From Humisphaera borealis (GTDB lineage: Bacteria; Planctomycetota; Phycisphaerae; Tepidisphaerales; Tepidisphaeraceae): a DNA stretch of 64,000 nucleotides. Positions within the stretch are counted from its first letter, which is position 1, and each line of letters starts with the position of its first letter. Positions 1 to 64,000 of the stretch are shown here, piece after piece. The position numbers and the translations under genes are program-made. The notes under the pieces are model-generated. The model did no database searches. It had not been told where the DNA came from and saw nothing but the letters and a program-made list of their open reading frames with translations. The DNA lies in contig NZ_CP063458.1 of assembly GCF_015169395.1 (NCBI RefSeq), positions 6,820,001-6,884,000 of the forward strand, given 5' to 3'.

Positions 1-906
1 GAGTTTTGCCTGCCGCAGGTTCGAACACTGATCCACGACCCGGACGACGGTGTTCGCGTGTCGGCGATCGAGATGCTGAAAGACTTTGGCGGGGCTGGGA
101 TCGGCGCTGACGAGGCGGCAGCACTGATGAAAGACGCGTCGGCTCTTGTCCGCCGTGCTGTGGCGGGGCTGATGGGACAGGTCGCCCAGTTCTCCGAAGT
201 GCCGATGGCGGCCTGGCAAAATGCGCTGACCGACGAAGACCCCGCCGTGCGCTTGGCGGCCGCCGCGGCGGCGCGTGCGACGCCGGCCGTCGCGCCGTTA
301 TTGGCCGCCGAGCTGAGCGCCGCGATGCGCGACGAATCGCCACTCGTACGTGACGCAGCCCGGGCCGCGTTTTCCGGCGCGATCGGGGAATCCCGCCCGT
401 GGGTGTCCTATCTGCTTCAAATCCACCTCGCATTGGAAGCAGTCGGCGACACAGCCTCCGAGCGTGCGTTGTTGCTGGTCGAGGGACCCGTCGAGTCGGT
501 CTCGCTCTATTTTTGCGAAATACTTGACCACCCCAATCCGGTAGTGGTCTGGAATGCAGCGATCGGCCTGTCGGCGGTCGGGCCGGCGGCCGTGATTGCA
601 GCCCCACGGCTTCTGCCGTTGCTCGGACGTTCAAGGACCATGTTTCGAGTCTGTGGCGTTTGCGGCTTCCTTTCGATGGGACCGGCGGCGCTCCCATGGC
701 TCGACGCGCTGGTCAGACGCCTGGCCGATGGAGATCCGCTCGTGCGGCAACTGTCGGCGATGGCGATCGGCGGAATCGGGACCGCGGCCGACGCGGCGAT
801 TCCTGCGCTGCGTTCGGCACTAAACGACCCCAGAGAAACAGTCCGCACGGCCGCGGCAACGGCACTGTCAGCCGTCACCGTCGCGGCGAACCAAAGCCCC
901 CCCTAA
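1..906 (+). CDS. HEAT-repeat protein, 5' end outside window
   Basis: The reading frame is open from base 1 (LPQVRTLIHDPDDGVRVSA precedes the first possible GTG start at 58), so the gene begins upstream of the window and only its C-terminal 301 residues are seen. The sequence is built of alpha-helical repeats of about 35-40 residues with the HEAT signature of D-P-x-V-R followed by an alanine-rich helix (DEDPAVRLAAAAAA, DGDPLVRQLSAMAIGGIG, DPRETVRTAAATALSAV). Such repeats form protein-binding solenoids; no catalytic motif is visible. No signal peptide can be judged because the N-terminus is missing. It lies 96 bases upstream of an ECF sigma gene on the same strand, but no functional link is shown. 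Confidence 0.85.
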   Translation, partial: EFCLPQVRTLIHDPDDGVRVSAIEMLKDFGGAGIGADEAAALMKDASALVRRAVAGLMGQVAQFSEVPMAAWQNALTDEDPAVRLAAAAAARATPAVAPLLAAELSAAMRDESPLVRDAARAAFSGAIGESRPWVSYLLQIHLALEAVGDTASERALLLVEGPVESVSLYFCEILDHPNPVVVWNAAIGLSAVGPAAVIAAPRLLPLLGRSRTMFRVCGVCGFLSMGPAALPWLDALVRRLADGDPLVRQLSAMAIGGIGTAADAAIPALRSALNDPRETVRTAAATALSAVTVAANQSPP

Positions 907-1002
907 GCCCGAGCGATTACCCGACTCCGTTCGAGTCGCGTTGCTCAGGCGATTGACCCTGCGTAACGCATCGAACGAAACGTCTGTCGGGAAAGTACGG
1001 TC

Positions 1003-1656
1003 ATGCCACAGCCAACGTCAGAGTCTTCCAACCCCACGCCGCCGAATCGGCGCGAGGACGACGCCCTTCTGCCGCGATTGCAGGCCGGCGACCCGGCCGC
1101 GTTCGAACAACTCGTGCGCGACCATGCAGGCCGCATGCTCGCGGTCGCCAAGCGGTTCCTCCGCAGTGAATCCGACGCCAGCGACGCCGTCCAGGACGCA
1201 TTCCTGTCGGCATTCAAGGCGATCGGTTCTTTCGGTGGCACCGCGAGCCTGGGCACCTGGCTACACTCCATCGTCGTGCGGGCTTCGTTGATGAAGCTCC
1301 GCACCCGGCGGCGGCGTCCGGAACAGGCGATCGAAGACCTGCTGCCGCAGTACACCGCCGACGGACATCGCGTTCAGCCGGGTGGCGGTTGGGTTCCCGC
1401 GGTCGATCAACTGGCTGAATTGGAAGAGTCCAGGTCCATTGTTCGGCGGTGCATTGAACAATTGCCGTCGCAATACTGTACCGTTTTGCTCCTTCGCGAC
1501 ATCGAAGAGTACGACACGGAGGAAACGGCGCAACTGCTGGGCATTAATGCCAACGCGGTCAAGACGCGGCTGCACCGTGCACGGCAGGCACTGCGGACGC
1601 TGTTGAACCCCTATTTCGGAGAGACCGCGGCGGCCGGCGGGCCGGCCGGGCCTTAA
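1003..1656 (+). CDS. ECF-type RNA polymerase sigma factor
   Basis: 217 residues, normal for an ECF sigma factor. Region 2 is recognisable at about residues 25-95 (AVAKRFLRSESDASDAVQDA with the conserved D-A-x-Q-D/E core, then AFKAIGSFGGTASLGTWLH), and region 4 at about 145-200 (LPSQYCTVLLLRDIEEYDTE, then the helix-turn-helix ETAQLLGINANAVKTRLHRA). It should direct core polymerase to a dedicated set of promoters. The gene is followed 72 bases downstream by a small zinc-binding anti-sigma-like protein, the usual partner arrangement. GGGAAAG lies just before the ATG at 1003. The target promoters cannot be told from the window. Confidence 0.93.
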   Translation: MPQPTSESSNPTPPNRREDDALLPRLQAGDPAAFEQLVRDHAGRMLAVAKRFLRSESDASDAVQDAFLSAFKAIGSFGGTASLGTWLHSIVVRASLMKLRTRRRRPEQAIEDLLPQYTADGHRVQPGGGWVPAVDQLAELEESRSIVRRCIEQLPSQYCTVLLLRDIEEYDTEETAQLLGINANAVKTRLHRARQALRTLLNPYFGETAAAGGPAGP

Positions 1657-1728
1657 GCGTCAGACAACGCAATGGCAGGTAACCGCAGCAGAGACTCTTG
1701 TCCGTATACTCAAGAGAGCAGGCAGACC

Positions 1729-1962
1729 ATGACATGTCGTGAGTTGATCGATTTTCTGGAAGAGTATGTCGACGGAAACTTGCCGTCGACCCAGCGGGAA
1801 GTGTTCGAGGAGCACATCGACGAGTGCCTCGATTGCAAGAACTACCTCGATAGCTACCGGAAGACCATCCACCTGAGCCGCAAGTCGTTCGAAGGTGCGG
1901 AGTTCGTGACCAGCGAAGTGCCGGAAGGCCTTGTTCGCGCCGTCCTCGCGCTGCGTCGATGA
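1729..1962 (+). CDS. small zinc-finger anti-sigma factor (zf-HC2 type)
   Basis: A 77-residue protein beginning MTCRELIDFLEEYVDG. It carries the H-x3-C-x2-C zinc motif (HIDECLDC, residues about 29-36) together with the early Cys of MTC, as in the ZAS/zf-HC2 domain of anti-sigma factors. No transmembrane segment is visible, so it is probably a soluble, possibly redox-sensing, partner of the ECF sigma factor just upstream. The frame is open from 1672, but the start at 1729 gives the standard family N-terminus and follows AGAGCAGG. The pairing with the upstream sigma factor is inferred from adjacency. Confidence 0.8.
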   Translation: MTCRELIDFLEEYVDGNLPSTQREVFEEHIDECLDCKNYLDSYRKTIHLSRKSFEGAEFVTSEVPEGLVRAVLALRR

Positions 1963-2438
1963 CTTGCATCGAGGTTGGTAATGCCGCCGGATGTACCCGG
2001 CGGAGCGCTCAGATATTCCCGCGACCCGCAACAATCAGGTGTGTTTTCCGTCGGCCGCGAGCAGTCGCGGCTGTCGTCATTTGCGGCATAGCCCGGATTG
2101 TTCACCACGGAGGACACGGCGTTCACGGAGATGAAGACCGAGACGAGGCTCATGAACCACCCGAGCGATTCATTCGACTGGCAGGTTGCCGCGATCAAAT
2201 TCGGGCAATTTCTCTGCGATTTCTCCGTGTTCGCGGCGTCCTCCGTGGTGGTTCTGAATTTTCCGGGTTAGCAGGGTTTGCCTGGAAGAACTGCGATTTC
2301 GGCTTCCATCAAGGCTGGGGTGATCTGCACGCCGGGGAAGGCGGGGACAAAGCCGGTGACATTGACGTCGTGCCTGGCATCAGACAGGCGGTCGGATGTT
2401 CCGGCCAATTGCCGTAAACCGCTTCCCGGAGATTTTCC
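1963..2438. other. gene-free stretch with palindromic repeat
   Basis: No convincing gene in these 476 bases. The central part is the palindromic repeat described separately at 2101-2252. After it, an open minus-strand frame at about 2270-2430 reads like plausible protein (RHDVNVTGFVPAFPGVQI) but has no recognisable family, start or neighbour in frame; it may be a decayed gene end. Confidence 0.4.
2101..2252. repeat. dispersed palindromic repeat (CACGGAG type), copy 1
   Basis: The left arm at 2103-2130 (CACCACGGAGGACACGGCGT and onward) is matched by the reverse complement of the right arm at 2223-2250, with about 24 of 28 positions agreeing. The arms flank roughly 90 bases. A second element with the same core (ACCACGGAG..CACGGAG) is at 16421-16556. 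In transcripts this would fold into a long hairpin. Translating it gives spurious H-G-x-H-G type peptides. Confidence 0.75.
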
Positions 2439-2903
2439 ATGTTTCGCGCCGCAACTGGTATCGCGCTGTTGGTTGTTCTTGGCTTTGTTTCAACGTCGTC
2501 CGCACAGACGCCGCCGTCCCCGCACTACAACTTGGGCAAGGACCGCCTGGCGATAGAAGGCTACGACCCGGTCTCTTACTTCGGCGGCAAAGCGGTCCGC
2601 GGGAATGCCAAGTTCTCGGCAGAACATAAAGGCGTGATCTACCGATTCTCCAGCGAGCAGAATCGCAAGCAATTCACCGACGCCCCGGAGAAGTTCGCTC
2701 CCGCTTATGGCGGGTGGTGCGCCACCGCGATGGCCGAGGGAAAGAAGGTGGAGATCGATCCGCGGAATTTCCGCATCACCAATGGCCGACTGTTCCTGTT
2801 CTACAAGAGCTTCTTCGCCGACGCCCAGGACGACTGGAAAAAGGACGAAGCGAACAAGACGAAGCTCGCCGACGGCTCGTGGAAGAAGATCGCGGGGGAA
2901 TGA
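2439..2903 (+). CDS. secreted YHS domain protein
   Basis: 154 residues with an N-terminal signal peptide (MFRAATGIALLVVLGFVSTS, cleavage after SSA-Q). The body matches YHS-domain exported proteins: the opening NLGKDRLAIEGYDPVSYFGG, then KFSAEHKGVIYRFSSEQNRK, and PAYGGWCATAMAEGKKVEID with the single conserved Cys. YHS domains are thought to bind metal or small ligands; the role of the secreted form is not established. A GGAG ribosome-binding site lies 8 bases before ATG. It precedes a DoxX-like gene after a 145-base gap. Confidence 0.85.
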   Translation: MFRAATGIALLVVLGFVSTSSAQTPPSPHYNLGKDRLAIEGYDPVSYFGGKAVRGNAKFSAEHKGVIYRFSSEQNRKQFTDAPEKFAPAYGGWCATAMAEGKKVEIDPRNFRITNGRLFLFYKSFFADAQDDWKKDEANKTKLADGSWKKIAGE

Positions 2904-3048
2904 GCCGCATCAGATTCGTTCCATCCAGTTCAGCCATCAGCAGGGCAACACGGTTGTCCCAATCAAAGCATCCGGACCTCAGGCACATCGCGTAACCAGT
3001 GCGGGTGCACCGGCATCCCACCGTTGAATGCAATACTCGGAGCCCCTC

Positions 3049-3513
3049 ATGGACCTTAACAAGACGTTATTAATCGGCAGCTGGATTCTCCAAGTTGTCG
3101 TCGCCGTCATTCTCGCCCAGACGCTCTTCTTCAAGTTCAGCGGGGCCGAGGAATCGGTCTACATCTTCAAGACGCTCGGGCTGGAGCCTTGGGGACGGAT
3201 CGGGTCGGGTATCGCCGAACTGATCGCGGTGATCCTGCTGCTCTACCCACGCACGACCACGATCGGGGCGATTCTGGCGCTCGGCGTGATCTGCGGCGCG
3301 ATCATGAGCCATCTCACGAAACGGGGCATTGAGGTCCAGGGTGACGGCGGGCTGCTGTTTGGCCTGGCGATTGTCGTCTTCGTCGGCTCGCTTGCGATTC
3401 TTGTGATCCGCCGGGAGCAGATTCCCGTGATCGGCTCCTGGCTCTTCGGGTCCGATCGGCCCGTGACACCGGCACTGGTGCCTTCGGGCAGCCTGCCGCC
3501 GATCGCCGGGTGA
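3049..3513 (+). CDS. DoxX-like integral membrane protein
   Basis: 154 residues with four hydrophobic segments (ILQVVVAVILAQTLFFKFSG; IGSGIAELIAVILLLYP; TIGAILALGVICGAIMSHLT; GLLFGLAIVVFVGSLAILVI). The FKFSG motif at the end of TM1 and the E-L-I in TM2 are typical of the DoxX/DoxD family. Members are inner-membrane proteins with redox-related or unknown roles. The frame opens at 3028, but GGAG seven bases before the ATG at 3049 supports the shorter start. It is followed after 50 bases by a DinB-family gene on the same strand. Confidence 0.8.
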   Translation: MDLNKTLLIGSWILQVVVAVILAQTLFFKFSGAEESVYIFKTLGLEPWGRIGSGIAELIAVILLLYPRTTTIGAILALGVICGAIMSHLTKRGIEVQGDGGLLFGLAIVVFVGSLAILVIRREQIPVIGSWLFGSDRPVTPALVPSGSLPPIAG

Positions 3514-3563
3514 ACTGCCGCCAACCGACCAACCGCGCGCTCACAGCTCTTCCCGAGGTTGCC

Positions 3564-4139
3564 ATGCCCATGACACTTGCACGATCGATCGACATCGACT
3601 GTTGCGACCGCGTCGCTCCGACACCCGTTTCCCCGGCGCAGCCGCTGATGGCCTTGCTAACGGAGTTGTCGGCTGTCATCCAGAACCTGACCGATGCCCA
3701 GTACGTTCAGAAACCTGTGGGCGTCATGCCCAGCAGCGTGGGCGGGCATGTCAGGCATTGTTTGGACCACGTCGCGGCGTTAGTCGAGGCCCGTCAGTCG
3801 AACACGCTCAACTACGACCATCGTCAGCGGGGGACGCCGATCGAAAACGATCGCGAGGCGGCGGCCGCCGCCGTCCGAGCGCAGGTCGATGCCTTATCGG
3901 CCTGGCATGAATCGGATCTCGCCGCGGATATCAGCCTGTCAGTCCTCCTGACCAGTGACGGTCAGCCGATCAACGTCGGTTCGACGCTCGGCCGCGAACT
4001 GGCCTATACCGTCAGTCATACGATTCATCACAACGCGATCATCGGGGCGATGGTGAAGACGCTCGGCGGCTTGCTACCCGACTGCTTCGGCTTTGCCCCG
4101 GCCACGCTTCGCGACGCGGCGCACCGAAAGGCCGGGTGA
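3564..4139 (+). CDS. DinB-family protein
   Basis: 191 residues. The DinB/YfiT four-helix-bundle fold is suggested by the metal-binding histidine pattern: one His in helix 2 (GGHVRHCLDHVAALVEA) and the H-x3-H of the last helix (AYTVSHTIHHNAIIGAM). These proteins bind a divalent metal and many act as thiol-dependent transferases; the substrate here is unknown. The frame is open from 3510, but the ATG at 3564 is preceded by GAGG and starts at the family's usual position. The next gene starts 4 bases after its stop, so the two are probably cotranscribed and perhaps translationally coupled. Confidence 0.8.
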   Translation: MPMTLARSIDIDCCDRVAPTPVSPAQPLMALLTELSAVIQNLTDAQYVQKPVGVMPSSVGGHVRHCLDHVAALVEARQSNTLNYDHRQRGTPIENDREAAAAAVRAQVDALSAWHESDLAADISLSVLLTSDGQPINVGSTLGRELAYTVSHTIHHNAIIGAMVKTLGGLLPDCFGFAPATLRDAAHRKAG

Positions 4140-4143
4140 TCGC

Positions 4144-4962
4144 GTGTGCACCGTGACACTGCTTCGCCTGTCGTTCGGCTATCGCATGGTGTGCAACCGT
4201 GACGAGGCTCGTGGGCGTGCGCCGGCGATCGGTCCTGCCGTCTTCACCGCCGGTGCGCGCCAGGCGGTGTGGCCGGTGGATCCCGTCGGCGGCGGTACCT
4301 GGGCCGGTATGAATGATGCAGGCCTGGCCGCGGCACTGCTCAACGCCAATCCCCCGACTCCCCACAATCCCCCGATCGCTGCGAATGGCGCGCCGAGTCG
4401 AGGGTCGATCCTTCCTCTACTCCTGCAATCCGGAACGATCGAAGAAGCGACGAGCCGGCTCCAGCGGTTCGACCCGGCACCGTTCGCGCCGTTCCAACTG
4501 CTGATCACCGATGGCCGTCGCACCATCCGAGCCGACTGGCGACGGTCCGGCTGGCAGCCGATGTTGGCACCGCTTGGCGATGCCCCGATCCTGCTGACGT
4601 CGTCCGGCCTCGGCGACGAGCTGGTCGCGGGCCCCAGGGCAGAACTGCTGCGATCGTTCTTCGGCGGGAACGCCGCGACGCTCGACGACCGCGAACGTGT
4701 CCGGCTTCAGGACTCGTATCACAGCCATGCCTGGCCGACCTCCACCCATACCAGCGTGTTGATGAGCCGTGCCGACGCGCGGACGGTCAGCCGCACCAGC
4801 ATCGTGATCGACGAGGCGCGGGCCGAAATGACCTATCAACCATTTGACGGCCAAGGCGACGCCGGTGCGGTCGAACGCGTTGCGTTGCCCCGGACATCCG
4901 TCGCGCGGGCCTCGCTGGCCTGTCGCGCAGAGCCGAAGCTTCTCGCCACCGCCAATGTCTGA
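4144..4962 (+). CDS. NRDE (TANGO2-like) family protein
   Basis: 272 residues. It starts at GTG 4144, giving the family N-terminus M-C-T-V-T-L-L with Cys2 in the position of an N-terminal nucleophile, followed by GYRMVCNRDEARGR containing the diagnostic N-R-D-E, and GGGTWAGMNDAGLAAALLNA (the GGTWxG block). The family is the bacterial counterpart of eukaryotic TANGO2; its reaction is not settled. The frame continues upstream to 4093, but that would overlap the DinB gene and lose Cys2. It is tightly packed behind the DinB gene. Confidence 0.88.
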   Translation: MCTVTLLRLSFGYRMVCNRDEARGRAPAIGPAVFTAGARQAVWPVDPVGGGTWAGMNDAGLAAALLNANPPTPHNPPIAANGAPSRGSILPLLLQSGTIEEATSRLQRFDPAPFAPFQLLITDGRRTIRADWRRSGWQPMLAPLGDAPILLTSSGLGDELVAGPRAELLRSFFGGNAATLDDRERVRLQDSYHSHAWPTSTHTSVLMSRADARTVSRTSIVIDEARAEMTYQPFDGQGDAGAVERVALPRTSVARASLACRAEPKLLATANV

Positions 4963-4993
4963 CCGAATGCGTCAGCCCGGACAGGATCTGACT

Positions 4994-6748
4994 ATGGAAC
5001 TCTCACTGCCCCTTCCCCAATCCGATCGTCCCAGGCGGTGGTTCGTGCCGGCGATGCTGGTGGGGTTGCTCGCGGCGGCGGCTGTTTGCCTTCTGCTATC
5101 GAAGGAGCCCGAACCGCCGGCCATGCACATGATGCCGGTGATGGCACCGATGACCCTCGCGATCAGCGGCGGACTGGCCGTCGCGACCTTCGTATCGGAA
5201 GACCTGGCACTGATCGCCGCCGGCGAGGGGGTTCGCCGGGGCTCACTCGATTGGCTGCCGGCGATCGTCGGTTGTTTGCTGGGGATCTGGGTCGGCGATA
5301 TGGCGCTTTGGTTCGTCGGCCGGCTTTCGGCCCGGCGGGCGCTTTCCTGGAGCTTTATCAACAAGCGCATCAACGAGCGAAAACTCGACGACTTTCGGAC
5401 CTGGTTCGAGCGGCGTTCGGTCGTGGCGATCCTGGTGGCGCGGTTCGTGCCGGGATTGCGCTTCCCGACCTTCATCGCCGCCGGCGCGACCGGGCGGGGC
5501 GGGCTACGATTCGCCGGTTGGACCTTTCTGGCGGCGGCCGTCTGGACGCCGCTGCTGATAGGACTCGTCGTGGTCGTCGGCGACCTGATCGCCGAGCCAC
5601 TCCGAAGAGCCCTCGGCTACGCCTGGCTCACACTGCCGGCCGGAATCGTATTGCTTTACGCCGGCTTCCGCCTGGCCGGACAACTCTCCGATCCGCTCAA
5701 GCGCGCCCGCCTCGCGGCGCGCGTCCAACGACTCTGGCGGTGGGAGTTCTGGCCAGCCTGGCTGTTCTACATTCCCGTTGCGCTGTACATCACCGCCAAG
5801 TCGCTGCGCCGGGGTGGCTTCGCCGGTTTTGCCTCGATCACCGCGGCAAATCCTGGCATGCCCGACGGCGGCTTCGTCGGTGAGTCGAAACGGCAGATCC
5901 TGGCGTCGCTGCCGCAGGAGCACGTGATTCCCTTCCTCCACTGCCCGGTCGCGTCGGCGACGGCAGACGAGGATCGAACTCAAGCCCTTGTCTCGGCGAT
6001 GCAGCTTCGGGGATGGAACTTTCCCGTCATCGTCAAACCGGACGTCGGTCAGCGTGGCGTGGGTGTCGCCAGGTGCAATGACCTGTCGGAGCTGCGACGG
6101 TCGATCGAGCGATCGAACGTCGACCTGATTGTTCAGCCTTACCATCCCGGTCCGTACGAAGTGGGCATCTTCTACGTGCGCCTGCCGTCCGAGCAGAAGG
6201 GGCGCATCTTTTCCATGACGGAGAAGGTATTCCCCATGGTGACCGGCGACGGTCGATCGACGTTGCGCGAGCTGATCTGGAATCACCCGCGCTATCGCAT
6301 GCAGGCCGATCTGTTTCTGGCGCGGTTCGCCGGCGATGTCGACCAGGTGTTGTCCGCCGACCAATCCCTGACACTCTCGGTCGCGGGGAACCATTGCCAG
6401 GGGACGCTCTTTCGGGATGGCGGTCACCTCCGCACCGAAGCGCTGGAAGCGAAGATCGATCAGATCGCCCGCGGCTTTGACGGCTTCTACTTCGGCCGAT
6501 TCGATATTCGTTACTGCGACCCCGTGGCGTTCGCGCGTGGCGAGGACCTTGCGATCGTCGAGCTCAACGGTGTTACGAGTGAATCGACCAACGTCTACGA
6601 CCCCGCGGGAACGCTGATCGGCGCCTGGATGACTTTCATCCGCCAGTGGCGATGGCTTTTCGCGATCGCCGACATGAACATCGCCCGCGGCCATCGCCCG
6701 ACACCCTGGCGGGCGCTGTCGCAGAGCGTTCGGAAGCCCCGGGGTTAA
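4994..6748 (+). CDS. DedA/VTT membrane domain fused to ATP-grasp ligase
   Basis: 584 residues from the ATG at 4994 (AGGA upstream; in-frame ATGs also occur at 4955 and 4967). Residues about 15-230 are a DedA/SNARE-associated (VTT) membrane domain: several hydrophobic helices, the re-entrant motif ATFVSEDLALIAAGEG and the conserved FVPGLRFPTFIAAGATGRG. A linker (ANPGMPDGGFVGESK) leads to a soluble ATP-grasp domain at about 325-560: ATP-binding lysine in FPVIVKPDVGQRGVGVARC, and metal ligands in FGRFDIRYCDP and LAIVELNGVTSES. DedA proteins act as lipid flippases or scramblases; ATP-grasp enzymes join carboxylates to amines or thiols. The fusion suggests modification of a membrane-linked substrate, but none is identified. 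Confidence 0.85.
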   Translation: MELSLPLPQSDRPRRWFVPAMLVGLLAAAAVCLLLSKEPEPPAMHMMPVMAPMTLAISGGLAVATFVSEDLALIAAGEGVRRGSLDWLPAIVGCLLGIWVGDMALWFVGRLSARRALSWSFINKRINERKLDDFRTWFERRSVVAILVARFVPGLRFPTFIAAGATGRGGLRFAGWTFLAAAVWTPLLIGLVVVVGDLIAEPLRRALGYAWLTLPAGIVLLYAGFRLAGQLSDPLKRARLAARVQRLWRWEFWPAWLFYIPVALYITAKSLRRGGFAGFASITAANPGMPDGGFVGESKRQILASLPQEHVIPFLHCPVASATADEDRTQALVSAMQLRGWNFPVIVKPDVGQRGVGVARCNDLSELRRSIERSNVDLIVQPYHPGPYEVGIFYVRLPSEQKGRIFSMTEKVFPMVTGDGRSTLRELIWNHPRYRMQADLFLARFAGDVDQVLSADQSLTLSVAGNHCQGTLFRDGGHLRTEALEAKIDQIARGFDGFYFGRFDIRYCDPVAFARGEDLAIVELNGVTSESTNVYDPAGTLIGAWMTFIRQWRWLFAIADMNIARGHRPTPWRALSQSVRKPRG

Positions 6749-6762
6749 TGCGGGGCATGGGG

Positions 6763-7533
6763 CTACTTCTGTGTTTTTCGGACGGCCTTCTCGCGGCCGG
6801 GCAGCGGTCCCCAGATGTCGTGCATCAGCTCGAAGATCTCCGGCTCGGCCTGCTTCAACTCGCCGGCGACGAACGGATAAAAATCGTTCGAGCCGAAATA
6901 GCTTTCGGTCATCTCGGCGAAAAACTCCTTCTCATTCGTCAGGCCATAGTGCTCGCGCATCGACCCGGGGCTGGTCAGCACCGACTTATAGCGGCCGCTG
7001 TCGCGGAACTTCTTCCACGCGGCGATGATGCGCGGCTCGTCAAATCCCAGTACCCGATCGTGATACGCGTGGGCCAGCTCGTGCAGCACCGCCCAGGGTT
7101 GCCGATGACTCTCGAACGGGGAGAGAAAGTCGTCGACACTGGGGATGTGCACCGACTTGGCGAGTTGCTCGCTGTAGCCTTTGCCTTTGAGCCAGCCGGC
7201 ACTCGGGTGGTACTGCATGGGGTGCAGTTCGCCGTGCGTCAGATCGAGCTGGATGGGCACTTCGCGAAGCCGGGCGAGGGTCTTTTCCGGGACGACGGCG
7301 GTGATCGCAACCAGGCGAGCGTTAAGGATCTTCATCGCCTTCTCACCCTTGGCCGTGCCTTCGCCGTTCAAGAGTCGGTCGTCGACGCGAATGGTCCAGC
7401 CTTCGAGCTGCCGAACGGTATGCGAGGCCGGCAGCGGCGGAACCGTTTTGGGCGGCGCATCGGCGGGAATCGCGGGCGAAGAGGCCAGCAACGCGGCGGC
7501 AAGGGTCGCAACGATCCATCGAGGAATGGTCAT
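6763..7533 (-). CDS. secreted zinc metallopeptidase-like protein
   Basis: 256 residues with a signal peptide (MTIPRWIVATLAAALLASS, cleavage near IPA-D). The zinc signature H-E-L-A-H is at WAVLHELAHAYHDRVLGFD, and a downstream glutamate cluster (NEKEFFAEMTESYFG) could supply the third ligand, as in gluzincin-type peptidases. The start at 7533 has GGAG six bases upstream; the frame extends 11 codons further without a better site. It converges on the DedA/ATP-grasp gene with 14 bases between stops. The substrate is unknown. Confidence 0.78.
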   Translation of the reverse strand: MTIPRWIVATLAAALLASSPAIPADAPPKTVPPLPASHTVRQLEGWTIRVDDRLLNGEGTAKGEKAMKILNARLVAITAVVPEKTLARLREVPIQLDLTHGELHPMQYHPSAGWLKGKGYSEQLAKSVHIPSVDDFLSPFESHRQPWAVLHELAHAYHDRVLGFDEPRIIAAWKKFRDSGRYKSVLTSPGSMREHYGLTNEKEFFAEMTESYFGSNDFYPFVAGELKQAEPEIFELMHDIWGPLPGREKAVRKTQK

Positions 7534-7857
7534 AACTCGCTCCGGTCGGTCAGGGCTTTTGGGCAAATCGTTGCCGTTGAGGGTTGAAGCCTACCGCCGC
7601 GCGCGGCAATAGTCATACGGTCGGTGCGGATTCATGTCGTTCAGGCCTCGTTCCCGGTGCGTCCAACTCGCTGAAGAAACTGAAATGGATATTGGGGGCA
7701 GGATCGCCTTACTATCGGCACCATGCTTTTGCGGTCGATCCTGCTGCCCACACTTACTTGTAGAAATACGCGAGTACGCCGTCCGTGGGTGAATGCCCGG
7801 CTTCTTCCGCGCTGGTTTTGAATCCTCGTATCCGCTGCTTCTGATTCGAAAGTAGAC
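7534..7857. other. divergent intergenic region
   Basis: 324 bases between the metallopeptidase and ubiD-like genes, which point away from each other, so both promoters should lie here. The only structure noticed is an interrupted inverted repeat around 7698-7742 (GCAGGATCG and CGATCCTGC about 30 bases apart). No reading frame here looks real. Confidence 0.4.
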
Positions 7858-9714
7858 ATGCCGCATCGGAATCTCACCGAAACTGTCGCAGACCTCGAGA
7901 GCGCGGGGCAACTCGTGCGGATCGATGCCCCCATCGACCCGAACCTGGAGATGGCCGAGATTCAACGTCGGCTCTACCTCGCCGGGGGACCGGCGGTGTT
8001 GTTCACCCAGCCGCGGGGTTGCCGGTTTCCGATGCTGGCGAATCTATTCGGAACGGTCGAGCGGATGCGCTTCCTGTTCCGCGATACCTTGGCCGATGTC
8101 GAAAAGCTCGTCGAGCTCAAGACCCATCCCGACCGGGCGATGAAGAAGCCCTGGCGATATTGGAACCTGCCATCCCTGCTCTGGCGATTGCGGCCGAAGT
8201 TCCGTCGGCAGGGCTCCATTCTTGAGCACCGGATTCCCCTCTACGACCTTCCCCAACTCAAGTGCTGGCCGATGGACGGCGGAGCCTTCGTGACCCTGCC
8301 GCAGGTCTACTCCGAAGACCCGGACCGGCCCGGCTGGATGAAATCGAACCTGGGCATGTACCGCGTACAGATCTCGGGGAACGACTACGACCGCGAACGC
8401 GAGGTCGGTCTGCACTACCAGATTCACCGCGGTATCGGCGTGCATCACAGCGCGGCGGTGCGCAGAGGTGAAAAGCTCCGGGTCAACGTGATCGTCGGCG
8501 GACCGCCGGCCCTTGCCGTGAGTGCCGTCATGCCATTACCGGAGGGTCTGCCCGAGCTCGCGTTCGCCGGGGCGCTGGGCGGGCGCCGGCTCCGGATGAT
8601 CACCGCAGCCAATGGCCTGCCGATGCCCGCCGAGGCGGATTTCGTCATCAGCGGAACCATCGATCCGATGCGCACCAAACCTGAAGGGCCGTTCGGCGAT
8701 CACCTGGGCTACTACAGTCTTCGGCACGAGTTCCCGGTGCTTTCCGTCGATGCCGTGTACCACCGCCCGGGAGCGATCTGGCCGTTCACCGTCGTCGGTC
8801 GCCCGCCCCAGGAAGACACTTCGTTCGGCGAATTCATTCACGAACTGACGGGACCAGTCATCCCCACGGTGTTGCCCGGCGTGAAGGCCGTTCATGCGGT
8901 CGATGCCGCGGGCGTGCACCCTCTCCTGCTCGCGATCGGCTCCGAGCGTTACGTGCCTTACGCCGAGCAGCGTCAGCCGCAGGAACTGCTCACGCAGGCG
9001 AATGCGATCCTCGGCCAGGGTCAACTGTCGCTCGCGAAGTACCTGTTCATCGCGGCGCATGAAGACGACCCTCAGTTGGACATTCACGACATCGCGTCGT
9101 TCTTCCGTCATATCCTTCAGCGCGTTGACTGGTCCCGTGATCTGCACTTTCAAACCCGCACGACCATCGACACGCTCGACTACTCGGCCGGAGAGGGATT
9201 GAACGCCGGTTCGAAGGTGGTGGTGGCGGCGGCCGGCCCCGTCCGCCGCGAACTGGGAACACAGGTTCCCGGAGACATCACATTGCCCCCCGGATTTGGG
9301 ACCGTGCGCGTCGCGTTGCCCGGCGTACTGGCGATTTCCGGCCCGAAGCACGAGGGGTTCCAGGCAAGCGCGGATGACGAACCGGCGTTCAAGAGATTAG
9401 TCGAACATCTGGGACCCCAGGCCGATCGCCTTGAAACGTTCCCCTTGATTACGCTCGTCGATGATGCGGACTTTGCTGCTAAGAACCTGAACAACTGGGT
9501 CTGGGTCGCATTCACGCGATCGAACCCCGCCGCCGACCTGCTCGGCGTGAAGGACTTCACCCGGCGGAAGCACTACGGATGCCAGGGGCCGCTGGTGATG
9601 GATGCCCGCTGGAAACCGCACATGGCGCCACCCCTGGTGGAGGATCCTGCCGTCACCCGCCGCGTGGACGAACTAGCGGCGCCTGGCGGGCCGCTTCACG
9701 GGCGAATTGGCTGA
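7858..9714 (+). CDS. UbiD-family decarboxylase
   Basis: 618 residues, somewhat longer than E. coli UbiD (about 500). The family layout is clear: N-terminal RNLTETVADLESAGQLVRID, the central HRGIGVHHSAAVRRGEKLRV and VIVGGPPALAVSAVMPLPEG segment, then the active-site region FVISGTIDPMRTKPEGPFGD followed by HLGYYS. These enzymes use prenylated FMN for reversible non-oxidative decarboxylation of aromatic or unsaturated acids. In planctomycetes a plausible role is the late decarboxylation in futalosine-route menaquinone synthesis, but no ubiX/prenyltransferase partner or mqn gene is in the window. The gene stands alone between two minus-strand genes. Confidence 0.88.
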   Translation: MPHRNLTETVADLESAGQLVRIDAPIDPNLEMAEIQRRLYLAGGPAVLFTQPRGCRFPMLANLFGTVERMRFLFRDTLADVEKLVELKTHPDRAMKKPWRYWNLPSLLWRLRPKFRRQGSILEHRIPLYDLPQLKCWPMDGGAFVTLPQVYSEDPDRPGWMKSNLGMYRVQISGNDYDREREVGLHYQIHRGIGVHHSAAVRRGEKLRVNVIVGGPPALAVSAVMPLPEGLPELAFAGALGGRRLRMITAANGLPMPAEADFVISGTIDPMRTKPEGPFGDHLGYYSLRHEFPVLSVDAVYHRPGAIWPFTVVGRPPQEDTSFGEFIHELTGPVIPTVLPGVKAVHAVDAAGVHPLLLAIGSERYVPYAEQRQPQELLTQANAILGQGQLSLAKYLFIAAHEDDPQLDIHDIASFFRHILQRVDWSRDLHFQTRTTIDTLDYSAGEGLNAGSKVVVAAAGPVRRELGTQVPGDITLPPGFGTVRVALPGVLAISGPKHEGFQASADDEPAFKRLVEHLGPQADRLETFPLITLVDDADFAAKNLNNWVWVAFTRSNPAADLLGVKDFTRRKHYGCQGPLVMDARWKPHMAPPLVEDPAVTRRVDELAAPGGPLHGRIG

Positions 9715-9750
9715 AGGTTGTTCGTTCCCGTCAGTATCAGCTCGTGTCGG

Positions 9751-10665
9751 TCAGCCATCGATCATCAGGTTCGCCGCAGCCGATCGACACAGTCCGACGA
9801 ACGTCTGTTCGGCCAGCGAAAGCGACTTTCCCGTGGCGACGGCGATCGCCCAGCGTCGCCGGACTTTCTGCCCCGGCAGGGGCAGCCAGATGAGCGACCG
9901 CTGCGACAGTTCCGGCCGCGCGACCCACTTGGCGATCACGCTGATACCCAGCCCCAGTTTCACCAGTTCCTTGATCGCCTCCATCGAGCCGAGCTCGATC
10001 GGATCGCGGAGCGGCGTCTTCATTTTCAGAAAGTATCGTTCGACGGCGCGATAGGTCGCGCTGCCCCGGCTGTAGAGCACCATCCGTTGATCGACCATCG
10101 TCCGTCGATCGACCTTGCCCGCCCTCGCCCACGGATGTAGCGGCGAAACCAGAAACCCCAGCTCGTCTTCGAACAGGTCGTGGTACTGCAGCCTCCCGCC
10201 GCGATCGCGGCTGTCAGGGCGGATCATGATGCCCAGGTCGATCGATCCCTCGGCGACCCGCTCGCCGACGATCGGCGAGTCGCCGGGGGTGATCGCCAGG
10301 GAATACAGGGGAAAGCTTTCGCGGAACTCACGGAGTGACTCGGGGACGAGGTACTGGCACGCCGTCGGGCTGGCGCCGATGCGCAACCTGCCGAGCCCCG
10401 GTTGAGAGGCTTGCTTGACGGCTTCGGCCGCTTCGTCAATCGCCGCGAAGACCTTGCGGGCCCGATCCAGGAGCACACGGCCGGGGCCGGTGAGCTCGAC
10501 CGATCGGCCCCGTCGCTCGAACAACTGCGTATCGAGCTGCCGTTCCAGCGAGGCGACTTGGTGGCTGACGGCGGACTGTGTGAGAAACAGCGTTTCCGCG
10601 GCACGGGTGAAGCTTAGATTCTCAGCAACGGTCGCGAAGATCTTCAAAGAGTGCGCGTCGAGCAT
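9751..10665 (-). CDS. LysR-type regulator of the nitrate locus (probable)
   Basis: 304 residues. The N-terminal winged helix-turn-helix is typical LysR (LKIFATVAENLSFTRAAETL, then FLTQSAVSHQVASLERQLDT), followed by an effector domain of the CysB/CbbR class (GLGRLRIGASPTACQYLVPE; LGIMIRPDS; EAIKELVKLGLGISVIAKWV). It is transcribed away from the nitrate uptake operon across 164 bases, the classic position for a LysR activator of the adjacent operon, so nitrogen control of nrt/nir/nas genes is the best inference. The effector (nitrate, nitrite, 2-oxoglutarate) is unknown. Confidence 0.9.
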   Translation of the reverse strand: MLDAHSLKIFATVAENLSFTRAAETLFLTQSAVSHQVASLERQLDTQLFERRGRSVELTGPGRVLLDRARKVFAAIDEAAEAVKQASQPGLGRLRIGASPTACQYLVPESLREFRESFPLYSLAITPGDSPIVGERVAEGSIDLGIMIRPDSRDRGGRLQYHDLFEDELGFLVSPLHPWARAGKVDRRTMVDQRMVLYSRGSATYRAVERYFLKMKTPLRDPIELGSMEAIKELVKLGLGISVIAKWVARPELSQRSLIWLPLPGQKVRRRWAIAVATGKSLSLAEQTFVGLCRSAAANLMIDG

Positions 10666-10829
10666 GCAGGACTCATGAGCGAAATCGATCGAAAGTATCT
10701 TAACAATGATCTGGCTTCATGCCACGGTTTCCTTGTAGATTCCGCCCCGTCGGGATCGGATGAGGATTGACCAGTGAGCACGGTGTGGCAGCCGGCTCGA
10801 CCCGACGGAGGGCTCCACTACGGTGAACC
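10666..10829. promoter_or_regulatory. shared LysR / nitrate operon control region
   Basis: 164 bases between divergent genes. It contains an 8-bp palindrome TCGATCGA at 10685-10692 and a dyad ATC-N8-GAT at 10697-10710 in the most AT-rich part. Either could be part of the LysR-type binding site; no clear -35/-10 or sigma-54 element was recognised. Confidence 0.4.
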
Positions 10830-12089
10830 GTGGCCAGAGCCGACATCACAAGAATTGATCACGGCACGGCCGCCGCAAGGCCGGTCAACGGTGCCGCCGG
10901 CGGTGTCGTCCGGATCGGGTTCGTCCCGCTCATCGATGCCGCTCCGCTCCTGGCCGCCCGGGAGCTCGGACTATTCGAGAAGTTCGGCGTTCGCGTCATT
11001 CTCGAACGGCAGATCGGATGGGCCAATGTCCGCGACAAGCTTCTCTACGGACATCTGGACGTATCGCACGCCGTCCTGGGAATGCCGCTGAGCACCACGC
11101 TCCCGGGTGGTGCCACCGAACCGCTGCTTTCGGTGATGGAACTGGGCAGCGGCGGGAACGCGATCACCCTGAGCAAGGCACTGGTCGACCGCGGTGTCCG
11201 GTCGGCAGCAACCCTTGCCCGATGGCTTGTCGACCGCAAGGCGGCCGGGCGTGGCGGCGAGCTTCGCAAGCTCGTTTTCGGCTACGTCTTTGGTGCCTCC
11301 ATGCACCACTATCTCCTGAGGGAATGGCTCAGCTCCGCCGACATTCACCCCGATCTCGACGTCCGCCTCTGCGTCGTTCCGCCTCCCCAGATGACGGAAC
11401 ACATGCGGCATGGACACCTTGACGGGTTCTGCGTCGGCGACCCATGGAACACGCTCGCCGAGCGCGGCGGTCACGGCACGATTGTGAGCCCGACCACCGA
11501 CATCCTGCCCAACCATCCGGAAAAGGTACTCGCCGTAACGCGTCGCTGGGCCGACGACCACGGGCCGGCGGTGGTGGCGATCATCAAGGCGTTGCTGCAG
11601 GCCTGTGCCTGGTGCGACGACGAAGCCAACCACCCCAAGCTCGCCGAGATGCTCGCGAGCGAGCGGTGCATCGGTGTTCCGGTCGCGGATCTGGCGGCGA
11701 GCCTGCGAGTCAATCGAACCCTTGGCGTGAATCCACGGCAACCGTCGCCGCGACCCGCCGACTGGCGCATGAGGTCGTTCGCGGTCAAGCGAACGTTCCC
11801 CAGCGCGACGCACGCCGCTTGGCTGGCCGAGCAGATGATCCGCTGGGGTCATGCTCCCAGCGAAGCCGATGTCGTCGTCGCCGCCACCCATTGCACCGAC
11901 AGTCGCTTCTACCGCCAGGCCGCTGCCGAACTGGAGATCGACTGTCCCGCGGACGATCTGGCGCCGATGCCGCTGCGGCACCAGAGCTCCTACGACCCGC
12001 GCAGGTCACCCTATCGCGGATCGAATGAACCCTCGCCCGCAGGCCCCCGGCCGAGCTCATTCGTGCCGGCTTCCGTCCAGAACACCTGA
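10830..12089 (+). CDS. NrtA/NasS-like nitrate-binding protein without signal peptide
   Basis: 419 residues, starting at GTG 10830. The fold is that of the NrtA/CmpA/NasS substrate-binding family: VVRIGFVPLIDAAPLLAARE near residue 30, the HLDGFCVGDPWNTLAERGG block, and LPNHPEKVLAVTRRWADDHG. Unlike the next gene it has neither a signal peptide, a twin-arginine motif nor a lipobox, so it should be cytoplasmic, as is NasS, the nitrate sensor that controls the antiterminator NasT. No NasT-like (ANTAR) gene is visible nearby. It is the first gene of the operon, 49 bases before nrtA. A sensor role is inferred; a degraded transporter subunit is the alternative. Confidence 0.8.
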   Translation: MARADITRIDHGTAAARPVNGAAGGVVRIGFVPLIDAAPLLAARELGLFEKFGVRVILERQIGWANVRDKLLYGHLDVSHAVLGMPLSTTLPGGATEPLLSVMELGSGGNAITLSKALVDRGVRSAATLARWLVDRKAAGRGGELRKLVFGYVFGASMHHYLLREWLSSADIHPDLDVRLCVVPPPQMTEHMRHGHLDGFCVGDPWNTLAERGGHGTIVSPTTDILPNHPEKVLAVTRRWADDHGPAVVAIIKALLQACAWCDDEANHPKLAEMLASERCIGVPVADLAASLRVNRTLGVNPRQPSPRPADWRMRSFAVKRTFPSATHAAWLAEQMIRWGHAPSEADVVVAATHCTDSRFYRQAAAELEIDCPADDLAPMPLRHQSSYDPRRSPYRGSNEPSPAGPRPSSFVPASVQNT

Positions 12090-12138
12090 TGCTCCGTCCG
12101 TTGCACAAACCACTACTTCGATCACAGGACACATTGAA

Positions 12139-13443
12139 ATGAAGATGAACTCGAATACCAGCTCGAACCCTTCGCGACGCGGACTTCTCAAGTCCGCCGC
12201 ATACGGGATGGCCGCCCTCGGGGCCGGCATTCCGCTCGCCAGCGCCATTAGTGGGTGCAGGAAGAAAACTGCGGCAACCCCCAGCGCCGGAGGCACCGGC
12301 CCGGAAGTCACCGACCTTAAGTTTGGAATGATCGCGCTGACGGATTGCTCGCCCCTGGTGATTGCCGAGAAAAAGGGCTTCTTCAAGAAGTACGGGATCA
12401 ACGGTGTCGTCGAAAAGAAGGGCAACTGGGCGGCGATCCGCGATTCGCTCACCAGCGGCGAGATTCAGGGCACGCACATGCTCATCGGTATGCCGCTGAG
12501 CCTGACGATGGGCATCGGCGGTGCCAAGCCCGTTCCGATGGTGATCCCCTGGCTGCTCAACCGCAATGGGCAGAGCATCTCGCTTACCAAGGCGCTCAAG
12601 GGCAAGGTGAAAGCCGACCCCGCGCCCCTCAAGCCGATCGTTGATGCTGCCAAGGCGAGCGGAAAACCCATGAACTTCGCGATGACGTTTCCCACCGGAA
12701 CGCACGCGATGTGGATTCGCTACTGGCTCGCCGCCGGTGGCATTCATCCCGACAACGACATCGGTCTGAAGGTTGTCCCGCCGCCCAACATGTTCAATGG
12801 CATGCAGTCGGGCGAGATCGACGGGTTCTGCGTCGGCGAGCCCTGGAACGCCAAGACGGCCGCAGAAGGGGTTGGCTACACCGCGATCAACACGCAGGAC
12901 ATCTGGAAGGATCATCCCGAGAAGGTGCTGGCGTTCACTAAAAGCTTCGCCGACGCCAATCCCCGCACCGTCAAAGCCGTCCTGAAGGCCGTTCACGAAG
13001 CCAGTGTGTGGCTCGACGACGTCAAGAACCGTCCCGAGCTGTGCGAGATCATTTCCGCGACCGGCTATGTGAACTGCCCGAAGGAGCTGATCCTCGGTCG
13101 ACTTCAGGGGCAGGTCGATTACGGCGACGACCGCGGCAAGGTCACCGACCCCAACTACATGATCTTCAGCAGCCGCAACTGCAACTACCCGCAGCTCAAG
13201 TACGCCGCCTGGTTCATCAGCCAGTTCCGTCGCTGGGGCATGGTGGAGGGGACGCCCGATTACGCCGGCATCTCCAGGCAGGTGATGCGGCCTGACCTTT
13301 ACGAAGAAGCGATGAAGGAGATCGGCTACACCGCGGGCGTGGCCGACGAGAAGCCCGAAACGTTGTTCGACAACATCACGTTCGACCCGTCCAAGCCAGA
13401 GGAATACGCCCGTTCGTTCAAGGTGCACGCAATGAAGGGGTGA
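12139..13443 (+). CDS. nrtA: nitrate ABC transporter substrate-binding lipoprotein
   Basis: 434 residues from ATG 12139 (AGGA upstream). The N-terminus has a twin-arginine motif (PSRRGLLKSAAYGM) and ends in a lipobox-like SAISGC, suggesting a Tat-exported lipoprotein. The mature part is NrtA/CmpA family: [40 protein letters not shown], and [19 protein letters not shown]. It should capture nitrate (possibly nitrite) in the periplasm and hand it to NrtBCD. The reading frame is open upstream to 11851, but that part overlaps the preceding gene. Near-identical blocks recur in the preceding protein and in the C-terminal half of NrtC. Confidence 0.9.
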   Translation: MKMNSNTSSNPSRRGLLKSAAYGMAALGAGIPLASAISGCRKKTAATPSAGGTGPEVTDLKFGMIALTDCSPLVIAEKKGFFKKYGINGVVEKKGNWAAIRDSLTSGEIQGTHMLIGMPLSLTMGIGGAKPVPMVIPWLLNRNGQSISLTKALKGKVKADPAPLKPIVDAAKASGKPMNFAMTFPTGTHAMWIRYWLAAGGIHPDNDIGLKVVPPPNMFNGMQSGEIDGFCVGEPWNAKTAAEGVGYTAINTQDIWKDHPEKVLAFTKSFADANPRTVKAVLKAVHEASVWLDDVKNRPELCEIISATGYVNCPKELILGRLQGQVDYGDDRGKVTDPNYMIFSSRNCNYPQLKYAAWFISQFRRWGMVEGTPDYAGISRQVMRPDLYEEAMKEIGYTAGVADEKPETLFDNITFDPSKPEEYARSFKVHAMKG

Positions 13444-13511
13444 GTGGAACCCGATGCGTTGCGCTCGGGAGCGGCGCTCCACGCCGTCTCGTATCTCGAT
13501 ACAGGAGCCCG

Positions 13512-14441
13512 ATGTCCATGACCAAGAAGATATTGACTGACTTTCTCCTTTTCCCGGCGGTCGGCATTGCCGTGCTGATGGGACTATGGCTTACGGCGTC
13601 GGTGATCACACACGACGCCGAATCCGGCATATCGACCTTACCGGGTCCCCTGCAGACCTGGGAGGAGAGCAAGCTGTATGTGCTGGAGCCGCTCGCGTAT
13701 CGCAACGAGACCGACCAGGGCATCATCCTGATGACCTGGGGTTCGCTGCTCCGCGTGCTCGCCGGATTCGGTATCGCAGTAGCGCTCGGCGTACCACTCG
13801 GGATGGCCCTGGGTTCGTCGAAGGTCTTCAACAAGATGATCGACCCGGCGATCCAGATCCTGCGGCCGGTCAGCCCGCTCGCCTGGTACCCTATCGGTTT
13901 TGCGATCTTCCTGTCCTACAAGAAGGACTGGGAGATCAATGTCGGCGAACTGGCGGCGATCTTCACCGTTGCCGTCTGTGCGATGTGGCCGACCGTTCTG
14001 AACACCGCCAAGGGTGTGCGGTCCATCCCCCAGGACTATCACAACGTCGCGAAGGTGCTCGGCCTGGGCCGGGTGCAGAAGACGTTCAAGATCCTTCTGC
14101 CGGCGGCATTCCCCGACATGTTCACGGGCTTCCGCCTGAGCCTGGGCATGGCATGGCTGGTCATTGTCGCGGCCGAGATGTTGACGGCCAAGAACGGTAT
14201 CGGCGGGTTTCTGAACCAGGAGTTCAACGCGGGCAAGACCGAACACATCCTGCTCTGCGTCATCACGATCGGCCTGGTGGGGTTCGTTTTGGACAGGCTC
14301 ATGAGCGTTCTGGAAGCCAACACCGACAAGCTGCTGAACCTGCCGTTCGCACTGGCCAGCCGGTTGCGAAGCCGGCCGACGGTGGCCGCGGTGAAGCCAC
14401 TTGCCGCCAAGGGAAGGGGTGCCGCTCATGCCGCTTCTTGA
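13512..14441 (+). CDS. nrtB: nitrate ABC transporter permease
   Basis: 309 residues from ATG 13512 (a second ATG at 13518 is better spaced from AGGAG at 13503). It is a BPD-type inner-membrane permease with six or so hydrophobic helices and the coupling loop [20 protein letters not shown], the EAA-like motif that contacts the ATPase. Typical NrtB/CmpB features include [20 protein letters not shown] and [13 protein letters not shown]. The gene overlaps nrtC by 14 bases, indicating translational coupling. It forms the membrane channel of the nitrate importer. Confidence 0.9.
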
Positions 14442-16404
14442 ACTCAACAACGTCAGCAAGAGTTATGGCGACAAGGGGGCGGAAGTCCTGTCGGGGATCA
14501 ACCTGACGGTGGAAGAGGGGGAGTTTGTTGCGATCATCGGCTACTCGGGCGCGGGCAAGACCACGCTCATCTCAATGCTCGCTGGACTGGTTACGCCCGA
14601 CACCGGTGAAGTAACCATGCAGGGCAAGCCGATCACCGGACCCGGCCCGGACCGCGCGATGGTCTTTCAGAACTACTCGCTGCTGCCGTGGCTGACGGTC
14701 GCGCAGAACGTCGCGCTGGCGGTCGATCGGGTGTTCGGCACGGAGTCTGCCGCGAACCGCCGGGACCGCGTCGACAAGGCCCTTGCGATGGTGAACCTGA
14801 CGGCCGCGGCGGAGAAGAAGCCGAGCGAGCTGTCGGGCGGCATGCGGCAGCGGGTGAGCGTCGCACGGGCGCTGTCGATGGACCCCCGTGTGCTGCTGCT
14901 CGACGAGCCGCTGGGCGCACTCGACGCACTGACGCGGGCGACCATACAGGACGAGATCACCAGCATCTGGCAGCGCGACCGAAAGACCGTGCTGCTGATC
15001 ACCAACGACGTCGATGAAGCGATCCTGCTCGCCGACCGGATCATTCCGCTGAGTGCCGGACCGGCGGCCACCCTCGGGCCGGCTGTGAAGGTCGACATCC
15101 CCCGGCCTCGCGATCGCAAGGCGATGAACCACGACCCGCGGTTCAAGGAGATCCGCCAGCAGGTCATCGAATGGCTCCTCGGCGAAGGCAGTGCGACGGG
15201 CCGGCCGGCCCGTCGCCTGGCGAGCGTTCGAGGCAGGACCGAGCGTCCGACGATCACCGTCGGCTTCCTTCCGCTGACCGACTGCGCGCCGCTGGCGGTC
15301 GCGGTCGAGCGTGAGGTGTTTCACAAGCACGGGATCGATGTCAAGCTCCAGAAGTTCCCGAGCTGGGATGCGATCACCGAAGCCGCGTGCAGCGGGAGGA
15401 TCGACGCCGCCCACATGCTGGCGAGCATTCCGGTCGCGATCGCCGCGGGGCTGATGGGGCGAAAGCGGCATCCGCTGGTGGTGCCCTGGATCATGAACCG
15501 CAACGGGCAGGGCATCACGTTGTCGTCGGCCCTACAGTCGTCGGTCGGCACCGATATGGGGAAGCTCAAAGCTACGGCGGCCGCGGCGCGACAAAAGGGA
15601 GACCCGCTGTCGTTCGCGGCGACACACCGCTTTGGCACACATGAGATGTGGCTGCGGTACTGGCTGGCGGCGGGGGGAATTCACCCCGACCGCGATATCA
15701 ACCTCACCGTCACACCGCCGCCCCTGATGCTCGCCAGCCTTCGGCAGGGGGAGATGAGCGGCTTCTGCGTCGGCGAGCCCTGGAACGCCAAGGCGATCAG
15801 CGAAGGGCTGGGTTACACCGCCGCCGCGTCGCAGGACGTCTGGGCCGACCATCCGGAAAAGGTGCTGGCGTTCGGAGAGAACTTCGTCAACGAGCAGCCC
15901 GATACCCTCAAACGGTGCCTGGCGGCGATGAATGAAGCCAGCGCGTGGATCGACGATCCGCAGAACAAACCCGAGACGGCTCACATCGTCGGCAAGCGGG
16001 AGTACTGCAACGTCCGCGAGGAACAGATTCTGCCTCGACTTCGCGGGCAGTACGACTTCGGCGACGGCAGGACGAAGAACTACGCCGTCCATCCGATCCG
16101 CTTCTCGACGGCCCGCGTGAACTACCCGCAGACGAAGTACGCGATCTGGTTCCTCACGCAGTTCCGCCGCTGGGGCCAGCTCGCCGAGACCCCCGACTAC
16201 ACGACGATCGCCGAGCGTGTTTACCGCGGTGACCTGTACGAACTGATCGGACGGCCGACCGAGTTTGACCCGATTCAGGCTAACACGACGGTCGAGACGC
16301 TGTGCGACAGCAAGGTGTTTGACCCCGCGTTCCCCGAGGACTACGCGACCGGATTCGAGATCAGCAGCGTAGCGTCCGCCCTGGCGGACGCGGTCCCGGC
16401 GTAA
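14428..16404 (+). CDS. nrtC: nitrate ABC transporter ATPase fused to NrtA-like domain
   Basis: 658 residues. Residues 1-255 are an ABC ATPase: Walker [10 protein letters not shown], signature LSGGMRQR, Walker [13 protein letters not shown]. Residues about 270-655 repeat the NrtA fold ([31 protein letters not shown]-like block, [17 protein letters not shown]). This two-part architecture is diagnostic for NrtC/CmpC, where the fused domain acts as a cytoplasmic nitrate/ammonium-responsive regulator of transport. The start at 14428 overlaps the end of nrtB. It is followed by a palindromic repeat before nrtD. Confidence 0.92.
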
Positions 16405-16420
16405 AGCAGAGTTGCAGAAT

Positions 16421-16556
16421 TTCAACCACGGAGAACACCGAGAGCACGGAGGAGAACGACCATCCGGAGCGACAAGAAACATGAAGCCGAGAGATCGTTT
16501 GAGTCTGTTTCTCTGTGCTTTTGTGCTCCGTGAACTCCGTGTGCTCCGTGGTGGTG
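16421..16556. repeat. dispersed palindromic repeat (CACGGAG type), copy 2
   Basis: The left arm at 16424-16455 (AACCACGGAGAACACCGAGA and onward) pairs with the right arm at 16522-16555 (ending CTCCGTGTGCTCCGTGGTGG). Arms of about 30 bases enclose roughly 65 bases. It shares its core with the element at 2101-2252. It occupies nearly all of the gap between nrtC and nrtD, so the operon transcript would carry a strong hairpin here that could terminate, attenuate or protect RNA. Confidence 0.8.
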
Positions 16557-16580
16557 ATTCTTTCCACGACTTAAGTAGCC

Positions 16581-17396
16581 ATGAACAAGTACCTCGAAAT
16601 CTGGCAGCTCAACAAAACCTTCCCTTCCAAGAAGGGCCCTTACACCGTGGTGGAAGGCTTCGATTTGTCCCTGCGGCAGGGGGAGTTCGTTTCGCTGATC
16701 GGCCACTCCGGCTGCGGCAAATCGACCGTCCTCTCGATCGTCGCCGGTTTAAGCGAGATGACCAGCGGCACGCTCATCCTTGCCGGCAAGGAGCTCCGCG
16801 GCGCGGGGCCCGATCGTGGCGTTGTCTTCCAGGCGCCGAGTCTGCTCCCGTGGATGACCGCGTTCGACAATGTCCTGCTCGGCGTCAACCAGGTGATGTC
16901 TGATGCCTCCGAGCAGGAGCGGAAGGACCTGGTCGCTTACTACCTGACGCTGATCGGCCTGAAGGACGCGATGCACAAGCTGCCGGCCGAGCTTTCGCAG
17001 GGCATGCGGCAGCGGGTTGGCATTGCCCGCGCATTCGCGCTGAACCCCAAGATGCTGCTCCTGGACGAGCCGTTCGGCATGCTCGATTCACTGACCCGAT
17101 ATGAACTCCAGCAGGTGCTCATCGACCTATGGAGCCAGGACCAGAAGACGGCCCTGATGGTCACGCACGACGTGGACGAAGCGCTGTTTCTGTCCGACCG
17201 CATCGTCATGATGACCAACGGCCCAAGGGCTCGTGTCGGCGAGACCCTTGAAGTGACCTTTCCGCGGCCGCGCAACCGCACCGAGGTCATGGAACACCCC
17301 GACTACTACCGGCTTCGGGAACGGCTGATCTCGTTCCTGGAAGAACATGACATCCGCAAACCTACGCAGCCGGACGCGGCTGCGGCGGTCGCGTAG
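16581..17396 (+). CDS. nrtD: nitrate ABC transporter ATPase
   Basis: 271 residues, a stand-alone ABC ATPase: Walker [11 protein letters not shown]-loop [17 protein letters not shown], signature LSQGMRQR, Walker [13 protein letters not shown], and the switch histidine in [20 protein letters not shown]. The Q-loop and LSQGMRQR variant are characteristic of the NrtD/TauB/SsuB group. Together with NrtC it should form the heterodimeric ATPase of the importer. It is separated from nrtC only by the palindromic repeat. No fused binding domain is present. Confidence 0.92.
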
Positions 17397-17528
17397 TAGT
17401 GTCAGAACGCCAGGTGTTTTTGTTTTGCTTGATCGAAGGCCCCGTTCGCCTTGTCCGTGATGGCGTGCCATCGCCGGGTGAGCCAGGGTGACAAACAACA
17501 ATCGTAAAGACCAAAAGGAATTGACTCC

Positions 17529-18995
17529 ATGAAGCGTTTACTGATCGCCATCTCGGCGGCTCTTGCTCCGGCTACTTTCGCGATGGCACAGACCACCGCG
17601 CCAGCCTCTGCCCCGGCGACCAAAGTCGCCGTGGCAACGCCGCCGCCTTACACCCCCGTCCGCTGGACGGAAAACTACGCCTACCTGAAGGATCCGACCC
17701 TTCGGACCGACCTGTTCGACCCAATCAAGTACATCCCGCTGGGCGCGGACGGCTTCTATTTATCGCTCGGCGGCCAGCTTCGCGAGCGATATGAGAACTT
17801 CGACGACGCCAACTTCGGCGCAGTTCCCGCCGACGACGACGGCTACTTCCTGCACCGCGGATTGTTCCACGCCGACTTCCAGCTCGGACCGGTTTTCAGG
17901 GTGTTCGGGCAATACAAGTTCGCCCTGGAAGACGGCGAAAACGGCGGGCCACGCGCCGCGGATGCCGACGAATCCGACATCCAGCAGCTCTTCGCCGACG
18001 CCAGGCTGCCGCTGGGCGGCAAGGACTCGGTCACGCTCCGCTTCGGCCGCCAGGATTTAGCCTACGGCGCTCAGCGATTGATCTCCCCGCTCGATTGGAC
18101 CAACACCCGCCGCACCTTCGAAGGCTTCAAGGCCTCGACTGTGACCGGTAACAACACGCTCGACGCGTTCTGGGTTCGCCCGGTGATCGTTGACAAGGAA
18201 GAGCCCAACGACGGCGACGACGACACGAGCTTTGCCGGCGTCTACAACACGCTGGCGCTGCCCACCGTCTTTGAAGGCGGCGGCACCAAGCTCGAGGTCT
18301 ACGGACTGGCGCTGAACAAGACCAAGACTTCCGCATCAGGCGTGCAGGGTGCCGTCGCGGTTGATTCCGACACGTACACCGTCGGTGCCCGGTTCTCATC
18401 GGCCCCCAAGCCGTTCGATTTTGACGTCGAAGGCGCTTACCAGTTCGGCCAGTTCGACACCAGCACGATCTCGGCCTGGTCTTTCGCGATGGAAGCCGGT
18501 TACACCTGCTTCCCGGCGCCCCTGAAGCCCCGTGCCTTCATCGGATTCGATATTGCCAGCGGCGACGACAATCCGACCGACGGCAACTTCAATCGGTTCA
18601 ACCAGCTGTTTCCGCTAGGCCATCTCTACTTCGGCTACATCGATGCGATCGGCCGGCAGAACATCATCGATGTGCATCCCGGCTTCGACCTGACGCTGGC
18701 CGAGAAAGCCAGTTGGGCCCAGAAGCTTACGCTTAGGACAGAGTACCACCTGTTCTGGCGCGAGAGCACGGCCGACGGCGTCTTCAATGCCGGCGGCGGC
18801 CTGCTGCGGGCGTCGGGCGGGAGCGACGAAAGCTACATCGGTTCGGAAATCGACCTGCTGCTCACCTGGCAGATCGACCGCCATACGCAGGCATACTTCG
18901 GTTGGAGCCATTTCTTCGCCGGTGACTTCATTCAGGATACCGGGCCCAGCGAAGACATCGACTTCCTCTATGGAGCGTTGCAGTTCACGTTCTAA
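17529..18995 (+). CDS. outer-membrane porin, alginate-export-like
   Basis: 488 residues with a signal peptide (MKRLLIAISAALAPATFAMA-Q). The body alternates short aromatic/polar strands and turns as in beta barrels, ends in FLYGALQFTF with a C-terminal Phe as in outer-membrane proteins, and resembles the Alginate_exp family (FYLSLGGQLRERYENFDDAN; ADARLPLGGKDSVTLRFGRQ, then DLAYGAQRLISP). It lies between nrtD and nirA in the same direction, with AAAAGGAAT before its ATG. The context suggests a channel for nitrate or nitrite across the outer membrane, which is inference; the family is better known for organic anions and polysaccharide. Confidence 0.8.
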   Translation: MKRLLIAISAALAPATFAMAQTTAPASAPATKVAVATPPPYTPVRWTENYAYLKDPTLRTDLFDPIKYIPLGADGFYLSLGGQLRERYENFDDANFGAVPADDDGYFLHRGLFHADFQLGPVFRVFGQYKFALEDGENGGPRAADADESDIQQLFADARLPLGGKDSVTLRFGRQDLAYGAQRLISPLDWTNTRRTFEGFKASTVTGNNTLDAFWVRPVIVDKEEPNDGDDDTSFAGVYNTLALPTVFEGGGTKLEVYGLALNKTKTSASGVQGAVAVDSDTYTVGARFSSAPKPFDFDVEGAYQFGQFDTSTISAWSFAMEAGYTCFPAPLKPRAFIGFDIASGDDNPTDGNFNRFNQLFPLGHLYFGYIDAIGRQNIIDVHPGFDLTLAEKASWAQKLTLRTEYHLFWRESTADGVFNAGGGLLRASGGSDESYIGSEIDLLLTWQIDRHTQAYFGWSHFFAGDFIQDTGPSEDIDFLYGALQFTF

Positions 18996-19114
18996 GTGTG
19001 CGGTGGCGGGGTGGCCGGGAGATTGCGTCGTGCCGCCGAGGATCGACGTTCGAGATTCGACGGCATCACTCAGTCCCCCGGTTACTCCGACACCATCCAG
19101 CAGAGCGAGGCCTT

Positions 19115-20980
19115 ATGTCCGACTTCAGTGACGAACAGAAACACTACCTGCAAGGCTTTGTCGCCGGCTCGGGGCTCACCCAGCTCCTGGTCAATGGCCG
19201 CGCGTCGTTCGCCACCGCACTCGGGCTGCCGGCCAATGGCTCGATCAGTCTTCCCGGAGGCGGATCGGAGATCCCGCCGGGGCCAGAAGCGGTTCACTAC
19301 CGGGCACAGGACGCGCAGGTCGCCGCCGGCAAAAAGCTTTGCCCGGAAGAGGTCGCCAAGCGCAAGAAGTTCCCGCTTGATCAGTGGAATGATCTCGTCC
19401 AGCACTCGGCCGAGGGAAAGTTCCCCAAGGGCACGGACGTGCTGGCCTTTAAGTACCAGGGGTTGTTCTATGTCGCGCCGGCGCAGGACAGCTACATGGC
19501 CCGGCTGCGGTTTGCCGGAGGTATCGTGCCGAGCTTCCAGTTCCGACGGGTGGCGGAGCTTGCCGAGGTTCACGGTGGCGGATTCTCCGACGTCACCACC
19601 CGCGCCAACCTGCAGATCCGCGAGATCCAGGCCGGTAGCGCCATCGACTTCCTCGAAGGCCTGCACGATGCCGGCATCCTCTGCCGTGGCTCGGGGGCCG
19701 ACAACATCCGCAACGTCACCGGTAGCCCGACGGCCGGAATCGATCCGCAGGAACTGATCGACACCCGCCCGCTGTCGCGGGCCATGCACCACTACATCCT
19801 CAACCACCGTGAGATGTACGGCCTGCCGCGGAAGTTCAACATCGCATTCGACGGCGGCGGCAAAATCTCCGCCGTCGAAGACACCAACGACATCGGCTTT
19901 TCCGCGGTCCGCGTGGGCCAAGGCAAAACCGACAGCGACGGCCAGCTGATCGAGCCTGGTGTTTACTTCCGGCTGGCGCTCGGCGGCATCACCGGGCACA
20001 AGGATTTCGCGAAAGACCAAGGCGTCCTGCTGAAGCCGGACGAGTGCATCTCCGTCGCCGCAGCGATCGTGCGCGTCTTCATCGACAACGGCGACCGCAC
20101 CGACCGCAAGAAGGCCCGGCTGAAGTACGTGCTCGACCGCTGGGGGCACGCGAAGTACATCGAAGAAACCGAGAAGGTCCTCGGCCGCAAGCTGCGCAAA
20201 GTAGCGACGGCGATGTGCGAGCCGCGCCCCGCGGTCGACAAGCACGGCCACATCGGTGTCTTCCCGCAGAAGCAGGAAGGCAGGTTTTATGTAGGCGTCG
20301 TCCTACCGGTGGGCCGAATCACCGCCGAGCAGATGCGCGGCATCGCCGACATCGCCGACAAGTTCGGGTCAGGCATGATCCGCCTGACGGTCTGGCAGAA
20401 CCTGCTGATCTCCGACATTGCCGAGGCCGACATTCCCGCCGTGCAGGAGGCACTGGCAAAACTGAACCTGGCCACCAGCGCCACCAGCATCCGCGCCGGT
20501 CTTGTTGCCTGCACGGGTGCGGCCGGCTGCAAGTTCGCGATGGCCCACACCAAGCAGCACGCGATGGCGCTCGCCGAAGCGCTGGAGAAGCGGATCGAAC
20601 TGGATGTGCCGGTCAACATCCATCTGACGGGCTGCCCGAACTCGTGCGCCCAGCACTACATGGGCGACATTGGCCTGATCGGGACGAAGGTGTCGCTCGG
20701 CGACGACGATGACGCCGAAGAGGTCGAGGGCTATCACGTGTTTGTCGGCGGCGGCTACGGCGCTGACCAGTCCATCGGTCGAGAGCTGTACCGCAACATC
20801 CCGGCCACGGAACTGGCCAAGACCGTCGAGAAGATGATCCGTGGCTACAAGGCCAATCGCACGACACCGACGGAGTCGTTCAATGAGTTCGTGCGTCGAC
20901 ATGAAACAGATCAGTTGAAGGAGATCTTCGACGCCCACGCAGTGACCGAATCGGAAGCGGTCGAATTGACCACGGGATAG
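19115..20980 (+). CDS. nirA: ferredoxin-type assimilatory nitrite reductase
   Basis: 621 residues from ATG 19115 (GAGG five bases upstream; the frame runs on upstream without a good site). Two nitrite/sulfite reductase ferredoxin-like repeats are seen (VPSFQFRRVAELAEVHGGG, then TTRANLQIREI). The siroheme/[4Fe-4S] cysteines are C-T-G-A-A-G-C and, 37 residues later, TGCPNSCAQHYMGDIG (C-x5-C and C-x3-C). It reduces nitrite to ammonium with six electrons in the cytoplasm. An N-terminal extension of about 90 residues precedes the catalytic repeats. Sulfite reduction cannot be excluded from motifs, but the nrt and nas neighbours favour nitrite. Confidence 0.9.
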   Translation: MSDFSDEQKHYLQGFVAGSGLTQLLVNGRASFATALGLPANGSISLPGGGSEIPPGPEAVHYRAQDAQVAAGKKLCPEEVAKRKKFPLDQWNDLVQHSAEGKFPKGTDVLAFKYQGLFYVAPAQDSYMARLRFAGGIVPSFQFRRVAELAEVHGGGFSDVTTRANLQIREIQAGSAIDFLEGLHDAGILCRGSGADNIRNVTGSPTAGIDPQELIDTRPLSRAMHHYILNHREMYGLPRKFNIAFDGGGKISAVEDTNDIGFSAVRVGQGKTDSDGQLIEPGVYFRLALGGITGHKDFAKDQGVLLKPDECISVAAAIVRVFIDNGDRTDRKKARLKYVLDRWGHAKYIEETEKVLGRKLRKVATAMCEPRPAVDKHGHIGVFPQKQEGRFYVGVVLPVGRITAEQMRGIADIADKFGSGMIRLTVWQNLLISDIAEADIPAVQEALAKLNLATSATSIRAGLVACTGAAGCKFAMAHTKQHAMALAEALEKRIELDVPVNIHLTGCPNSCAQHYMGDIGLIGTKVSLGDDDDAEEVEGYHVFVGGGYGADQSIGRELYRNIPATELAKTVEKMIRGYKANRTTPTESFNEFVRRHETDQLKEIFDAHAVTESEAVELTTG

Positions 20981-20999
20981 GCGGCAAAGCCGAGCGTTG

Positions 21000-21087
21000 G
21001 GTGGCGTGGGCAAGCGTACCCGCTTGCCCGTGGCGATCACCAACCAGCGGTCGACACGGGCAACGGAGTACCGTTGCCCATGCCACC
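21000..21087. repeat. double-hairpin REP-like repeat (GGGCAAGCG type)
   Basis: Two perfect hairpins: GGGCAAGCG/CGCTTGCCC at 21008-21029 (loop TACC) and GGGCAACGG/CCGTTGCCC at 21058-21079 (loop AGTA). The outer ends, 21000-21013 and 21074-21087, are also complementary (13 of 14), so the whole 88 bases can fold as one long stem or as two hairpins. It fills most of the gap between nirA and the reductase gene. This is a bacterial REP/BIME-like layout. Confidence 0.8.
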
Positions 21088-21123
21088 AAAAGCTCAAGCA
21101 CAGTCCATTAACACGTGACGACC

Positions 21124-22749
21124 ATGAACATCCCAGCAATTCCAACGAATGCTCCATTCACCGATGCTCAGCGCTCCTGGCTGAACGGCTTCTTTGCCGG
21201 GCTGTTTGGACAGGTCAACGGCAACGCAAACGGCTTGGCGGTTTCGATGCCTGCTGAAGTCGCAGGTGCGTCCGCCGCGGCACCGGCAGCGCCGGTTGCC
21301 GACGAGAACGAAGAGATGCCCTGGCACGATCCGGCGCTCACGATCGACGAGCGCATGCAGATGGTTGTCGGCAAACCACTGTCACGCCGGCTCATGGGCG
21401 CGATGGCCCAACTCGACTGCGGCGCCTGCGGCTATGTCTGCAAGACGTACTCCGAGGCGATCGCCAACGGCCAGGAAAAGGACCTGACCAAGTGCGCGCC
21501 CGGCGGTATGGAGACCAGCAAGAAGCTGAAGGTACTCGTCGCCGAAGGCGGCGGTGCCGCGGTGAAGGCAGCGGCGGCGCCGGCCTCGGGAGCGGCCAAG
21601 CCCGCCACGCTCAATCCCGCCGCCGGCAAGTACGGCCGACACAACCCCTTCCCGGCCCGCCTGCTCGAATGCAATGCGCTGAACAAGCCCGGCAGCATGA
21701 AGGACACCCGCTTCGTCTCGCTCGACCTCAAAGGCAGCGGACTTTCCTACAAGGTCGGCGACGCCTTGGGAGTCTTCCCGGAGAACGATCCTGACCTGGT
21801 CGGCTGGGTGCTCGAAGCTCTTGATGCCAGCGGCGCCGAAGAAGTGATCGATCCCGACGGCAACCGCGTGAGCATTTATGAAGCGCTGCTCAAGAGCTAC
21901 TCGCTGGGTAAACCGACCGACCTGATGTTCGAACTGCTCATCAACACCGCCGCCGATGCCGAGCAGGCCAGCCAGCTCAAGCAGATGCTGGCCGATGACA
22001 GCCTGCCCGAAGGCGACGACGTCCTCGATCTTCTGCGGCAGTTCCCCTCTGCCAAGCCTGAGCCCTACGAGTTCGTGACGGCGTTGAACCCGCTTCAGCC
22101 GCGGCTCTACTCCATCTCATCGTCGCTGAAAGCCCACCCTGACCAAGTCCACCTGACGGTCGGCATCGTGCGGTTCGTCAACAAGCGCGAGCGCCAGTGC
22201 AAGGGCGTGTGCTCCACCTTCTTTGCCGACCGCGTCAAGCCCGGACTGAAGGTCCGCTGCTTCGTTCACGAGTCGCACGGCTTCGGTGTGCCGGCGAACC
22301 CGGACGTGCCGATCATTATGGTCGGCCCCGGAACCGGCATCGCGCCGTTCCGCGCTTTTCTCGCCGAGCGCAGGGCGACCGGTGCCAAAGGGAAGAACTG
22401 GCTGCTGTTCGGCGATCAGCAGAAGCAGTACGACTACCTCTACGAGCAGGAGCTGGAGCAGTTGCGCGAGGAAGGCTTCCTCACCCGTCTCGACCTCGCC
22501 TTCAGCCGCGACCAGAAGGAAAAGATCTACGTCCAGAACCGCATGCTCGAACACGCCGCCGAAATGTGGAAATGGCTTCAGGAAGGTGCCCACTTCTACG
22601 TCTGCGGCGATGCCAAGCGCATGGCGACCGACGTCGACAACGCACTCAAGAGGATCGCCATGGAACAGGGCAATATGTCCGCCGAGCAGGCCAAGGCATT
22701 CGTCATGGATCTATCGAAGAACAAGCGGTACCAGAGAGACGTGTATTGA
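21124..22749 (+). CDS. Fe-S/FNR reductase, CysJ-like but lacking flavodoxin domain
   Basis: About 541 residues (a GTG at 21115 would add three; neither start has a clear ribosome site). After a variable N-terminus there is an Fe-S domain with Cys in DCGACGYVCKTYSEAIANG, then LTKCAPGG (C-x2-C-x3-C and a later C), like the small Fe-S domain of acetyl-CoA synthase proteins. The rest matches the FAD/NADPH half of sulfite reductase flavoprotein: RLYSISSS (FAD), GVCSTFFADR, MVGPGTGIAPFRAFLAERRA (NADPH), FYVCGDAKRMA and C-terminal RDVY. The usual FMN flavodoxin domain is absent. It lies between nirA and nasA and is probably the electron donor for one or both. Confidence 0.85.
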   Translation: MNIPAIPTNAPFTDAQRSWLNGFFAGLFGQVNGNANGLAVSMPAEVAGASAAAPAAPVADENEEMPWHDPALTIDERMQMVVGKPLSRRLMGAMAQLDCGACGYVCKTYSEAIANGQEKDLTKCAPGGMETSKKLKVLVAEGGGAAVKAAAAPASGAAKPATLNPAAGKYGRHNPFPARLLECNALNKPGSMKDTRFVSLDLKGSGLSYKVGDALGVFPENDPDLVGWVLEALDASGAEEVIDPDGNRVSIYEALLKSYSLGKPTDLMFELLINTAADAEQASQLKQMLADDSLPEGDDVLDLLRQFPSAKPEPYEFVTALNPLQPRLYSISSSLKAHPDQVHLTVGIVRFVNKRERQCKGVCSTFFADRVKPGLKVRCFVHESHGFGVPANPDVPIIMVGPGTGIAPFRAFLAERRATGAKGKNWLLFGDQQKQYDYLYEQELEQLREEGFLTRLDLAFSRDQKEKIYVQNRMLEHAAEMWKWLQEGAHFYVCGDAKRMATDVDNALKRIAMEQGNMSAEQAKAFVMDLSKNKRYQRDVY

Positions 22750-22856
22750 GCGTTGCTGCCGAGCTGTTCGGTGTTCGCATTTCGTATCCGTCGTCCTTCA
22801 ATGTTCGCTCCGCTGTGTTCGAAACTCTCCTTTGACTCGTCCGTTACGTCTCTCTC

Positions 22857-24992
22857 ATGGCCAAAGAGATTCCTACCCTCTGTCCCTACTGCGGCGTCGG
22901 CTGCGGGCTGCTCGCGTCGACGGACGGGGAGCGGATTCTCCGCATCCGCGGCGATCCGAAGCACCCGGCGAACCTCGGCCGCGTCTGCCCCAAGGGCGGC
23001 ACTGTCGCCGCCACCGTGAACGTGGCGACGCGGCTCCGCCACGCCATGCTGCGCGACGGGTTCGGCAAAGCGCCGTCGGTCGTGCCGCCCGGTGCCGCCA
23101 TCCGCGTTGCGGCCGAGGGGATCGACCGCATCCTGCAGTCCCACGGACCGGGCGCGATCGCGTTTTACCTTTCCGGCCAGCTCACCACCGAAGCCCAGTA
23201 CATCGCGACCAAGTTCGCCAAGGCGTACCTGCGGACGAACCACTGCGACAGCAACAGCCGGCTGTGCATGGCGTCGGCAGGGGCGGGGATGAAGCTGTCG
23301 CTCGGCTCGGACGGCCCGCCCACGGTTTACGCCGATATCGAGCTCGCCGATGCGTTCTTTTTCATCGGTTCCAACGCCGCCGAGTGCCACCCGGTCACGT
23401 TCGAGCGAATCAGGAAGCGGATCGACAAGGGGGCCAGGTGCGTGGTCGCCGATCCCCGCCGAACGCCCACCGCCGAATCGGCGACGGTGCACCTGCCGAT
23501 CCGCCCGGGCACCGATCTGACATTGCTCAACGGCCTGATGCGCATCATTCGCGATCGCGGGTTGCTCGATGCGCGATACATCGAGCAGCACACCGAGGGG
23601 TGGGAACAACTGGATGCCATCCTCGATGATTACCCGCTGAACGTCGTCGCGCAACGGTGCGGGCTTGAGGAAGCCGACATCCTCTCGGCCGCCGAGATCA
23701 TCGCCTATACGCCAAAGCTCATCACGTTCTGGACGATGGGCATCAACCAGAGCCTGCAGGGAACGTTCGCGAGCAACGCGATCATCAACCTTCACCTGGC
23801 GACGGGCCGGATCGGCAAGCCCGGCGCCGGGCCTTTCAGCCTGACGGGCCAGCCCAACGCGATGGGCGGCCGCGACGTCGGGTACATGAGCCACATGCTC
23901 CCCGGGCAACGGTCCGTTGCCAGCGAGAAGGACCGCGCCGACATGGAAGCGGTCTGGGGATTGAAACCCGGCACGATTGTTTCCGAAGTCGGCCACGACG
24001 CCGTTCGCATGTTCGACGCGATCGATCGCGGCGAAATCAAGGCGCTCTGGGTCATCGGCTCAAACCCCGCCGCCAGCATGCCCAACCTGCCGCGCATTCG
24101 CAGCGCGCTCGAGAAGTGCGAACTGGTCATCGTGCAGGATGCCTACTACCCGACCGAGACAACCAAGTACGCGCACGTGCTGCTCCCGGCGGCGGTCAAC
24201 CTGGAGCAGGAGGGAACCTACTGCAACAGCGAGCGACGGGTCACGCTGATGGAGCAGGTCGTCCCGCCGCCGGGCGATGCCAAACCCGACTGGTGGTGGG
24301 TGCGCGAAATCGCCGTCGCGCTGGGTTTCCGAAAGGGCATGCAGTTCGAATCGTCCGAGCAGATCTTCGACGAGTTCGCCCGATCCACCGCCGGCCGGCC
24401 GAACGATCAGAGCGGCATGCACTACAAGATGCTCCGCGAGTTGGGGCCGCAGCTTTGGCCGCACCCGTCCATGGCCAGGGCGAACGATCGCCGGTATGTC
24501 GACGGCATCTACCCGACCGCTACCGGCAAGGCACGCCTCTGGGCGCGCCACGACATTTCGCCGGACGAGAAGCCGAATGCGGATTTTCCGATGTTGCTGA
24601 CGACGGGCCGCGTTCTCAACCAGTGGCATACCCGAACCAAGACGGGTCAGGTGGAGCAGCTCAACGCGCTGGACCCGGCGCCCTACCTTCAGATCCACCC
24701 GCAGGATGCCGACGAACTCGGGCTCTCGACCGGCGACGAAGTGACCATCAGCAGCCGCCGCGGCACCGCCAGGGCGCCGGTCCTGACGGACGACACCATC
24801 TCTCCCGGCGTCGTCTTCATGCCGATCCATTGGAACGAGCTTTGGGCACAGGCGGCGTCGCCGAACGAGGCCACGTCGGACCAGACCGACCCTGTCAGCT
24901 TTCAGCCCGCGCTCAAATGCTGCGCTGTGAAGGTGGCAAAGGTCGCCTGCCGCGCAACGGCAGGGTCACGGCAGGCCGCGGTAACCGCGTGA
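22857..24992 (+). CDS. nasA: assimilatory nitrate reductase, molybdopterin catalytic subunit
   Basis: 711 residues. The N-terminal [4Fe-4S] motif CPYCGVGCGLL and RVCPKGG is followed by the molybdopterin oxidoreductase core (HCDSNSRLCMASAGAGMKLS, in which the Cys is the likely Mo ligand as in NasA/NapA; FIGSNAAECHPVTFERI; WTMGINQSLQGTFASNAIIN) and the C-terminal dinucleotide-binding domain (LLTTGRVLNQWHTRTKTGQV). There is no twin-arginine signal, so it acts in the cytoplasm, reducing nitrate to nitrite. It is short for the family and lacks the C-terminal [2Fe-2S] domain of Klebsiella-type NasA, consistent with a separate electron donor. It is the last gene of the operon. Confidence 0.9.
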   Translation: MAKEIPTLCPYCGVGCGLLASTDGERILRIRGDPKHPANLGRVCPKGGTVAATVNVATRLRHAMLRDGFGKAPSVVPPGAAIRVAAEGIDRILQSHGPGAIAFYLSGQLTTEAQYIATKFAKAYLRTNHCDSNSRLCMASAGAGMKLSLGSDGPPTVYADIELADAFFFIGSNAAECHPVTFERIRKRIDKGARCVVADPRRTPTAESATVHLPIRPGTDLTLLNGLMRIIRDRGLLDARYIEQHTEGWEQLDAILDDYPLNVVAQRCGLEEADILSAAEIIAYTPKLITFWTMGINQSLQGTFASNAIINLHLATGRIGKPGAGPFSLTGQPNAMGGRDVGYMSHMLPGQRSVASEKDRADMEAVWGLKPGTIVSEVGHDAVRMFDAIDRGEIKALWVIGSNPAASMPNLPRIRSALEKCELVIVQDAYYPTETTKYAHVLLPAAVNLEQEGTYCNSERRVTLMEQVVPPPGDAKPDWWWVREIAVALGFRKGMQFESSEQIFDEFARSTAGRPNDQSGMHYKMLRELGPQLWPHPSMARANDRRYVDGIYPTATGKARLWARHDISPDEKPNADFPMLLTTGRVLNQWHTRTKTGQVEQLNALDPAPYLQIHPQDADELGLSTGDEVTISSRRGTARAPVLTDDTISPGVVFMPIHWNELWAQAASPNEATSDQTDPVSFQPALKCCAVKVAKVACRATAGSRQAAVTA

Positions 24993-25026
24993 GGTATTGC
25001 CACTGCCCGGCCCGACAGAGCCGCGC

Positions 25027-25869
25027 TCAAGAACGCGGTGCAATCGTTGCGGCGGCGGGCGTTGCCGTGGCGGCGGGGGCTTTCGGCTGAGCTTTGGGCT
25101 TGGCAGGGCCGGGCTTGGCCCCGGCGGGCTTGGTCTTCTCGATCGGGGCCGCGCCGGCGGGTAGCGCCGCCTTATCGAATGCCACCACCCCGCCCTCCGG
25201 CAGTTCCTTGAGCATCACATCCTTGATCTCCACCTTCATCGCCGGCCCGCGATGAATCTGAAACGCCACGATTCCTTCCAGCGAGTGCTTGGCTTCGTCG
25301 TGATCGACCAGGTCAATCGTGACCTTGCCGTCGAGCTTGTGAACCAGGTGGTTGCCCTGCGCGATGACCGTGTATTCGTGCCACTCGGCGACATCCACCT
25401 TCACCGGCTCGTGCTGTGCCACAAGCCAGCGGGTCCCCTTAGGGTCGATCACAACGCTTTGTCCGTTCTGCACGATGATGCCCCGGCCCTTTTCTTCGTA
25501 GACCATCGCGTTGTTGGCCGGCGTGGGATGGATGTCGCACTGGTATCCGCCGACCGACCACTTTCCGACGGCGGGCAGCTCCTTGCTGCGGTACTGGATG
25601 CCGGTGTTGTTTCCGCTCTGGCGGATCCTGGCCCGAAGTTCAAAGTTCTTGACGACCCCGCCACGCCAGATCAGGAACTGGTTGTACTCGAGTTGTTCCG
25701 GGCCAGTTGTCGTTCCGACGATGGTGCCGTCCTGCACGGTCCACAGCTTGGGATTGGCATCCCACCCGTCGAGGTTCTTGCCATTGAACAGCGGCTTGAA
25801 TCCGTCGTCTGCCCGACCGACGGAGGTGAGAACAAGCAGGAGACTCGCGATCAGTGCAGAAGTTTTCAT
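25027..25869 (-). CDS. secreted DUF1080 (3-keto-disaccharide hydrolase-like) protein
   Basis: 280 residues with a signal peptide (MKTSALIASLLLVLTSVGRA-D). The DUF1080 pattern is clear: GFKPLFNGKNLDGWDANPKL at the start, GNNTGIQYRSKEL in the middle, GIVAFQIHRGPAMKVEIKDV at the end. The fold is a concanavalin-like beta sandwich; members include 3-keto-disaccharide hydrolases and many proteins of unknown role in planctomycetes. An alanine/proline/lysine-rich low-complexity tail of about 45 residues follows the domain. It faces the nitrate operon tail to tail. Confidence 0.88.
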   Translation of the reverse strand: MKTSALIASLLLVLTSVGRADDGFKPLFNGKNLDGWDANPKLWTVQDGTIVGTTTGPEQLEYNQFLIWRGGVVKNFELRARIRQSGNNTGIQYRSKELPAVGKWSVGGYQCDIHPTPANNAMVYEEKGRGIIVQNGQSVVIDPKGTRWLVAQHEPVKVDVAEWHEYTVIAQGNHLVHKLDGKVTIDLVDHDEAKHSLEGIVAFQIHRGPAMKVEIKDVMLKELPEGGVVAFDKAALPAGAAPIEKTKPAGAKPGPAKPKAQPKAPAATATPAAATIAPRS

Positions 25870-26225
25870 GGGGTGGGGTTTGTGCAGGGACTCGATCGGA
25901 AAAGGACGCTCGAACGAAAGTGGCCGTCAGACAACGTGCGAAGTCACCTTCGTCGGCTGAATAACGCTCGACATTCGGGTTTGTTGCATGCAGAGCGCAC
26001 CGGGACCACTGCAAGCAGAAAAGGTCATGGCGGTTTCACAGACTGGCCCGTGGCAATGCGCGATTGCCTTAGCAAGGTCACGCACCAGCTGGGCATGCCC
26101 GGCCAGAAGCAGGTCCGACTCGCCGTGAGGATACCTCTTGAGCCCCGAACTCGATATTCGGAACCCCCTCGGCTACGCCAAATCGATTGCTAAGGTTTCT
26201 GCCCTTCAGCTTATTCTCCCAGGGC
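25870..26225. other. divergent intergenic region
   Basis: 356 bases between the minus-strand DUF1080 gene and the plus-strand ECF sigma gene, so promoters for both are expected. No gene, repeat or clear promoter hexamers were recognised. Confidence 0.35.
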
Positions 26226-26744
26226 ATGGACGACGATCGCCATCAGCAAGTGCTCCAACTCTTTGTCCGCCACCAGACGCGGATCAGGGGGTTCATCGTC
26301 TCTCTGATGGGGGATTTCACGGCGGCAGCGGATGTTGTGCAGGAAACATTCCTCGTTGTGCAGCAAAAGGCAGCGGAGTTTGACGTCAACTCGAACTTCC
26401 TGGCCTGGGCGTTTCAGATTGCGCGGTTTCAGGTCATGAAGGCGCAGGCGAATCGCAGTCGCGCCGCCGATCGATTCTCCAACGCCGTGCTGGAATCTTT
26501 GTCAGCCAGCGCGCCGGCGGAGCCGTTCGATAACTCGCGGCTGGCAGTATTGCCGCATTGTCTTGCAAAACTCGCCCCGCAGGCCCGGCGGATCATCAAC
26601 CTGTTCTACCAGCACGAACACAAGCCACAGGCAATCGCCCGCATCTTGGACTGGACGCCGGCGGCCGTCAGCGTGGCCTTGTCGCGCGCCCGTCGGCTTC
26701 TGAGGGATTGCATCGAGCAGCAGACCAGAGGTCAGATGTCATGA
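26226..26744 (+). CDS. ECF-type sigma factor heading secreted-protein cluster
   Basis: 172 residues from ATG 26226. Sigma region 2 is seen at about residues 10-75 (LFVRHQTRIRGFIVSLMGDF; AADVVQETFLVVQQKAAEFD; FLAWAFQIARFQVMKAQANR) and region 4 near the C-terminus (LAPQARRIINLFYQHEHKPQ, then IARILDWTPAAVSVALSRAR). This matches the planctomycete/verrucomicrobial ECF group that regularly sits with FecR-like or membrane anti-sigma proteins and DUF1552/DUF1592-type secreted proteins. Its TGA overlaps the ATG of the next gene, indicating translational coupling. Confidence 0.9.
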   Translation: MDDDRHQQVLQLFVRHQTRIRGFIVSLMGDFTAAADVVQETFLVVQQKAAEFDVNSNFLAWAFQIARFQVMKAQANRSRAADRFSNAVLESLSASAPAEPFDNSRLAVLPHCLAKLAPQARRIINLFYQHEHKPQAIARILDWTPAAVSVALSRARRLLRDCIEQQTRGQMS

Positions 26745-27706
26745 AAGACGATCGACTAGACGACCTGATCGATGCGCACCTTAACCACGCGATGGATGAC
26801 GACCAGCGGCAGGAGCTGGAAGACCGTCTCCTTAATTCTTCGTCCGCGCGCGAACGATTCTGGGTGCTCGCGCAGACGCACGCGCTGCTGCATGAAGGAC
26901 TTCAACAGGATGTATCGACGATCGATCACAAGCCCGCTGTCGCTTCCCGCTTCGCCCGGCTGAAGTGGCCTGCATTCTCCACGGCCGCAGGCATCGTCCT
27001 CGGGCTGCTCTTCGGAATGCTGACATGGGCAATCGCTTCACCCGGGGCGGTCGCTACCGAATCGCAACTGCTCACCCTGGTCGATGGAAGCTTTGAGACT
27101 TTGATTGGCCGACTACCGTCGGGCTTCCCTCGGGCCTTGGGTATCTGGAGCGGCGATGAGGCAGAAACCGTGCGGGCAGATTCGGTGAGAACGAAACACG
27201 GCAGCCAGTTGCTTCGCTTCGTTCGTGCAGAAGGGGATGAGGCCGTGCCGAATAGCCCGGCAACCTCCTGCGATGTATTTCAACTTGTGGATCTTCGAGG
27301 TCTCAGCGGAACCCTGGGCGAAAGCGAGGCGACTCTTGAACTGTCGGCATGGTTTCTGGATGCCCGACCAATCCAAGGCGACTCCATCAGGATGAGCTGT
27401 CGCTTGTTTGTCTTCGCCGGGGATCACAGATCACTTCATGCGCAATGGCCGTTGGTCCTGAAAGAGGCCTTGGCCAGCGGAACCGACAGTTTCGACAGCC
27501 GGGGTGGAACACCGCAGGATTGGCGATCGCTAACGGTTAAAGCGGTGCTGCCACCGAACGCGGACTTTGCCGTGGTGCAGTTTGTTGCCGGTAAGTCGCC
27601 GACCCGCCAGGACAAGCCCTCGGAGTTTGGCGAACAGTATCTCGACGATGTGCGGCTTACGGTAAAGACGCAACCCAGACTACCTGTGCGGCATTCTCAA
27701 CCCTGA
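26741..27706 (+). CDS. membrane anti-sigma-like protein with extracytoplasmic domain
   Basis: 321 residues, starting with the ATGA overlap at 26741. An N-terminal cytoplasmic helical part (DDLIDAHLNHAMDDDQRQEL, then EDRLLNSSSARERFWVLAQTH) resembles the anti-sigma region of planctomycete FecR-type proteins. One transmembrane helix follows (FSTAAGIVLGLLFGMLTWAI), then about 210 residues outside the cytoplasm that look like a jelly-roll domain (VDGSFETLIGRLPSGFPRAL, then GIWSGDEAETVRADSVRTKH, and LSAWFLDAR). Overlap with the sigma gene makes it the likely antagonist. What the external domain senses is unknown; a carbohydrate-binding role would fit the fold and neighbours but is not shown. Confidence 0.75.
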   Translation: MKDDRLDDLIDAHLNHAMDDDQRQELEDRLLNSSSARERFWVLAQTHALLHEGLQQDVSTIDHKPAVASRFARLKWPAFSTAAGIVLGLLFGMLTWAIASPGAVATESQLLTLVDGSFETLIGRLPSGFPRALGIWSGDEAETVRADSVRTKHGSQLLRFVRAEGDEAVPNSPATSCDVFQLVDLRGLSGTLGESEATLELSAWFLDARPIQGDSIRMSCRLFVFAGDHRSLHAQWPLVLKEALASGTDSFDSRGGTPQDWRSLTVKAVLPPNADFAVVQFVAGKSPTRQDKPSEFGEQYLDDVRLTVKTQPRLPVRHSQP

Positions 27707-27765
27707 GAGATCAACCAATGATCGATACGTCAGGTATGGAGTTTGGAAGAAGATAGGAATTTGCC

Positions 27766-29052
27766 ATGCAACGCGCTCTGACTCGACGCCACTTCCTGCG
27801 CAGCGCCAGCACCCTTGTCGCGCTGCCGGCGCTGCAATCCTTCGGCTTTCGTCGATTTGCAGCGGCGGCTGCACCTGTCCCACGACCCAAGCGGGCCATC
27901 TTCCTCAACTTCGGCTGGGGCGTGACCAATGAAACGTGGTTCCCCGATGTGAAGCAGACGGGCACCGAGTACGACCTGCCGCCGGGTCTGGCGCCTCTGG
28001 CTCGTCACAAGTCTGATTTTACGGTCGTGCAAGGCCTGGCGAACAAGTATGCCAATGAAGCGCACTGGGGCAGCACATTCTGGCTGACCGGAGCCAATCG
28101 CTACGCCGAGCCGGGACAAAGCCTGCACAACAGTATCTCGGTGGACCAGGTTGCGGCTGCTCAGCTTGGCCGGGAAACGCGATTCTCCTCTCTCCAGCTC
28201 AATAGCGTGGATGTGCCGAACTCCGGTCATGGCCCGGGGCTTTCACTGGCGTGGGATATTCACGGCAAGATGGTGGCGGGTTTAGATAACCCTGTCATCG
28301 CATACCACCGGCTGTTTTCGCCGGATGACACGCCGCTGGTCCAGCGGCAAGCGATGCTTGCACAAAAGCGAAGCGTTCTAGACGCGGTCCTCACGGATGC
28401 AAAGGACCTGCAGCGCGGCCTGAGCAAGTCGGACATCGACAAACTCGACGAATACTTCCAGAGCATTCGCGACATTGAAACACGCCTCGGAAAAGATGAA
28501 CAATGGCTGCAGGTCCCCAAGCCCGGCGGATCGATGAATGAGCCGCGGGCAACTCTGTCGGGCCGCGATGAAGTGCAGATCATGTACGACCTCATGGTCG
28601 CCGCGTTTCAGACCGACAGCACCCGAGTGATTACATATCGCCAGCCGGTGGGCACGCTGCTCCAGAGCTTGAACATCAAGGTGGCGCCCCACGACATGAG
28701 CCACTATTCGCCGGGCGACCGGATGATTGCGTCTCAAAAGCGGGACGTGGCCCAGAGCGAACTGCTGGCGGGACTGATCGACAAGCTCAAGGCCGTCAAA
28801 GAACCGGATGGTTCGCGACTCTTCGACCAGACCACCGTCGCTTACGGCAGCAATATCCGCACGATCCATTACCTCGACAACTGCCCGACGCTCATCGCTG
28901 GCGGCGGCGCCAACTTGAAGCTGGGACAGCACATCGTGCTCCCGAAAAACACGCCGCTCTGCAACCTGTGGCTCACGATGCTTCACGGCCTCGGCCTGCA
29001 AGCCGAACGTCACGGCGACAGCAGCGGCGTAATCAAGGCGCTGCAGGCCTGA
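27766..29052 (+). CDS. DUF1552 Tat-exported protein
   Basis: 428 residues. It opens with a twin-arginine signal (MQRALTRRHFLRSASTLVAL) and has the DUF1552 pattern: KRAIFLNFGWGVTNETWFPD, GLANKYANEAHWGSTFWLTG, LNNSISVDQ-like block HNSISVDQVAAAQLGRETRF, DSTRVITYRQPVGT and YGSNIRTIHYLDNCPTLIAG. The family belongs with DUF1501 to the alkaline-phosphatase/sulfatase-like superfamily by general resemblance; biochemical function is unknown. In planctomycetes it is encoded next to PSCyt1/DUF1592 genes, exactly as here (28 bases before the 1340-residue gene). Confidence 0.9.
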   Translation: MQRALTRRHFLRSASTLVALPALQSFGFRRFAAAAAPVPRPKRAIFLNFGWGVTNETWFPDVKQTGTEYDLPPGLAPLARHKSDFTVVQGLANKYANEAHWGSTFWLTGANRYAEPGQSLHNSISVDQVAAAQLGRETRFSSLQLNSVDVPNSGHGPGLSLAWDIHGKMVAGLDNPVIAYHRLFSPDDTPLVQRQAMLAQKRSVLDAVLTDAKDLQRGLSKSDIDKLDEYFQSIRDIETRLGKDEQWLQVPKPGGSMNEPRATLSGRDEVQIMYDLMVAAFQTDSTRVITYRQPVGTLLQSLNIKVAPHDMSHYSPGDRMIASQKRDVAQSELLAGLIDKLKAVKEPDGSRLFDQTTVAYGSNIRTIHYLDNCPTLIAGGGANLKLGQHIVLPKNTPLCNLWLTMLHGLGLQAERHGDSSGVIKALQA

Positions 29053-29080
29053 TGCAAAAACGCGATCAGCCGTATTCCCC

Positions 29081-32000
29081 ATGCGACATTCACATCTGAT
29101 CACAAGCCTTCTCACCGGCGTCCTTTGCCTGGCGTCCGCGGCAACGGCGGCCGAGACGCCGCACGCGCGGCTGGACGAAAAGAACCGAGCCTTTTTCCAG
29201 AACTATTGCGTGCAATGCCACAACGCTGACAAGCAGAAAGGCAACGTTCGCCTCGACGATGTGCCGTTCATCCTTGACACCGTGGAGCGAGCGGACCTGT
29301 GGCAGAAGATTCTCAATCAGATCAATTCGGGAGAGATGCCGCCGGAGGATGCAAAGCAGCCCGACCGCCTGGCCAAGACCGAGTTTCTCGATTCGCTTTC
29401 ACACGCGCTGATGACGGCGCGGCGCTCGATCGGCGATTCCAGCGGGAAGATCACGATGCGGCGGCTGAACCGGCGCGAATACAAGAACACGATCCGTGAT
29501 TTGCTCGGCGTCGATATCAATGTGCGGGAACTGCCAGCGGATGGCGGCGCGGGAACATTCGACACGGTGGGCTCGTCATTGTTCATGTCGTCAGATCAGT
29601 TCGAGCAATACCTCGCCCTGGGGCGGCAGGCACTGGACGAGCACTTTGCGCGGTTCGTGTCGCCGGCCGGTGCGGTGTCGCGACGGTTGCACATCGAGGC
29701 GGAGGAGAAGAATGCGAAGATCGCGCAGTCGCTCGCGCGGCGCACGGACGCGCATGCCCGCTATGTGAAGTGGACGTCGGCGGTGGATGCCGCGGCGCAA
29801 AAGCCCGAGAACGCGGAAGCCGTGAAGAAGATTCGCGGGGAGAAGAAGGGCGATGACGCGCACTTTTACTCGCAATGGCAACGGCTGAAGGACGCGCCAC
29901 CGCCGACCGAGCTGGGTTTTGTGGATGTCGTCGCGGCGCGGCATCAGGGTCTCAGCGATTGGGAGCACTATGTGCCGCATCACAAGGCATACGTGGATCA
30001 TGCCGCGACAAAGACGGGCGCGCTCCTGACGGTCGAGGATGTGGAGGTAAATCCGTATCAGGCCTTTCGCATTCCCGGCGACTGGCCGGCGGGCCGCTAC
30101 GTCGTGCGAGTGCGCATCGCGGCAACAAAAGACACTCCCTCGTCGCGACATTTCGTGGAGTTTGGCTCGCAGCACGACAGCGGGGTGCGCGCGGTGATGA
30201 GCAGCCATCAGGTCGCCGGCACGATGGACCAGCCGCAGGTGCTGGAAATTCCGGTGGAGTTCTCGCCCGCCAAAGGGCGCGGCTTTTTCTTCCAGGAGAA
30301 GGGCACGTATCAGTCCGAGGACGCGGCACGTGACCTCTTCAACGAAGCGAAGAAGCGCAATGGCATCGGACCCGAGTTTGCCTTGTGGATCGACTGGATC
30401 GAGGTGGAGAGCGCCGCTTCGGCCGCCGCGGTGCCGGCAACACCGACAATGACAAGAACGATCAAGGAGCGGCGCGAGGTCGAGCTACACGCGAACGCAA
30501 TGGTCGGCGGCACTTACAACGGCTACTTCAAAGGCGGCTACGAGGCGGCGACGAAATTCCTCCAAACCGGCATGCCGCAGAAAGGCATCCCGGATGAACA
30601 AGAGGCGAAGTTTCGCATCCGGGCCTTTGAGCAGCAGGGGCCGACGTTTGAGCGTTACCTGGATGATCCGCTGGCCAAGACCGGCGCATATTTGACGATC
30701 TACAACGTCCACAAGGAGGAAGTCATCACGCTCCCGCCGGACCAGCCTTCCGGCTGGCTCAAGACGAAGCACGCGGTGGAGAACGTCGAGCCCGGCAACT
30801 ACATGCTGCGTTTCCGCATCGGCGCGGTGAAGAACACGCCGAAGGAGCGCCACTTCGTCGAACTCGGCGCCCGGAAGGACAAGGACGACTTCGGCTTGAT
30901 GCAGACATTTCAAGTGAGCGGCACGACCGAAGCGCCGCAGATCATAGAAGTGCCGGTGGGCATCAGCGCCGACAGCCCGCGCACGTTTGTGCTGCGCGAG
31001 AAGCGCGACGTGAAGCTCGATCACGAACTCTTTATCGCCGCGCAGACAGCCACCGGCGTCGGACCGGTCCCCGCACTTTGGATCGACTGGGTGGAATGGG
31101 AAGGGCCGCTCCTGAAGCAGGCGCCCGTGGCAAAGACCGAGCGCATCGAGGTTGAGAAAAAGACCGACGAGCTGACGCGGCAGATCATTTACATGGCCAC
31201 GCAGCACAAGAACTTTGAGAAGTGGCAGGCTGCGGGAGCCGTCGAGGCGGATTTGCCGAAGTTTGGTTTCCCCACGCGCTATCACGCGGACTTCCGCAAT
31301 TTAGTGTGGGAAGGCAATCACGAATGGTTTCAGAAATATGTGGACCGGCCCGAGGCGAAGTCGGGCATGTTTCTCGACAACACAATCAATGAAACCAGCG
31401 AACTGGTCACCGACTTGCCGCCCGATACTGCGACCGGCGAGTACGTCATGCGCGTGCGCATCGGTCGGGTACCGGACATGCCGGCGGAGCGGGCGTTCCT
31501 CACATTTGTCGAGGCCAGTCCGGTCGATAAAGACGACCGCACCTTCCTCGCCAACAAGCAGGTCACCGCGACACTCGACAAGCCGCAAGTTGTTGAACTG
31601 CCCTTCAAAGTGCGCCCCGGCGGTCCGAGGAAGTTTGTCCTCTTCGAGAAACGCCCGCTGAAAAAGGAAGGCATCAGCCTGCCGGGCCGCACGCGCGCGA
31701 TGAAGGATCCGAAGGAACGCGAACCTGCCCTGTGGATTGACTGGATTGAATACGAAGGGCCGCTGAACAAGAGTGACACCATGGGTGGGGTCGAGCCGGT
31801 GCTTTTCGCCAACACGACAACTGCGAGCGAGCACGATCAAGCGCATTCGGTCATAGCGACCTTCGCGAAGCGCGCCTTCCGCGACAACCCCCCAACCGAT
31901 GAGTACCTCAACAAGCTCACCGCGCTCTACGACACGCGTCGCAAGGCCGGCGATGCATTCGATGTGGCCGTAAGAACGCCGCTCAGTGTCGTGCTCGCGT

Positions 32001-33103
32001 CGCCGCGGTTCCTTTATCTTAGCGAGCTCGGGGAAGAGAAGAAGCCGCGCACCCTCACTTCGTTGGAGTTCGCGACGCGCCTCTCGTACTTCCTCTGGAG
32101 CGCGCCGCCGGATGAAGCGCTCCTCGCGTTGGCACGCAGTAGCGATTTAATGAATCCCGACGTGCTCGTGCGCGAAGTCAATCGCATGATCGCCAGCCCG
32201 AAGGCCAATGAGTTTGTCAGCGGCTTCGTGCATCAGTGGCTCGGGATGGAGCGGCTGGACTTCTTCCAGTTTGACACCCGGCAGTTCCGCGATTTTGACG
32301 AAAGCGCCAAGGCCGCCGCTCGGCGTGAAGTATATGAGACCTTCGCGCATGTGTTGCGCACGAACGGCAGCGCGAGCGATTTGCTCAAGTGTGACTATGT
32401 CATCGTCAACGGCCTGCTCGCAACCTACTACGGCATTGACGGCGTGAGCGGCGATGAGTTTCGCCAGGTGCCGCTGCCAGAGGGCTCACCGCGCGGCGGT
32501 CTGCTCGGGATGGCCGCAGTGCTCGCGATGGGCAGCAACGGGGAGCGATCGAGCCCAGTCGAACGCGGCGCGTGGGTCCTGCGTAAACTCTTGCACGATC
32601 CGCCGCCACCCGCGCCACCAAACGTCCCGCAGATCACCCGACTCAACGGCCAACCCCTTACTACCCGGGAACGCCTGCTCGCTCATCAAGCGGAACCGCA
32701 ATGCGCAAGCTGCCACCGCGCCATCGACCCCATTGGCTTCGGACTGGAAAACTTCAACGCCGCAGGCAAGTGGCGCACCGAAGACAGCTTCCAGGCCCTA
32801 GATGCCAATGGCCGACCGGCCCGGAACGGCCTCAAGACCTGGACCATCGATCCTTCCGCCGCTTTCCACAAAGGCCCGGCATTCCGAGACTTCTTCGAGC
32901 TTCGTGACATCATCGCGTCCAGGCCCGAACCGTTTGCCCGCGGACTGACCGAGAACCTGATTTCCTACGCGCTGGGTCGGCCGTTTGCGTTCACGGATGA
33001 GGAACTCGCCGCGAGTGTCGTTGACGGGGCGAGAAAGAAGAACTTCGCCATGCGCGAGCTGATACACGCGATCGTCAGCAGCAGGGAGTTCCGAACGAAA
33101 TAG
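29081..33103 (+). CDS. giant PSCyt1-DUF1587/1592/1588/1585 protein with triplicated inner domain
   Basis: 1340 residues; signal peptide [21 protein letters not shown] PSCyt1 heme motif ([19 protein letters not shown]) is followed by DUF1587 ([20 protein letters not shown]). Then come three diverged tandem copies of a beta-rich domain of about 155 residues (about 288-440, 512-677, 738-895), each ending in a LWIDWIExE motif. DUF1595/1592 ([40 protein letters not shown]), DUF1588 with a second CxxCH ([18 protein letters not shown]) and DUF1585 complete it. Family members usually have about 750-900 residues and one insert. These are periplasmic or surface proteins of unknown chemistry, thought to be c-type cytochromes. 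Confidence 0.88.
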
Positions 33104-33146
33104 CCCGGAGAGTGCGCTTTATTCGGGTACTCCATCTCTCAGCATC

Positions 33147-34406
33147 ATGATTCACGCACCCGTAACTCGCCGTCACTTTCTCCGCGCCGCCGGCGCGGTC
33201 CTGGCGTTGCCGTTTCTGGAGTCGCTGGCATGGGGAGCGGCGCCGGCTCCGCGACGGATGGTGTTCGTCATGACGAACATGGGGGTGATCCCGCGCTACT
33301 TCTTTCCACAAAAAGCGGGACGAAACTTCGACAGCACACCCTATCTCGATCTGCTCAAACGCCACAGCGATCGTCTCACCGTTTTCAGTGGCGTTTCGCA
33401 TCCCGGCGTGGATGGAAACCACTCCTCGGAGCGCAGCTTTTTGAGTTGCGCTCCGCATCCCGGCTCGAGCAACTTCAAGAACAGCATTTCGGTCGATCAG
33501 TTTGCCGCCGAGCAGATCGGCCCGCAAACCCGTTTCGGCTCTCTGGTCCTGACCGTCGGAAGAGACCACATGGGAACGCCATCGACAACGCGCGACGGCG
33601 TGCCGCTGCCGGCCGAGCGCAGTCCGTCCGGCCTGTATCGCCGATTGTTCGTCCAAGGCACGCCTCGGGAAGTCGAACGGAGTATTGACGACCTGCGAAA
33701 GGGCCACAGCATCCTCGATTTTGTCCGTGAAGAAGCGCGTAGCATGGAGAGAGGCCTTTCGTCGCCGGACAAGGAACGGCTGGACCAGTATTTTACGTCG
33801 GTGCGGGAGCTGGAGCAGCGGCTGCAGCATGCCGAAGCGTGGGAGCGCAGGGCTAAGCCCGTCGTCCAGGCACCAATGCCGAAAGACATTCCGGACGATG
33901 CCGAGGTGGAGGCCCAGACCAATCTCATGTTCGATACGATGCGCTTGGCGCTGGAGACCGACAGCACCCGAATCGTCACGGTGAACCTTGGCCCGCTGCT
34001 CATTACCCCCAAGATTGCCGGCGTCAAAAATCAGACCCACGCACTCACGCACCATGGCAATGACGAGGCGAAGATCGCCGAGTTGAAGAAAATCGAGGAA
34101 GCTCAGTTCCGAAGTCTCGCCCACCTGCTCGACGGTCTGATCGGCGTGAAGGAGGGCGACGGTACGCTGCTCGACCAAACCATGTTGCTTTACGGCTCCA
34201 ACCTGAGCAACGCCAACGCGCACGACACGACGAATCTGCCAATCCTGTTCGCCGGCGGTGGGTTCAGGCACGGCCAGCACCTGGCCTTCGACAAGCGAAA
34301 CAACAAGCCGCTGGCAAACCTGTTTGTCACAATGCTACAGCGCATGGGAATTGAGACCGACAAGTTTGCCAGCAGCACGGGGACGATGGCAGGGTTGGAT
34401 GCGTAA
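33147..34406 (+). CDS. DUF1552 Tat-exported protein, second copy
   Basis: 419 residues with a twin-arginine signal (VTRRHFLRAAGAVLALPFLE). DUF1552 blocks are present: RMVFVMTNMGVIPRYFFPQK, FSGVSHPGVDGNHSSERSFL, SVDQFAAEQIGPQTRFGSLV, DSTRIVTVNLGP and LLYGSNLSNANAHDTTNLPI. It is a distant paralogue of the DUF1552 protein at 27766-29052; it follows the giant DUF1592 gene by 43 bases. The repeat of DUF1552 on either side of a DUF1592 gene suggests an ancestral pair that has been duplicated. Molecular function unknown. Confidence 0.9.
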   Translation: MIHAPVTRRHFLRAAGAVLALPFLESLAWGAAPAPRRMVFVMTNMGVIPRYFFPQKAGRNFDSTPYLDLLKRHSDRLTVFSGVSHPGVDGNHSSERSFLSCAPHPGSSNFKNSISVDQFAAEQIGPQTRFGSLVLTVGRDHMGTPSTTRDGVPLPAERSPSGLYRRLFVQGTPREVERSIDDLRKGHSILDFVREEARSMERGLSSPDKERLDQYFTSVRELEQRLQHAEAWERRAKPVVQAPMPKDIPDDAEVEAQTNLMFDTMRLALETDSTRIVTVNLGPLLITPKIAGVKNQTHALTHHGNDEAKIAELKKIEEAQFRSLAHLLDGLIGVKEGDGTLLDQTMLLYGSNLSNANAHDTTNLPILFAGGGFRHGQHLAFDKRNNKPLANLFVTMLQRMGIETDKFASSTGTMAGLDA

Positions 34407-34486
34407 GGAGTCGACCGAAGGTTATATGGTCCCACATGTTTAGACGGACGCGTTCGCCACGGCTGAAGCAGGAGGATAGTTTGCAC

Positions 34487-37060
34487 ATGAAGCACGATCT
34501 ATTCACCATCTCCCGCATCGCGTGCATGGCTTGCATCGTGGGCATGTTTGCTTCATCCGCTGCCGCCCAGGTGGATTTCGACCGAGAGATTCGACCGATC
34601 CTCGAGAACCGCTGCGTCGAGTGTCACGGCGAGAAGAAGCAGAAGGGTGATCTGCGTCTCGATACCAAGTCTCACGCCTCTAAAGGCGGCGAGAACGGGG
34701 CCGTGATCGTCGCGGGAAAGAGCGTAGAGAGCGCGCTCTTCAAGCGCGTCGCAAGCGCCAACAAGGACGAGGTGATGCCGCCCAACGGCGAGCCGCTCAG
34801 CGCGGCGCAGATTGTCCTGATCAAGCGATGGATCGACTCCGGCGCGGTGTGGCCGGAGAGCGCGGCGGACCAGGCGGCGAGCGTGGACAAGCGGCTCCAG
34901 CACTGGGCCTGGCAGCCCATCCGGCGACCCGCGAACGGCAGGTGCGTCGACGACTTTATCACCGCAAAGCTCGCGGAGACACATCTGACGCTCAGCGCGC
35001 CGGCAGATGCACGCACGCTGGTGCGTCGGATGTATTTCGATGTCACTGGTCTGCCGCCGACTCCTGAGCAACTCGAATCCGCAATCCACGATCCGCAATC
35101 CGAGATCGAGAAGCTGCTCGCGTCGCGGCGCTTCGGCGAAAAGTGGGCACGGCACTGGCTCGATGTGGTGCGTTTCGCGGAGAGTGATGGCTTTGAGATG
35201 AACCGCGCTCGCGCGAACGCGTGGCCTTATCGCGACTACGTGATCGCGGCCTTCAACGACGACAAGCCCTACGATCAATTCATCCGCGAGCAGCTCGCGG
35301 GCGATGCGTTCAATGCGGATGCGGCGACCGGTTTCCTCGTCGGCGGTGGCAAGGATCGCGTTGGCTCGAATGATCCCGTGCTAACGACAAACCAACGCGC
35401 GGACGAACTGCACGACATGGTGAGTACCACGGCGGCGACGTTCCTCGGCATTACGCTGAACTGCGCCCGCTGCCACGATCACAAATTCGATCCGATTCCG
35501 ACGAAGGATTACTACGGCTTTGTCGGGATGCTGCAGGGCGTGCAGCACGGGGAACGGCTGTGGCGAATGAGCGTAGAGGCGCCGGAGAAGGTGGAGGAGA
35601 AGCAATCGTGGCCGGCCGTCGTAGCGGGGCGGAACGACGACAATTTTCCGCCGACGAACGCGCGCTTCGTGCGATTCACGATCACCGCATGCAGCTCGGG
35701 CGAGCCGTGCATCGATGAACTCGAAGTGTTCAATACCGACGGCGAGAACGTGGCGCGCGGTGCGAAGGTCACGGTGTCCGGCACCTTCGCGAATGGCACG
35801 AATGCGAACCACCAGGCAAAGTTCCTGAACGACGGCCAATACGGCAACGCTCGAAGCTGGATCAGCGAGAGGAAGGGTGGCGGCACGGCGCAGTTGGAAT
35901 TCGCGAACACTGAGCAGATCGATCACGTGAGCTGGAGTCGCGACCGCAGCGAAGGCGGGCCGAAATACAAGGACCGGCTCGCGACCGGCTATCACATTGA
36001 TGTCTCCGACGACGGAAAATCGTGGCGCACAGTGTCGTCGGATAAACGCCGCGCGAACTCGGCTCCGAAAGGGCCGCAGGTATACGCCGGCACTTTCCAG
36101 ATGCCCGGACCGACGCGGCGCAATCACCGCGGCGATCCGATGCAGCCGCGCGAGGAGGTCACGCCCGCGGTGCTAAGCATGATCGGGAAGCCGATGGCCT
36201 TGCCCGGCAATGAGCCAGAGCAGAAGCGCCGGCTCGCGCTGGCGAACTGGATCGCAAGCGCCGACAATCCACTCACCGCGAGAGTGATCGTGAATCGGCT
36301 TTGGCACTATCACTTTGGCACGGGGCTCGTGGATACCCCGAGCGACTACGGTATCAACGGCAGCCGCCCGACACACCCGGAACTGCTCGACTTCCTTGCC
36401 AGCGAACTGATCACGCACGGCTGGAGTCTGAAGCACGTCCACAGGCTGATCCTGAACTCGAAAACCTATCAGCAAAGCAGTGCATTCAATGAAGTGGCGG
36501 CACGGGTGGACTCGAATACGCGGCTGCTGTGGCGTTTCCCGCCGCGCCGGCTCGACGCCGAGGCGGTGCGCGATGCGATGCTCGCGGTGAGTGGAAAACT
36601 CGACCTGACTATGGGCGGACCGGGCTTCGACCTCTTCGAGAGGAATGACAACTACGTGAAGGTGTATGTGACGAAGGCCGAGTGTGGCCCGGCTGAGTTC
36701 CGTCGCATGGTTTACCAGAGCAAGCCGCGCACAATGCTCGACGATTTCCTCGGCGCTTTCGACTGCCCGGACGCTGGTCAACCGCAACCGAAGCGCACGT
36801 CTTCCACCACGCCGCTGCAAGCACTCAATCTGCTCAACAGCAATTTCTCGCTGCAGCAGTCGACGTTCCTGGCAGAACGGCTAAAGCAGGAAGCCGGCGG
36901 CGATGTGACGCGGCAGATCGAGCGCGCGTTTGCGCTAATGTTTCAGCGCAAACCGACAGCCGAAGAATTGCGCGGCGCGCTCGCGCTGGTGAAGCAACAC
37001 GGCCTGCCGGCGCTGTGTCGTGCACTCTACAACACGAACGAATTCATCCGCCTGAACTGA
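34487..37060 (+). CDS. PSCyt1-DUF1549-DUF1553 protein with discoidin-like insert
   Basis: 857 residues from ATG 34487 (AGGAGG upstream; the frame extends to 34436). Signal peptide ends near SSAAA-Q. PSCyt1 heme motif: [23 protein letters not shown]1549: [40 protein letters not shown] and a second Cxx[22 protein letters not shown]. Residues about 385-540 are an F5/8 type C-like (discoidin) region ([34 protein letters not shown]), a likely carbohydrate- or surface-binding module. DUF1553 closes: [20 protein letters not shown] and [19 protein letters not shown]1501 gene follows after 4 bases, the standard planctomycete pair. Confidence 0.9.
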
Positions 37061-37064
37061 CGCC

Positions 37065-38528
37065 ATGAATCACCTTCTCCACCGCCGCGCCTTCCTCCAG
37101 CGCAGCCTCACCGGGCTCAGCAGCATTGCGCTGGCGTCGTTGTTGAAAGACGACGGGCTGCTCGCGAGCGAGCCGCCGGTTCGTCCTACGATCGATCCCG
37201 CCCGACCTTACGCACCGCGGGTTCCGCATTTTACGCCCAGGGCGAATCGGGTGCTCATGATCTTTTGCTCCGGCGCGCTCAGCCATGTGGATACATGGGA
37301 TTACAAGCCGGAACTCTTCAAGCGACACGACACTCCCATGCCGGGTGCGTCAGGACTCATCACCTTCCAGGGCGAGAATGGCAATCTCATCAAGCCGATC
37401 CGCGATTTCCGACCGCGCGGGCAGTCGGGGAAGATGCTCTCCGATCTTCTACCCAATCTCGCAGAACTCGCCGACGACATGTGCTTCATCCACTCGATGA
37501 CGGCCAAGTCCAATACTCACGGCCCCGCCGAGAACCAGATGGGCACGGGCTACATCCTTGACGGCTTCCCGAGCTGCGGCGCGTGGGTGACTTACGCGCT
37601 TGGCACCGAGAATCAGAACCTACCCGCATATGTCGCGATTCCTGATCCGCGCGGCGTGCCGCAAATCGGGCCACGACATTGGGGCAGCGCGTTTCTACCA
37701 GCGGCGTTTCAGGGCACGGCCTTCAATGCACAAAAGTCGATCCCCAATCTCGCGCGACCCGCTTCGATCAGCGAAAACGCTGATCGCGAAACGCGAGATT
37801 TCCTACGCCGGCTGAATGATCAGCACCTCAAGCAGAATCCCGGCGACAGCGATCTCGCCGCGCGCATTTCCGCTTACGAACTCGCCGCGCGGATGCAGCT
37901 TGCCGCCGCCCAGGTCAGCGACCTGAGCACCGAGTCCAAAGCCATGCAGGCGTTGTACGGCGTGAACGACCCGAACGTGAACAAGGCGGGATTTGCTCGC
38001 AACTGCATCATGGCGAGGCGGCTGATCGAAAGCGGCGTACGATTCGTGCAGCTCTTCAACGGCTCTTACGCGATGGGCGAGGGCGTGGGCAACTGGGACG
38101 GGCACAGGAAGATTCACGAGCAGTATGCAGTCCACGCGCCCATTCTCGACCAGCCGTGTGCCGCACTGATCAAGGATCTCAAGGCGCGGGGTCTGCTTTC
38201 CGACACACTCATCGCTTTCGTCACCGAGTTTGGTCGCATGCCCACATTTCAGAAAGGCGCGAACGGCCGCGATCACAACCCGAAGGGCTTCAGTGTCTGG
38301 CTCGCCGGCGCCGGGGTGAAACCCGCATTCAGCTACGGTGCGACGGATGAATTTGGCTACCAGGCGGTGGAGAATGTGACGTCAATCTACGACCTGCACG
38401 CCACCATGCTCCACCTGCTCGGCCTAAACCACGAGCGACTCAGCTTCTACAACAACGGAATCGAGCGCCGTCTGACCGACGTTCACGGGCGCGTTATCAC
38501 GGACATCCTCGTTTCCTCCGATCGATGA
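37065..38528 (+). CDS. DUF1501 Tat-exported protein
   Basis: 487 residues. N-terminal twin-arginine-type signal ([20 protein letters not shown]). DUF1501 blocks: [100 protein letters not shown] followed by RDHNP. These proteins resemble the sulfatase/alkaline phosphatase superfamily, but no activity has been firmly assigned. It is 4 bases behind the DUF1549/DUF1553 gene and its stop overlaps a possible start of the SGNH gene, so the three are probably one transcript. Confidence 0.92.
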
Positions 38529-38545
38529 ATGAAAGGCAACCTGCA

Positions 38546-39640
38546 ATGAGAATGCTACCTGTCTGCGCGCTGTTGATGTCAGTTGCCCTGGCGACTCCGG
38601 CAGTCGTTGCGATCGAATATCCTTATCATACCGCCGAGCCCCAGAAGACCGGCTGGCCGCTGACCGCGGAGGAGCGCGCCTACGTCGTAAACAAGCCGGA
38701 GTATGACCGCCGGCCAGGGCGCGAATCAAACAAGCATCTTCCGGCGCTCTGGCCGGTTGTTCCAAGCGCAGGGTTCTGGGGCGGGACGAGTTGGCTGGAT
38801 ACGCACGCGAAGCTTGTGGACTACGTGCAGGCGAACAAGGGGCCGATCGACGTCCTGCTGGTCGGCGATAGCATCACCCAGCAGTGGGGCAGCCCGCTGG
38901 ATAAGGGGGTGCTCAACGATGCCTGGAAGAAGCACTTCGCGAACTACAAAACCATCAACATCGGCATTGGAGGCGACAAGTCACAGAACGTCCTCTGGCG
39001 GCTGGATCACGGCGGTGTGGAAGGGCTGGAGCCGAAAGTCATCATCTTGATGATCGGCAACAACAACATGTTCTTTACACCGGAAACCGGCGTGGAGGCT
39101 GCCGCCAAGGGCGTGCAGATGTGCGTGGCGAATGTCCGCGAGAAGTTTCCCAATGCCGAGGTGATCGCGGCACAGATTCTGCCGTGCCATGCGCCGGGCG
39201 TCGCCTTTTATGAGGACATCAAGAAGACCAACACCGCGATCACCGCGCTGAAGCTCGACAGCGATCCAAAGGTGCACGTGATTGACCTGTGGGGCGATTT
39301 CACCAATGCCGATGGCACCATCAAGAAGGCCCTCTTCACGCCCGACAACATCCACCTCTCACTGGAAGGCTACGCCGTCTTTGCCGAGCGATTGAAGCCG
39401 TTGCTCGACAAGTTCATCGGCGGCAAGGGGCTCGGTGGCGACGTGGTGATTCCCACGAAGAAGGCCGCCGCCGCCGCTTCGCCCGACATTGCCGATTTCG
39501 CCGGCGACTTCATCCGCCTGGATGGGACTCTGAAGTCTGAGCTATATGCCGACAAACACCTCCACCCCAACGAGGCTGGCTATGAGATTCTCGCGAGCAG
39601 ACTCAAGCCGTTGATCGAGAAGGCATTCGGCGGCAAGTAA
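38546..39640 (+). CDS. secreted SGNH hydrolase, collapsed two-domain form
   Basis: 364 residues from ATG 38546 (AAAGG upstream; an ATG at 38525 overlaps the previous stop). Signal peptide to about SAL..VVA. One complete SGNH/GDSL esterase domain: VLLVGDSITQQWGSP (block I Ser), NIGIGGDK (Gly), LMIGNNNMF (Asn), DNIHLSLEGYAVFAERLKPL (Asp/His). A linker (KKAAAAASP) then leads to a lone 45-residue piece, LDGTLKSELYADKHLHPNEA, that repeats only the last block. The 633-residue relative at 56450-58351 has a full second domain ending in the same piece, so this gene appears to have lost nearly all of domain 2. Domain 1 should still be active. Likely carbohydrate esterase. Confidence 0.88.
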   Translation: MRMLPVCALLMSVALATPAVVAIEYPYHTAEPQKTGWPLTAEERAYVVNKPEYDRRPGRESNKHLPALWPVVPSAGFWGGTSWLDTHAKLVDYVQANKGPIDVLLVGDSITQQWGSPLDKGVLNDAWKKHFANYKTINIGIGGDKSQNVLWRLDHGGVEGLEPKVIILMIGNNNMFFTPETGVEAAAKGVQMCVANVREKFPNAEVIAAQILPCHAPGVAFYEDIKKTNTAITALKLDSDPKVHVIDLWGDFTNADGTIKKALFTPDNIHLSLEGYAVFAERLKPLLDKFIGGKGLGGDVVIPTKKAAAAASPDIADFAGDFIRLDGTLKSELYADKHLHPNEAGYEILASRLKPLIEKAFGGK

Positions 39641-39642
39641 AC

Positions 39643-42240
39643 ATGCGATATCTGTCACCAATCTTGGCGCTGTTGCTGGCGGCGCGCTTGACGCCAAGCG
39701 CCACGGCTGCGCCACCTCCGGCCGCCTTTCTGGAACAGCACTGCTATAGCTGCCATGACGGCGACGCGAAGAAAGGGGGGATCGACCTCACGGCGTTGAA
39801 GTTGCAACTGGATGACCGTGACGCGTTCCAAACCTGGGTCAAGGTTCACGACGCCGTCGCGAACGGCGATATGCCGCCGAAAAAGAAGCCGCGTCCATCT
39901 GAAGCCGATTCCAGTAGATTTCTGGCCGATCTCGACAAAGCACTCGTTGCCGCGGACGAATCGCGCATCGCGCGCCAAGGCCGCGCGACCTTTCGTCGGC
40001 TGACACGAGTGGAGTATGAGAATGCGGTACGAGACCTGCTCGACTTGCCGCATCTCGAGATCAAAGAAATCCTGCCCGCCGATGGCTCCCGGCACGGCTT
40101 CGATAAGGTCGGCGAGGCGCTGGACCTGTCGCACGTGCAACTGGCCAGGTACCTGGAGGCCGCCGACCGCGCATTGGATGCAGCGATCGCCACGCGTGTC
40201 ACACCGCCGCCGGTCGTGAAACGAAGGATTTACCCGACGGAATCGTTCAAGTTTCACATGAATCTCAAGCTCGGCAGCGCCATCCTTCTGAAAGACGGGC
40301 AGCCCGATCCGATCTGGCCCGTGGCGAAGGAAAAGCACGATGCGCCGGACATGGCGACGATCAAGTCGCCGGACTTCTTCAAGCTCAAGCAATCCGTTGC
40401 GCTGCTGACGCCCAATCTTGAAGGCTGGCTCAAGAGCATGACCTTCGCCCCGATGTTTGCGGGCAAGTACCGACTTCGGCTCTCGACATGGAGCTTCCAC
40501 TGGAACGCCGGGAAGATCGAACCGCTGCCCGCGCCGCAGGCGGTTCGGCTGTATGTGCATCCTCGGACGCTCGGCTACTTCGATGCCCCGTCACTCGCCC
40601 CGACGGTCCACGAGATCACCCCGTGGCTGGAGATGGGGGACGAGGTCATCTTTGACCCGGCGTCGTTCTTCTGGACGGGCCTGCAGATTCACCAGCGCAA
40701 GGGTGGCGGCGGCTTGCACGTCGGGCCGGCGGTGGTCGTGGACTGGATGGAGGTCGAGGGACCGCTGTACGAGCAATGGCCTCCGGAAAGTCATCGCCGT
40801 CTGTTTGGTGACCTGCCGCTGAAGCCGTTCGACGCCGCGACCGGTCTCAAACCGCCCACTCACGCGGCACCCGTTCAGAAGCTGGGCTATGGTTGGCCCA
40901 AGCCCTGGGAGATTCCGCCCGGCGACTCCAAGCCACAACCGCTCGTCACCGTGGCCAGTCCCGCACCGCTGGAGGACGCGAAGCGGCTGCTGGCAAACTT
41001 CCTCCCGCGCGCGTTCCGTCGTGATGTGAGCGACGCCGAGATCATGAGGTATGTGGGTCTCGTCCAGCAGCGCCTGGAGAAGAAGGACTGCTTCGAACTT
41101 GCGATGCGTCACGCCTACAAGGCTGCTCTGACGTCCACTCAATTCCTGTTCCGCAAGGAAGCCCCCGGCACGCTAGACGATCTTGCCCTGGCCACTCGGT
41201 TGTCTTTCTGGCTGTGGAATTCCACGCCCGATGCCCAGCTGCTCAGCCTCGCGAAGCAGAACCAGCTGCACGAGCCTGAGACGCTTCACGCCCAGGTCGA
41301 GCGATTGCTCTCAGACCCGCGCAGCGATCGCTTCATCACGGAGTTCCTCGATCAATGGCTCAAACTCCGGGACATCGATGCGACCGATCCCGACCAGGCT
41401 CTCTATCCGGAATACCATCTGTATCTGAAGGAATCGATGCTCGCCGAATCGCGGGCCTTCTTTCGCGAACTCATCGCAAAGGATTTGCCAGCCGTAAACA
41501 TCGTCGCGAGCGACTTTGCGATGCTCAATCAGCGGCTCGCCGGGCATTACGGCATCAAAGACGTTGTCGGTAACGCGATCCGTCGAGTGCCGTTGCCGCC
41601 CGACAGCCACCGCGGGGGCTTTCTCACCCAGGCCTCCGTTCTGAAGGTGACCGCCAACGGCACGGTATCGTCGCCCGTCGTGCGCGGGGTCTTCGTCACC
41701 GAGCGCCTCCTCGGCCGTCCTATTCCGCCCGTTCCGCCAGGCGTCGCAGCGATCGACCCCGACACGCGCGGCGCCACCACCATCCGCGAGCAGCTTGCCA
41801 AGCATCGCACTGACGCCAGTTGTGCAGCTTGCCATTTGAAAATGGACCCGCCCGGTCTGGCCCTCGAGAGTTACGACGTCATCGGCGGATATCGCGACCG
41901 GTATCGCTCCCTCGACAAAGGAACGTCCGGCGGTTTCAAGTTCCCCGACGGCCAAGGCGTGCGATACAAAGCTGGCCCACCCGTCGATGCCAGCGGCGAA
42001 ACTGCGCAGGCGGAGCCCTTCCAGAACTTCGCCGACTTTCAGCGGCTTACCGTCGCCAAGCCCGAGACGGTCGCACGGGCCTTTGCGGCTCAGATGATCA
42101 CGTACGCGACCGGTGCGGAACCCGGGTATGCCGACCGCCGTGAGGTCGATCGGATCCTGTCGGAGACCAAGGCGCAGCAGTACGGCATCCGGTCGCTGGT
42201 TCACGCCGTTTCGCAGAGCCGACTGTTTCAACACAAGTAG
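39643..42240 (+). CDS. PSCyt1-DUF1587/1592/1588/1585 protein
   Basis: 865 residues, starting 2 bases after the SGNH stop. Signal peptide MRYLSPILALLLAARLTPSA. Heme motif HCYSCHDGDAKKGGIDLTAL; DUF1587 RLTRVEYENAVRDLLDLPHL; a single beta-rich insert ending VVVDWMEVEGPLYEQWPPES (one copy, against three in the 1340-residue relative); DUF1592 LATRLSFWLWNSTPDAQLLS; DUF1588 GGFLTQASVLKVTANGTVSS and second CxxCH CAACHLKMDPPGLALESYDV; DUF1585 AAQMITYATGAEPGYADRRE. A broken copy of its C-terminal part lies at 58390-58671. Function unknown; secreted, probably c-type cytochrome. Confidence 0.92.
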   Translation: MRYLSPILALLLAARLTPSATAAPPPAAFLEQHCYSCHDGDAKKGGIDLTALKLQLDDRDAFQTWVKVHDAVANGDMPPKKKPRPSEADSSRFLADLDKALVAADESRIARQGRATFRRLTRVEYENAVRDLLDLPHLEIKEILPADGSRHGFDKVGEALDLSHVQLARYLEAADRALDAAIATRVTPPPVVKRRIYPTESFKFHMNLKLGSAILLKDGQPDPIWPVAKEKHDAPDMATIKSPDFFKLKQSVALLTPNLEGWLKSMTFAPMFAGKYRLRLSTWSFHWNAGKIEPLPAPQAVRLYVHPRTLGYFDAPSLAPTVHEITPWLEMGDEVIFDPASFFWTGLQIHQRKGGGGLHVGPAVVVDWMEVEGPLYEQWPPESHRRLFGDLPLKPFDAATGLKPPTHAAPVQKLGYGWPKPWEIPPGDSKPQPLVTVASPAPLEDAKRLLANFLPRAFRRDVSDAEIMRYVGLVQQRLEKKDCFELAMRHAYKAALTSTQFLFRKEAPGTLDDLALATRLSFWLWNSTPDAQLLSLAKQNQLHEPETLHAQVERLLSDPRSDRFITEFLDQWLKLRDIDATDPDQALYPEYHLYLKESMLAESRAFFRELIAKDLPAVNIVASDFAMLNQRLAGHYGIKDVVGNAIRRVPLPPDSHRGGFLTQASVLKVTANGTVSSPVVRGVFVTERLLGRPIPPVPPGVAAIDPDTRGATTIREQLAKHRTDASCAACHLKMDPPGLALESYDVIGGYRDRYRSLDKGTSGGFKFPDGQGVRYKAGPPVDASGETAQAEPFQNFADFQRLTVAKPETVARAFAAQMITYATGAEPGYADRREVDRILSETKAQQYGIRSLVHAVSQSRLFQHK

Positions 42241-42523
42241 CGATAGCGGCAGAGACGATCTGGTTCGCCTGCTCGACGCACCGGTAGATCGTTCCGCGGA
42301 GCGTCTCACGTTCTGTGTCAATGACTTCTGCGGTTGCTTCGATCGGCTGCAAACCAAGCGGCCGCTTTGCTCGACTTATCGCCTTTGCTTCGTCACGCTC
42401 TGTGTATCGCGCTTCGCCGCCTTTGACGATGACGCGCCACCGCCGGTCGGCTCCACGGCTCAGGCCGGCGATCCGCTCGGCGGTGCTGGAGGTATAGGTT
42501 TTAGCGGGTCGTCCGGAGGGCAT
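42241..42523 (-). pseudogene. possible remnant gene start near tRNA-Gly
   Basis: A minus-strand frame from ATG 42523 reads as sensible protein for about 95 residues (MPSGRPAKTYTSSTAERIAG; RRWRVIVKGGEARYTERDEA; YRCVEQANQIVSAAIA) and then runs into the antisense of the DUF1592 gene end at 42240. The opening is vaguely like the N-terminal arm of phage-type integrases, but no family is recognised with confidence. It would be a truncated leftover of an earlier element at the tRNA locus. Otherwise the 417 bases between 42240 and the tRNA show no gene. Confidence 0.3.
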
Positions 42524-42636
42524 CGCAATATCTACGTTGCAATCTCTGGATGTGCCGTATAATGCCTCCTTCAGACGGCTACTCGAGAAGTGTCGAAAAT
42601 GATGTCGTAGATTCAAAGGCGTTTCTTGTAAGCGTC

Positions 42637-42645
42637 TGATATAAA
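42637..42645 (+). promoter_or_regulatory. extended -10 promoter element of tRNA-Gly
   Basis: TGATATAAA gives a TG-N-TATAAA extended -10, placing transcription start near 42652, a few bases before the tRNA at 42658. No good -35 is seen, which extended -10 promoters can do without. A second TATAAT with a weak TTGCAA lies at 42537-42563. Confidence 0.45.
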
Positions 42646-42657
42646 TAGGCTTCGAAT

Positions 42658-42729
<72 letters not shown>

Positions 42730-42849
42730 CTTAGATAACTCAAGCCGAATCCAATACTTGGATACCTTCCGACGGTCGGAAGAGCGGCACGAAGAGGACG
42801 GGTTTTTCTGGGTGATCCAGAGAAACCGAAAACCCTCGGAGTGTTCGCC

Positions 42850-44223
42850 ATGCCCCGACCGAAAGCTACCCACCCCGCGTACTGTCTGCACCGCCGAAGT
42901 GGTCGCGCCTACGCCACCATCGCCGGCAAGCAACACACCTTCCCGGGCCCGCACGGGTCTGATGAATCTCGCTCTGCATACGACCTGCTGATTGCCCAAT
43001 GGCTAAAGGGCGGACGCGTCTTGCCCGCCGTGAAGGGCGGCACCGGCCCCACCGTGTCGATGATCGCTTGCGACTTCTGGCGCTATGCGGAGAAGCGATA
43101 CGTCGCCGCCGACGGCACCCCGACCGGCGAGGCGGAGAACTACCGCTACGCCCTGCGGATCCTCCGCAGGCTGTACGCCAACGTGCCGGCGGTTGAGTTC
43201 GGGCCGAAGAAACTAAAGGCGCTTCGAGAGTACGCGTTGATGGACCGGACGGAGCAGGACGATGAGGGGCGGGAAGTCGTCGTCGCGGGATGGTCGCGCA
43301 CCTACTGCAATCGGCAAGTCGATCGCATTCAGAACATCTTCCGCTGGGCCGCGTCGGAAGAGCTGATTCCCGTGGCCGTGTCTCAGGCGCTCGATACCGT
43401 GGAATCACTCCGCTACGGCACCTCGGGCGCTCGCGAGACGGAAGCCGTCGTCGGTGTCCCTGATGCCCTGGTCGACGCGACGTTGCCCTTCCTTCCGCCG
43501 TCCATCGCCGCCGTCGTGAAACTCCAGCGCCTTACCGGCGCTCGCGGTGGGGAACTGCTGAAGCTTCGGACCTGTGACATCGACATGACCGGCGACGTGT
43601 GGAAGTTCAAGCCGGCGGACCACAAGACAAAACACAAGGGCAAGGTCCGCGTCATCCGCTTCGGGCCGCAGGCGAAAGACATCCTTACCGAGTTCCTCCG
43701 CCCCGATGTCCAGACCTACCTCTTCCGCCCCGTCGACGCCAACGCCTGGATGATCGAGCAGGCGAAGAAACGAGCCGCGGACCGGAAGGCACCCCCGCCG
43801 ACGCCTTCACGGTTGGCGCGGCTGGCCGATCGGAACGCGGTCGAGTTCCGTCCGAAGTACGATAAGAACGCCTACGCTCTGGCCGTCGCCCGTGCCTGTG
43901 TCGTCGCCTTCCCATTGCCGGGGGATCTGGCCCGCGTCAAGGTACCCTGTTTGAAGTCGAACGGCCGACGTCACCTTCGCTGGGAGACGCCCGAGGAATG
44001 GAAGGCCCGATTGGGCAACTGCTGGCTGGAAGTGATGCGGTGGCGTGACGATCACCATTGGCACCCGCATATGCTGCGCCACGCCAGCGCATCGAAGATC
44101 CGGCGGGAGTCCGACCTGGACGCGAGCCGGATCATCCTGGGACATTCAGAGCAGGCGATGACCGAGCATTACGCCGAGGTTGATGATCGCCGAGCTGATG
44201 AGGTCATCGCCAAGCTGGGCTAG
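42850..44223 (+). CDS. tyrosine recombinase / integrase
   Basis: 457 residues from ATG 42850 (GGAG eight bases upstream). The catalytic domain carries the tyrosine recombinase set: Arg I in LQRLTGARGGELLKLRTCDI, a Lys in KTKHKGKVRVIRFG, the H-x2-R box in HWHPHMLRHASASKIRRESD, and LGHSEQAMTEHYAEVDDRRA with the final His and nucleophile Tyr. An unusual 100-residue stretch (about 295-395) separates Arg I and the H-x2-R box. The N-terminal half contains a core-binding SAM-like helical region. Position directly after tRNA-Gly argues that it integrated an island using the tRNA 3' end. Confidence 0.9.
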   Translation: MPRPKATHPAYCLHRRSGRAYATIAGKQHTFPGPHGSDESRSAYDLLIAQWLKGGRVLPAVKGGTGPTVSMIACDFWRYAEKRYVAADGTPTGEAENYRYALRILRRLYANVPAVEFGPKKLKALREYALMDRTEQDDEGREVVVAGWSRTYCNRQVDRIQNIFRWAASEELIPVAVSQALDTVESLRYGTSGARETEAVVGVPDALVDATLPFLPPSIAAVVKLQRLTGARGGELLKLRTCDIDMTGDVWKFKPADHKTKHKGKVRVIRFGPQAKDILTEFLRPDVQTYLFRPVDANAWMIEQAKKRAADRKAPPPTPSRLARLADRNAVEFRPKYDKNAYALAVARACVVAFPLPGDLARVKVPCLKSNGRRHLRWETPEEWKARLGNCWLEVMRWRDDHHWHPHMLRHASASKIRRESDLDASRIILGHSEQAMTEHYAEVDDRRADEVIAKLG

Positions 44224-44343
44224 AATCAATTCCTTGGGCCGGCGGACTACTAATTACCCGTCGCAATGCCCGTACAGCGTCGCCGCGCTCGTCACCTTGC
44301 GCGGCGCGCGGGACGGGAAGCCCTGCTTTCAGAGAGGTGACCC

Positions 44344-45282
44344 ATGCTCGATGAGCGTGACAACTTGCTTTCTTTGGCGAATCAATTGGACATACTTGAT
44401 GAGTTACTTGATGAACTGGAAAGGTCCCGGCCGCACCGTCAAAGGCAGATTCCCGACGTGATAGCCGACGAGCGTAGTCGAAGAATTCTCAAGAGTTGTC
44501 TGGAAGAGCAGGCCAACCCTGATCCGGAATACGAAAGGGCTGCAAGCGAGTGGTTCCGCAAGGATGCGGAGCGACTAGCCAATGCGCGGAAGCCCGCCGG
44601 GAATGCTTATCCGAAGCGGTCAAAGAAGAAGACCTCACCTGTTCTCTTACAGGACGATCCACTCTCGCCTGAAATTTCTCGCTTGGTCGTCTATGTCGGC
44701 GACAATTGCGAAAAAATCCGTCGCTTGAATAGGCTTATCCGGAAGGCCGATACGATGGATCAATGCAACGATCGCTTGAGCAAGTTGCGAGACTTTGTCG
44801 TGGCTACCGTAGGAATGGCGTTGAAAGACCTTAAGTCCGCAAGGCTGCTGATGCCCGAGACCTTAGATGCGATGTTTCGTGGGATGTATAGCGCGCTCGC
44901 TGGCATCAACACAACGCTGGTGTACTGTGACCTTTCCCGGCAGCCGTTGCCGTTGTGTCCCAGGTTGACATCGCCAAGCTGGAATCACGACGCGTTACTG
45001 GAGGCGTCGGAATTGTGGAAGAAGCGTAGGTCCGTTATCGCCAATTCCCGCCGACGCATCAGGCAATTCTGGCAAGAGGGAATGGACCTAGCGATCGCTG
45101 CGACGTCGAGTGACGCTCCTCGGATACCCCCTGCGATTCCTTTCCCGACCGCGATTGCCGATGCTGATAATTCGACTCAGCACATTCCCCAGGACAAGCT
45201 AATCTCGCCGAAGCAGCAGGCCATCGACATCGGTATTAGGCTCTGTCTAATGGACCCAGAATCCTCAAGTATTTCAGCATGA
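44344..45282 (+). CDS. hypothetical helical protein, C-terminus altered by IS insertion
   Basis: 312 residues as it stands, with a strong AGAGAGGTGA ribosome site before ATG 44344. No family recognised. It is rich in charged helices (LSLANQLDILDELLDELERS; KRRSVIANSRRRIRQFWQEG), has no signal peptide and no transmembrane segment. The IS at 45239 interrupts the gene near its 3' end: the last 14 residues are IS sequence. If the IS and one TA copy are removed, the frame continues from IDIGI to SREPIQFPRDTCL and stops, so the original protein was about the same length and may still work. It lies in the putative island directly after the integrase. Confidence 0.6.
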   Translation: MLDERDNLLSLANQLDILDELLDELERSRPHRQRQIPDVIADERSRRILKSCLEEQANPDPEYERAASEWFRKDAERLANARKPAGNAYPKRSKKKTSPVLLQDDPLSPEISRLVVYVGDNCEKIRRLNRLIRKADTMDQCNDRLSKLRDFVVATVGMALKDLKSARLLMPETLDAMFRGMYSALAGINTTLVYCDLSRQPLPLCPRLTSPSWNHDALLEASELWKKRRSVIANSRRRIRQFWQEGMDLAIAATSSDAPRIPPAIPFPTAIADADNSTQHIPQDKLISPKQQAIDIGIRLCLMDPESSSISA

Positions 45283-46165
45283 TTCCGAGTTTTACGAAGC
45301 CAAGGAAGCTTAGTCCGAGCTTTTCGTACCGGGTGGCCAGTCTCCGGCACTCTTTCAATCAGCCCACGGCCTGCTCGATGCGGGATCGTTTCCGGTAGGT
45401 TTTCTTGTCGAAACGTTCGCCTATGGGGCGTTTCTGGTTGCTCTTTCGCGGGATGACCGGCTCGATGCCGCAGTCTTTGAGGAACTCGCGAGTTGATTCG
45501 TAGCTGTATCCCTTGTCGCCTGCCAGTTGATCGGGCCAGCCGATCCGACGAGGTCTGCGGACACTGTGGATCAGGTTGTGGAGTTGCGTCGATTCGTGCG
45601 TCTGACCGGCCGTGAGGGTGGCTCCGAGGATAAGGCCCTTGCCGTCAGTAACCAGGTGGAGTTTCGATCCCCATCCGCCGCGGCTGCGGCCCAAATGGTG
45701 GTCGTCGGGTTCGAGGGTGTCGAGCGGGTGCTTTTTTTTGCGAGCACCGGCCGCGGCCCGGCCGGCGCGGATGTTCGTGCCGTCGACCAGCCACAGGTCC
45801 CAGTCGATCTTGCCGGCCTTGTCCAGTCGGATCTGAAGGGCCTTGAGGATCTTGTCGAAGGTGCCGTCGCGACGCCAGCGGTTGAAGCGTTGGTTGACCG
45901 TTCCGAACTTGCCGTAGCGTTCGGGCAGGTCACGCCAAGGAGCGCCCGAGCGGAGAATCCAGAGCATGCCGTTGAGGACGGTGCGATGATTGAGCCACTT
46001 GCCGCCGCGAGCCTGCCTGGGAAACAGGTCCTTGAGAAGGGCCCATTGATCGTCCGTGATTTCGTAGCGAGCCATCAGAACCTCCGTGTGGAGGCAGCAT
46101 GGCATGCAATAATAGAAAGCGCAATTCCTAACGAGCGCCGAACTTGGCATCCATTAGACAGAGCC
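45239..46165. mobile_element. IS5-family insertion sequence, 927 bp
   Basis: Perfect 16-bp terminal inverted repeats GGCTCTGTCTAATGGA at 45239-45254 and, reversed, 46150-46165. The flanks show a 2-bp target duplication TA (45237-45238 and 46166-46167), as in the IS427 group of IS5. It holds one minus-strand DDE transposase gene. The perfect repeats point to recent insertion. Confidence 0.92.
45359..46075 (-). CDS. IS5-family transposase with premature stop
   Basis: 238 residues from ATG 46075, which has GGAGG five bases upstream. N-terminal DUF4096-like region (YEITDDQWALLKDLFPRQAR; LNGMLWILRSGAPWRDLPER) and the DDE core: first Asp in WLVDGTNIRAG, second in LAGDKGYSYES, Glu in SRIEQAVG. Right after AVG a TGA stops the frame, yet the same frame continues for 40 sensible codons (LKECRRLATRYEKLGLSFLG and onward) as in other IS5 transposases, which have Trp or Phe here. 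A TGG to TGA change is the simplest explanation. The catalytic triad remains but the C-terminal helix is lost, so activity is doubtful. Confidence 0.9.
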   Translation of the reverse strand: MARYEITDDQWALLKDLFPRQARGGKWLNHRTVLNGMLWILRSGAPWRDLPERYGKFGTVNQRFNRWRRDGTFDKILKALQIRLDKAGKIDWDLWLVDGTNIRAGRAAAGARKKKHPLDTLEPDDHHLGRSRGGWGSKLHLVTDGKGLILGATLTAGQTHESTQLHNLIHSVRRPRRIGWPDQLAGDKGYSYESTREFLKDCGIEPVIPRKSNQKRPIGERFDKKTYRKRSRIEQAVG

Positions 46166-46782
46166 TAGCCGTGAACCCATACAGTTTCCCCGCGATACAT
46201 GCCTATGAAGGTTGTGTCGTCAATAATTTGAATTATCGCGACCGACTGCTGTAGCAACCCGTATCCCTCGGTCTGGAGGACGCCGATGGGCCTTCTGGCT
46301 ACGGCCAGCCTCCGTTCTCTATCTCGAACTGCTTGGTCTATTTCTCTGGATCGCTCTAGGTTCTTTGTTGTTTCGGCTGCAATGCCAGCCGCCCATCTCG
46401 CTTTTAATGTTGCGTGAGACTGCGCGTCATCAAGCATGGTCCGCCGCGCCGACTCCACGGATTGATCCTTGCTGATCTCCGTCTCTACGAATGCGTTCAG
46501 TGCAGATCGGGCCTCCAAAAGAATCTTGGCGGCCTGAGTCCTCGCTTCATCGCCAGCGTCCCTGAGTTTCTCCAGCTTTGCCTCGGCCACTTCGACTGCC
46601 TTTTTCCGGTCGCGATACTCCGCGCTCGCCGAGACAACTGAAACTACCCTGGCTCGCTCAGTTTGGTATGCAGTGGCGGATTTGCTTGCCCTCGCCGCGG
46701 CGATGCTCATCTCCTCGTACAGCCCGGCGCGTGCGGAAGAGGAGAGCAACGCGATCCCTACTATGAACGCTATCAACTTCAT
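46165..46782 (-). CDS. hypothetical exported protein with coiled-coil region
   Basis: 205 residues from ATG 46782, which gives a clean signal peptide (MKLIAFIVGIALLSSSARA-G). The frame also extends to 47001 and would add a C-x2-C motif (GTCGVCGKTH) and a hydrophobic helix, so a longer membrane form is possible. The mature part is almost wholly alpha-helical and charged (EYRDRKKAVEVAEAKLEKLR; ETTKNLERSREIDQAVRDRE), likely coiled coil. No family recognised. Its stop codon is formed at the IS junction: C from the IS and TA from the target duplication give TAG; without the IS it would be TAA at the same place. It is divergent from the HTH gene. Confidence 0.55.
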   Translation of the reverse strand: MKLIAFIVGIALLSSSARAGLYEEMSIAAARASKSATAYQTERARVVSVVSASAEYRDRKKAVEVAEAKLEKLRDAGDEARTQAAKILLEARSALNAFVETEISKDQSVESARRTMLDDAQSHATLKARWAAGIAAETTKNLERSREIDQAVRDRERRLAVARRPIGVLQTEGYGLLQQSVAIIQIIDDTTFIGMYRGETVWVHG

Positions 46783-47100
46783 ACTTCCCAACCCATTCTT
46801 CCTGCGTGCGCGAACGTACAGGTAGACGATTACCCCGTCGATCGCGAGCCCAATGAAAATCCCGCCGTATCCACTTCCTTTGTCGCTGGCGAGTGGCGCG
46901 ACGTGTGTTTTCCCGCAAACACCACACGTTCCGCCGCCGCTGTTGCAGTAGTGCATGAAGTACATGCGCGGCAGCCCGTGACCCAAGTTGTGCCGCTGCA
47001 AAGCACAGCGGCACGACGATCACCGCCGGGATGATGATGCGTTGCAGCCGCGCGTCCACTTCCACCCCTGTAGTTTCAAGGTGACGGTCATTACTCGGGA

Positions 47101-47118
47101 TGTGAACCATAGTTCACA
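47101..47118. promoter_or_regulatory. palindromic operator candidate
   Basis: TGTGAACCATAGTTCACA: perfect 7-bp arms around CATA, between the divergent exported-protein gene and the HTH gene, 36 bases before the HTH start. Position and symmetry suit autoregulation by the HTH protein. Confidence 0.55.
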
Positions 47119-47153
47119 GACGCCAGCCTAGTCAAGCAATAGCGTGCTGCGGA

Positions 47154-47360
47154 GTGTTGGGTAAAGAGCTCTACAACGCTCGCAAGAAGGCAGCCCTTTC
47201 GCAGGAAGTGGTGGCTGCTCGCGCTGGCATTTCGAGGGAGTACTTGAGCCAGCTCGAAAACGACAAGAAGTCGCCGACCGTTCGAGTGTTCCTGAATCTC
47301 TGTCGCGCGTTGGGCGTTTCGGCTTCGCGTTTGATCGAGAAGCTGGATAAAGCGGGTTAA
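47154..47360 (+). CDS. small XRE/Cro-type HTH regulator
   Basis: 68 residues starting at GTG 47154 (TTG follows at once). The whole protein is one HTH_3 domain: LGKELYNARKKAALSQEVVA, then ARAGISREYLSQLENDKKSP and TVRVFLNLCRALGVSASRLI. No ligand or dimerisation domain is attached. Such short Cro/C-like proteins control their own promoter in phages, islands and restriction systems; no restriction gene is seen here. A palindromic operator candidate lies just upstream. It stands alone: the next gene begins 251 bases later. Confidence 0.85.
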   Translation: MLGKELYNARKKAALSQEVVAARAGISREYLSQLENDKKSPTVRVFLNLCRALGVSASRLIEKLDKAG

Positions 47361-47611
47361 CTGTCAACCATATCGCGACCTCAACGCCTCTCTGGTGCAA
47401 GAGTGAGATATCCCGTTTCTGCCGCACGAAACGCTGTCTAGCCGGCCGCGTCAAAACGTTCATGAGAACCCATCCCCGCCTCGCGCCCTGCCTCGCCAAC
47501 GCGGAATCAAATTTCCTAACAGTGAAATGGCATTTCTTGTATCGGTCGTGTAAAGCTATGGTCGAGAAGCGGTGAGGCTTCGTCCTGTCGGAAACTGTAC
47601 CTGGGGATCTC

Positions 47612-50600
47612 GTGTCGAAATCAGTCGTCGCAGCGGTCCTCGTTTTCCTGCTCTGTGGGTGCGACGGCGAGAAATCGCCGAAACCCGCGGCCAACAGCAA
47701 CGGGACGACTCGTCCAGTACCGGCCACCTCGCCTGCGCGTGTTTCCACTCCGGTGAAGCGTCCAACGCCCCCAATCGGCTTTCGGCCGTCCGCCACCCCC
47801 AATCCATCCTTTCGCTCTCGACTCCTGCCTCCTGCGACGCCTGCCGAGGTTCGCACGGTGGCGATCATCAACGGAACGGGACGCGAGGCTGTCGCCGAGC
47901 CGCTTCCTACGCTGCTGCTGACGGAACTCCAGGCCCAGACGAATCTGCGTCTGGTGGAACGCGATCGCATTGATGCGGCGATGAAGGAACTGTCGCGCTC
48001 GGCGACTGGTGCGAGCGACTCGGCGACGGCACTGAAGCTCGGCAAGCTCATCACCGCCGACGCCTTTGTCATGCTCTCCGTGCCGTCCGTCAATGAGACA
48101 AAGGGCGGCGTCAGGGTTCGCATTGTCGAGGCCCGGGCGGGTCTTCTGCTGGACGAGGGGATGGTCGAAGCGCAGCATCTCAAGGCGCCCCTCGACGCGC
48201 TCGTTGGACGCCTGATGGCCGCTTTCGCCCGCGCGCCCAAACAGGGAGGCAAGACACGTTATGTCGGCCTTCTCGACGTGCGGTCCGAAGAAGTCGGACG
48301 TGCATTGGACGCAACAGCGGGTGACCTGCGGAGCCTCATCAGCGCCGAATTGCGAGCCATGCCTGATGTATTCGTGCTGGAGCGCTCCGACATGGGACGC
48401 CTCGCCGATGAGAGTGCGCTGGCGGAGATTCCGGTCGCGTTGCGCGGTTCATCCACGTTACTGGAAAGCGGCATTCGGAAAGAGGGCACGGACCTGGTCG
48501 TCACGATCCGTAGCAAAAGCTCAGCCGGCGCGGTTGGCGAGGAACGGGTGATCCGCGGGCCCGCCGATGGGTTGGTGAAGTTGCGTCCGCAGTTGGTCGC
48601 GGCGATCGCCCGTCTGCTGTCAATCGCTCCCCCTGTGGTAGAGGCGATCGATCCGCAGCTTGAGGCGTCGGCGTTCAGCGAGCGGTCCCGGCAACTCGCA
48701 TCGCACGGAGCCCTCCGCGCCGCCGCATTGGCCGCCGATGTGGCACTGGCGCTGGACCCCACGCAGGAGCGCCGAAATTTTGCGTACTTGAAGTGGCGCG
48801 CGGCCGCCGATGCGAATCCCGCCTTTGAAATGAATAAGGGATCGAGCACGTACCTTCCAGTTGACGCACCAGCCAGATACGAGGCGGCCATTCGCGCGGC
48901 GGTCCTTCAGATTGCTTCGTTCCACGACTTGGAAGCAACCGTTGCGCAGTCCGGCGACGTCAAAGCCCCCGGCGGTCTTGAGTTCGTGCGTACTGGTCCG
49001 TTGCATCGGTATGCGTCGGCCGCAACCGCCGCTGGTGAGCGGTGGAGTTTACGCGACATTTTTGACAAGAACCTGTCGCTGCAGTTCGATCCCGCTGATG
49101 AAGAAATCCTGAGACAGCGCGAGCGGCTCCGGGAACTCTGCCAGATGAAGTTCGATCGCCTGGTGCGGATCTGCAGGTCGAAGAACTGGTCCACGTCAGA
49201 TCTGCTCGCGGAGAAGCTTTATTCGATCGGCCGATTCTGTGAAACGGACGAAGAAGCGAATCGATGGCTCGCAGACTGTTTGAAGATGCATGCCGCGGAT
49301 GAATGGCGGAAGGACCTGTCTGCCCATGCCGAAGCCGTGTTTTACGTAGCACTGGCAAGTGTCGGAAAGAAGAGTTATCTCCCGTACCGTCGTCCAATCC
49401 CAAGGGTGAATAACGACTTGCTGCTGGGAAGTACCGATCCCAAGGTCAAGCTCGCGGGTCAGGCCGTGGTACTTGATAGCCTGAGCCCTGGTTCCCCGGC
49501 GCAGTTGCAATTGGCGGAATCAATGATCAGGCTGGCGTGGGAAGCGACGCCGGTCGATGAACCGTCAACGGCGCGGATCGTGGCCTATGAGTATTTTGAC
49601 GCGTGGGATTCTCCCATTAAGAAGGCCGTAGAGGTCCTGTCCCGAAACGACGGCGGTAAGCCGGCGAGACGCACGTTCGACGCACTGCTTGCCCACTCGG
49701 CCCAGGAAGGGGATACGACCCGTCTGCTCGCTCACAACATTCTCATTCGCCACTTCGTCTATGCGCTGCGTTCCGACAAGACCGGCTCGCATCTCGACGC
49801 GTTGGAAGCTCAGTTGAGTGCATTCCCGTCGCAGGCATTCGTCGAGGGGAATCGAAAGCATTATTCCGGCCTGATTACCAGCGAACGCAAGTCGCTGAAC
49901 CAACCCGCGCGCACCAACTTCCTTGCGACGGCATTTCAGATCACCCCCGTTCCACTCGATGGGATTGCCGCTCCTTCCAAGCCACATTGGATGGTTGCCG
50001 AGGGGAAAGATTTTCTCATTCTTTGCGAGCAATCCCAGCCCAATTTCGTCAGGCAAAAATGGGCGCTTTGGTCCGTCCCAATCCAAGGGGGCCGCGCCAC
50101 CGCGGTCGCCACCGGCGAAGGTGACCGATGGAGCATCAGAGCGATCAACGGCCATGCGAAGCTTGGCGATACTCACTACTTCGCAACCGCCAAGGGCTTG
50201 CTGGCCGGCAGCGGCGGAAAGCTTCAGTTGCTCACCGACGCCCAGGGATTGCCGGTCACCAATGTTACAAGTATCGCCGTTTTCGGCGGGAGATTGCTTC
50301 TCGGTTTTGAAGGCGGCCTCAGTTGGTACGACCCGGCAAGCCGCACCGCGCAGGCCGTCGCCTCCACAAAGGCAGTCACGATTAAGAACGTGCTGGACGG
50401 GGGTCTCAAGTACACGATCTCGTCACTGGTGGCCGATTCCACCCGCAAGTGCATCTGGGTCGGCGTCACGGGTGGCGAGCGGCACGGGGTCTTTCAGTTC
50501 CTCTCGGACGGCACCCTGAACCGGGTCGTCAAGGCTCAGGACTATTCGGGCGGTCAACTCAACGTGGATGGAGACAGGCTTCTATTTGTGTCTCACTCGG

Positions 50601-50884
50601 GAATCGTCGGATATCGCTTTGCCTCCCGCGACCTTGATCCGCCGATCAAGGTTCAACTCTACGGGAGGAATTCGGCCGCCTCCGGCGTGCAATGGTTGAT
50701 GCTGAACGAAACGACCGTGCTGACTTACGAGCAATGGGCGGGTCCCACGCGGACCTACAGCGACTACGTCGGGCCGCTGATTCGCGTTGAGGGTCGCGTC
50801 TACTTCGCCGCGCCTCGTAATAGGTTCGCTTCGTCAACCACAATCCTGGGCATCGTGGATGTCGCCAAGGCGGGGGCGCCATGA
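47612..50884 (+). CDS. large lipoprotein with CsgG-like N-domain and C-terminal propeller-like region
   Basis: 1090 residues. Type II signal peptide (VAAVLVFLLCGC) marks a probable lipoprotein, followed by a Pro/Thr-rich linker. Residues about 80-200 resemble CsgG (TVAIINGTGREAVAEPLPTL; LRLVERDRIDAAMKELSRS), and a second copy follows at about 205-330 (RYVGLLDVRSEEVG; DVFVLERSDMGRLADES). The middle is helical with no known family. The last 300 residues are short beta repeats (SIAVFGGRLLLGFEGGLSWY; LVADSTRKCIWVGVTGGERH), a likely beta propeller of the two-component-reporter type. It starts a three-gene operon; the next ATG overlaps its TGA. Function unknown. Confidence 0.65.
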   Translation: MSKSVVAAVLVFLLCGCDGEKSPKPAANSNGTTRPVPATSPARVSTPVKRPTPPIGFRPSATPNPSFRSRLLPPATPAEVRTVAIINGTGREAVAEPLPTLLLTELQAQTNLRLVERDRIDAAMKELSRSATGASDSATALKLGKLITADAFVMLSVPSVNETKGGVRVRIVEARAGLLLDEGMVEAQHLKAPLDALVGRLMAAFARAPKQGGKTRYVGLLDVRSEEVGRALDATAGDLRSLISAELRAMPDVFVLERSDMGRLADESALAEIPVALRGSSTLLESGIRKEGTDLVVTIRSKSSAGAVGEERVIRGPADGLVKLRPQLVAAIARLLSIAPPVVEAIDPQLEASAFSERSRQLASHGALRAAALAADVALALDPTQERRNFAYLKWRAAADANPAFEMNKGSSTYLPVDAPARYEAAIRAAVLQIASFHDLEATVAQSGDVKAPGGLEFVRTGPLHRYASAATAAGERWSLRDIFDKNLSLQFDPADEEILRQRERLRELCQMKFDRLVRICRSKNWSTSDLLAEKLYSIGRFCETDEEANRWLADCLKMHAADEWRKDLSAHAEAVFYVALASVGKKSYLPYRRPIPRVNNDLLLGSTDPKVKLAGQAVVLDSLSPGSPAQLQLAESMIRLAWEATPVDEPSTARIVAYEYFDAWDSPIKKAVEVLSRNDGGKPARRTFDALLAHSAQEGDTTRLLAHNILIRHFVYALRSDKTGSHLDALEAQLSAFPSQAFVEGNRKHYSGLITSERKSLNQPARTNFLATAFQITPVPLDGIAAPSKPHWMVAEGKDFLILCEQSQPNFVRQKWALWSVPIQGGRATAVATGEGDRWSIRAINGHAKLGDTHYFATAKGLLAGSGGKLQLLTDAQGLPVTNVTSIAVFGGRLLLGFEGGLSWYDPASRTAQAVASTKAVTIKNVLDGGLKYTISSLVADSTRKCIWVGVTGGERHGVFQFLSDGTLNRVVKAQDYSGGQLNVDGDRLLFVSHSGIVGYRFASRDLDPPIKVQLYGRNSAASGVQWLMLNETTVLTYEQWAGPTRTYSDYVGPLIRVEGRVYFAAPRNRFASSTTILGIVDVAKAGAP

Positions 50885-51924
50885 ACATCCTGGCTCTTTA
50901 CGTTCTGGTGCTCTCACAACAAGGCTTCTGGCTTGGCGGGTCGGATTACGCGATCACGTTCAAACGTACCGACGCCGCCTGGCCCGCTAATACGGAGTCG
51001 ATCGACATCGCCTGGCAGTTGCGACTGGGCGATGAAGTCCTCGCAAGCGGAAAGCTTGCCGCGAAGAAGGACGAGTCGCCTACCGTGCGGCTTGCGGTCC
51101 CCGAAGTGCGAGTCCGCACGGAATTGCGGCTGACACTTTCCGTGTCGGCCGGTGGCAATGCACTGCTGAAAGACCAGCAGAAGGTCGAGGTCTTCCCGCG
51201 ACCGGACAGACAGCGACTGCAGCGCTCGCTTGGCGGGAAACGAATCTGCATTTTGCGGCGCGGAAAGCCGGTCGCCGGCGACGCCGACGAGCGACTTCTG
51301 GCGATGCTGAAGGACAGTGGCGTGGTTTACGAGGTTGTTTCCGACGACACCAAGCTGGCGATCCGATCGCCGGAGATCGTCGTCGTCCTCGCGTCGGCAT
51401 TGCCCGGCGGACTTTGGAAGGACTCTCTCCCGGAACTTGCCGAGACCGGGGTTTCGGTTTTGGTTCTCGAGCAGCGGGTAGCCGCCGAAATTGCCGGCTA
51501 CCCGTTGACGCCACGAAAGACGATCGAGCGGATTGCTGTCACCGAGCGCCATCCGCTGCTTGAAGGCTTTTCGACGCGCGAAATTGAGGCGCTATTATCC
51601 GGCCCCTCGCACCAACCCATTGCGATGCGACTTCCGGCGGACGCGCCGGCGCAGGAAGTCGTATATTGGGCCGTGCCCGGCGGCGGGCCGGCGATGCCGA
51701 TCGACTGTATGATCGCGGTGCGCACCCTGGGCAAGGGACGTATCATCTATAACCAGTTGCCGTGGGAGGATCATGCGGCGGACGCCCGGGCAGTGACCAT
51801 GTTGTTCTCCACGCTGGAGTGGATGGTCACGCCACCCGAGCCGACCCTTCCTCCCAGCGCTCGTCCGCCGCCGGCCGCGACCCGTCCTGTTGAGACCCCG
51901 AACCGAATCGAAATTAAGCGATAG
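50881..51924 (+). CDS. exported protein of unknown function, amidotransferase-like fold possible
   Basis: 347 residues, beginning with an ATGA overlap with the preceding gene. The N-terminus (MNILALYVLVLSQQGFWLGG) could be a short signal sequence. Residues about 15-105 look like a beta-sandwich (IDIAWQLRLGDEVLASGKLA), and about 115-310 alternate strands and helices as in ThuA/GATase1-like domains (KRICILRRGK; VVYEVVSDDTKLAIRSPEIV; RHPLLEGFS; LGKGRIIYNQLPWEDH), without a visible Cys-His-Glu triad. A Pro-rich tail closes it. This resembles the accessory domain found beside planctomycete glycosidases. Probably works with its operon partners at the cell surface. Confidence 0.55.
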   Translation: MNILALYVLVLSQQGFWLGGSDYAITFKRTDAAWPANTESIDIAWQLRLGDEVLASGKLAAKKDESPTVRLAVPEVRVRTELRLTLSVSAGGNALLKDQQKVEVFPRPDRQRLQRSLGGKRICILRRGKPVAGDADERLLAMLKDSGVVYEVVSDDTKLAIRSPEIVVVLASALPGGLWKDSLPELAETGVSVLVLEQRVAAEIAGYPLTPRKTIERIAVTERHPLLEGFSTREIEALLSGPSHQPIAMRLPADAPAQEVVYWAVPGGGPAMPIDCMIAVRTLGKGRIIYNQLPWEDHAADARAVTMLFSTLEWMVTPPEPTLPPSARPPPAATRPVETPNRIEIKR

Positions 51925-51964
51925 CGATTCCAGAATATTGACCTCGTAGAAAGGCCTCGAACCC

Positions 51965-52969
51965 ATGCCATCGCGATTCACAATTCTTCGTGCAACGATC
52001 TCTGGCGCAGTACTGCTCTGCGTCGGACTTGCCAATGCCCGGGCCGCCGATCCCGCGCCGGCCACCAAGCCCGCGCCCAAGCCGGCCGCGATCACCGTCG
52101 CGATCATGGACTTTGACACCGGCGGCAAGACAGATGCCAATCTCGGCAAGCAGATTCCCGACGCACTGGCCGCGATGTTGTCCGACGCGCCGGGCTTTCA
52201 ACTGGTCGATCGATCGGAGATTTCCCGCGTGCTTGCCGAGCAGGCTGCGAGCCTTACCGGGCTCGTCGAAGCGGAGAAGGCGGTGAAGGTCGGCAAGCTT
52301 GTCGGAGCACAGGTGCTGATCGTCGGCAAGGTGTTTCCACTGGATCGAGATACATATGTGACCGCCAAACTCATTGGAACCGAGACATCGATCGTCAAAG
52401 CCGTCATGGCCAAGGGCAAGCCCGACGAGGACATCGGCACGCTTTTGGTCACCGTCGCCGACAAGATCTCCACCACACTCCGCACCCAGGGTCAGGCCCT
52501 CCTCCCAGATGGCGCGGTGGTGGATCCCATTCCAGACCTGAAGAAGCGACTTGCCGGCAAGAAGAAGCCCATCGTGCGTGTAACCGTCACGGAGAAACAT
52601 CAAACGCCGCTACGCTCCAACATCGATCCGGCGGTCGAGACGGAAATTCGCCGCATGCTTATTGAGTGCGGCTTCACGGTACTGGCCGACGATGCCAAAG
52701 ACCGCAAGCCGGACATCACGGTTGGCGGCGAGGCGTTCAGCGAGTTCGGCGCGTTGATCGGCAACCTGATCGCTTGCAGCGCGCGAGTGGAACTCAAGGC
52801 GACTGACGAACGTGCTGGCAAGCTGGTCTTCACGGACCGCGCCGTTACTAGAACCGCGGACATTTCTGAAGCCATTGCCGGCAAGTCGGCGCTACAGAAG
52901 GGCGGCTATCAACTCGGCCTCAAACTTCTTGAACACTTCGCCCAGACGCTGCCGGATGAAAAGCGATAG
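51965..52969 (+). CDS. exported CsgG-like protein
   Basis: 334 residues with a signal peptide (LRATISGAVLLCVGLANARA-A). Residues about 45-180 match the CsgG/FlgO-like pattern: AITVAIMDFDTGGKTDANLG, FQLVDRSEISRVLAEQAASL, VGKLVGAQVLIVGKVFPLDR. The second half (TPLRSNIDPAVETEIRRMLI, then ECGFTVLADDAKDRKPDITV) resembles the LpoB/penicillin-binding-activator-like arrangement that often accompanies CsgG folds. No lipobox is seen. It is 40 bases downstream of the previous gene. CsgG itself is the curli secretion pore, but many CsgG-like proteins are periplasmic and of unknown role; no curli subunit genes are in the window. Confidence 0.7.
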   Translation: MPSRFTILRATISGAVLLCVGLANARAADPAPATKPAPKPAAITVAIMDFDTGGKTDANLGKQIPDALAAMLSDAPGFQLVDRSEISRVLAEQAASLTGLVEAEKAVKVGKLVGAQVLIVGKVFPLDRDTYVTAKLIGTETSIVKAVMAKGKPDEDIGTLLVTVADKISTTLRTQGQALLPDGAVVDPIPDLKKRLAGKKKPIVRVTVTEKHQTPLRSNIDPAVETEIRRMLIECGFTVLADDAKDRKPDITVGGEAFSEFGALIGNLIACSARVELKATDERAGKLVFTDRAVTRTADISEAIAGKSALQKGGYQLGLKLLEHFAQTLPDEKR

Positions 52970-52986
52970 GTGGTGAGTCCGGTTTC

Positions 52987-53019
52987 CTTCTCGTGTCTTT
53001 TGTGTTTTCGTGATTGATC
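52987..53019. repeat. degenerate CACGAA-type repeat arm
   Basis: Read on the minus strand, this is a run of CACGA-AAACA-type units (CACGAAAACACAAAAGACAC). It resembles one arm of the palindromic repeats at 2101 and 16421 in style but has no partner arm here. Confidence 0.35.
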
Positions 53020-53053
53020 TGAATCCCTTGCTGCTCGATCCACCGGAGACCGC

Positions 53054-53166
53054 ATGATGGCCCGCTATTGGCTGCTCGTCGCTCTGGTGACTTACCTTAT
53101 TCCCGCGTCGACCGCGCTGGTATTGGCCTGCTGCCCCGCGCCGCCTTCCGTCCGGCCCGTCGTGAA
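53054..53166 (+). pseudogene. 5' fragment of an exported protein gene (DUF2330-like)
   Basis: GGAG precedes ATG 53054. The frame opens with a signal peptide and the sequence LALVLACCPAPPS-type start (STALVLACCPAPPSVRPVVN), which recalls the N-terminus of planctomycete DUF2330 secreted proteins. After PVVN at about 53166 the frame loses any resemblance and runs into the antisense of the recombinase gene, ending at 53338. No continuation was found on the far side of the recombinase. The gene was probably truncated when the recombinase segment arrived. Confidence 0.45.
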
Positions 53167-53270
53167 CGTCCCCGGGGCGGCATGTTCACCGGGCGGTAAA
53201 CTTGCGTCGCACTACGGAAACGTCTCGCCTCTCAAAGCCAGCGCCTGCCCTCGTAGTGCCGCGAATCAAT

Positions 53271-53864
53271 TCAGGCGGACTTCAAGTACCGATACACCGT
53301 TGGGCGCGTCAGCCCCGTCGCACTGGCCATCGCGGTGATCTTCTCCCCTTCGCGGGCCATTCGCTTGATCGTTCGGACCTGCTCATCCGTGACCGATAGC
53401 CGCCGGCCCTTCTCCGAGCCGCCCCATGTCTTCCCGCGAGCCTTGGCGATCGCCTGGCCCGCGCGAACGCGTTCGGCGCGGACTTCTGTCTCGTATTGTG
53501 CCACCGAAGCCAGCACGTTGGCCATAAGGCGACCAGCGGCGGTGTGCAGGTCGATGCCGTCCTTGATGCTCACGAGGTTCACGCGACGTTCGCCGAGCTC
53601 TTCGAATAGTGCCGTGAGCCCTTTGGCCGTTCTGCCCAGCCGATCAAGGCGCCAGCAGACGATGCGAGACACCTTTCCGAGTCGCAAGTCCTCCATCAAC
53701 TTGCTCCACCCTCGACGCTCCATCGTCTTCCCGGTGAACTGATCGCGGTACCAGCTCGTAGTGTCGCCGCAGGCGTCGGCATACCGCCTGAGATCGGGCT
53801 CCTGGGAGGCGGTATCCTGGGACTTGGTAGAAACCCGGCAGTAGATAGCGGTGTGCTTGGACAT
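53271..53864 (-). CDS. serine recombinase (resolvase/invertase)
   Basis: 197 residues. The catalytic domain begins TAIYCRVSTKSQDTASQEPD with the nucleophile Ser in the CRVSTxxQ motif, and has RIVCWRLDRLGRTAKGLTAL with the D-R-x-x-R motif and GRLMANVLASVAQYETEVRA leading to the E helix. The C-terminus is a resolvase helix-turn-helix (ITAMASATGLTRPTVYRYLK). Length and layout fit the Tn3 resolvase/Hin invertase class. No res site, inverted repeats or transposase of its own were recognised. It probably marks a second mobile segment at the right side of the accessory region. Confidence 0.93.
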   Translation of the reverse strand: MSKHTAIYCRVSTKSQDTASQEPDLRRYADACGDTTSWYRDQFTGKTMERRGWSKLMEDLRLGKVSRIVCWRLDRLGRTAKGLTALFEELGERRVNLVSIKDGIDLHTAAGRLMANVLASVAQYETEVRAERVRAGQAIAKARGKTWGGSEKGRRLSVTDEQVRTIKRMAREGEKITAMASATGLTRPTVYRYLKSA

Positions 53865-53982
53865 GGCAGAATTCTAGCACGCCTCACCCTAGAATGTAAA
53901 CAGTCATTTATAAATCATAGATTACATGTTTGCCCAGTGCTGGCGAGTTCCATTCCTACCGATTCCAACGAATAGTCACCCT

Positions 53983-54273
53983 TTACGCTTTCCCGTGTGT
54001 GCTTCCGGTAGACATGGCGCTTTCTGGCGCGGCCAGCCAAATGAGATCGCCGTCGCGCGATGCGTTCATGTGTCTGACGCCCGAAGCGCCGTCCTTCCAC
54101 CCGACCGCCTCTATCCCCCTGCAATCCCGATGGCGGCAAAGCTCCTGACCACCCACCAAGTCGGCCGCAAATTCCAGCGCAGTTCGCCAGTCGCGGCTGG
54201 CCGGTTCGGCGGCATGCAATGTGCCGGATGTGGCACAAAGAAGCATCAGTAAAAAGCATAAACGCGTTCTCAT
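53983..54273 (-). CDS. small predicted secreted protein
   Basis: 96 residues from ATG 54273. It has a convincing signal peptide (MRTRLCFLLMLLCATSGTLHA-A) and a short mature part with two close cysteines (GGQELCRHRDCRGIEAVGWK). No family is recognised. There is no clear ribosome site, and an in-frame ATG eight codons upstream gives no improvement. It is 118 bases before the recombinase gene on the same strand. Both a real small exported protein and a chance frame remain possible; the signal peptide is the main support. Confidence 0.4.
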   Translation of the reverse strand: MRTRLCFLLMLLCATSGTLHAAEPASRDWRTALEFAADLVGGQELCRHRDCRGIEAVGWKDGASGVRHMNASRDGDLIWLAAPESAMSTGSTHGKA

Positions 54274-54415
54274 GGCAGGTGGATCGCAAGTGGCCATCGG
54301 TCCTCAAACTCATACATCCGCGGTTGCAGCTTGAGTTTTTTGCAGAAAGAAAACGCCCAACATACGTGATGCTGTCGCAGACGCACGCCACGCGCCCGGC
54401 CTTCTCGATTGAAGG

Positions 54416-56263
54416 TTACTTAGATGCAGGCGCGTCAGTCGTTGGCTTCGTGGTTGAGGAACGGACTGGCGCCAGATGCTTGTCGAGGAATAAGAACAGC
54501 AGTGGACGGAAATCCCGGGCTGGCGAAACCAGGGCGAATGTGTGCGGCGCGTTCGGCACGATCTCCAGTTGGTGCATGACGCCAGCCTTTTTCAGTGCCG
54601 CGGCCATCGTTTCGGCCTGGCTGTGCGGCACCGTTTCGTCCGCGGTGCCATGCACGAGCAGCATCGGGGCATCATTCTTACTGACGTAAAACACCGGCGA
54701 GGCTTTCCGGTAAACATCTGGATTCTCCTCTCTTGTTTGGAGAAACATCTTCATGTCGTGGTAATTCGGCAGGTCGAGGGCGCCGTAGAAGTTGATGGCG
54801 CAGCGGACACGCGTGCTCACGCCAGCCATGGGTGCCGCCGGCTCCAAGCCGTCTGCTTCGTCGGTAACTGCCAGCATCGCGGCAAGATTCCCGCCGGCAG
54901 AGTTGCCGAAAGCCGCGATGCGATCGGCATCGATCTGCAAGCGGTCGGCGTTGACCCGTAACCAGCGAACGGCGGTCTTGGCATCAAGCAAACTCTGCGG
55001 CCAGGTGGGATTCTTGACGCCTTTGTTCCAGAGGCGGTAGTTGATGCTCATGCACACGTATCCGTGCTGAGCCATTTCCACAGCCATCTGAACTTCCCGA
55101 CCCTTGGCCTTGTCGCCGTCATTGAAGCCGCCGCCGTGCATCAGAAGCACTGCCGGCACGCGCTGGCCATCCTTCAACGTGGGGAGATAGAGGTCGGCCT
55201 TTTCGCGACGGTCGGAGGCGAGGTACATGATATCCCTGTCGACGTGGATGCCTTTGGGAATCTCCGGATCCTTCTCGCTTTTCCAGTCTTTGGGCTCGGT
55301 GGCGTTGATTGGGCTGAGGAGATTGGTTGTAAAAGCGAGATTGCCAGCGACTCCAATCCCGGCGGTCGTCACATCAAACGTTCGCTGCAAGCCGTTGTGA
55401 TTCTGAGCGGAACCGGGTTGACGTTCCTCTTCCGCACGAAGCTGAGATTCCGGTTTCCCAGAGGCGACGGTCTTCTTTGCGGCCCACCTGATGGCTTCCA
55501 AGATGTGCTGACGCGCGAAAGGTGTGCTCAGCGATCGCAGATCATGACCGAATTCCGTGTAGAAGAATCGGCCGCCGGTCGCGGGCTCGTGGGTCCAGGC
55601 GATCGGGTGATCGGCGCCCATCGGCTTGCCGTTGCGAGTCTTAAAATAATCGCGCACGGGTGTATACGTGGTCTCGTCCACGCGCATGAGCACGTTGAAG
55701 CCGGGCTTCCCGGTGACGGCACGATCGTGATTGGTCCAGTCCGCTTCGATCCAGAACTCCGCAGACTGGCCTTTGACGGCGGGATGATCTTTCGCGGCAG
55801 GATCGATCTTCACCTTCGCCTTGCTGAAGTCAGAGTCGCTGTTGAAGTCGCAACCGCCGAGCTCATTCAGCCACGGCCACTTCGTCTGATGCACCAGCGC
55901 CGCATGCAGGCCGACGATGCCTTTTCCGCCATTCGTGAACCATTCCTCCACCGATTTGCGTTGCTCCTCGGGCAGCACCTTGTCGAGTTCGTTGGCGTTA
56001 TTGAGCACGAGCACGTCATAGCGGGCCAGTTCGTCGGCCCGCAGATCCTTCCAGTGCTCAGTCACATCCACCTCAATGCCATTCTCGTGCCCCAACAAGA
56101 CGAGCCAGCGATTGATCTTCGGGATATCGACATGCCGGTAGTAACCCGTGTTGGAGTAGACGAGCACTCTCAATCCCGCACCACTCGACTTGGTCGGGCT
56201 CGGATCGTGCGCGAAGGCGGCGCGGCACAGAAGTAGAAGGAGAACCGGGAGGATGTGTTTCAT
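54416..56263 (-). CDS. secreted ThuA-alpha/beta hydrolase fusion
   Basis: 615 residues from ATG 56263 (another ATG two codons earlier). Signal peptide MKHILPVLLLLLCRAAFA. Residues about 30-265 are a ThuA domain (RVLVYSNTGYYRHVDIPKIN; GGKGIVGLHAALVHQTKWPW; GGRFFYTEFGHDLRS). Residues about 325-600 are an esterase of the BD-FAE/Aes type: oxyanion motif LLMHGGGFNDGD, nucleophile FGNSAGGNLAAM, Asp in LVHGTADETVPHSQA and His in PNAPHTFAL. ThuA is linked to sugar (trehalose, 3-keto-glycoside) metabolism, so the fusion suggests release of acyl groups and processing of sugars outside the cytoplasm. Substrate not known. Confidence 0.85.
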   Translation of the reverse strand: MKHILPVLLLLLCRAAFAHDPSPTKSSGAGLRVLVYSNTGYYRHVDIPKINRWLVLLGHENGIEVDVTEHWKDLRADELARYDVLVLNNANELDKVLPEEQRKSVEEWFTNGGKGIVGLHAALVHQTKWPWLNELGGCDFNSDSDFSKAKVKIDPAAKDHPAVKGQSAEFWIEADWTNHDRAVTGKPGFNVLMRVDETTYTPVRDYFKTRNGKPMGADHPIAWTHEPATGGRFFYTEFGHDLRSLSTPFARQHILEAIRWAAKKTVASGKPESQLRAEEERQPGSAQNHNGLQRTFDVTTAGIGVAGNLAFTTNLLSPINATEPKDWKSEKDPEIPKGIHVDRDIMYLASDRREKADLYLPTLKDGQRVPAVLLMHGGGFNDGDKAKGREVQMAVEMAQHGYVCMSINYRLWNKGVKNPTWPQSLLDAKTAVRWLRVNADRLQIDADRIAAFGNSAGGNLAAMLAVTDEADGLEPAAPMAGVSTRVRCAINFYGALDLPNYHDMKMFLQTREENPDVYRKASPVFYVSKNDAPMLLVHGTADETVPHSQAETMAAALKKAGVMHQLEIVPNAPHTFALVSPARDFRPLLFLFLDKHLAPVRSSTTKPTTDAPASK

Positions 56264-56449
56264 GGCCATTGGTTGTTGGGTTGCTCGGTCTTCGTTTCTT
56301 CCGGAGCGGGCTTCGGGAGCGGGCCAAACTCGCTTTCGGGCATCGAGTGCAGTCGCTTCAGCAGTGCTTCGAGATCGGTATTTGAGCTCAGGTTATCATA
56401 CTCCAGCGTAGCATTTCCGTGTCCTCGCCTGAGGAGGTGACATCGCGGC

Positions 56450-58351
56450 TCATTTGCCCAGTAACGTTCCTACCACCGGCTTCAGCTTGCTCGCAAAGAC
56501 CTCATATCCGGCCGCGCCAGGGTGAAGGTATTTGTCGGAATACAACTCCGATTTTAGCGTGCCATCGGCGTGAGTGAAATCGCTGGCGAGATCGAGGAGT
56601 TGAACCTGCGGATCGCTATTGAGTTTCAGCGTGTCGAGGGCGGCGTTGATATTGATGACTTCTTTGCCAACATCCTTGCTGGGATTGAAGGCGGGAAGGA
56701 TCTTCACGAGTAGAATCTGAGATTTTGGGCAGCGAAGGCGGAGATTTTCGACGCAGAGCTTGATGCCATGTGCCGCAGCGGCAGCGGGAACGCCGTTGGC
56801 TTTGACGAGTGGGGAATTGTTCACTCCGATCATGAGGATGATGATCTTTGGCGAAACGCCGTCGAGTGCGCCGTGATCGAGGCGCCAGAGGATGTGCTCC
56901 ATGCGATCGCCGCCGATGCCGAGGTTCACCGTCTTCGTATCGCCGAAATGCTTTTGCCACGCAGCGTTGAAGGGCGCGCCGTCCCAGCCACCGCCCCAGC
57001 CCTGGGTGATGCTGTCGCCGAGCAATGCGATGTCGATGTTGGCTCCAGCGGCTTTTGCTTTTTCGATAATCGTGGCGTGGTGATCGAGCCAGTCGTTGCC
57101 TTCGCCGCCGCCTTTTGGTTTCCAATGGCCCGCCGTCGGTGTGACAAACCACATCTCCGGCAGATGCTTCTGCACCTCGTGGCCGGGTTTGCGCTCGTAT
57201 TCGCTCTTCGTAACCCAGGCCCTTTCCGCATCGGTCAAGGGCCAACCCGTGAGTTGCGGGTCGAGCTCGCCTTCGTTGTAAGGCGAGTAGGGATAGACGA
57301 GCGATTTGCCATCGGCGGTCTTCGGCGTCGGCTGGAGCATCGCTTCGTTGGGCGTGGCTGAAAAAGCGCTGGAGGCCGTCTGGCTTGATGGCGACGAGGC
57401 GAAAGGAGACGCAGGCACTGGAGCTGCAGCGCCGGTCTTCTTCGCCGGTATGACCACGTCGCCGCCAAGCCCCTTGCCGCCGACTAACTTGTCGAGCAGC
57501 GGCTTCAATCGCTCGGCATAGACGGCGTAGCCTTCCAGCGAGAGATGGATGTTGTCGGGCGTGAAGAGGGCCTTCTTGATGTTGCCATCGGCGTTGGCAA
57601 AATTGCCCCACAGGTCGATCACGTGTATCTTCGGATCGCTGTCGAGCTTCAGCGCGGCGAGTGCGGCGTTGGTCTTCTTGATGTTCTCGTAGAAGGGAAC
57701 GCCCGGCGCTTGGCAGGGCACAATCTGGGCCGCGATCACCTCGGCCTTGGGGAACTTCTCGCGCACATTCGCCACGCACATCTGCACACCCCTGGCGACA
57801 GCCTCCACCCCGGTCTCGGGGACGAAGAACATGTTGTTGTTGCCGATCATCACGATGACAACCTTCGGCTCCAGGCCCTCCACGCCCCCGTGATCAAGCC
57901 GCCAGAGTACGTTCTGCGCCTTATCGCCGCCGATGCCGATGTTGATCGTCTTGTAGTTGGCGAAGTGTTTCTTCCAGGCATCGTTGAGCACTCCCTTGTC
58001 GAGCGGGCTGCCCCACTGCTGGGTGATGCTGTCGCCAACGAGCAGGACGTCGATCGGACCCTTGTTGGTCTGCACGTAGTCGACTAGCTTCGCATGCGTG
58101 TCGAGCCAGCTCGTCCCGCCCCAGTGTCCGGCACTGGGAACAACGGGCCAGAACTGCGGAAGGTGCTTGTTCGACTCGCGCCCTGGCCGGCGGTCGTGTT
58201 CGGGCTTGTCGACAACGTACGCCCGCTCTTCCGCCGTTAGCGGCCAGCCCGTTTTCTGCGGCTCGGCGGTGACGTGCGGGTAGTCCAATGCGCAGGCGGC
58301 AGTCGTTAAGACGAAAGCGGGGAACAGGCAGAGCAGTCGGCGAAGGGACAT
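56450..58351 (-). CDS. secreted tandem SGNH hydrolase, two full domains
   Basis: 633 residues from ATG 58351 (GGAG six bases upstream). Signal peptide MSLRRLLCLFPAFVLTTAAC-ALA region. Domain 1: VLLVGDSITQQWGSP, MIGNNNMFFVP, DNIHLSLEGYAVYAERLKPL. Domain 2: IALLGDSITQGWGGGWDGAP, LMIGVNNSPLV, YSDKYLHPGAAGYEVFASKL. Both keep Ser, Gly, Asn and Asp/His. Each domain is preceded by its own GWPLT-A/D-AERA segment, showing that the whole unit, not only the catalytic core, was duplicated. Domain 1 is nearly the same as the single domain at 38546-39640. Likely an extracellular carbohydrate esterase. Confidence 0.9.
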   Translation of the reverse strand: MSLRRLLCLFPAFVLTTAACALDYPHVTAEPQKTGWPLTAEERAYVVDKPEHDRRPGRESNKHLPQFWPVVPSAGHWGGTSWLDTHAKLVDYVQTNKGPIDVLLVGDSITQQWGSPLDKGVLNDAWKKHFANYKTINIGIGGDKAQNVLWRLDHGGVEGLEPKVVIVMIGNNNMFFVPETGVEAVARGVQMCVANVREKFPKAEVIAAQIVPCQAPGVPFYENIKKTNAALAALKLDSDPKIHVIDLWGNFANADGNIKKALFTPDNIHLSLEGYAVYAERLKPLLDKLVGGKGLGGDVVIPAKKTGAAAPVPASPFASSPSSQTASSAFSATPNEAMLQPTPKTADGKSLVYPYSPYNEGELDPQLTGWPLTDAERAWVTKSEYERKPGHEVQKHLPEMWFVTPTAGHWKPKGGGEGNDWLDHHATIIEKAKAAGANIDIALLGDSITQGWGGGWDGAPFNAAWQKHFGDTKTVNLGIGGDRMEHILWRLDHGALDGVSPKIIILMIGVNNSPLVKANGVPAAAAAHGIKLCVENLRLRCPKSQILLVKILPAFNPSKDVGKEVININAALDTLKLNSDPQVQLLDLASDFTHADGTLKSELYSDKYLHPGAAGYEVFASKLKPVVGTLLGK

Positions 58352-58389
58352 AGGATTCTCCAGGTGGTCAGTCGATCTGAATAATCGTG

Positions 58390-58671
58390 CTGCGCTTTGA
58401 TCTCGGACAGGATGCAATTGATCTCACGGCGGTCGGCGTATCCCGGTTCGGCACCGGTCGCATACGTGATCATCTGAGCCGCTAAGGCCCGTGCGACCTT
58501 CTTTGGCTCGGAAACAGTCAGCCGCTGAAAGTCGGCGAAGTTCTGGAAGGGCTCCGCCTGCGCGGTTTCGCCGCTGGCATCAACTGGTGGACCGGCCTTG
58601 TACCGCACCCCTTGGCCGTCGGGGAACTTGAAACTGACGGAAGCTCCTTTGTCGAGGGAGCGATACAGGTA
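58390..58671 (-). pseudogene. C-terminal fragment of a DUF1592-type gene
   Basis: About 94 codons closely match the C-terminal part of the protein at 39643-42240 (YRSLDKGASVSFKFPDGQGV; QNFADFQRLTVSEPKKVARA; ITYATGAEPGYADRREINCI), also at nucleotide level. There is no start, no heme or DUF1592 core, and the last 15-20 residues are missing; the frame runs on into the next gene region. It lies 39 bases upstream of the tandem SGNH gene on the same strand. Confidence 0.85.
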
Positions 58672-58957
58672 ATCTTCGGCAGCAAACGATCCCATGCCGA
58701 CGGCGCGGCGATCTTAGGGCCGCAATCTTGGGACGCAGGATCAGCAGCATGCAGGGCTGCCGACTCGACGGCGGAGCGGGGTTTCGGGCCGAACCAGGTG
58801 AAGTCGAGCTTCGCCACGCCCGCAACGCAACCCGTTCCCGCCACTATCATTTGAGTGATCCGGAAAGAGATCCGCGATCCTAGATACGCTGATGGTACCG
58901 CCGACTCGGCGCATGCCTCAAAAATTCGAACGGACTGTTTGCCAATCCCACCGTGAA

Positions 58958-61900
58958 ATGATCCACAAGAACCTGCCTCATCTCATCGCCTTCATCGTCG
59001 CTTCATTGGCGTCCGCGATCGCCCTGGGGCAGGTGTCCGTCGATCCGGACCCGAACGGCGTCCTGATCAAGCCCATTCCGGACAAGTTGATCGTGCTGAC
59101 CTTTGATGATGCTCCGGCCAGCCATGCCACGGTGGTCGCGCCGATCCTCAAGTCTCTTGGCTTCGGCGGGACGTTCTATGTCTGCAACTTTGATTCGTTC
59201 AAGACGCGGAAGGATTGGTATCTGACCTATCGGCAGATGGTCGCAATGAACGCCGACGGCTTTGAGATCGGCAACCACACGCACGGCCATGGAGGAGGAC
59301 TTGCGAACTATTTGCGGATGGAAGATGAAGTCATCGCCAACCACGGCCCGAAAATGACGACCGCCTGCTGGCCGGTGTATCAGGTAGCCTGGTCGATCTG
59401 TCCGGATCTGGCCGCACGCGGCTATACCTTTGGGCGGGGTGGACACGAACGGCCTTACCGGCCGACGGTTGACAATCCGTTTGATGTGCCCTCGTTCACG
59501 ATCAAGGACGGGCCGCCGATCGAAAACTTCGTGAAGCAGGCGCAGATGGCCTGCAAGGGCCGGGTCGTCGTCTTCTGTTTTCACGGCGTGCCGGACATGG
59601 AGCATCCAGGGGTGAGCCTGGAGCCGGCGAGCTTTAAGGCGATGATGCAGTATCTGAAGGACAACAACTACCAATGCATCGCCATGCGCGACATGGCGAA
59701 GTACATCGACCCGGCCAAGGCGGCAAAGCTGCCGCGCACCGCCAACAGTGCCAAAGACGCGCCGCCTTTTGATCGCGTCAAGGACGACAAGCCCTTCGTC
59801 GCGCCACCCGCCTGTGACATTCGGGAATTCTCGTTCCCCGGCTTACCGCCCGCGAGCATCTCCAAGACCAGCATCCTTCTTACCGTTGCCTATGGCACGG
59901 ACGTTAAGGCACTCTCGCCTCATATCAAAGTCTCCCCTGATGCCACCATCGCGCCAGCGAACGGCACCGTTCGCGACTTTTCCAAGCCGCAGACCTACAC
60001 CGTCACCGCGCGGGATGGGTCCACGAAAAGCTACCTCGTGACGGTGAAAACCAGGGCCGCGAGCGACGCCAAGGAGATGCTGACTTTCGAAATGGCGGCC
60101 ACGCCGGGGATCACGATTTCTCGCGATCAGGTTACGGCTTACCTGCCGTCGTATTCGAGCCTGAAGGAACTTGCTCCAAAGTTCACGCTGTCGCCATTTG
60201 CCACGGCGGTTCCCAGTTCGGGGACGTTTCTGGATTTCACAAGGCCGCAGCGTTACCGGATCACCGCGCAGGACGGATCATCGCGGACGGTCACCGTCTC
60301 CGTGGTGCATAAGGACAAACAAAACGTGTTCGTGTGGAAGAGGGCGGAGGACGGCAACTGGAGTGATGCCACGAAGTGGTGGGCCAGCGAAGGGGCGATG
60401 GTTAGCTCACCGGACAACATCATCGACTTCACGCAAGCCGGTGAATGTGCGGTTAAAAATGATCTGAATGCGGGCTTCCTACTGAACCAACTCGTGCTCG
60501 GAGATCGTTCGGGGCGTCTGACCGTGAACGGCAACGGCCTGACCTTCGCAAAGGAACCCGCGAGCCAAATCCTCCCCTCGATCCGTGCGACGAAGTGCCA
60601 GCGGGTGGACATCAATCTGCCCTTGACGCTCCAGGATGATTTCACCGTGAACACCTTTCCGGGCAAAGATCCCAATTGCTTCATCAGTTTCAACGAAGTC
60701 ATCTCCGGGCCCGGCTCGCTGATATTGCATAGCTCAGGCGATCCGAATGTCGCTGGGACCAACTTCCATGATGTGCATTTCGGGATACTGCAACTCAACA
60801 ACTCGAACACCTACACTGGCGGAACCGTCATCAATGGCGGCAAGATCAATGTGAGGAAGACGAATGGCCTGGGCACCGGGACGATTACCCTGAGCAGCTT
60901 TGGCACACTCTCCACCGAAGCCAATCTTGCCAACCCAGTGGTGATCAACCAGGGCACGCTCTTCCATAGCACATTGAGTGGTCCGGTCACCCTCAATGGG
61001 ACCGCCAACCTCATCGGCAAGTGCACGATTTCGGGGCCGATCAGTGGGCCCGGCGGATTGACGATGCTCGGCACCAACGGGACCTATCTCAGCATGATCC
61101 CCGGCGGCACCGTCAGCCTCGCTGGCGCGAACACCTACACCGGCCCGACCATCGTTTTCCCCGGCACGCTGATTGTAAAAAATGCCGCCGGCCTTTACGG
61201 CGCAGATGCAGCGCGATGGACGCCCGGGAACATCTCGATTCAAAAGGCTGCCACGCTACGTCTGAACGTCGGCGGCCCGGGCGAGTTCACGGGCCAGCAG
61301 ATCGGCACGCTGCTCGACAATCTCACGCGCCAGATCAATGACAACGGCTTGATGGGCGGGTCATATGTGTCGCTCGACACTGCAGGCGCGACGGGCCTGG
61401 TCACCCTTTCAGCCGACATCGCCGATTCCAAGGGGCCGGGTGGCGGGGCGTTTGTCATTCGGAAGTGCGGGGCCGGCACGATGCGGCTCTCAGGAAACAA
61501 CAGCTACACCGGCCAGACGATTCTGGAGGGCGGGGCATTGGTCGTCTCCTCGCTCAACAGCGTGACCAAAGCGCTTCGACAAGCCAGCAGCAGCCTGGGC
61601 GCGCCGACCGACATCGAAGCCGGCGAAATCGTCATCGGCGAGGAAGGCAAGGATGGCGATTGCGGCCTGATCTACACCGGCCCGGGCGAAAGCTCCGACC
61701 GCGTGATGAACCTGGCGGGGAAGAACACCATCGTCACGTTCGACCAATCCGGTGCCGGCCTGCTGAAACTCACCAGCCCGATCCTCATCTCCGGCTACGG
61801 AGCCAGCAAAACCATCGTTCTCCGCGGCGACACCGCCGGCACCGGCGAGATCGCAGGGGATCTGTCTGACCCCCACGACCGGGCGGGCAAGGCGAAGACC

Positions 61901-62182
61901 GCCGTCACCAAATTCGGCCGAGGCAAATGGGTGCTCTCCGGCACGAACAGCCACAGCGGTCCGACTCGGGTGACCCAGGGCACCCTTTCGCTTGCCAGCG
62001 TCCGGAGCCTGAGTCATCAGAGCGAAGTCGAAATCTCCGAAGGCGCAGTTCTGGAACTCGACTTCAAGGGTGAAGTGCACGTCGGCAAATTGAGTTTTGG
62101 CGGAATCGCACTACCCGCGGGGACCTACGACGCAAAGAACTCGCCGAAGTTCATCAAGGGCTCTGGAGTGCTTAAGAACTAG
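58958..62182 (+). CDS. polysaccharide deacetylase with DUF5018-like and autotransporter-type repeats
   Basis: 1074 residues from ATG 58958 (frame open to 58892; no strong ribosome site). Signal peptide LIAFIVASLASAIALG-Q. Residues about 30-265 are a NodB/polysaccharide deacetylase domain: LTFDDAPASHATVVAPILKS (catalytic Asp pair) and FEIGNHTHGHGGG (H-x3-H metal pair). Residues about 285-450 hold two Ig-like repeats of the DUF5018 kind (PQTYTVTARDGSTKSYLVTV; PQRYRITAQDGSSRTVTVSV). The rest is a beta-solenoid with autotransporter-associated repeats (LNNSNTYTGGTVINGGKINV; LSGNNSYTGQTILEGGALVV; LSGTNSHSGPTRVTQGTLSL). Predicted to remove N- or O-acetyl groups from a glycan while displayed or anchored at the surface. 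A DUF2341 gene follows. Confidence 0.87.
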   Translation: MIHKNLPHLIAFIVASLASAIALGQVSVDPDPNGVLIKPIPDKLIVLTFDDAPASHATVVAPILKSLGFGGTFYVCNFDSFKTRKDWYLTYRQMVAMNADGFEIGNHTHGHGGGLANYLRMEDEVIANHGPKMTTACWPVYQVAWSICPDLAARGYTFGRGGHERPYRPTVDNPFDVPSFTIKDGPPIENFVKQAQMACKGRVVVFCFHGVPDMEHPGVSLEPASFKAMMQYLKDNNYQCIAMRDMAKYIDPAKAAKLPRTANSAKDAPPFDRVKDDKPFVAPPACDIREFSFPGLPPASISKTSILLTVAYGTDVKALSPHIKVSPDATIAPANGTVRDFSKPQTYTVTARDGSTKSYLVTVKTRAASDAKEMLTFEMAATPGITISRDQVTAYLPSYSSLKELAPKFTLSPFATAVPSSGTFLDFTRPQRYRITAQDGSSRTVTVSVVHKDKQNVFVWKRAEDGNWSDATKWWASEGAMVSSPDNIIDFTQAGECAVKNDLNAGFLLNQLVLGDRSGRLTVNGNGLTFAKEPASQILPSIRATKCQRVDINLPLTLQDDFTVNTFPGKDPNCFISFNEVISGPGSLILHSSGDPNVAGTNFHDVHFGILQLNNSNTYTGGTVINGGKINVRKTNGLGTGTITLSSFGTLSTEANLANPVVINQGTLFHSTLSGPVTLNGTANLIGKCTISGPISGPGGLTMLGTNGTYLSMIPGGTVSLAGANTYTGPTIVFPGTLIVKNAAGLYGADAARWTPGNISIQKAATLRLNVGGPGEFTGQQIGTLLDNLTRQINDNGLMGGSYVSLDTAGATGLVTLSADIADSKGPGGGAFVIRKCGAGTMRLSGNNSYTGQTILEGGALVVSSLNSVTKALRQASSSLGAPTDIEAGEIVIGEEGKDGDCGLIYTGPGESSDRVMNLAGKNTIVTFDQSGAGLLKLTSPILISGYGASKTIVLRGDTAGTGEIAGDLSDPHDRAGKAKTAVTKFGRGKWVLSGTNSHSGPTRVTQGTLSLASVRSLSHQSEVEISEGAVLELDFKGEVHVGKLSFGGIALPAGTYDAKNSPKFIKGSGVLKN

Positions 62183-62208
62183 GGAAGACTCGCGGAGGAG
62201 ACCACCTT

Positions 62209-64000
62209 ATGAATCGCCAGCTCGTCAAACGCATAGCGGCGTCCGTGTTTGTCCTGCTCGGAATGCTGCAATCAGCCAATGCCCAATATCAAGGCTGGCA
62301 ACATTCTGGTCCGCTGACCATCCTGACCACCCCGGAAGGAGCGAATCTGCCCGCGGGAACAGTGGTGGAGGGCTTTCCTCTACTGGTGCGGCTGGACAAG
62401 GATTGGTTTGATTTTGGCAAGGCCAAGCCCTTCGGTGAGGACATCCGATTTACTGCCGCCGGTGCGCCGGTGCCGTATCAGATCGAGGAGTGGGATGCCG
62501 CAAAAGGGACGGCGAGCATCTGGGTGCGCATCCCGAAGATCGAGGGCAATACCCGGCAGACGATCCACATGCATTGGGGCAAGGCGGATGCGGCGAGCGA
62601 GTCGAACGCGAAGGCGGTGTTCAACGCCTCGAACGGTTACGCCAGCGTCTGGCACATGGCCGATCCGGTGGTGGATGATGCCGGCGGGACGGAATCAAAG
62701 GACCAGGGCACCACTCCCACCCGGGGCATCGTCGGGCCGGCGCGGCATTTGGCGGGGAAGCAGGGAATCTTTGGCGGCGACAAGATCACAGGGTATCCCA
62801 AGGGCCTGGGGCCGATGACCACGGAGGCGTGGTTCCGCGCCGAGCAGACCAATGGCACGGTGATCGCGTGGGGCGAGGAAAGGCGGCCCCGTAAGGTGAT
62901 GTTCAATTTCCTAAGCCCGCCGCGAATGGCCATCCAATGCTATTTCGCCGATGTCGAAGCCAAAACGCCGCTGGCGACAAACCAGTGGTTTCAAGTGGTT
63001 CATACCTACTCGGAGAAGGACTCTCGAGTGTATGTGAACGGCGTGCTCGACGGCGCATCGACGCCCGTGCTCGACCTGCCCGAGACGTCGCGTCTGTGGA
63101 TTGGCGGCTGGTACGACAACTACAAGTTCGTCGGCGATGTCGACGAGGTGCGGATTTCCAAAGTGGCGCGCTCGGCGGAGTGGATCAAGCTTCAGTACGA
63201 AAACCAGAAGCCGTTACAAACGCTGGTGGGTCCAGTGGTGCAGGCCGGCGATACGTTTGCGGTCTCGCCGGCGTCGGCGACAGTGCCCGAGGGCAAGAGC
63301 GTGACCTTTACCGCACAGGCGGGTGGTGCGCAGAAGGTCTACTGGACTTTGAAAAGCGAGGGCCGGGAGACGCTCGTGGCGGTAGACCGGTTCGCCTTCA
63401 CCTTCGATGCGGGCCGAGTGACGGGGGACAAGACGCTGACGCTGCAATGCAAGGCCGTTTATCCGGATGGGGTGAAGACGAAGGATATTTCGATTTCGGT
63501 CACCGAGACGATCCCAGACCCGGTTTTCACACTCAAGGCCCCAGCAGAGTGGGACGGGCGCGCGACGATCACTGTGGAGCCGCAGGTGACCAATCTCAGC
63601 GCCATGCAAGCCAAGGGTGCAGGCGAATTGAAGACACAGTGGAGCGCCGGGCCGTTCGCGGTCATCAAGGAAGCCTCGCCCGGGAAGCTCATTCTGACCC
63701 GCGCCCAGAACAGCGGGAAGCTGACGGTGACGGCGACAATCAGCAACGGCGGCACGCCGGTAACGCAGACCGCAACCATCGCCGTAACCGAGCCGAAGGT
63801 CGACGCGTGGGTGGTGCGAACACCCGAGAAGGACGAGAAGCCGCAGCAAGGACAGTTCTACACCCGCGACGACAAGAACGAAGGGACGCTCTATTACAAC
63901 GGCACGCTGGCTGAAAATGCCGACGGTGTCTTTCTCAAGCTCTACGCCGACGACAAGCTTGTGAAGACCGAAACCGCCAAGCCCGCGGCGGACAAAAGTT
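62209..64000 (+). CDS. DUF2341/LamG surface protein, 3' end outside window
   Basis: 597 residues are visible and the frame is still open at the window end. GGAGGAG lies nine bases before ATG 62209. Signal peptide (RIAASVFVLLGMLQSANA-Q). Residues about 40-120 are DUF2341 (GFPLLVRLDKDWFDFGKAKP; EDIRFTAAGAPVPYQIEEWD), about 150-345 a concanavalin-like LamG domain (MTTEAWFRAEQTNGTVIAWG; SRVYVNGVLDGASTPVLDLP; WIGGWYDNYKFVGDVDEVRI), then Ig-like repeats (TFAVSPASATVPEGKSVTFT). This combination is typical of very large planctomycete surface or biopolymer-binding proteins, including TonB-like transport-associated ones. It is 26 bases behind the deacetylase gene and probably cotranscribed. Confidence 0.85.
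   Translation, partial: MNRQLVKRIAASVFVLLGMLQSANAQYQGWQHSGPLTILTTPEGANLPAGTVVEGFPLLVRLDKDWFDFGKAKPFGEDIRFTAAGAPVPYQIEEWDAAKGTASIWVRIPKIEGNTRQTIHMHWGKADAASESNAKAVFNASNGYASVWHMADPVVDDAGGTESKDQGTTPTRGIVGPARHLAGKQGIFGGDKITGYPKGLGPMTTEAWFRAEQTNGTVIAWGEERRPRKVMFNFLSPPRMAIQCYFADVEAKTPLATNQWFQVVHTYSEKDSRVYVNGVLDGASTPVLDLPETSRLWIGGWYDNYKFVGDVDEVRISKVARSAEWIKLQYENQKPLQTLVGPVVQAGDTFAVSPASATVPEGKSVTFTAQAGGAQKVYWTLKSEGRETLVAVDRFAFTFDAGRVTGDKTLTLQCKAVYPDGVKTKDISISVTETIPDPVFTLKAPAEWDGRATITVEPQVTNLSAMQAKGAGELKTQWSAGPFAVIKEASPGKLILTRAQNSGKLTVTATISNGGTPVTQTATIAVTEPKVDAWVVRTPEKDEKPQQGQFYTRDDKNEGTLYYNGTLAENADGVFLKLYADDKLVKTETAKPAADKS

Follow-up and report, generated by a model that had tools for sequence, protein, structure and literature searches.

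What does a CysJ-like reductase do when it carries an Fe-S domain at the place of the FMN-binding flavodoxin domain and is encoded between a nitrite and a nitrate reductase? This question is raised by a gene in a 64,000-nucleotide stretch of the Humisphaera borealis genome (contig NZ_CP063458.1, positions 6,820,001 to 6,884,000), referred to below as the window, with coordinates counted from its first letter. A cluster on its plus strand comprises nitrate ABC transporter genes, a porin-like gene, nirA, the reductase gene and nasA. As judged from sequences, structure models and gene neighbourhoods, we consider it likely (a probability of roughly 80%) that the reductase serves as a dedicated donor, passing electrons from NADPH to the adjacent NirA.

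The nitrate assimilation cluster

The transporter genes (11851..17396, +) encode NrtA, NrtB, NrtC (with a substrate-binding domain) and NrtD. The siroheme nitrite reductase NirA is encoded at 19115..20980 (+; 621 amino acids from the ATG at 19115, in a frame that is open from 18998) and the assimilatory nitrate reductase NasA at 22857..24992 (+). An earlier note on this DNA described NirA as being of the ferredoxin type, which the curated models do not bear out: it passes NF007126 (‘NirA family protein’; 908 bits against a cut-off of 523) and falls short of NF007125 (‘ferredoxin--nitrite reductase’; 381 bits against 594), so that membership of the latter family is rejected.

Several other elements accompany these genes. 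The cluster opens (9751-12089) with a divergently oriented gene for a LysR regulator and a gene for an apparently cytoplasmic (NasS-like), NrtA-like protein of 419 amino acids. A single ANTAR (NasT-like) protein was found in the genome, encoded far from the cluster (G000:C1:4337081). The porin-like protein between the transporter and nirA genes (17529-18995) belongs to the alginate-export porin family PF13372 and may form a nitrate channel in the outer membrane. The intergenic stretch from nirA to the reductase gene (20992-21095) contains nested inverted repeats with 45-nucleotide arms that are 80% complementary, plus two smaller hairpins, a pattern that does not recur elsewhere in the window. 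An Rfam scan of the window returned one tRNA and nothing else.

Domain architecture of the reductase

The reductase gene (21115..22749, +) encodes 544 amino acids from a GTG start; the in-frame ATG three codons on, at 21124, is an alternative and corresponds to the start given in the earlier note. According to that note, the FAD/NADPH half of CysJ is kept and the FMN domain is swapped for a four-cysteine Fe-S domain, for which a search for PF04060 together with FAD_binding_1 and NAD_binding_1 was proposed. All three are found: PF04060 (FeS) at residues 99-129 (24.0 bits; gathering cut-off 23), PF00667 (FAD_binding_1) at residues 175-369 and PF00175 (NAD_binding_1) at residues 402-508, the last two spanning 21637..22638 (+). 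A match to any flavodoxin family, PF00258 included, is absent up to E = 1 in the Pfam scan, and the same kind of scan detects PF00258 in the FMN-headed relative L149. The AlphaFold model (mean pLDDT 86.5) orders the protein as an N-terminal helix (residues 17-32; 21163..21210, +), a low-confidence linker, the Fe-S domain (residues ~64-148; 21304..21558, +), a second low-confidence linker (residues 149-170; 21559..21624, +) and the FAD/NADPH half. The cysteines of the head, C102, C105, C109 and C127, are encoded by the plus-strand codons starting at 21418, 21427, 21439 and 21493.

The top PDB sequence match, to the E. coli sulfite reductase flavoprotein (SiRFP), covers residues 161-544 (E 4.5e-88). 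Fold comparison of the C-terminal half with the same protein gives Z 47 over 374 residues at 43% identity. As the fold search is filled by matches to the FAD/NADPH half, it hardly probed the Fe-S head; used alone as a sequence query, the head retrieved only a weak match to RnfB (E 0.025).

Family membership and origin of the Fe-S head

Conservation was assessed in an alignment of 52 proteins, which includes the window’s and leaves out L073 (with a break in its match towards the end) and L076. The neighbour count likewise rests on 52 loci, here with L073 and without L076 and the window; these are the six non-window Fe-S matches of a planctomycete sample and the 46 Fe-S-headed proteins among the best 80 of 585 relatives. 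The four cysteines are invariant in 52/52 aligned proteins from Planctomycetota and Proteobacteria, with the spacing CX2CX3CX17C in every one of them, and probably hold a [4Fe-4S] cluster. PF04060 is detected in 51 of these proteins, and FAD_binding_1 and NAD_binding_1 in all 52. A chance domain match is rejected, as both the cysteines and PF04060 are conserved across phyla.

When a tree is built from the FAD/NADPH half, the 53 Fe-S-headed rows all fall into one supported group (99/93). Its sole intruder is L076, of which the 5' end is cut by its contig and due to which the tree tool counts two label changes for the Fe-S form. FMN-headed forms are located outside this group, on several branches. 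Many origins of the Fe-S form are thereby rejected, and flavodoxin seems to have been exchanged for the Fe-S domain once: the tree, with a root placed by midpoint only, fits a single event.

The reductase is a full-length member of NCBIfam NF004859 (PRK06214), ‘sulfite reductase subunit alpha’ (710 bits, cut-off 432, residues 5-544 of 544). Proteins with an FMN head or with none (L149, L066, L085) also score above the cut-off of this model, so its name hides the head swap. The CysJ models TIGR01931 and NF008197 remain below their curated cut-offs (431 vs 668 and 366 vs 838 bits), and the ferredoxin-NADP reductase models NF045929 and NF058510 score 117 and 119 bits against cut-offs of 600 and 635. 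Among the features by which a CysJ is recognised, the FAD_binding_1 and NAD_binding_1 half is present, while the flavodoxin domain PF00258 is lacking and CysI or sulfate-assimilation neighbours occur at none of the 52 loci. A public Methylocystis record gives the gene order ‘NirA family protein - sulfite reductase subunit alpha - nitrate reductase’. The Fe-S-headed reductase is a structural and probably functional variant of CysJ, from a family that NCBIfam already lists, though probably under the wrong label.

Two further architectures were encountered among the relatives. Headless proteins of ~380-410 amino acids that consist of the FAD/NADPH half only (L022-L024, L026, L027, L083-L085, L090, L095, L097, L100-L102, L105, L109) occur in Verrucomicrobiota and one planctomycete family, and no NirA was found beside them. 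A 1086-amino-acid planctomycete protein (L029:8881-12138, genome G003) has a cytochrome P450-like start and a CysJ-like half at its end and, to judge by its sequence, is an apparent P450-reductase fusion.

Pairing of the reductase with NirA

A NirA of 45% identity or more is encoded directly upstream of the Fe-S reductase in 48/52 loci, 47 of which were called by script; in the remaining one (L034), NirA extends a few bases past the reductase start. Two of the four loci without NirA are contig ends (the contigs of L030 and L061 begin 194 and 354 bp before the gene, and that of L061 retains a NirA fragment), leaving L058 and L060 as true exceptions. In L058 (6478-9593; Reyranella), the Fe-S-headed reductase adjoins a Pyr_redox_2 oxidoreductase, with no NirA in 17.6 kb. 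L060 (7232-9575) is a second copy in Planctomycetes bacterium K23_9, located directly after a single-domain globin gene; nearby genes encode a multihaem cytochrome c and a NirB-like FAD protein that has a BFD domain. This copy may be a globin reductase involved in NO detoxification.

Two observations had been named in the earlier note as speaking against its reading, namely a location mainly beside cysteine/sulfate genes and Fe-S cysteines that are not conserved in homologues. Both were looked for and neither refutes the reading: the cysteines are invariant, and CysH/D/N/C/I genes are present in 0/52 loci, by which a sulfur-assimilation context is rejected.

The same note proposed a survey of co-occurrence in planctomycetes, which for nirA turned out in its favour. 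Searching 294 Planctomycetota genomes both ways, for the reductase and for NirA, yielded NirA matches in 65 genomes, eight of which score 544 bits or more and 56 of which score 277 bits or less. A ninth planctomycete NirA of the window type (G133; 50% identity) is a contig-end fragment. The seven genomes with an Fe-S reductase are all among the eight with a full-length window-type NirA and encode the two proteins adjacently. The eighth (G242) has an FMN-headed CysJ beside NirA in the slot of the Fe-S reductase. The Fe-S motif is absent from the other seven reductase matches in this sample, which are CysJ-like proteins that are either headless or longer.

A second sample of 199 genomes, from the order of Bradyrhizobium sp. 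BTAi1, includes 39 with a window-type NirA (36 at 58% identity or more and three at 43-44%). All 35 genomes with an Fe-S reductase also have NirA, and in 33 of them the reductase gene is on the same strand 26-375 bp downstream of NirA; the other two pairs are split across contig ends. The three distant NirA proteins (43-44%) are each immediately followed by a full-length FMN-headed CysJ. In one genome (G488), neither form of the reductase is found with NirA. This protein (L153:5250-7852) is 50% identical to the window’s NirA, is encoded beside a formate/nitrite-transporter-like gene and lacks the N-terminal helix motif described below.

Taken over both samples, 46 of the 48 genomes with a window-type NirA have a CysJ-like reductase (42 Fe-S-headed and four FMN-headed), in 44 cases adjacent and in two cases deduced across contig ends. 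The two genomes without are G133, in which NirA is cut at the contig end, and G488, in which NirA has lost the helix. The hypergeometric values of the co-occurrence are 3e-38 and 2e-13, phylogeny being ignored as in all neighbour statistics presented here. Over 32 loci, reductase and NirA also diverge together (r = 0.89; partial 0.78 given NasA).

A helix common to NirA and the reductase

The structure model of the window-type NirA starts with a free helix (residues 6-26; 19130..19192, +), followed by a poorly ordered linker up to residue ~55. Its conserved residues F4, Q8, L12, G14 and G18 have the same spacing as F15, Q19, L23, G25 and G29 of the reductase. A profile built from reductase N-termini only matches 45/45 assessable N-termini of Fe-S-linked NirA proteins at 4.8-22.6 bits, and gives 2.2 bits or less, or no match, for 22 other siroheme reductases. 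Five Fe-S-linked NirA proteins (L042, L052, L055, L064 and L067) were kept out of this count due to contig ends or runs of N. The strict helix motif is present in 44/45 assessable Fe-S-linked NirA proteins, in 0/174 other proteins of the loci and in 7/8800 shuffles, and the profile does not match the NirA of G488. The helix is degenerate in the NirA proteins encoded beside an FMN-headed CysJ (L025 and L154-L156 at 1.2, -1.5, 3.4 and 2.8 bits), so it is not strictly required with the FMN form.

NirA and the reductase probably assemble via their matching helices. However, the profile also finds a weak version of the helix in E. coli CysJ (residues 29-45; 8.0 bits) and none in E. coli CysI. E. 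coli SiRFP forms octamers through its N-terminus. The reductase helix may therefore serve self-assembly of the reductase, and the likeness to NirA could be convergent. More tentatively, at slightly less than even odds, NirA and the Fe-S reductase would form a stable NADPH-nitrite holoenzyme through these helices, a second kind of NADPH-siroheme reductase, with a [4Fe-4S] head in place of the swinging FMN domain. The reductase would then be the actual electron source of NirA in Bradyrhizobium, Methylobacterium and many planctomycetes, in which ferredoxin dependence has been ascribed to NirA.

Proposed route of the electrons

NADPH would reduce the FAD of the CysJ-like half, from which electrons would be handed singly to one [4Fe-4S] cluster in the N-terminal head. 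Swinging on its flexible linkers, the head would pass them on to NirA, at whose [4Fe-4S]-siroheme centre nitrite would be reduced to ammonium. The pair would thus act like E. coli CysJ-CysI, a ferredoxin-like cluster domain having taken over from the FMN domain. Both this path and nitrite as the substrate of NirA are read from genomes and models. The earlier note suggested that NADPH electrons may pass directly to both NirA and NasA, making ferredoxin superfluous. As far as genomes can tell, its proposal appears right for nitrite, where the pairing with NirA is near-obligate, adjacent, co-diverging and free of sulfur genes, and where a removed need for ferredoxin is plausible; the part on NasA was not supported.

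Other possible acceptors

That the reductase feeds NasA in addition to NirA was proposed for planctomycetes because their NasA has neither a BFD domain nor a Flp/NasB-type reductase beside it. The earlier note was correct in that the C-terminal [2Fe-2S] part is missing: a BFD-like domain is absent from the window’s NasA and from all 14 NasA proteins of the planctomycete-type set to which it belongs, and present in 21/21 proteobacterial NasA proteins. NirB-like (Flp/NasB-like) reductases occur in 21 of all 52 loci, often alongside proteobacterial NasA. The planctomycete NasA is thereby left with no obvious donor. A donor common to both enzymes would also fit the presence of NasA in 35/52 Fe-S loci and the existence elsewhere of NasA fusions with a CysJ module. 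Yet NasA is missing from 17/52 loci, 11 of which have ~8 kb on both sides, and over the 32 loci the co-divergence of reductase and NasA is nil beyond the share of NirA (partial 0.18). Moreover, the planctomycetes G056 and G171 encode, beside another NirA, a NasA that is 45% identical to the window’s and likewise lacks BFD, and they have no Fe-S reductase at all; the best model for the G056 NirA is NF007125 (517 bits, below the cut-off of 594). In these two genomes NirA is changed, the reductase is gone and NasA stays. The evidence for nitrate reductase as a client is mixed and leaves this role unproven, and we regard a donor serving both enzymes as unlikely.

Alternatively, the protein may be a general ferredoxin-like NADPH reductase with several acceptors, such as globins in NO detoxification, leaving NirA to be reduced by free ferredoxin. 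The second K23_9 copy directly after a globin gene would suit such a role. P. aeruginosa NirA (PA4130) is reduced in vitro by spinach ferredoxin and hardly by NADPH with free flavin (PMC8092218). Ferredoxin can thus serve at least one bacterial NirA, PA4130 being an enzyme that may not belong to the NirA clade of the window. The near-obligate pairing with one type of NirA, the exchange of Fe-S and FMN heads in the same gene slot and the N-terminal helix common to both proteins make such a general role improbable. Finally, according to its annotation, the reductase would have as its partner a CysI-type or another siroheme sulfite reductase encoded elsewhere in the genome, either exclusively or besides NirA. 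This role is suggested by the NCBIfam name, the CysJ-like half and the presence in the window genome of a second siroheme reductase but of no further CysJ-like protein (the one other PF00175 protein is Fer2-FNR-like, with 405 residues). It is the least probable of all, since the loci lack CysH/D/N/C/I genes, the other siroheme reductase is ~70 kb away and without the helix, and the Fe-S form occurs in 0/56 planctomycete genomes with only other siroheme reductases.

Implications for nitrite reduction in rhizobia

A dedicated donor for NirA would bear on the nitrate assimilation of B. japonicum. In the NasC-Flp/NirA study, NirA is needed for growth on both nitrate and nitrite, Flp is needed for nitrate only, and NirA is described as ferredoxin-dependent (PMC4724949). 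As growth on nitrite through NirA is independent of Flp, NirA needs another donor. Expression data for B. diazoefficiens show a rise of bll4570, a ‘probable sulfite reductase (NADPH) flavoprotein’ and neighbour of nirA (bll4571), along with nirA itself in nif-mutant nodules (log2 4.8 and 5.0 for nifH, 1.6 and 2.2 for nifA; PMC4926349). The Fe-S reductase is found in 49/60 sampled Bradyrhizobium genomes. By position, annotation and this frequency, bll4570 would be the Fe-S form. In the open-access PubMed Central literature, we recognised no paper describing an Fe-S-headed CysJ as donor of NirA.

If the reductase is indeed the donor of NirA, many soil and plant-associated bacteria, Bradyrhizobium among them, reduce nitrite with NADPH via a dedicated two-protein enzyme, and flavodoxin and Fe-S heads are interchangeable in the CysJ frame. 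The donor of NirA in rhizobia also becomes testable by a single gene deletion. Proteins of this architecture are currently filed under a name from sulfur metabolism, and this sulfite reductase label probably hides a missing piece of bacterial nitrate assimilation.

Comparison with known systems

The closest known system is E. coli CysJ/SiRFP (PDB 6efv, 1ddg, 9c91), with which the reductase has in common the FAD/NADPH half (43% identity, Z ~47 over ~370 residues), a weak N-terminal helix in the E. coli protein, a head on flexible linkers and a partner enzyme with siroheme and a [4Fe-4S] cluster. It differs in its Fe-S head instead of an FMN flavodoxin, in having NirA rather than CysI as its partner and in remaining below the CysJ model cut-offs. 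The name of NF004859 implies a sulfite reductase, whereas the gene neighbours point to nitrite. With the Fe-S domain of RnfB/RsxB (PF04060; Rnf subunit B, PDB 8ahx_B), the head shares the four-cysteine motif with C..CG(Y/F) and CxPGG, but the alignment places one residue fewer between its second and third cysteine, and it is fused to a CysJ half. The solved ferredoxin-type nitrite reductases of plants (2akj, 3b0g) and M. tuberculosis (NirA, 1zj8) have the same siroheme/[4Fe-4S] core as NirA; they align only from profile position 57-71 and thus lack its N-terminal helix and linker. The bifunctional nitrate reductase/sulfite reductase flavoproteins (NasA-CysJ fusions) likewise tie a CysJ module to nitrogen assimilation. 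In these proteins, however, the module is fused to NasA and paired with NirBD, and is described as including a flavodoxin (PMC4013037), while in the window it is a separate protein with an Fe-S head beside NirA.

Follow-up and report, generated by a model that had tools for sequence, protein, structure and literature searches.

Organization of the Three-Gene Operon

The window analysed here, a 64,000-nucleotide stretch of a Humisphaera borealis contig, contains three linked genes, A, B and C, two of which encode CsgG-like domains. In line with the preliminary description, which saw no curli subunit, no curli-type match besides CsgG was found in the trio or in the scanned flanking genes. The three genes are located as follows:

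47612..50884, + strand: gene A, 1090 aa; putative lipoprotein signal, two CsgG-like domains, TPR-like region, propeller
50881..51924, + strand: gene B, 347 aa; Ig-like domain and GATase1/ThuA-like domain without the catalytic Cys
51965..52969, + strand: gene C, 334 aa; CsgG-like domain without a barrel-type insertion, and a second domain

The end of A overlaps the start of B (ATGA) and a gap of 40 bp separates B from C; judged by this spacing, the three genes form a single tight operon. A small helix-turn-helix-like ORF (family read by eye) lies upstream of A, at about 47154–47360. Scans for promoters and terminators gave signals no better than those of shuffled sequences.

Domains of the A, B and C Proteins

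Gene C encodes two domains:

aa 38–178: CsgG-like domain (Pfam and profile comparison)
aa 185–330: second domain, no fold assigned

The C protein matched the Pfam CsgG family (PF03783) with 36.8 bits, above the cut-off of 20.8, and covered only positions 13–105 of the 210 positions of the profile. The scores against LpoB (16.3 bits, cut-off 22.3) and TolB_N (12.4 bits, cut-off 22.4) remained below the thresholds, and the C family taken together showed weak matches to LpoB, FlgO and TolB_N. Both other CsgG proteins encoded in this genome are full CsgG proteins with a glycine-rich insertion, which we take to be the barrel hairpin of CsgG. This insertion was missing from C, where strand runs straight into strand, and a CsgG-type barrel is therefore unlikely; from its sequence, C is probably not a pore. 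No lipobox was visible by eye in C. The search for a second complete trio in the genome was negative, as no further full-length C was present, and no match to C was found on plasmids. The tree of C was poorly supported and did not place the window copy.

The two full CsgG-like proteins of the genome (L001, genome position 7036998, and L002, genome position 3368731) showed, by eye, terminal CxxC pairs resembling a zinc ribbon, an odd feature for an exported protein.

Gene A encodes a longer protein with four regions:

aa 78–212: CsgG-like domain 1 (profile-profile comparison)
aa 210–350: CsgG-like domain 2 (profile-profile comparison)
about aa 350–770: TPR-like helical region (weak profile matches to TPR proteins)
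about aa 774–1037: propeller (sequence profile, Foldseek and VIA-align)

Taken alone, A scored 18.8 bits against the Pfam CsgG family, under the cut-off of 20.8, and 12 of the 16 members of the A family matched it at E <= 0.01. In profile-profile comparisons, domains 1 and 2 of A both matched domain 1 of C (E values of 1e-17 and 3e-8, respectively), whereas the C-terminal half of C, used as a negative control, reached a probability of about 0.1%. The order of strands and helices was similar in both CsgG-like units in the AF model, which is weak (mean pLDDT of 60). The three CsgG-like domains announced by the preliminary description, two in A and one in C, were thus recovered. So was the propeller at the C-terminus of A, on which the three methods agreed. 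A sequence profile (E 1e-7) and Foldseek (8e-7) both paired it with the extracellular domain of BT4673, and the VIA-align comparison with the sensor domain of this protein (3ott, 3va6) gave a Z score of 17.8 and an rmsd of 2.6 over 172 residues, with 22% identity. In the predicted model, the extracellular sensor domain of BT4673 is the best structural match of the A propeller. The only Pfam match of A was CsgG, and no histidine kinase domain was among its matches. TolB was absent from the fold-search list of A, but this list was filled by propeller matches and its absence excludes nothing. The N-terminus of A, MSKSVVAAVLVFLLCGC, was by eye compatible with a lipobox, in line with the earlier designation of A as a lipoprotein. 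No lipobox was seen in the aligned A relatives, however, and a lipid anchor is therefore not a trait of the family.

The model of the B protein was good (pLDDT 85.7) and showed two domains:

aa 4–107: Ig-like domain (predicted structure)
aa 118–318: GATase1/ThuA-like domain (predicted structure)

The segment aa 115–320 aligned with a GATase1-like fold with a Z score of 12.8 and an rmsd of 4.1 over 188 residues. The position of the nucleophile, column 197, was inferred from the strand 192–195 of the model; over 15 aligned rows it was occupied by E, R, H, A, C, S or G. Owing to this variation, a functional amidotransferase was rejected: the amidotransferase-like fold proposed for B stands, whereas the catalytic Cys is not conserved. 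B further differs from the class I GATase/ThuA-like proteins in that it has an extra Ig-like domain and is exported; signal peptides, like lipoboxes, were read by eye. The Pfam search returned no fitting family for B, and the top Foldseek match was a glycoside hydrolase family 2 (GH2) protein. In 382 sampled genomes, all eight strong stand-alone matches to B were inside C-bearing clusters, with the reservation that the B profile was built from C-bearing loci and may miss distant relatives elsewhere. Most of the weaker matches were in reading frames of 1000–2400 aa, and the three that were scanned all carry GH2 domains.

Recurrence of the Gene Set in Planctomycetota

Queries with A, B and C were run across the order and the phylum, together with one scan of named genomes; the genomes were a sample and mostly drafts. 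They yielded 18 distinct loci at which C was either full-length or cut by a contig end, genome duplicates in two collections being counted once. All 18 belonged to Planctomycetota, which was also the most searched group, and the distribution was patchy, at about 3% of the sampled genomes. At the loci elsewhere, identity to the C of the window was 33–47%. B was directly upstream of C at 16 loci, as detected with profiles, and an A-like gene was present in the same cluster and on the same strand at 12, once about 1.4 kb away. In L092 and L075 the A-like gene was divergent, and in L094 it was matched weakly; the sequence ended inside C in L058 and L076, and neither B nor A was seen beside C in L060. 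An apparent B–C fusion in L094 was discarded, as the 744-aa frame proved to be a C extended too far and this locus yielded no B.

The usual order in the relatives was sigma – anti-sigma – B – C – A, some loci having two or three A genes, whereas it was A–B–C–A in L035 and L073 and A–B–C in the window. The gene set and its domain architecture are well supported. The proposal of the preliminary description came through both of its own checks, since the domains do resemble CsgG and the genes are found together in other genomes. The preliminary description did not list the TPR-like region of A, the Ig-like domain of B, the second domain of C or the island. The trio is a new, conserved combination of known folds. 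No description of it was found in the open papers, and an earlier one may exist elsewhere.

One genome showed three consecutive A-like genes (L099:9088-17999) of about 1060, 1100 and at least 828 aa. At L094:4293-8930, the A-like protein beside C had apparent C-terminal ankyrin repeats (by eye), and at L031:3531-7172 a protein starting like a serine/threonine kinase (by eye) contained a CsgG-like domain near residues 950–1020.

An ECF Sigma/Anti-Sigma Pair in the Relatives

A pair of genes for an ECF sigma factor and a membrane anti-sigma factor headed the cluster at 10 of the 18 loci (divergent in L034), and no such pair was beside the genes at the other eight, the window among them. The sigma genes of the relatives encode Sigma70 regions 2 and 4, and their anti-sigma genes a hydrophobic segment, with an HxxxCxxC motif in three. 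The pair resembles known ECF sigma/membrane anti-sigma modules and differs from them in its anti-sigma factor, whose periplasmic part is specific to the cluster. Among the 382 genomes the full-length matches to the anti-sigma factor, four in number, were all beside C, the other matches being limited to part of the N-terminal half; this profile too was built from C-bearing loci, and distant relatives elsewhere may be missed. In the window genome no full-length match was found, and just part of the N-terminal half of the profile was matched. The ECF factor at 1003–1656 of the window was considered as the switch of the trio and rejected, as it lies 45 kb away and has no matching anti-sigma gene. 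For most ECF groups, functional insight is still lacking (PMC8103513). The best reading is that the trio was ancestrally under ECF control and is carried here without the switch.

The Trio Is Cargo of a Genomic Island

The surroundings of the operon contain the following features:

42658..42730, + strand: tRNA-Gly(CCC), island insertion site
42686..42732, + strand: left 47-bp direct repeat, perfect match to the right copy
42841..44223, + strand: tyrosine-type (phage family) integrase, directly after the tRNA-Gly
45359–46150: IS4/5-type transposase, in the island
53271–53864: resolvase, in the island
genome 6890481–6890527, beyond the window: right 47-bp repeat

The repeat corresponds to the 3' part of the tRNA-Gly, duplicated perfectly 27.8 kb away; no tRNA was found at the right copy. 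Because of the tRNA, the adjacent integrase and the perfect repeat at both ends, the trio is placed inside a 27.8-kb tRNA-Gly island, of which it is cargo. Other cargo of this island (window 54416–64000; L103) includes many carbohydrate esterases (ThuA/BD-FAE, GDSL, SASA), as well as two proteins of the polysaccharide-deacetylase type that carry PATR autotransporter-type repeats.

Proposed Function and Alternatives

We propose that A, B and C form a non-pore exported complex for sensing or docking in the cell envelope, belonging to a planctomycete module composed of ECF sigma factor, membrane anti-sigma factor, B, C and A. This reading, to which we assign a probability of roughly 0.45, is based on the sensor-type propeller and the cluster-specific anti-sigma factor of the relatives. 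CsgG and TolB-N belong to one Pfam clan (PMC3173608), the LpoB domain resembles TolB-N and TPR parts are recurrent in the regulators of cell-wall synthases (PMC7267771); this kinship makes docking likelier than transport here. It should be weighed against the sensing reading that propellers bind many partners, and that a fold shared with BT4673 shows no function.

We infer the mechanism as follows, the link to the sigma factor being drawn from gene neighbourhood. In A and C, the CsgG-like domains would provide docking contacts, both to one another and to a partner, in the manner of TolB-N and LpoB domains. The propeller of A would bind a ligand or a partner outside the cytoplasmic membrane, and B would serve as a non-catalytic adaptor. 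In the relatives, the anti-sigma factor may read the state of the complex through its periplasmic part, whereupon the sigma factor would be freed and the operon transcribed. Since the switch is missing here, the trio of this genome would act alone or under another regulator. A bolder version, which we consider doubtful, is a planctomycete signalling route: an extracytoplasmic propeller protein would relay its state, by way of CsgG-like domains and the dead amidotransferase-like protein as adaptor, to an anti-sigma factor dedicated to this task, and the sensing half would also be mobile between genomes, leaving the sigma switch behind.

Among the alternatives, a regulator of the cell wall or of division is unlikely. 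The CsgG/TolB-N-like domains would then touch a cell-wall synthase or a Tol-type partner, as in TolB and LpoB, while the TPR region and the propeller would tether the complex to the envelope. The C family's weak matches to LpoB, FlgO and TolB_N, the likeness of the LpoB domain to TolB-N together with the TPR parts seen repeatedly in synthase regulators (PMC7267771), and the module content of TolB itself, which also couples a domain of the same clan to a propeller, point in this direction. The LpoB and TolB_N scores are, however, under the curated cut-offs. A also departs from TolB and LpoB in having a pair of such domains, an extended TPR-like region and a propeller that comes nearest to the sensor domain of a two-component protein. 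The patchy spread would be odd for a core division factor, and the best match to the UB2H partner domain in the same genome scored 23.3 bits, below the cut-off of 27, in a search at a loose limit where controls matched as well. To a surface complex that senses or binds polysaccharides and travels with carbohydrate genes we give a similarly small chance. The A propeller resembles the sensor domain of a Bacteroides hybrid two-component system, although no kinase or receiver domain is among the Pfam matches of A; weaker B relatives are found inside GH2 proteins, a GH2 protein tops the Foldseek list of B, and the island bears carbohydrate esterases and polysaccharide deacetylases. Against it, the genes around the clusters of L009 and L010 look like ordinary housekeeping genes (two loci, read by eye).

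It is improbable that C together with A forms an outer-membrane secretion channel or an assembly machine of the CsgG type. In CsgG itself, nine subunits build a channel in the form of a 36-stranded barrel (PMC7304575). The likeness to CsgG lies in the domain of C, which passes the Pfam cut-off, and in the two domains of A found by profile comparison, but C matches half of the profile and has neither the insertion nor a lipobox, and the operon contains no cargo gene. A curli channel in particular was rejected, C lacking the insertion and the trio and scanned flanking genes containing no partner genes, a linked curli subunit gene included. Hence, of the two roles put forward in the preliminary description, the envelope sensor gains indirect support from the propeller and the cluster-specific sigma/anti-sigma pair, whereas the assembly machine finds no support in a C protein without the insertion and without a linked cargo gene. 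Finally, the transposase, integrase and resolvase genes around the trio, and a gene order unlike that of most relatives, might suggest that unrelated island genes have come together here by chance. The recurrence at 18 loci already refutes this idea, with B and C adjacent at 16 of them, at 33–47% identity to the window's C and mostly with an A-like gene, and we give it practically no weight.

The module is a defined one: its anti-sigma factor is specific to the cluster, its architecture is concrete, and two of its parts, B and the second domain of C, have no known role. The occurrence of CsgG-like domains in a probable non-pore protein bears on how CsgG annotations are to be read.
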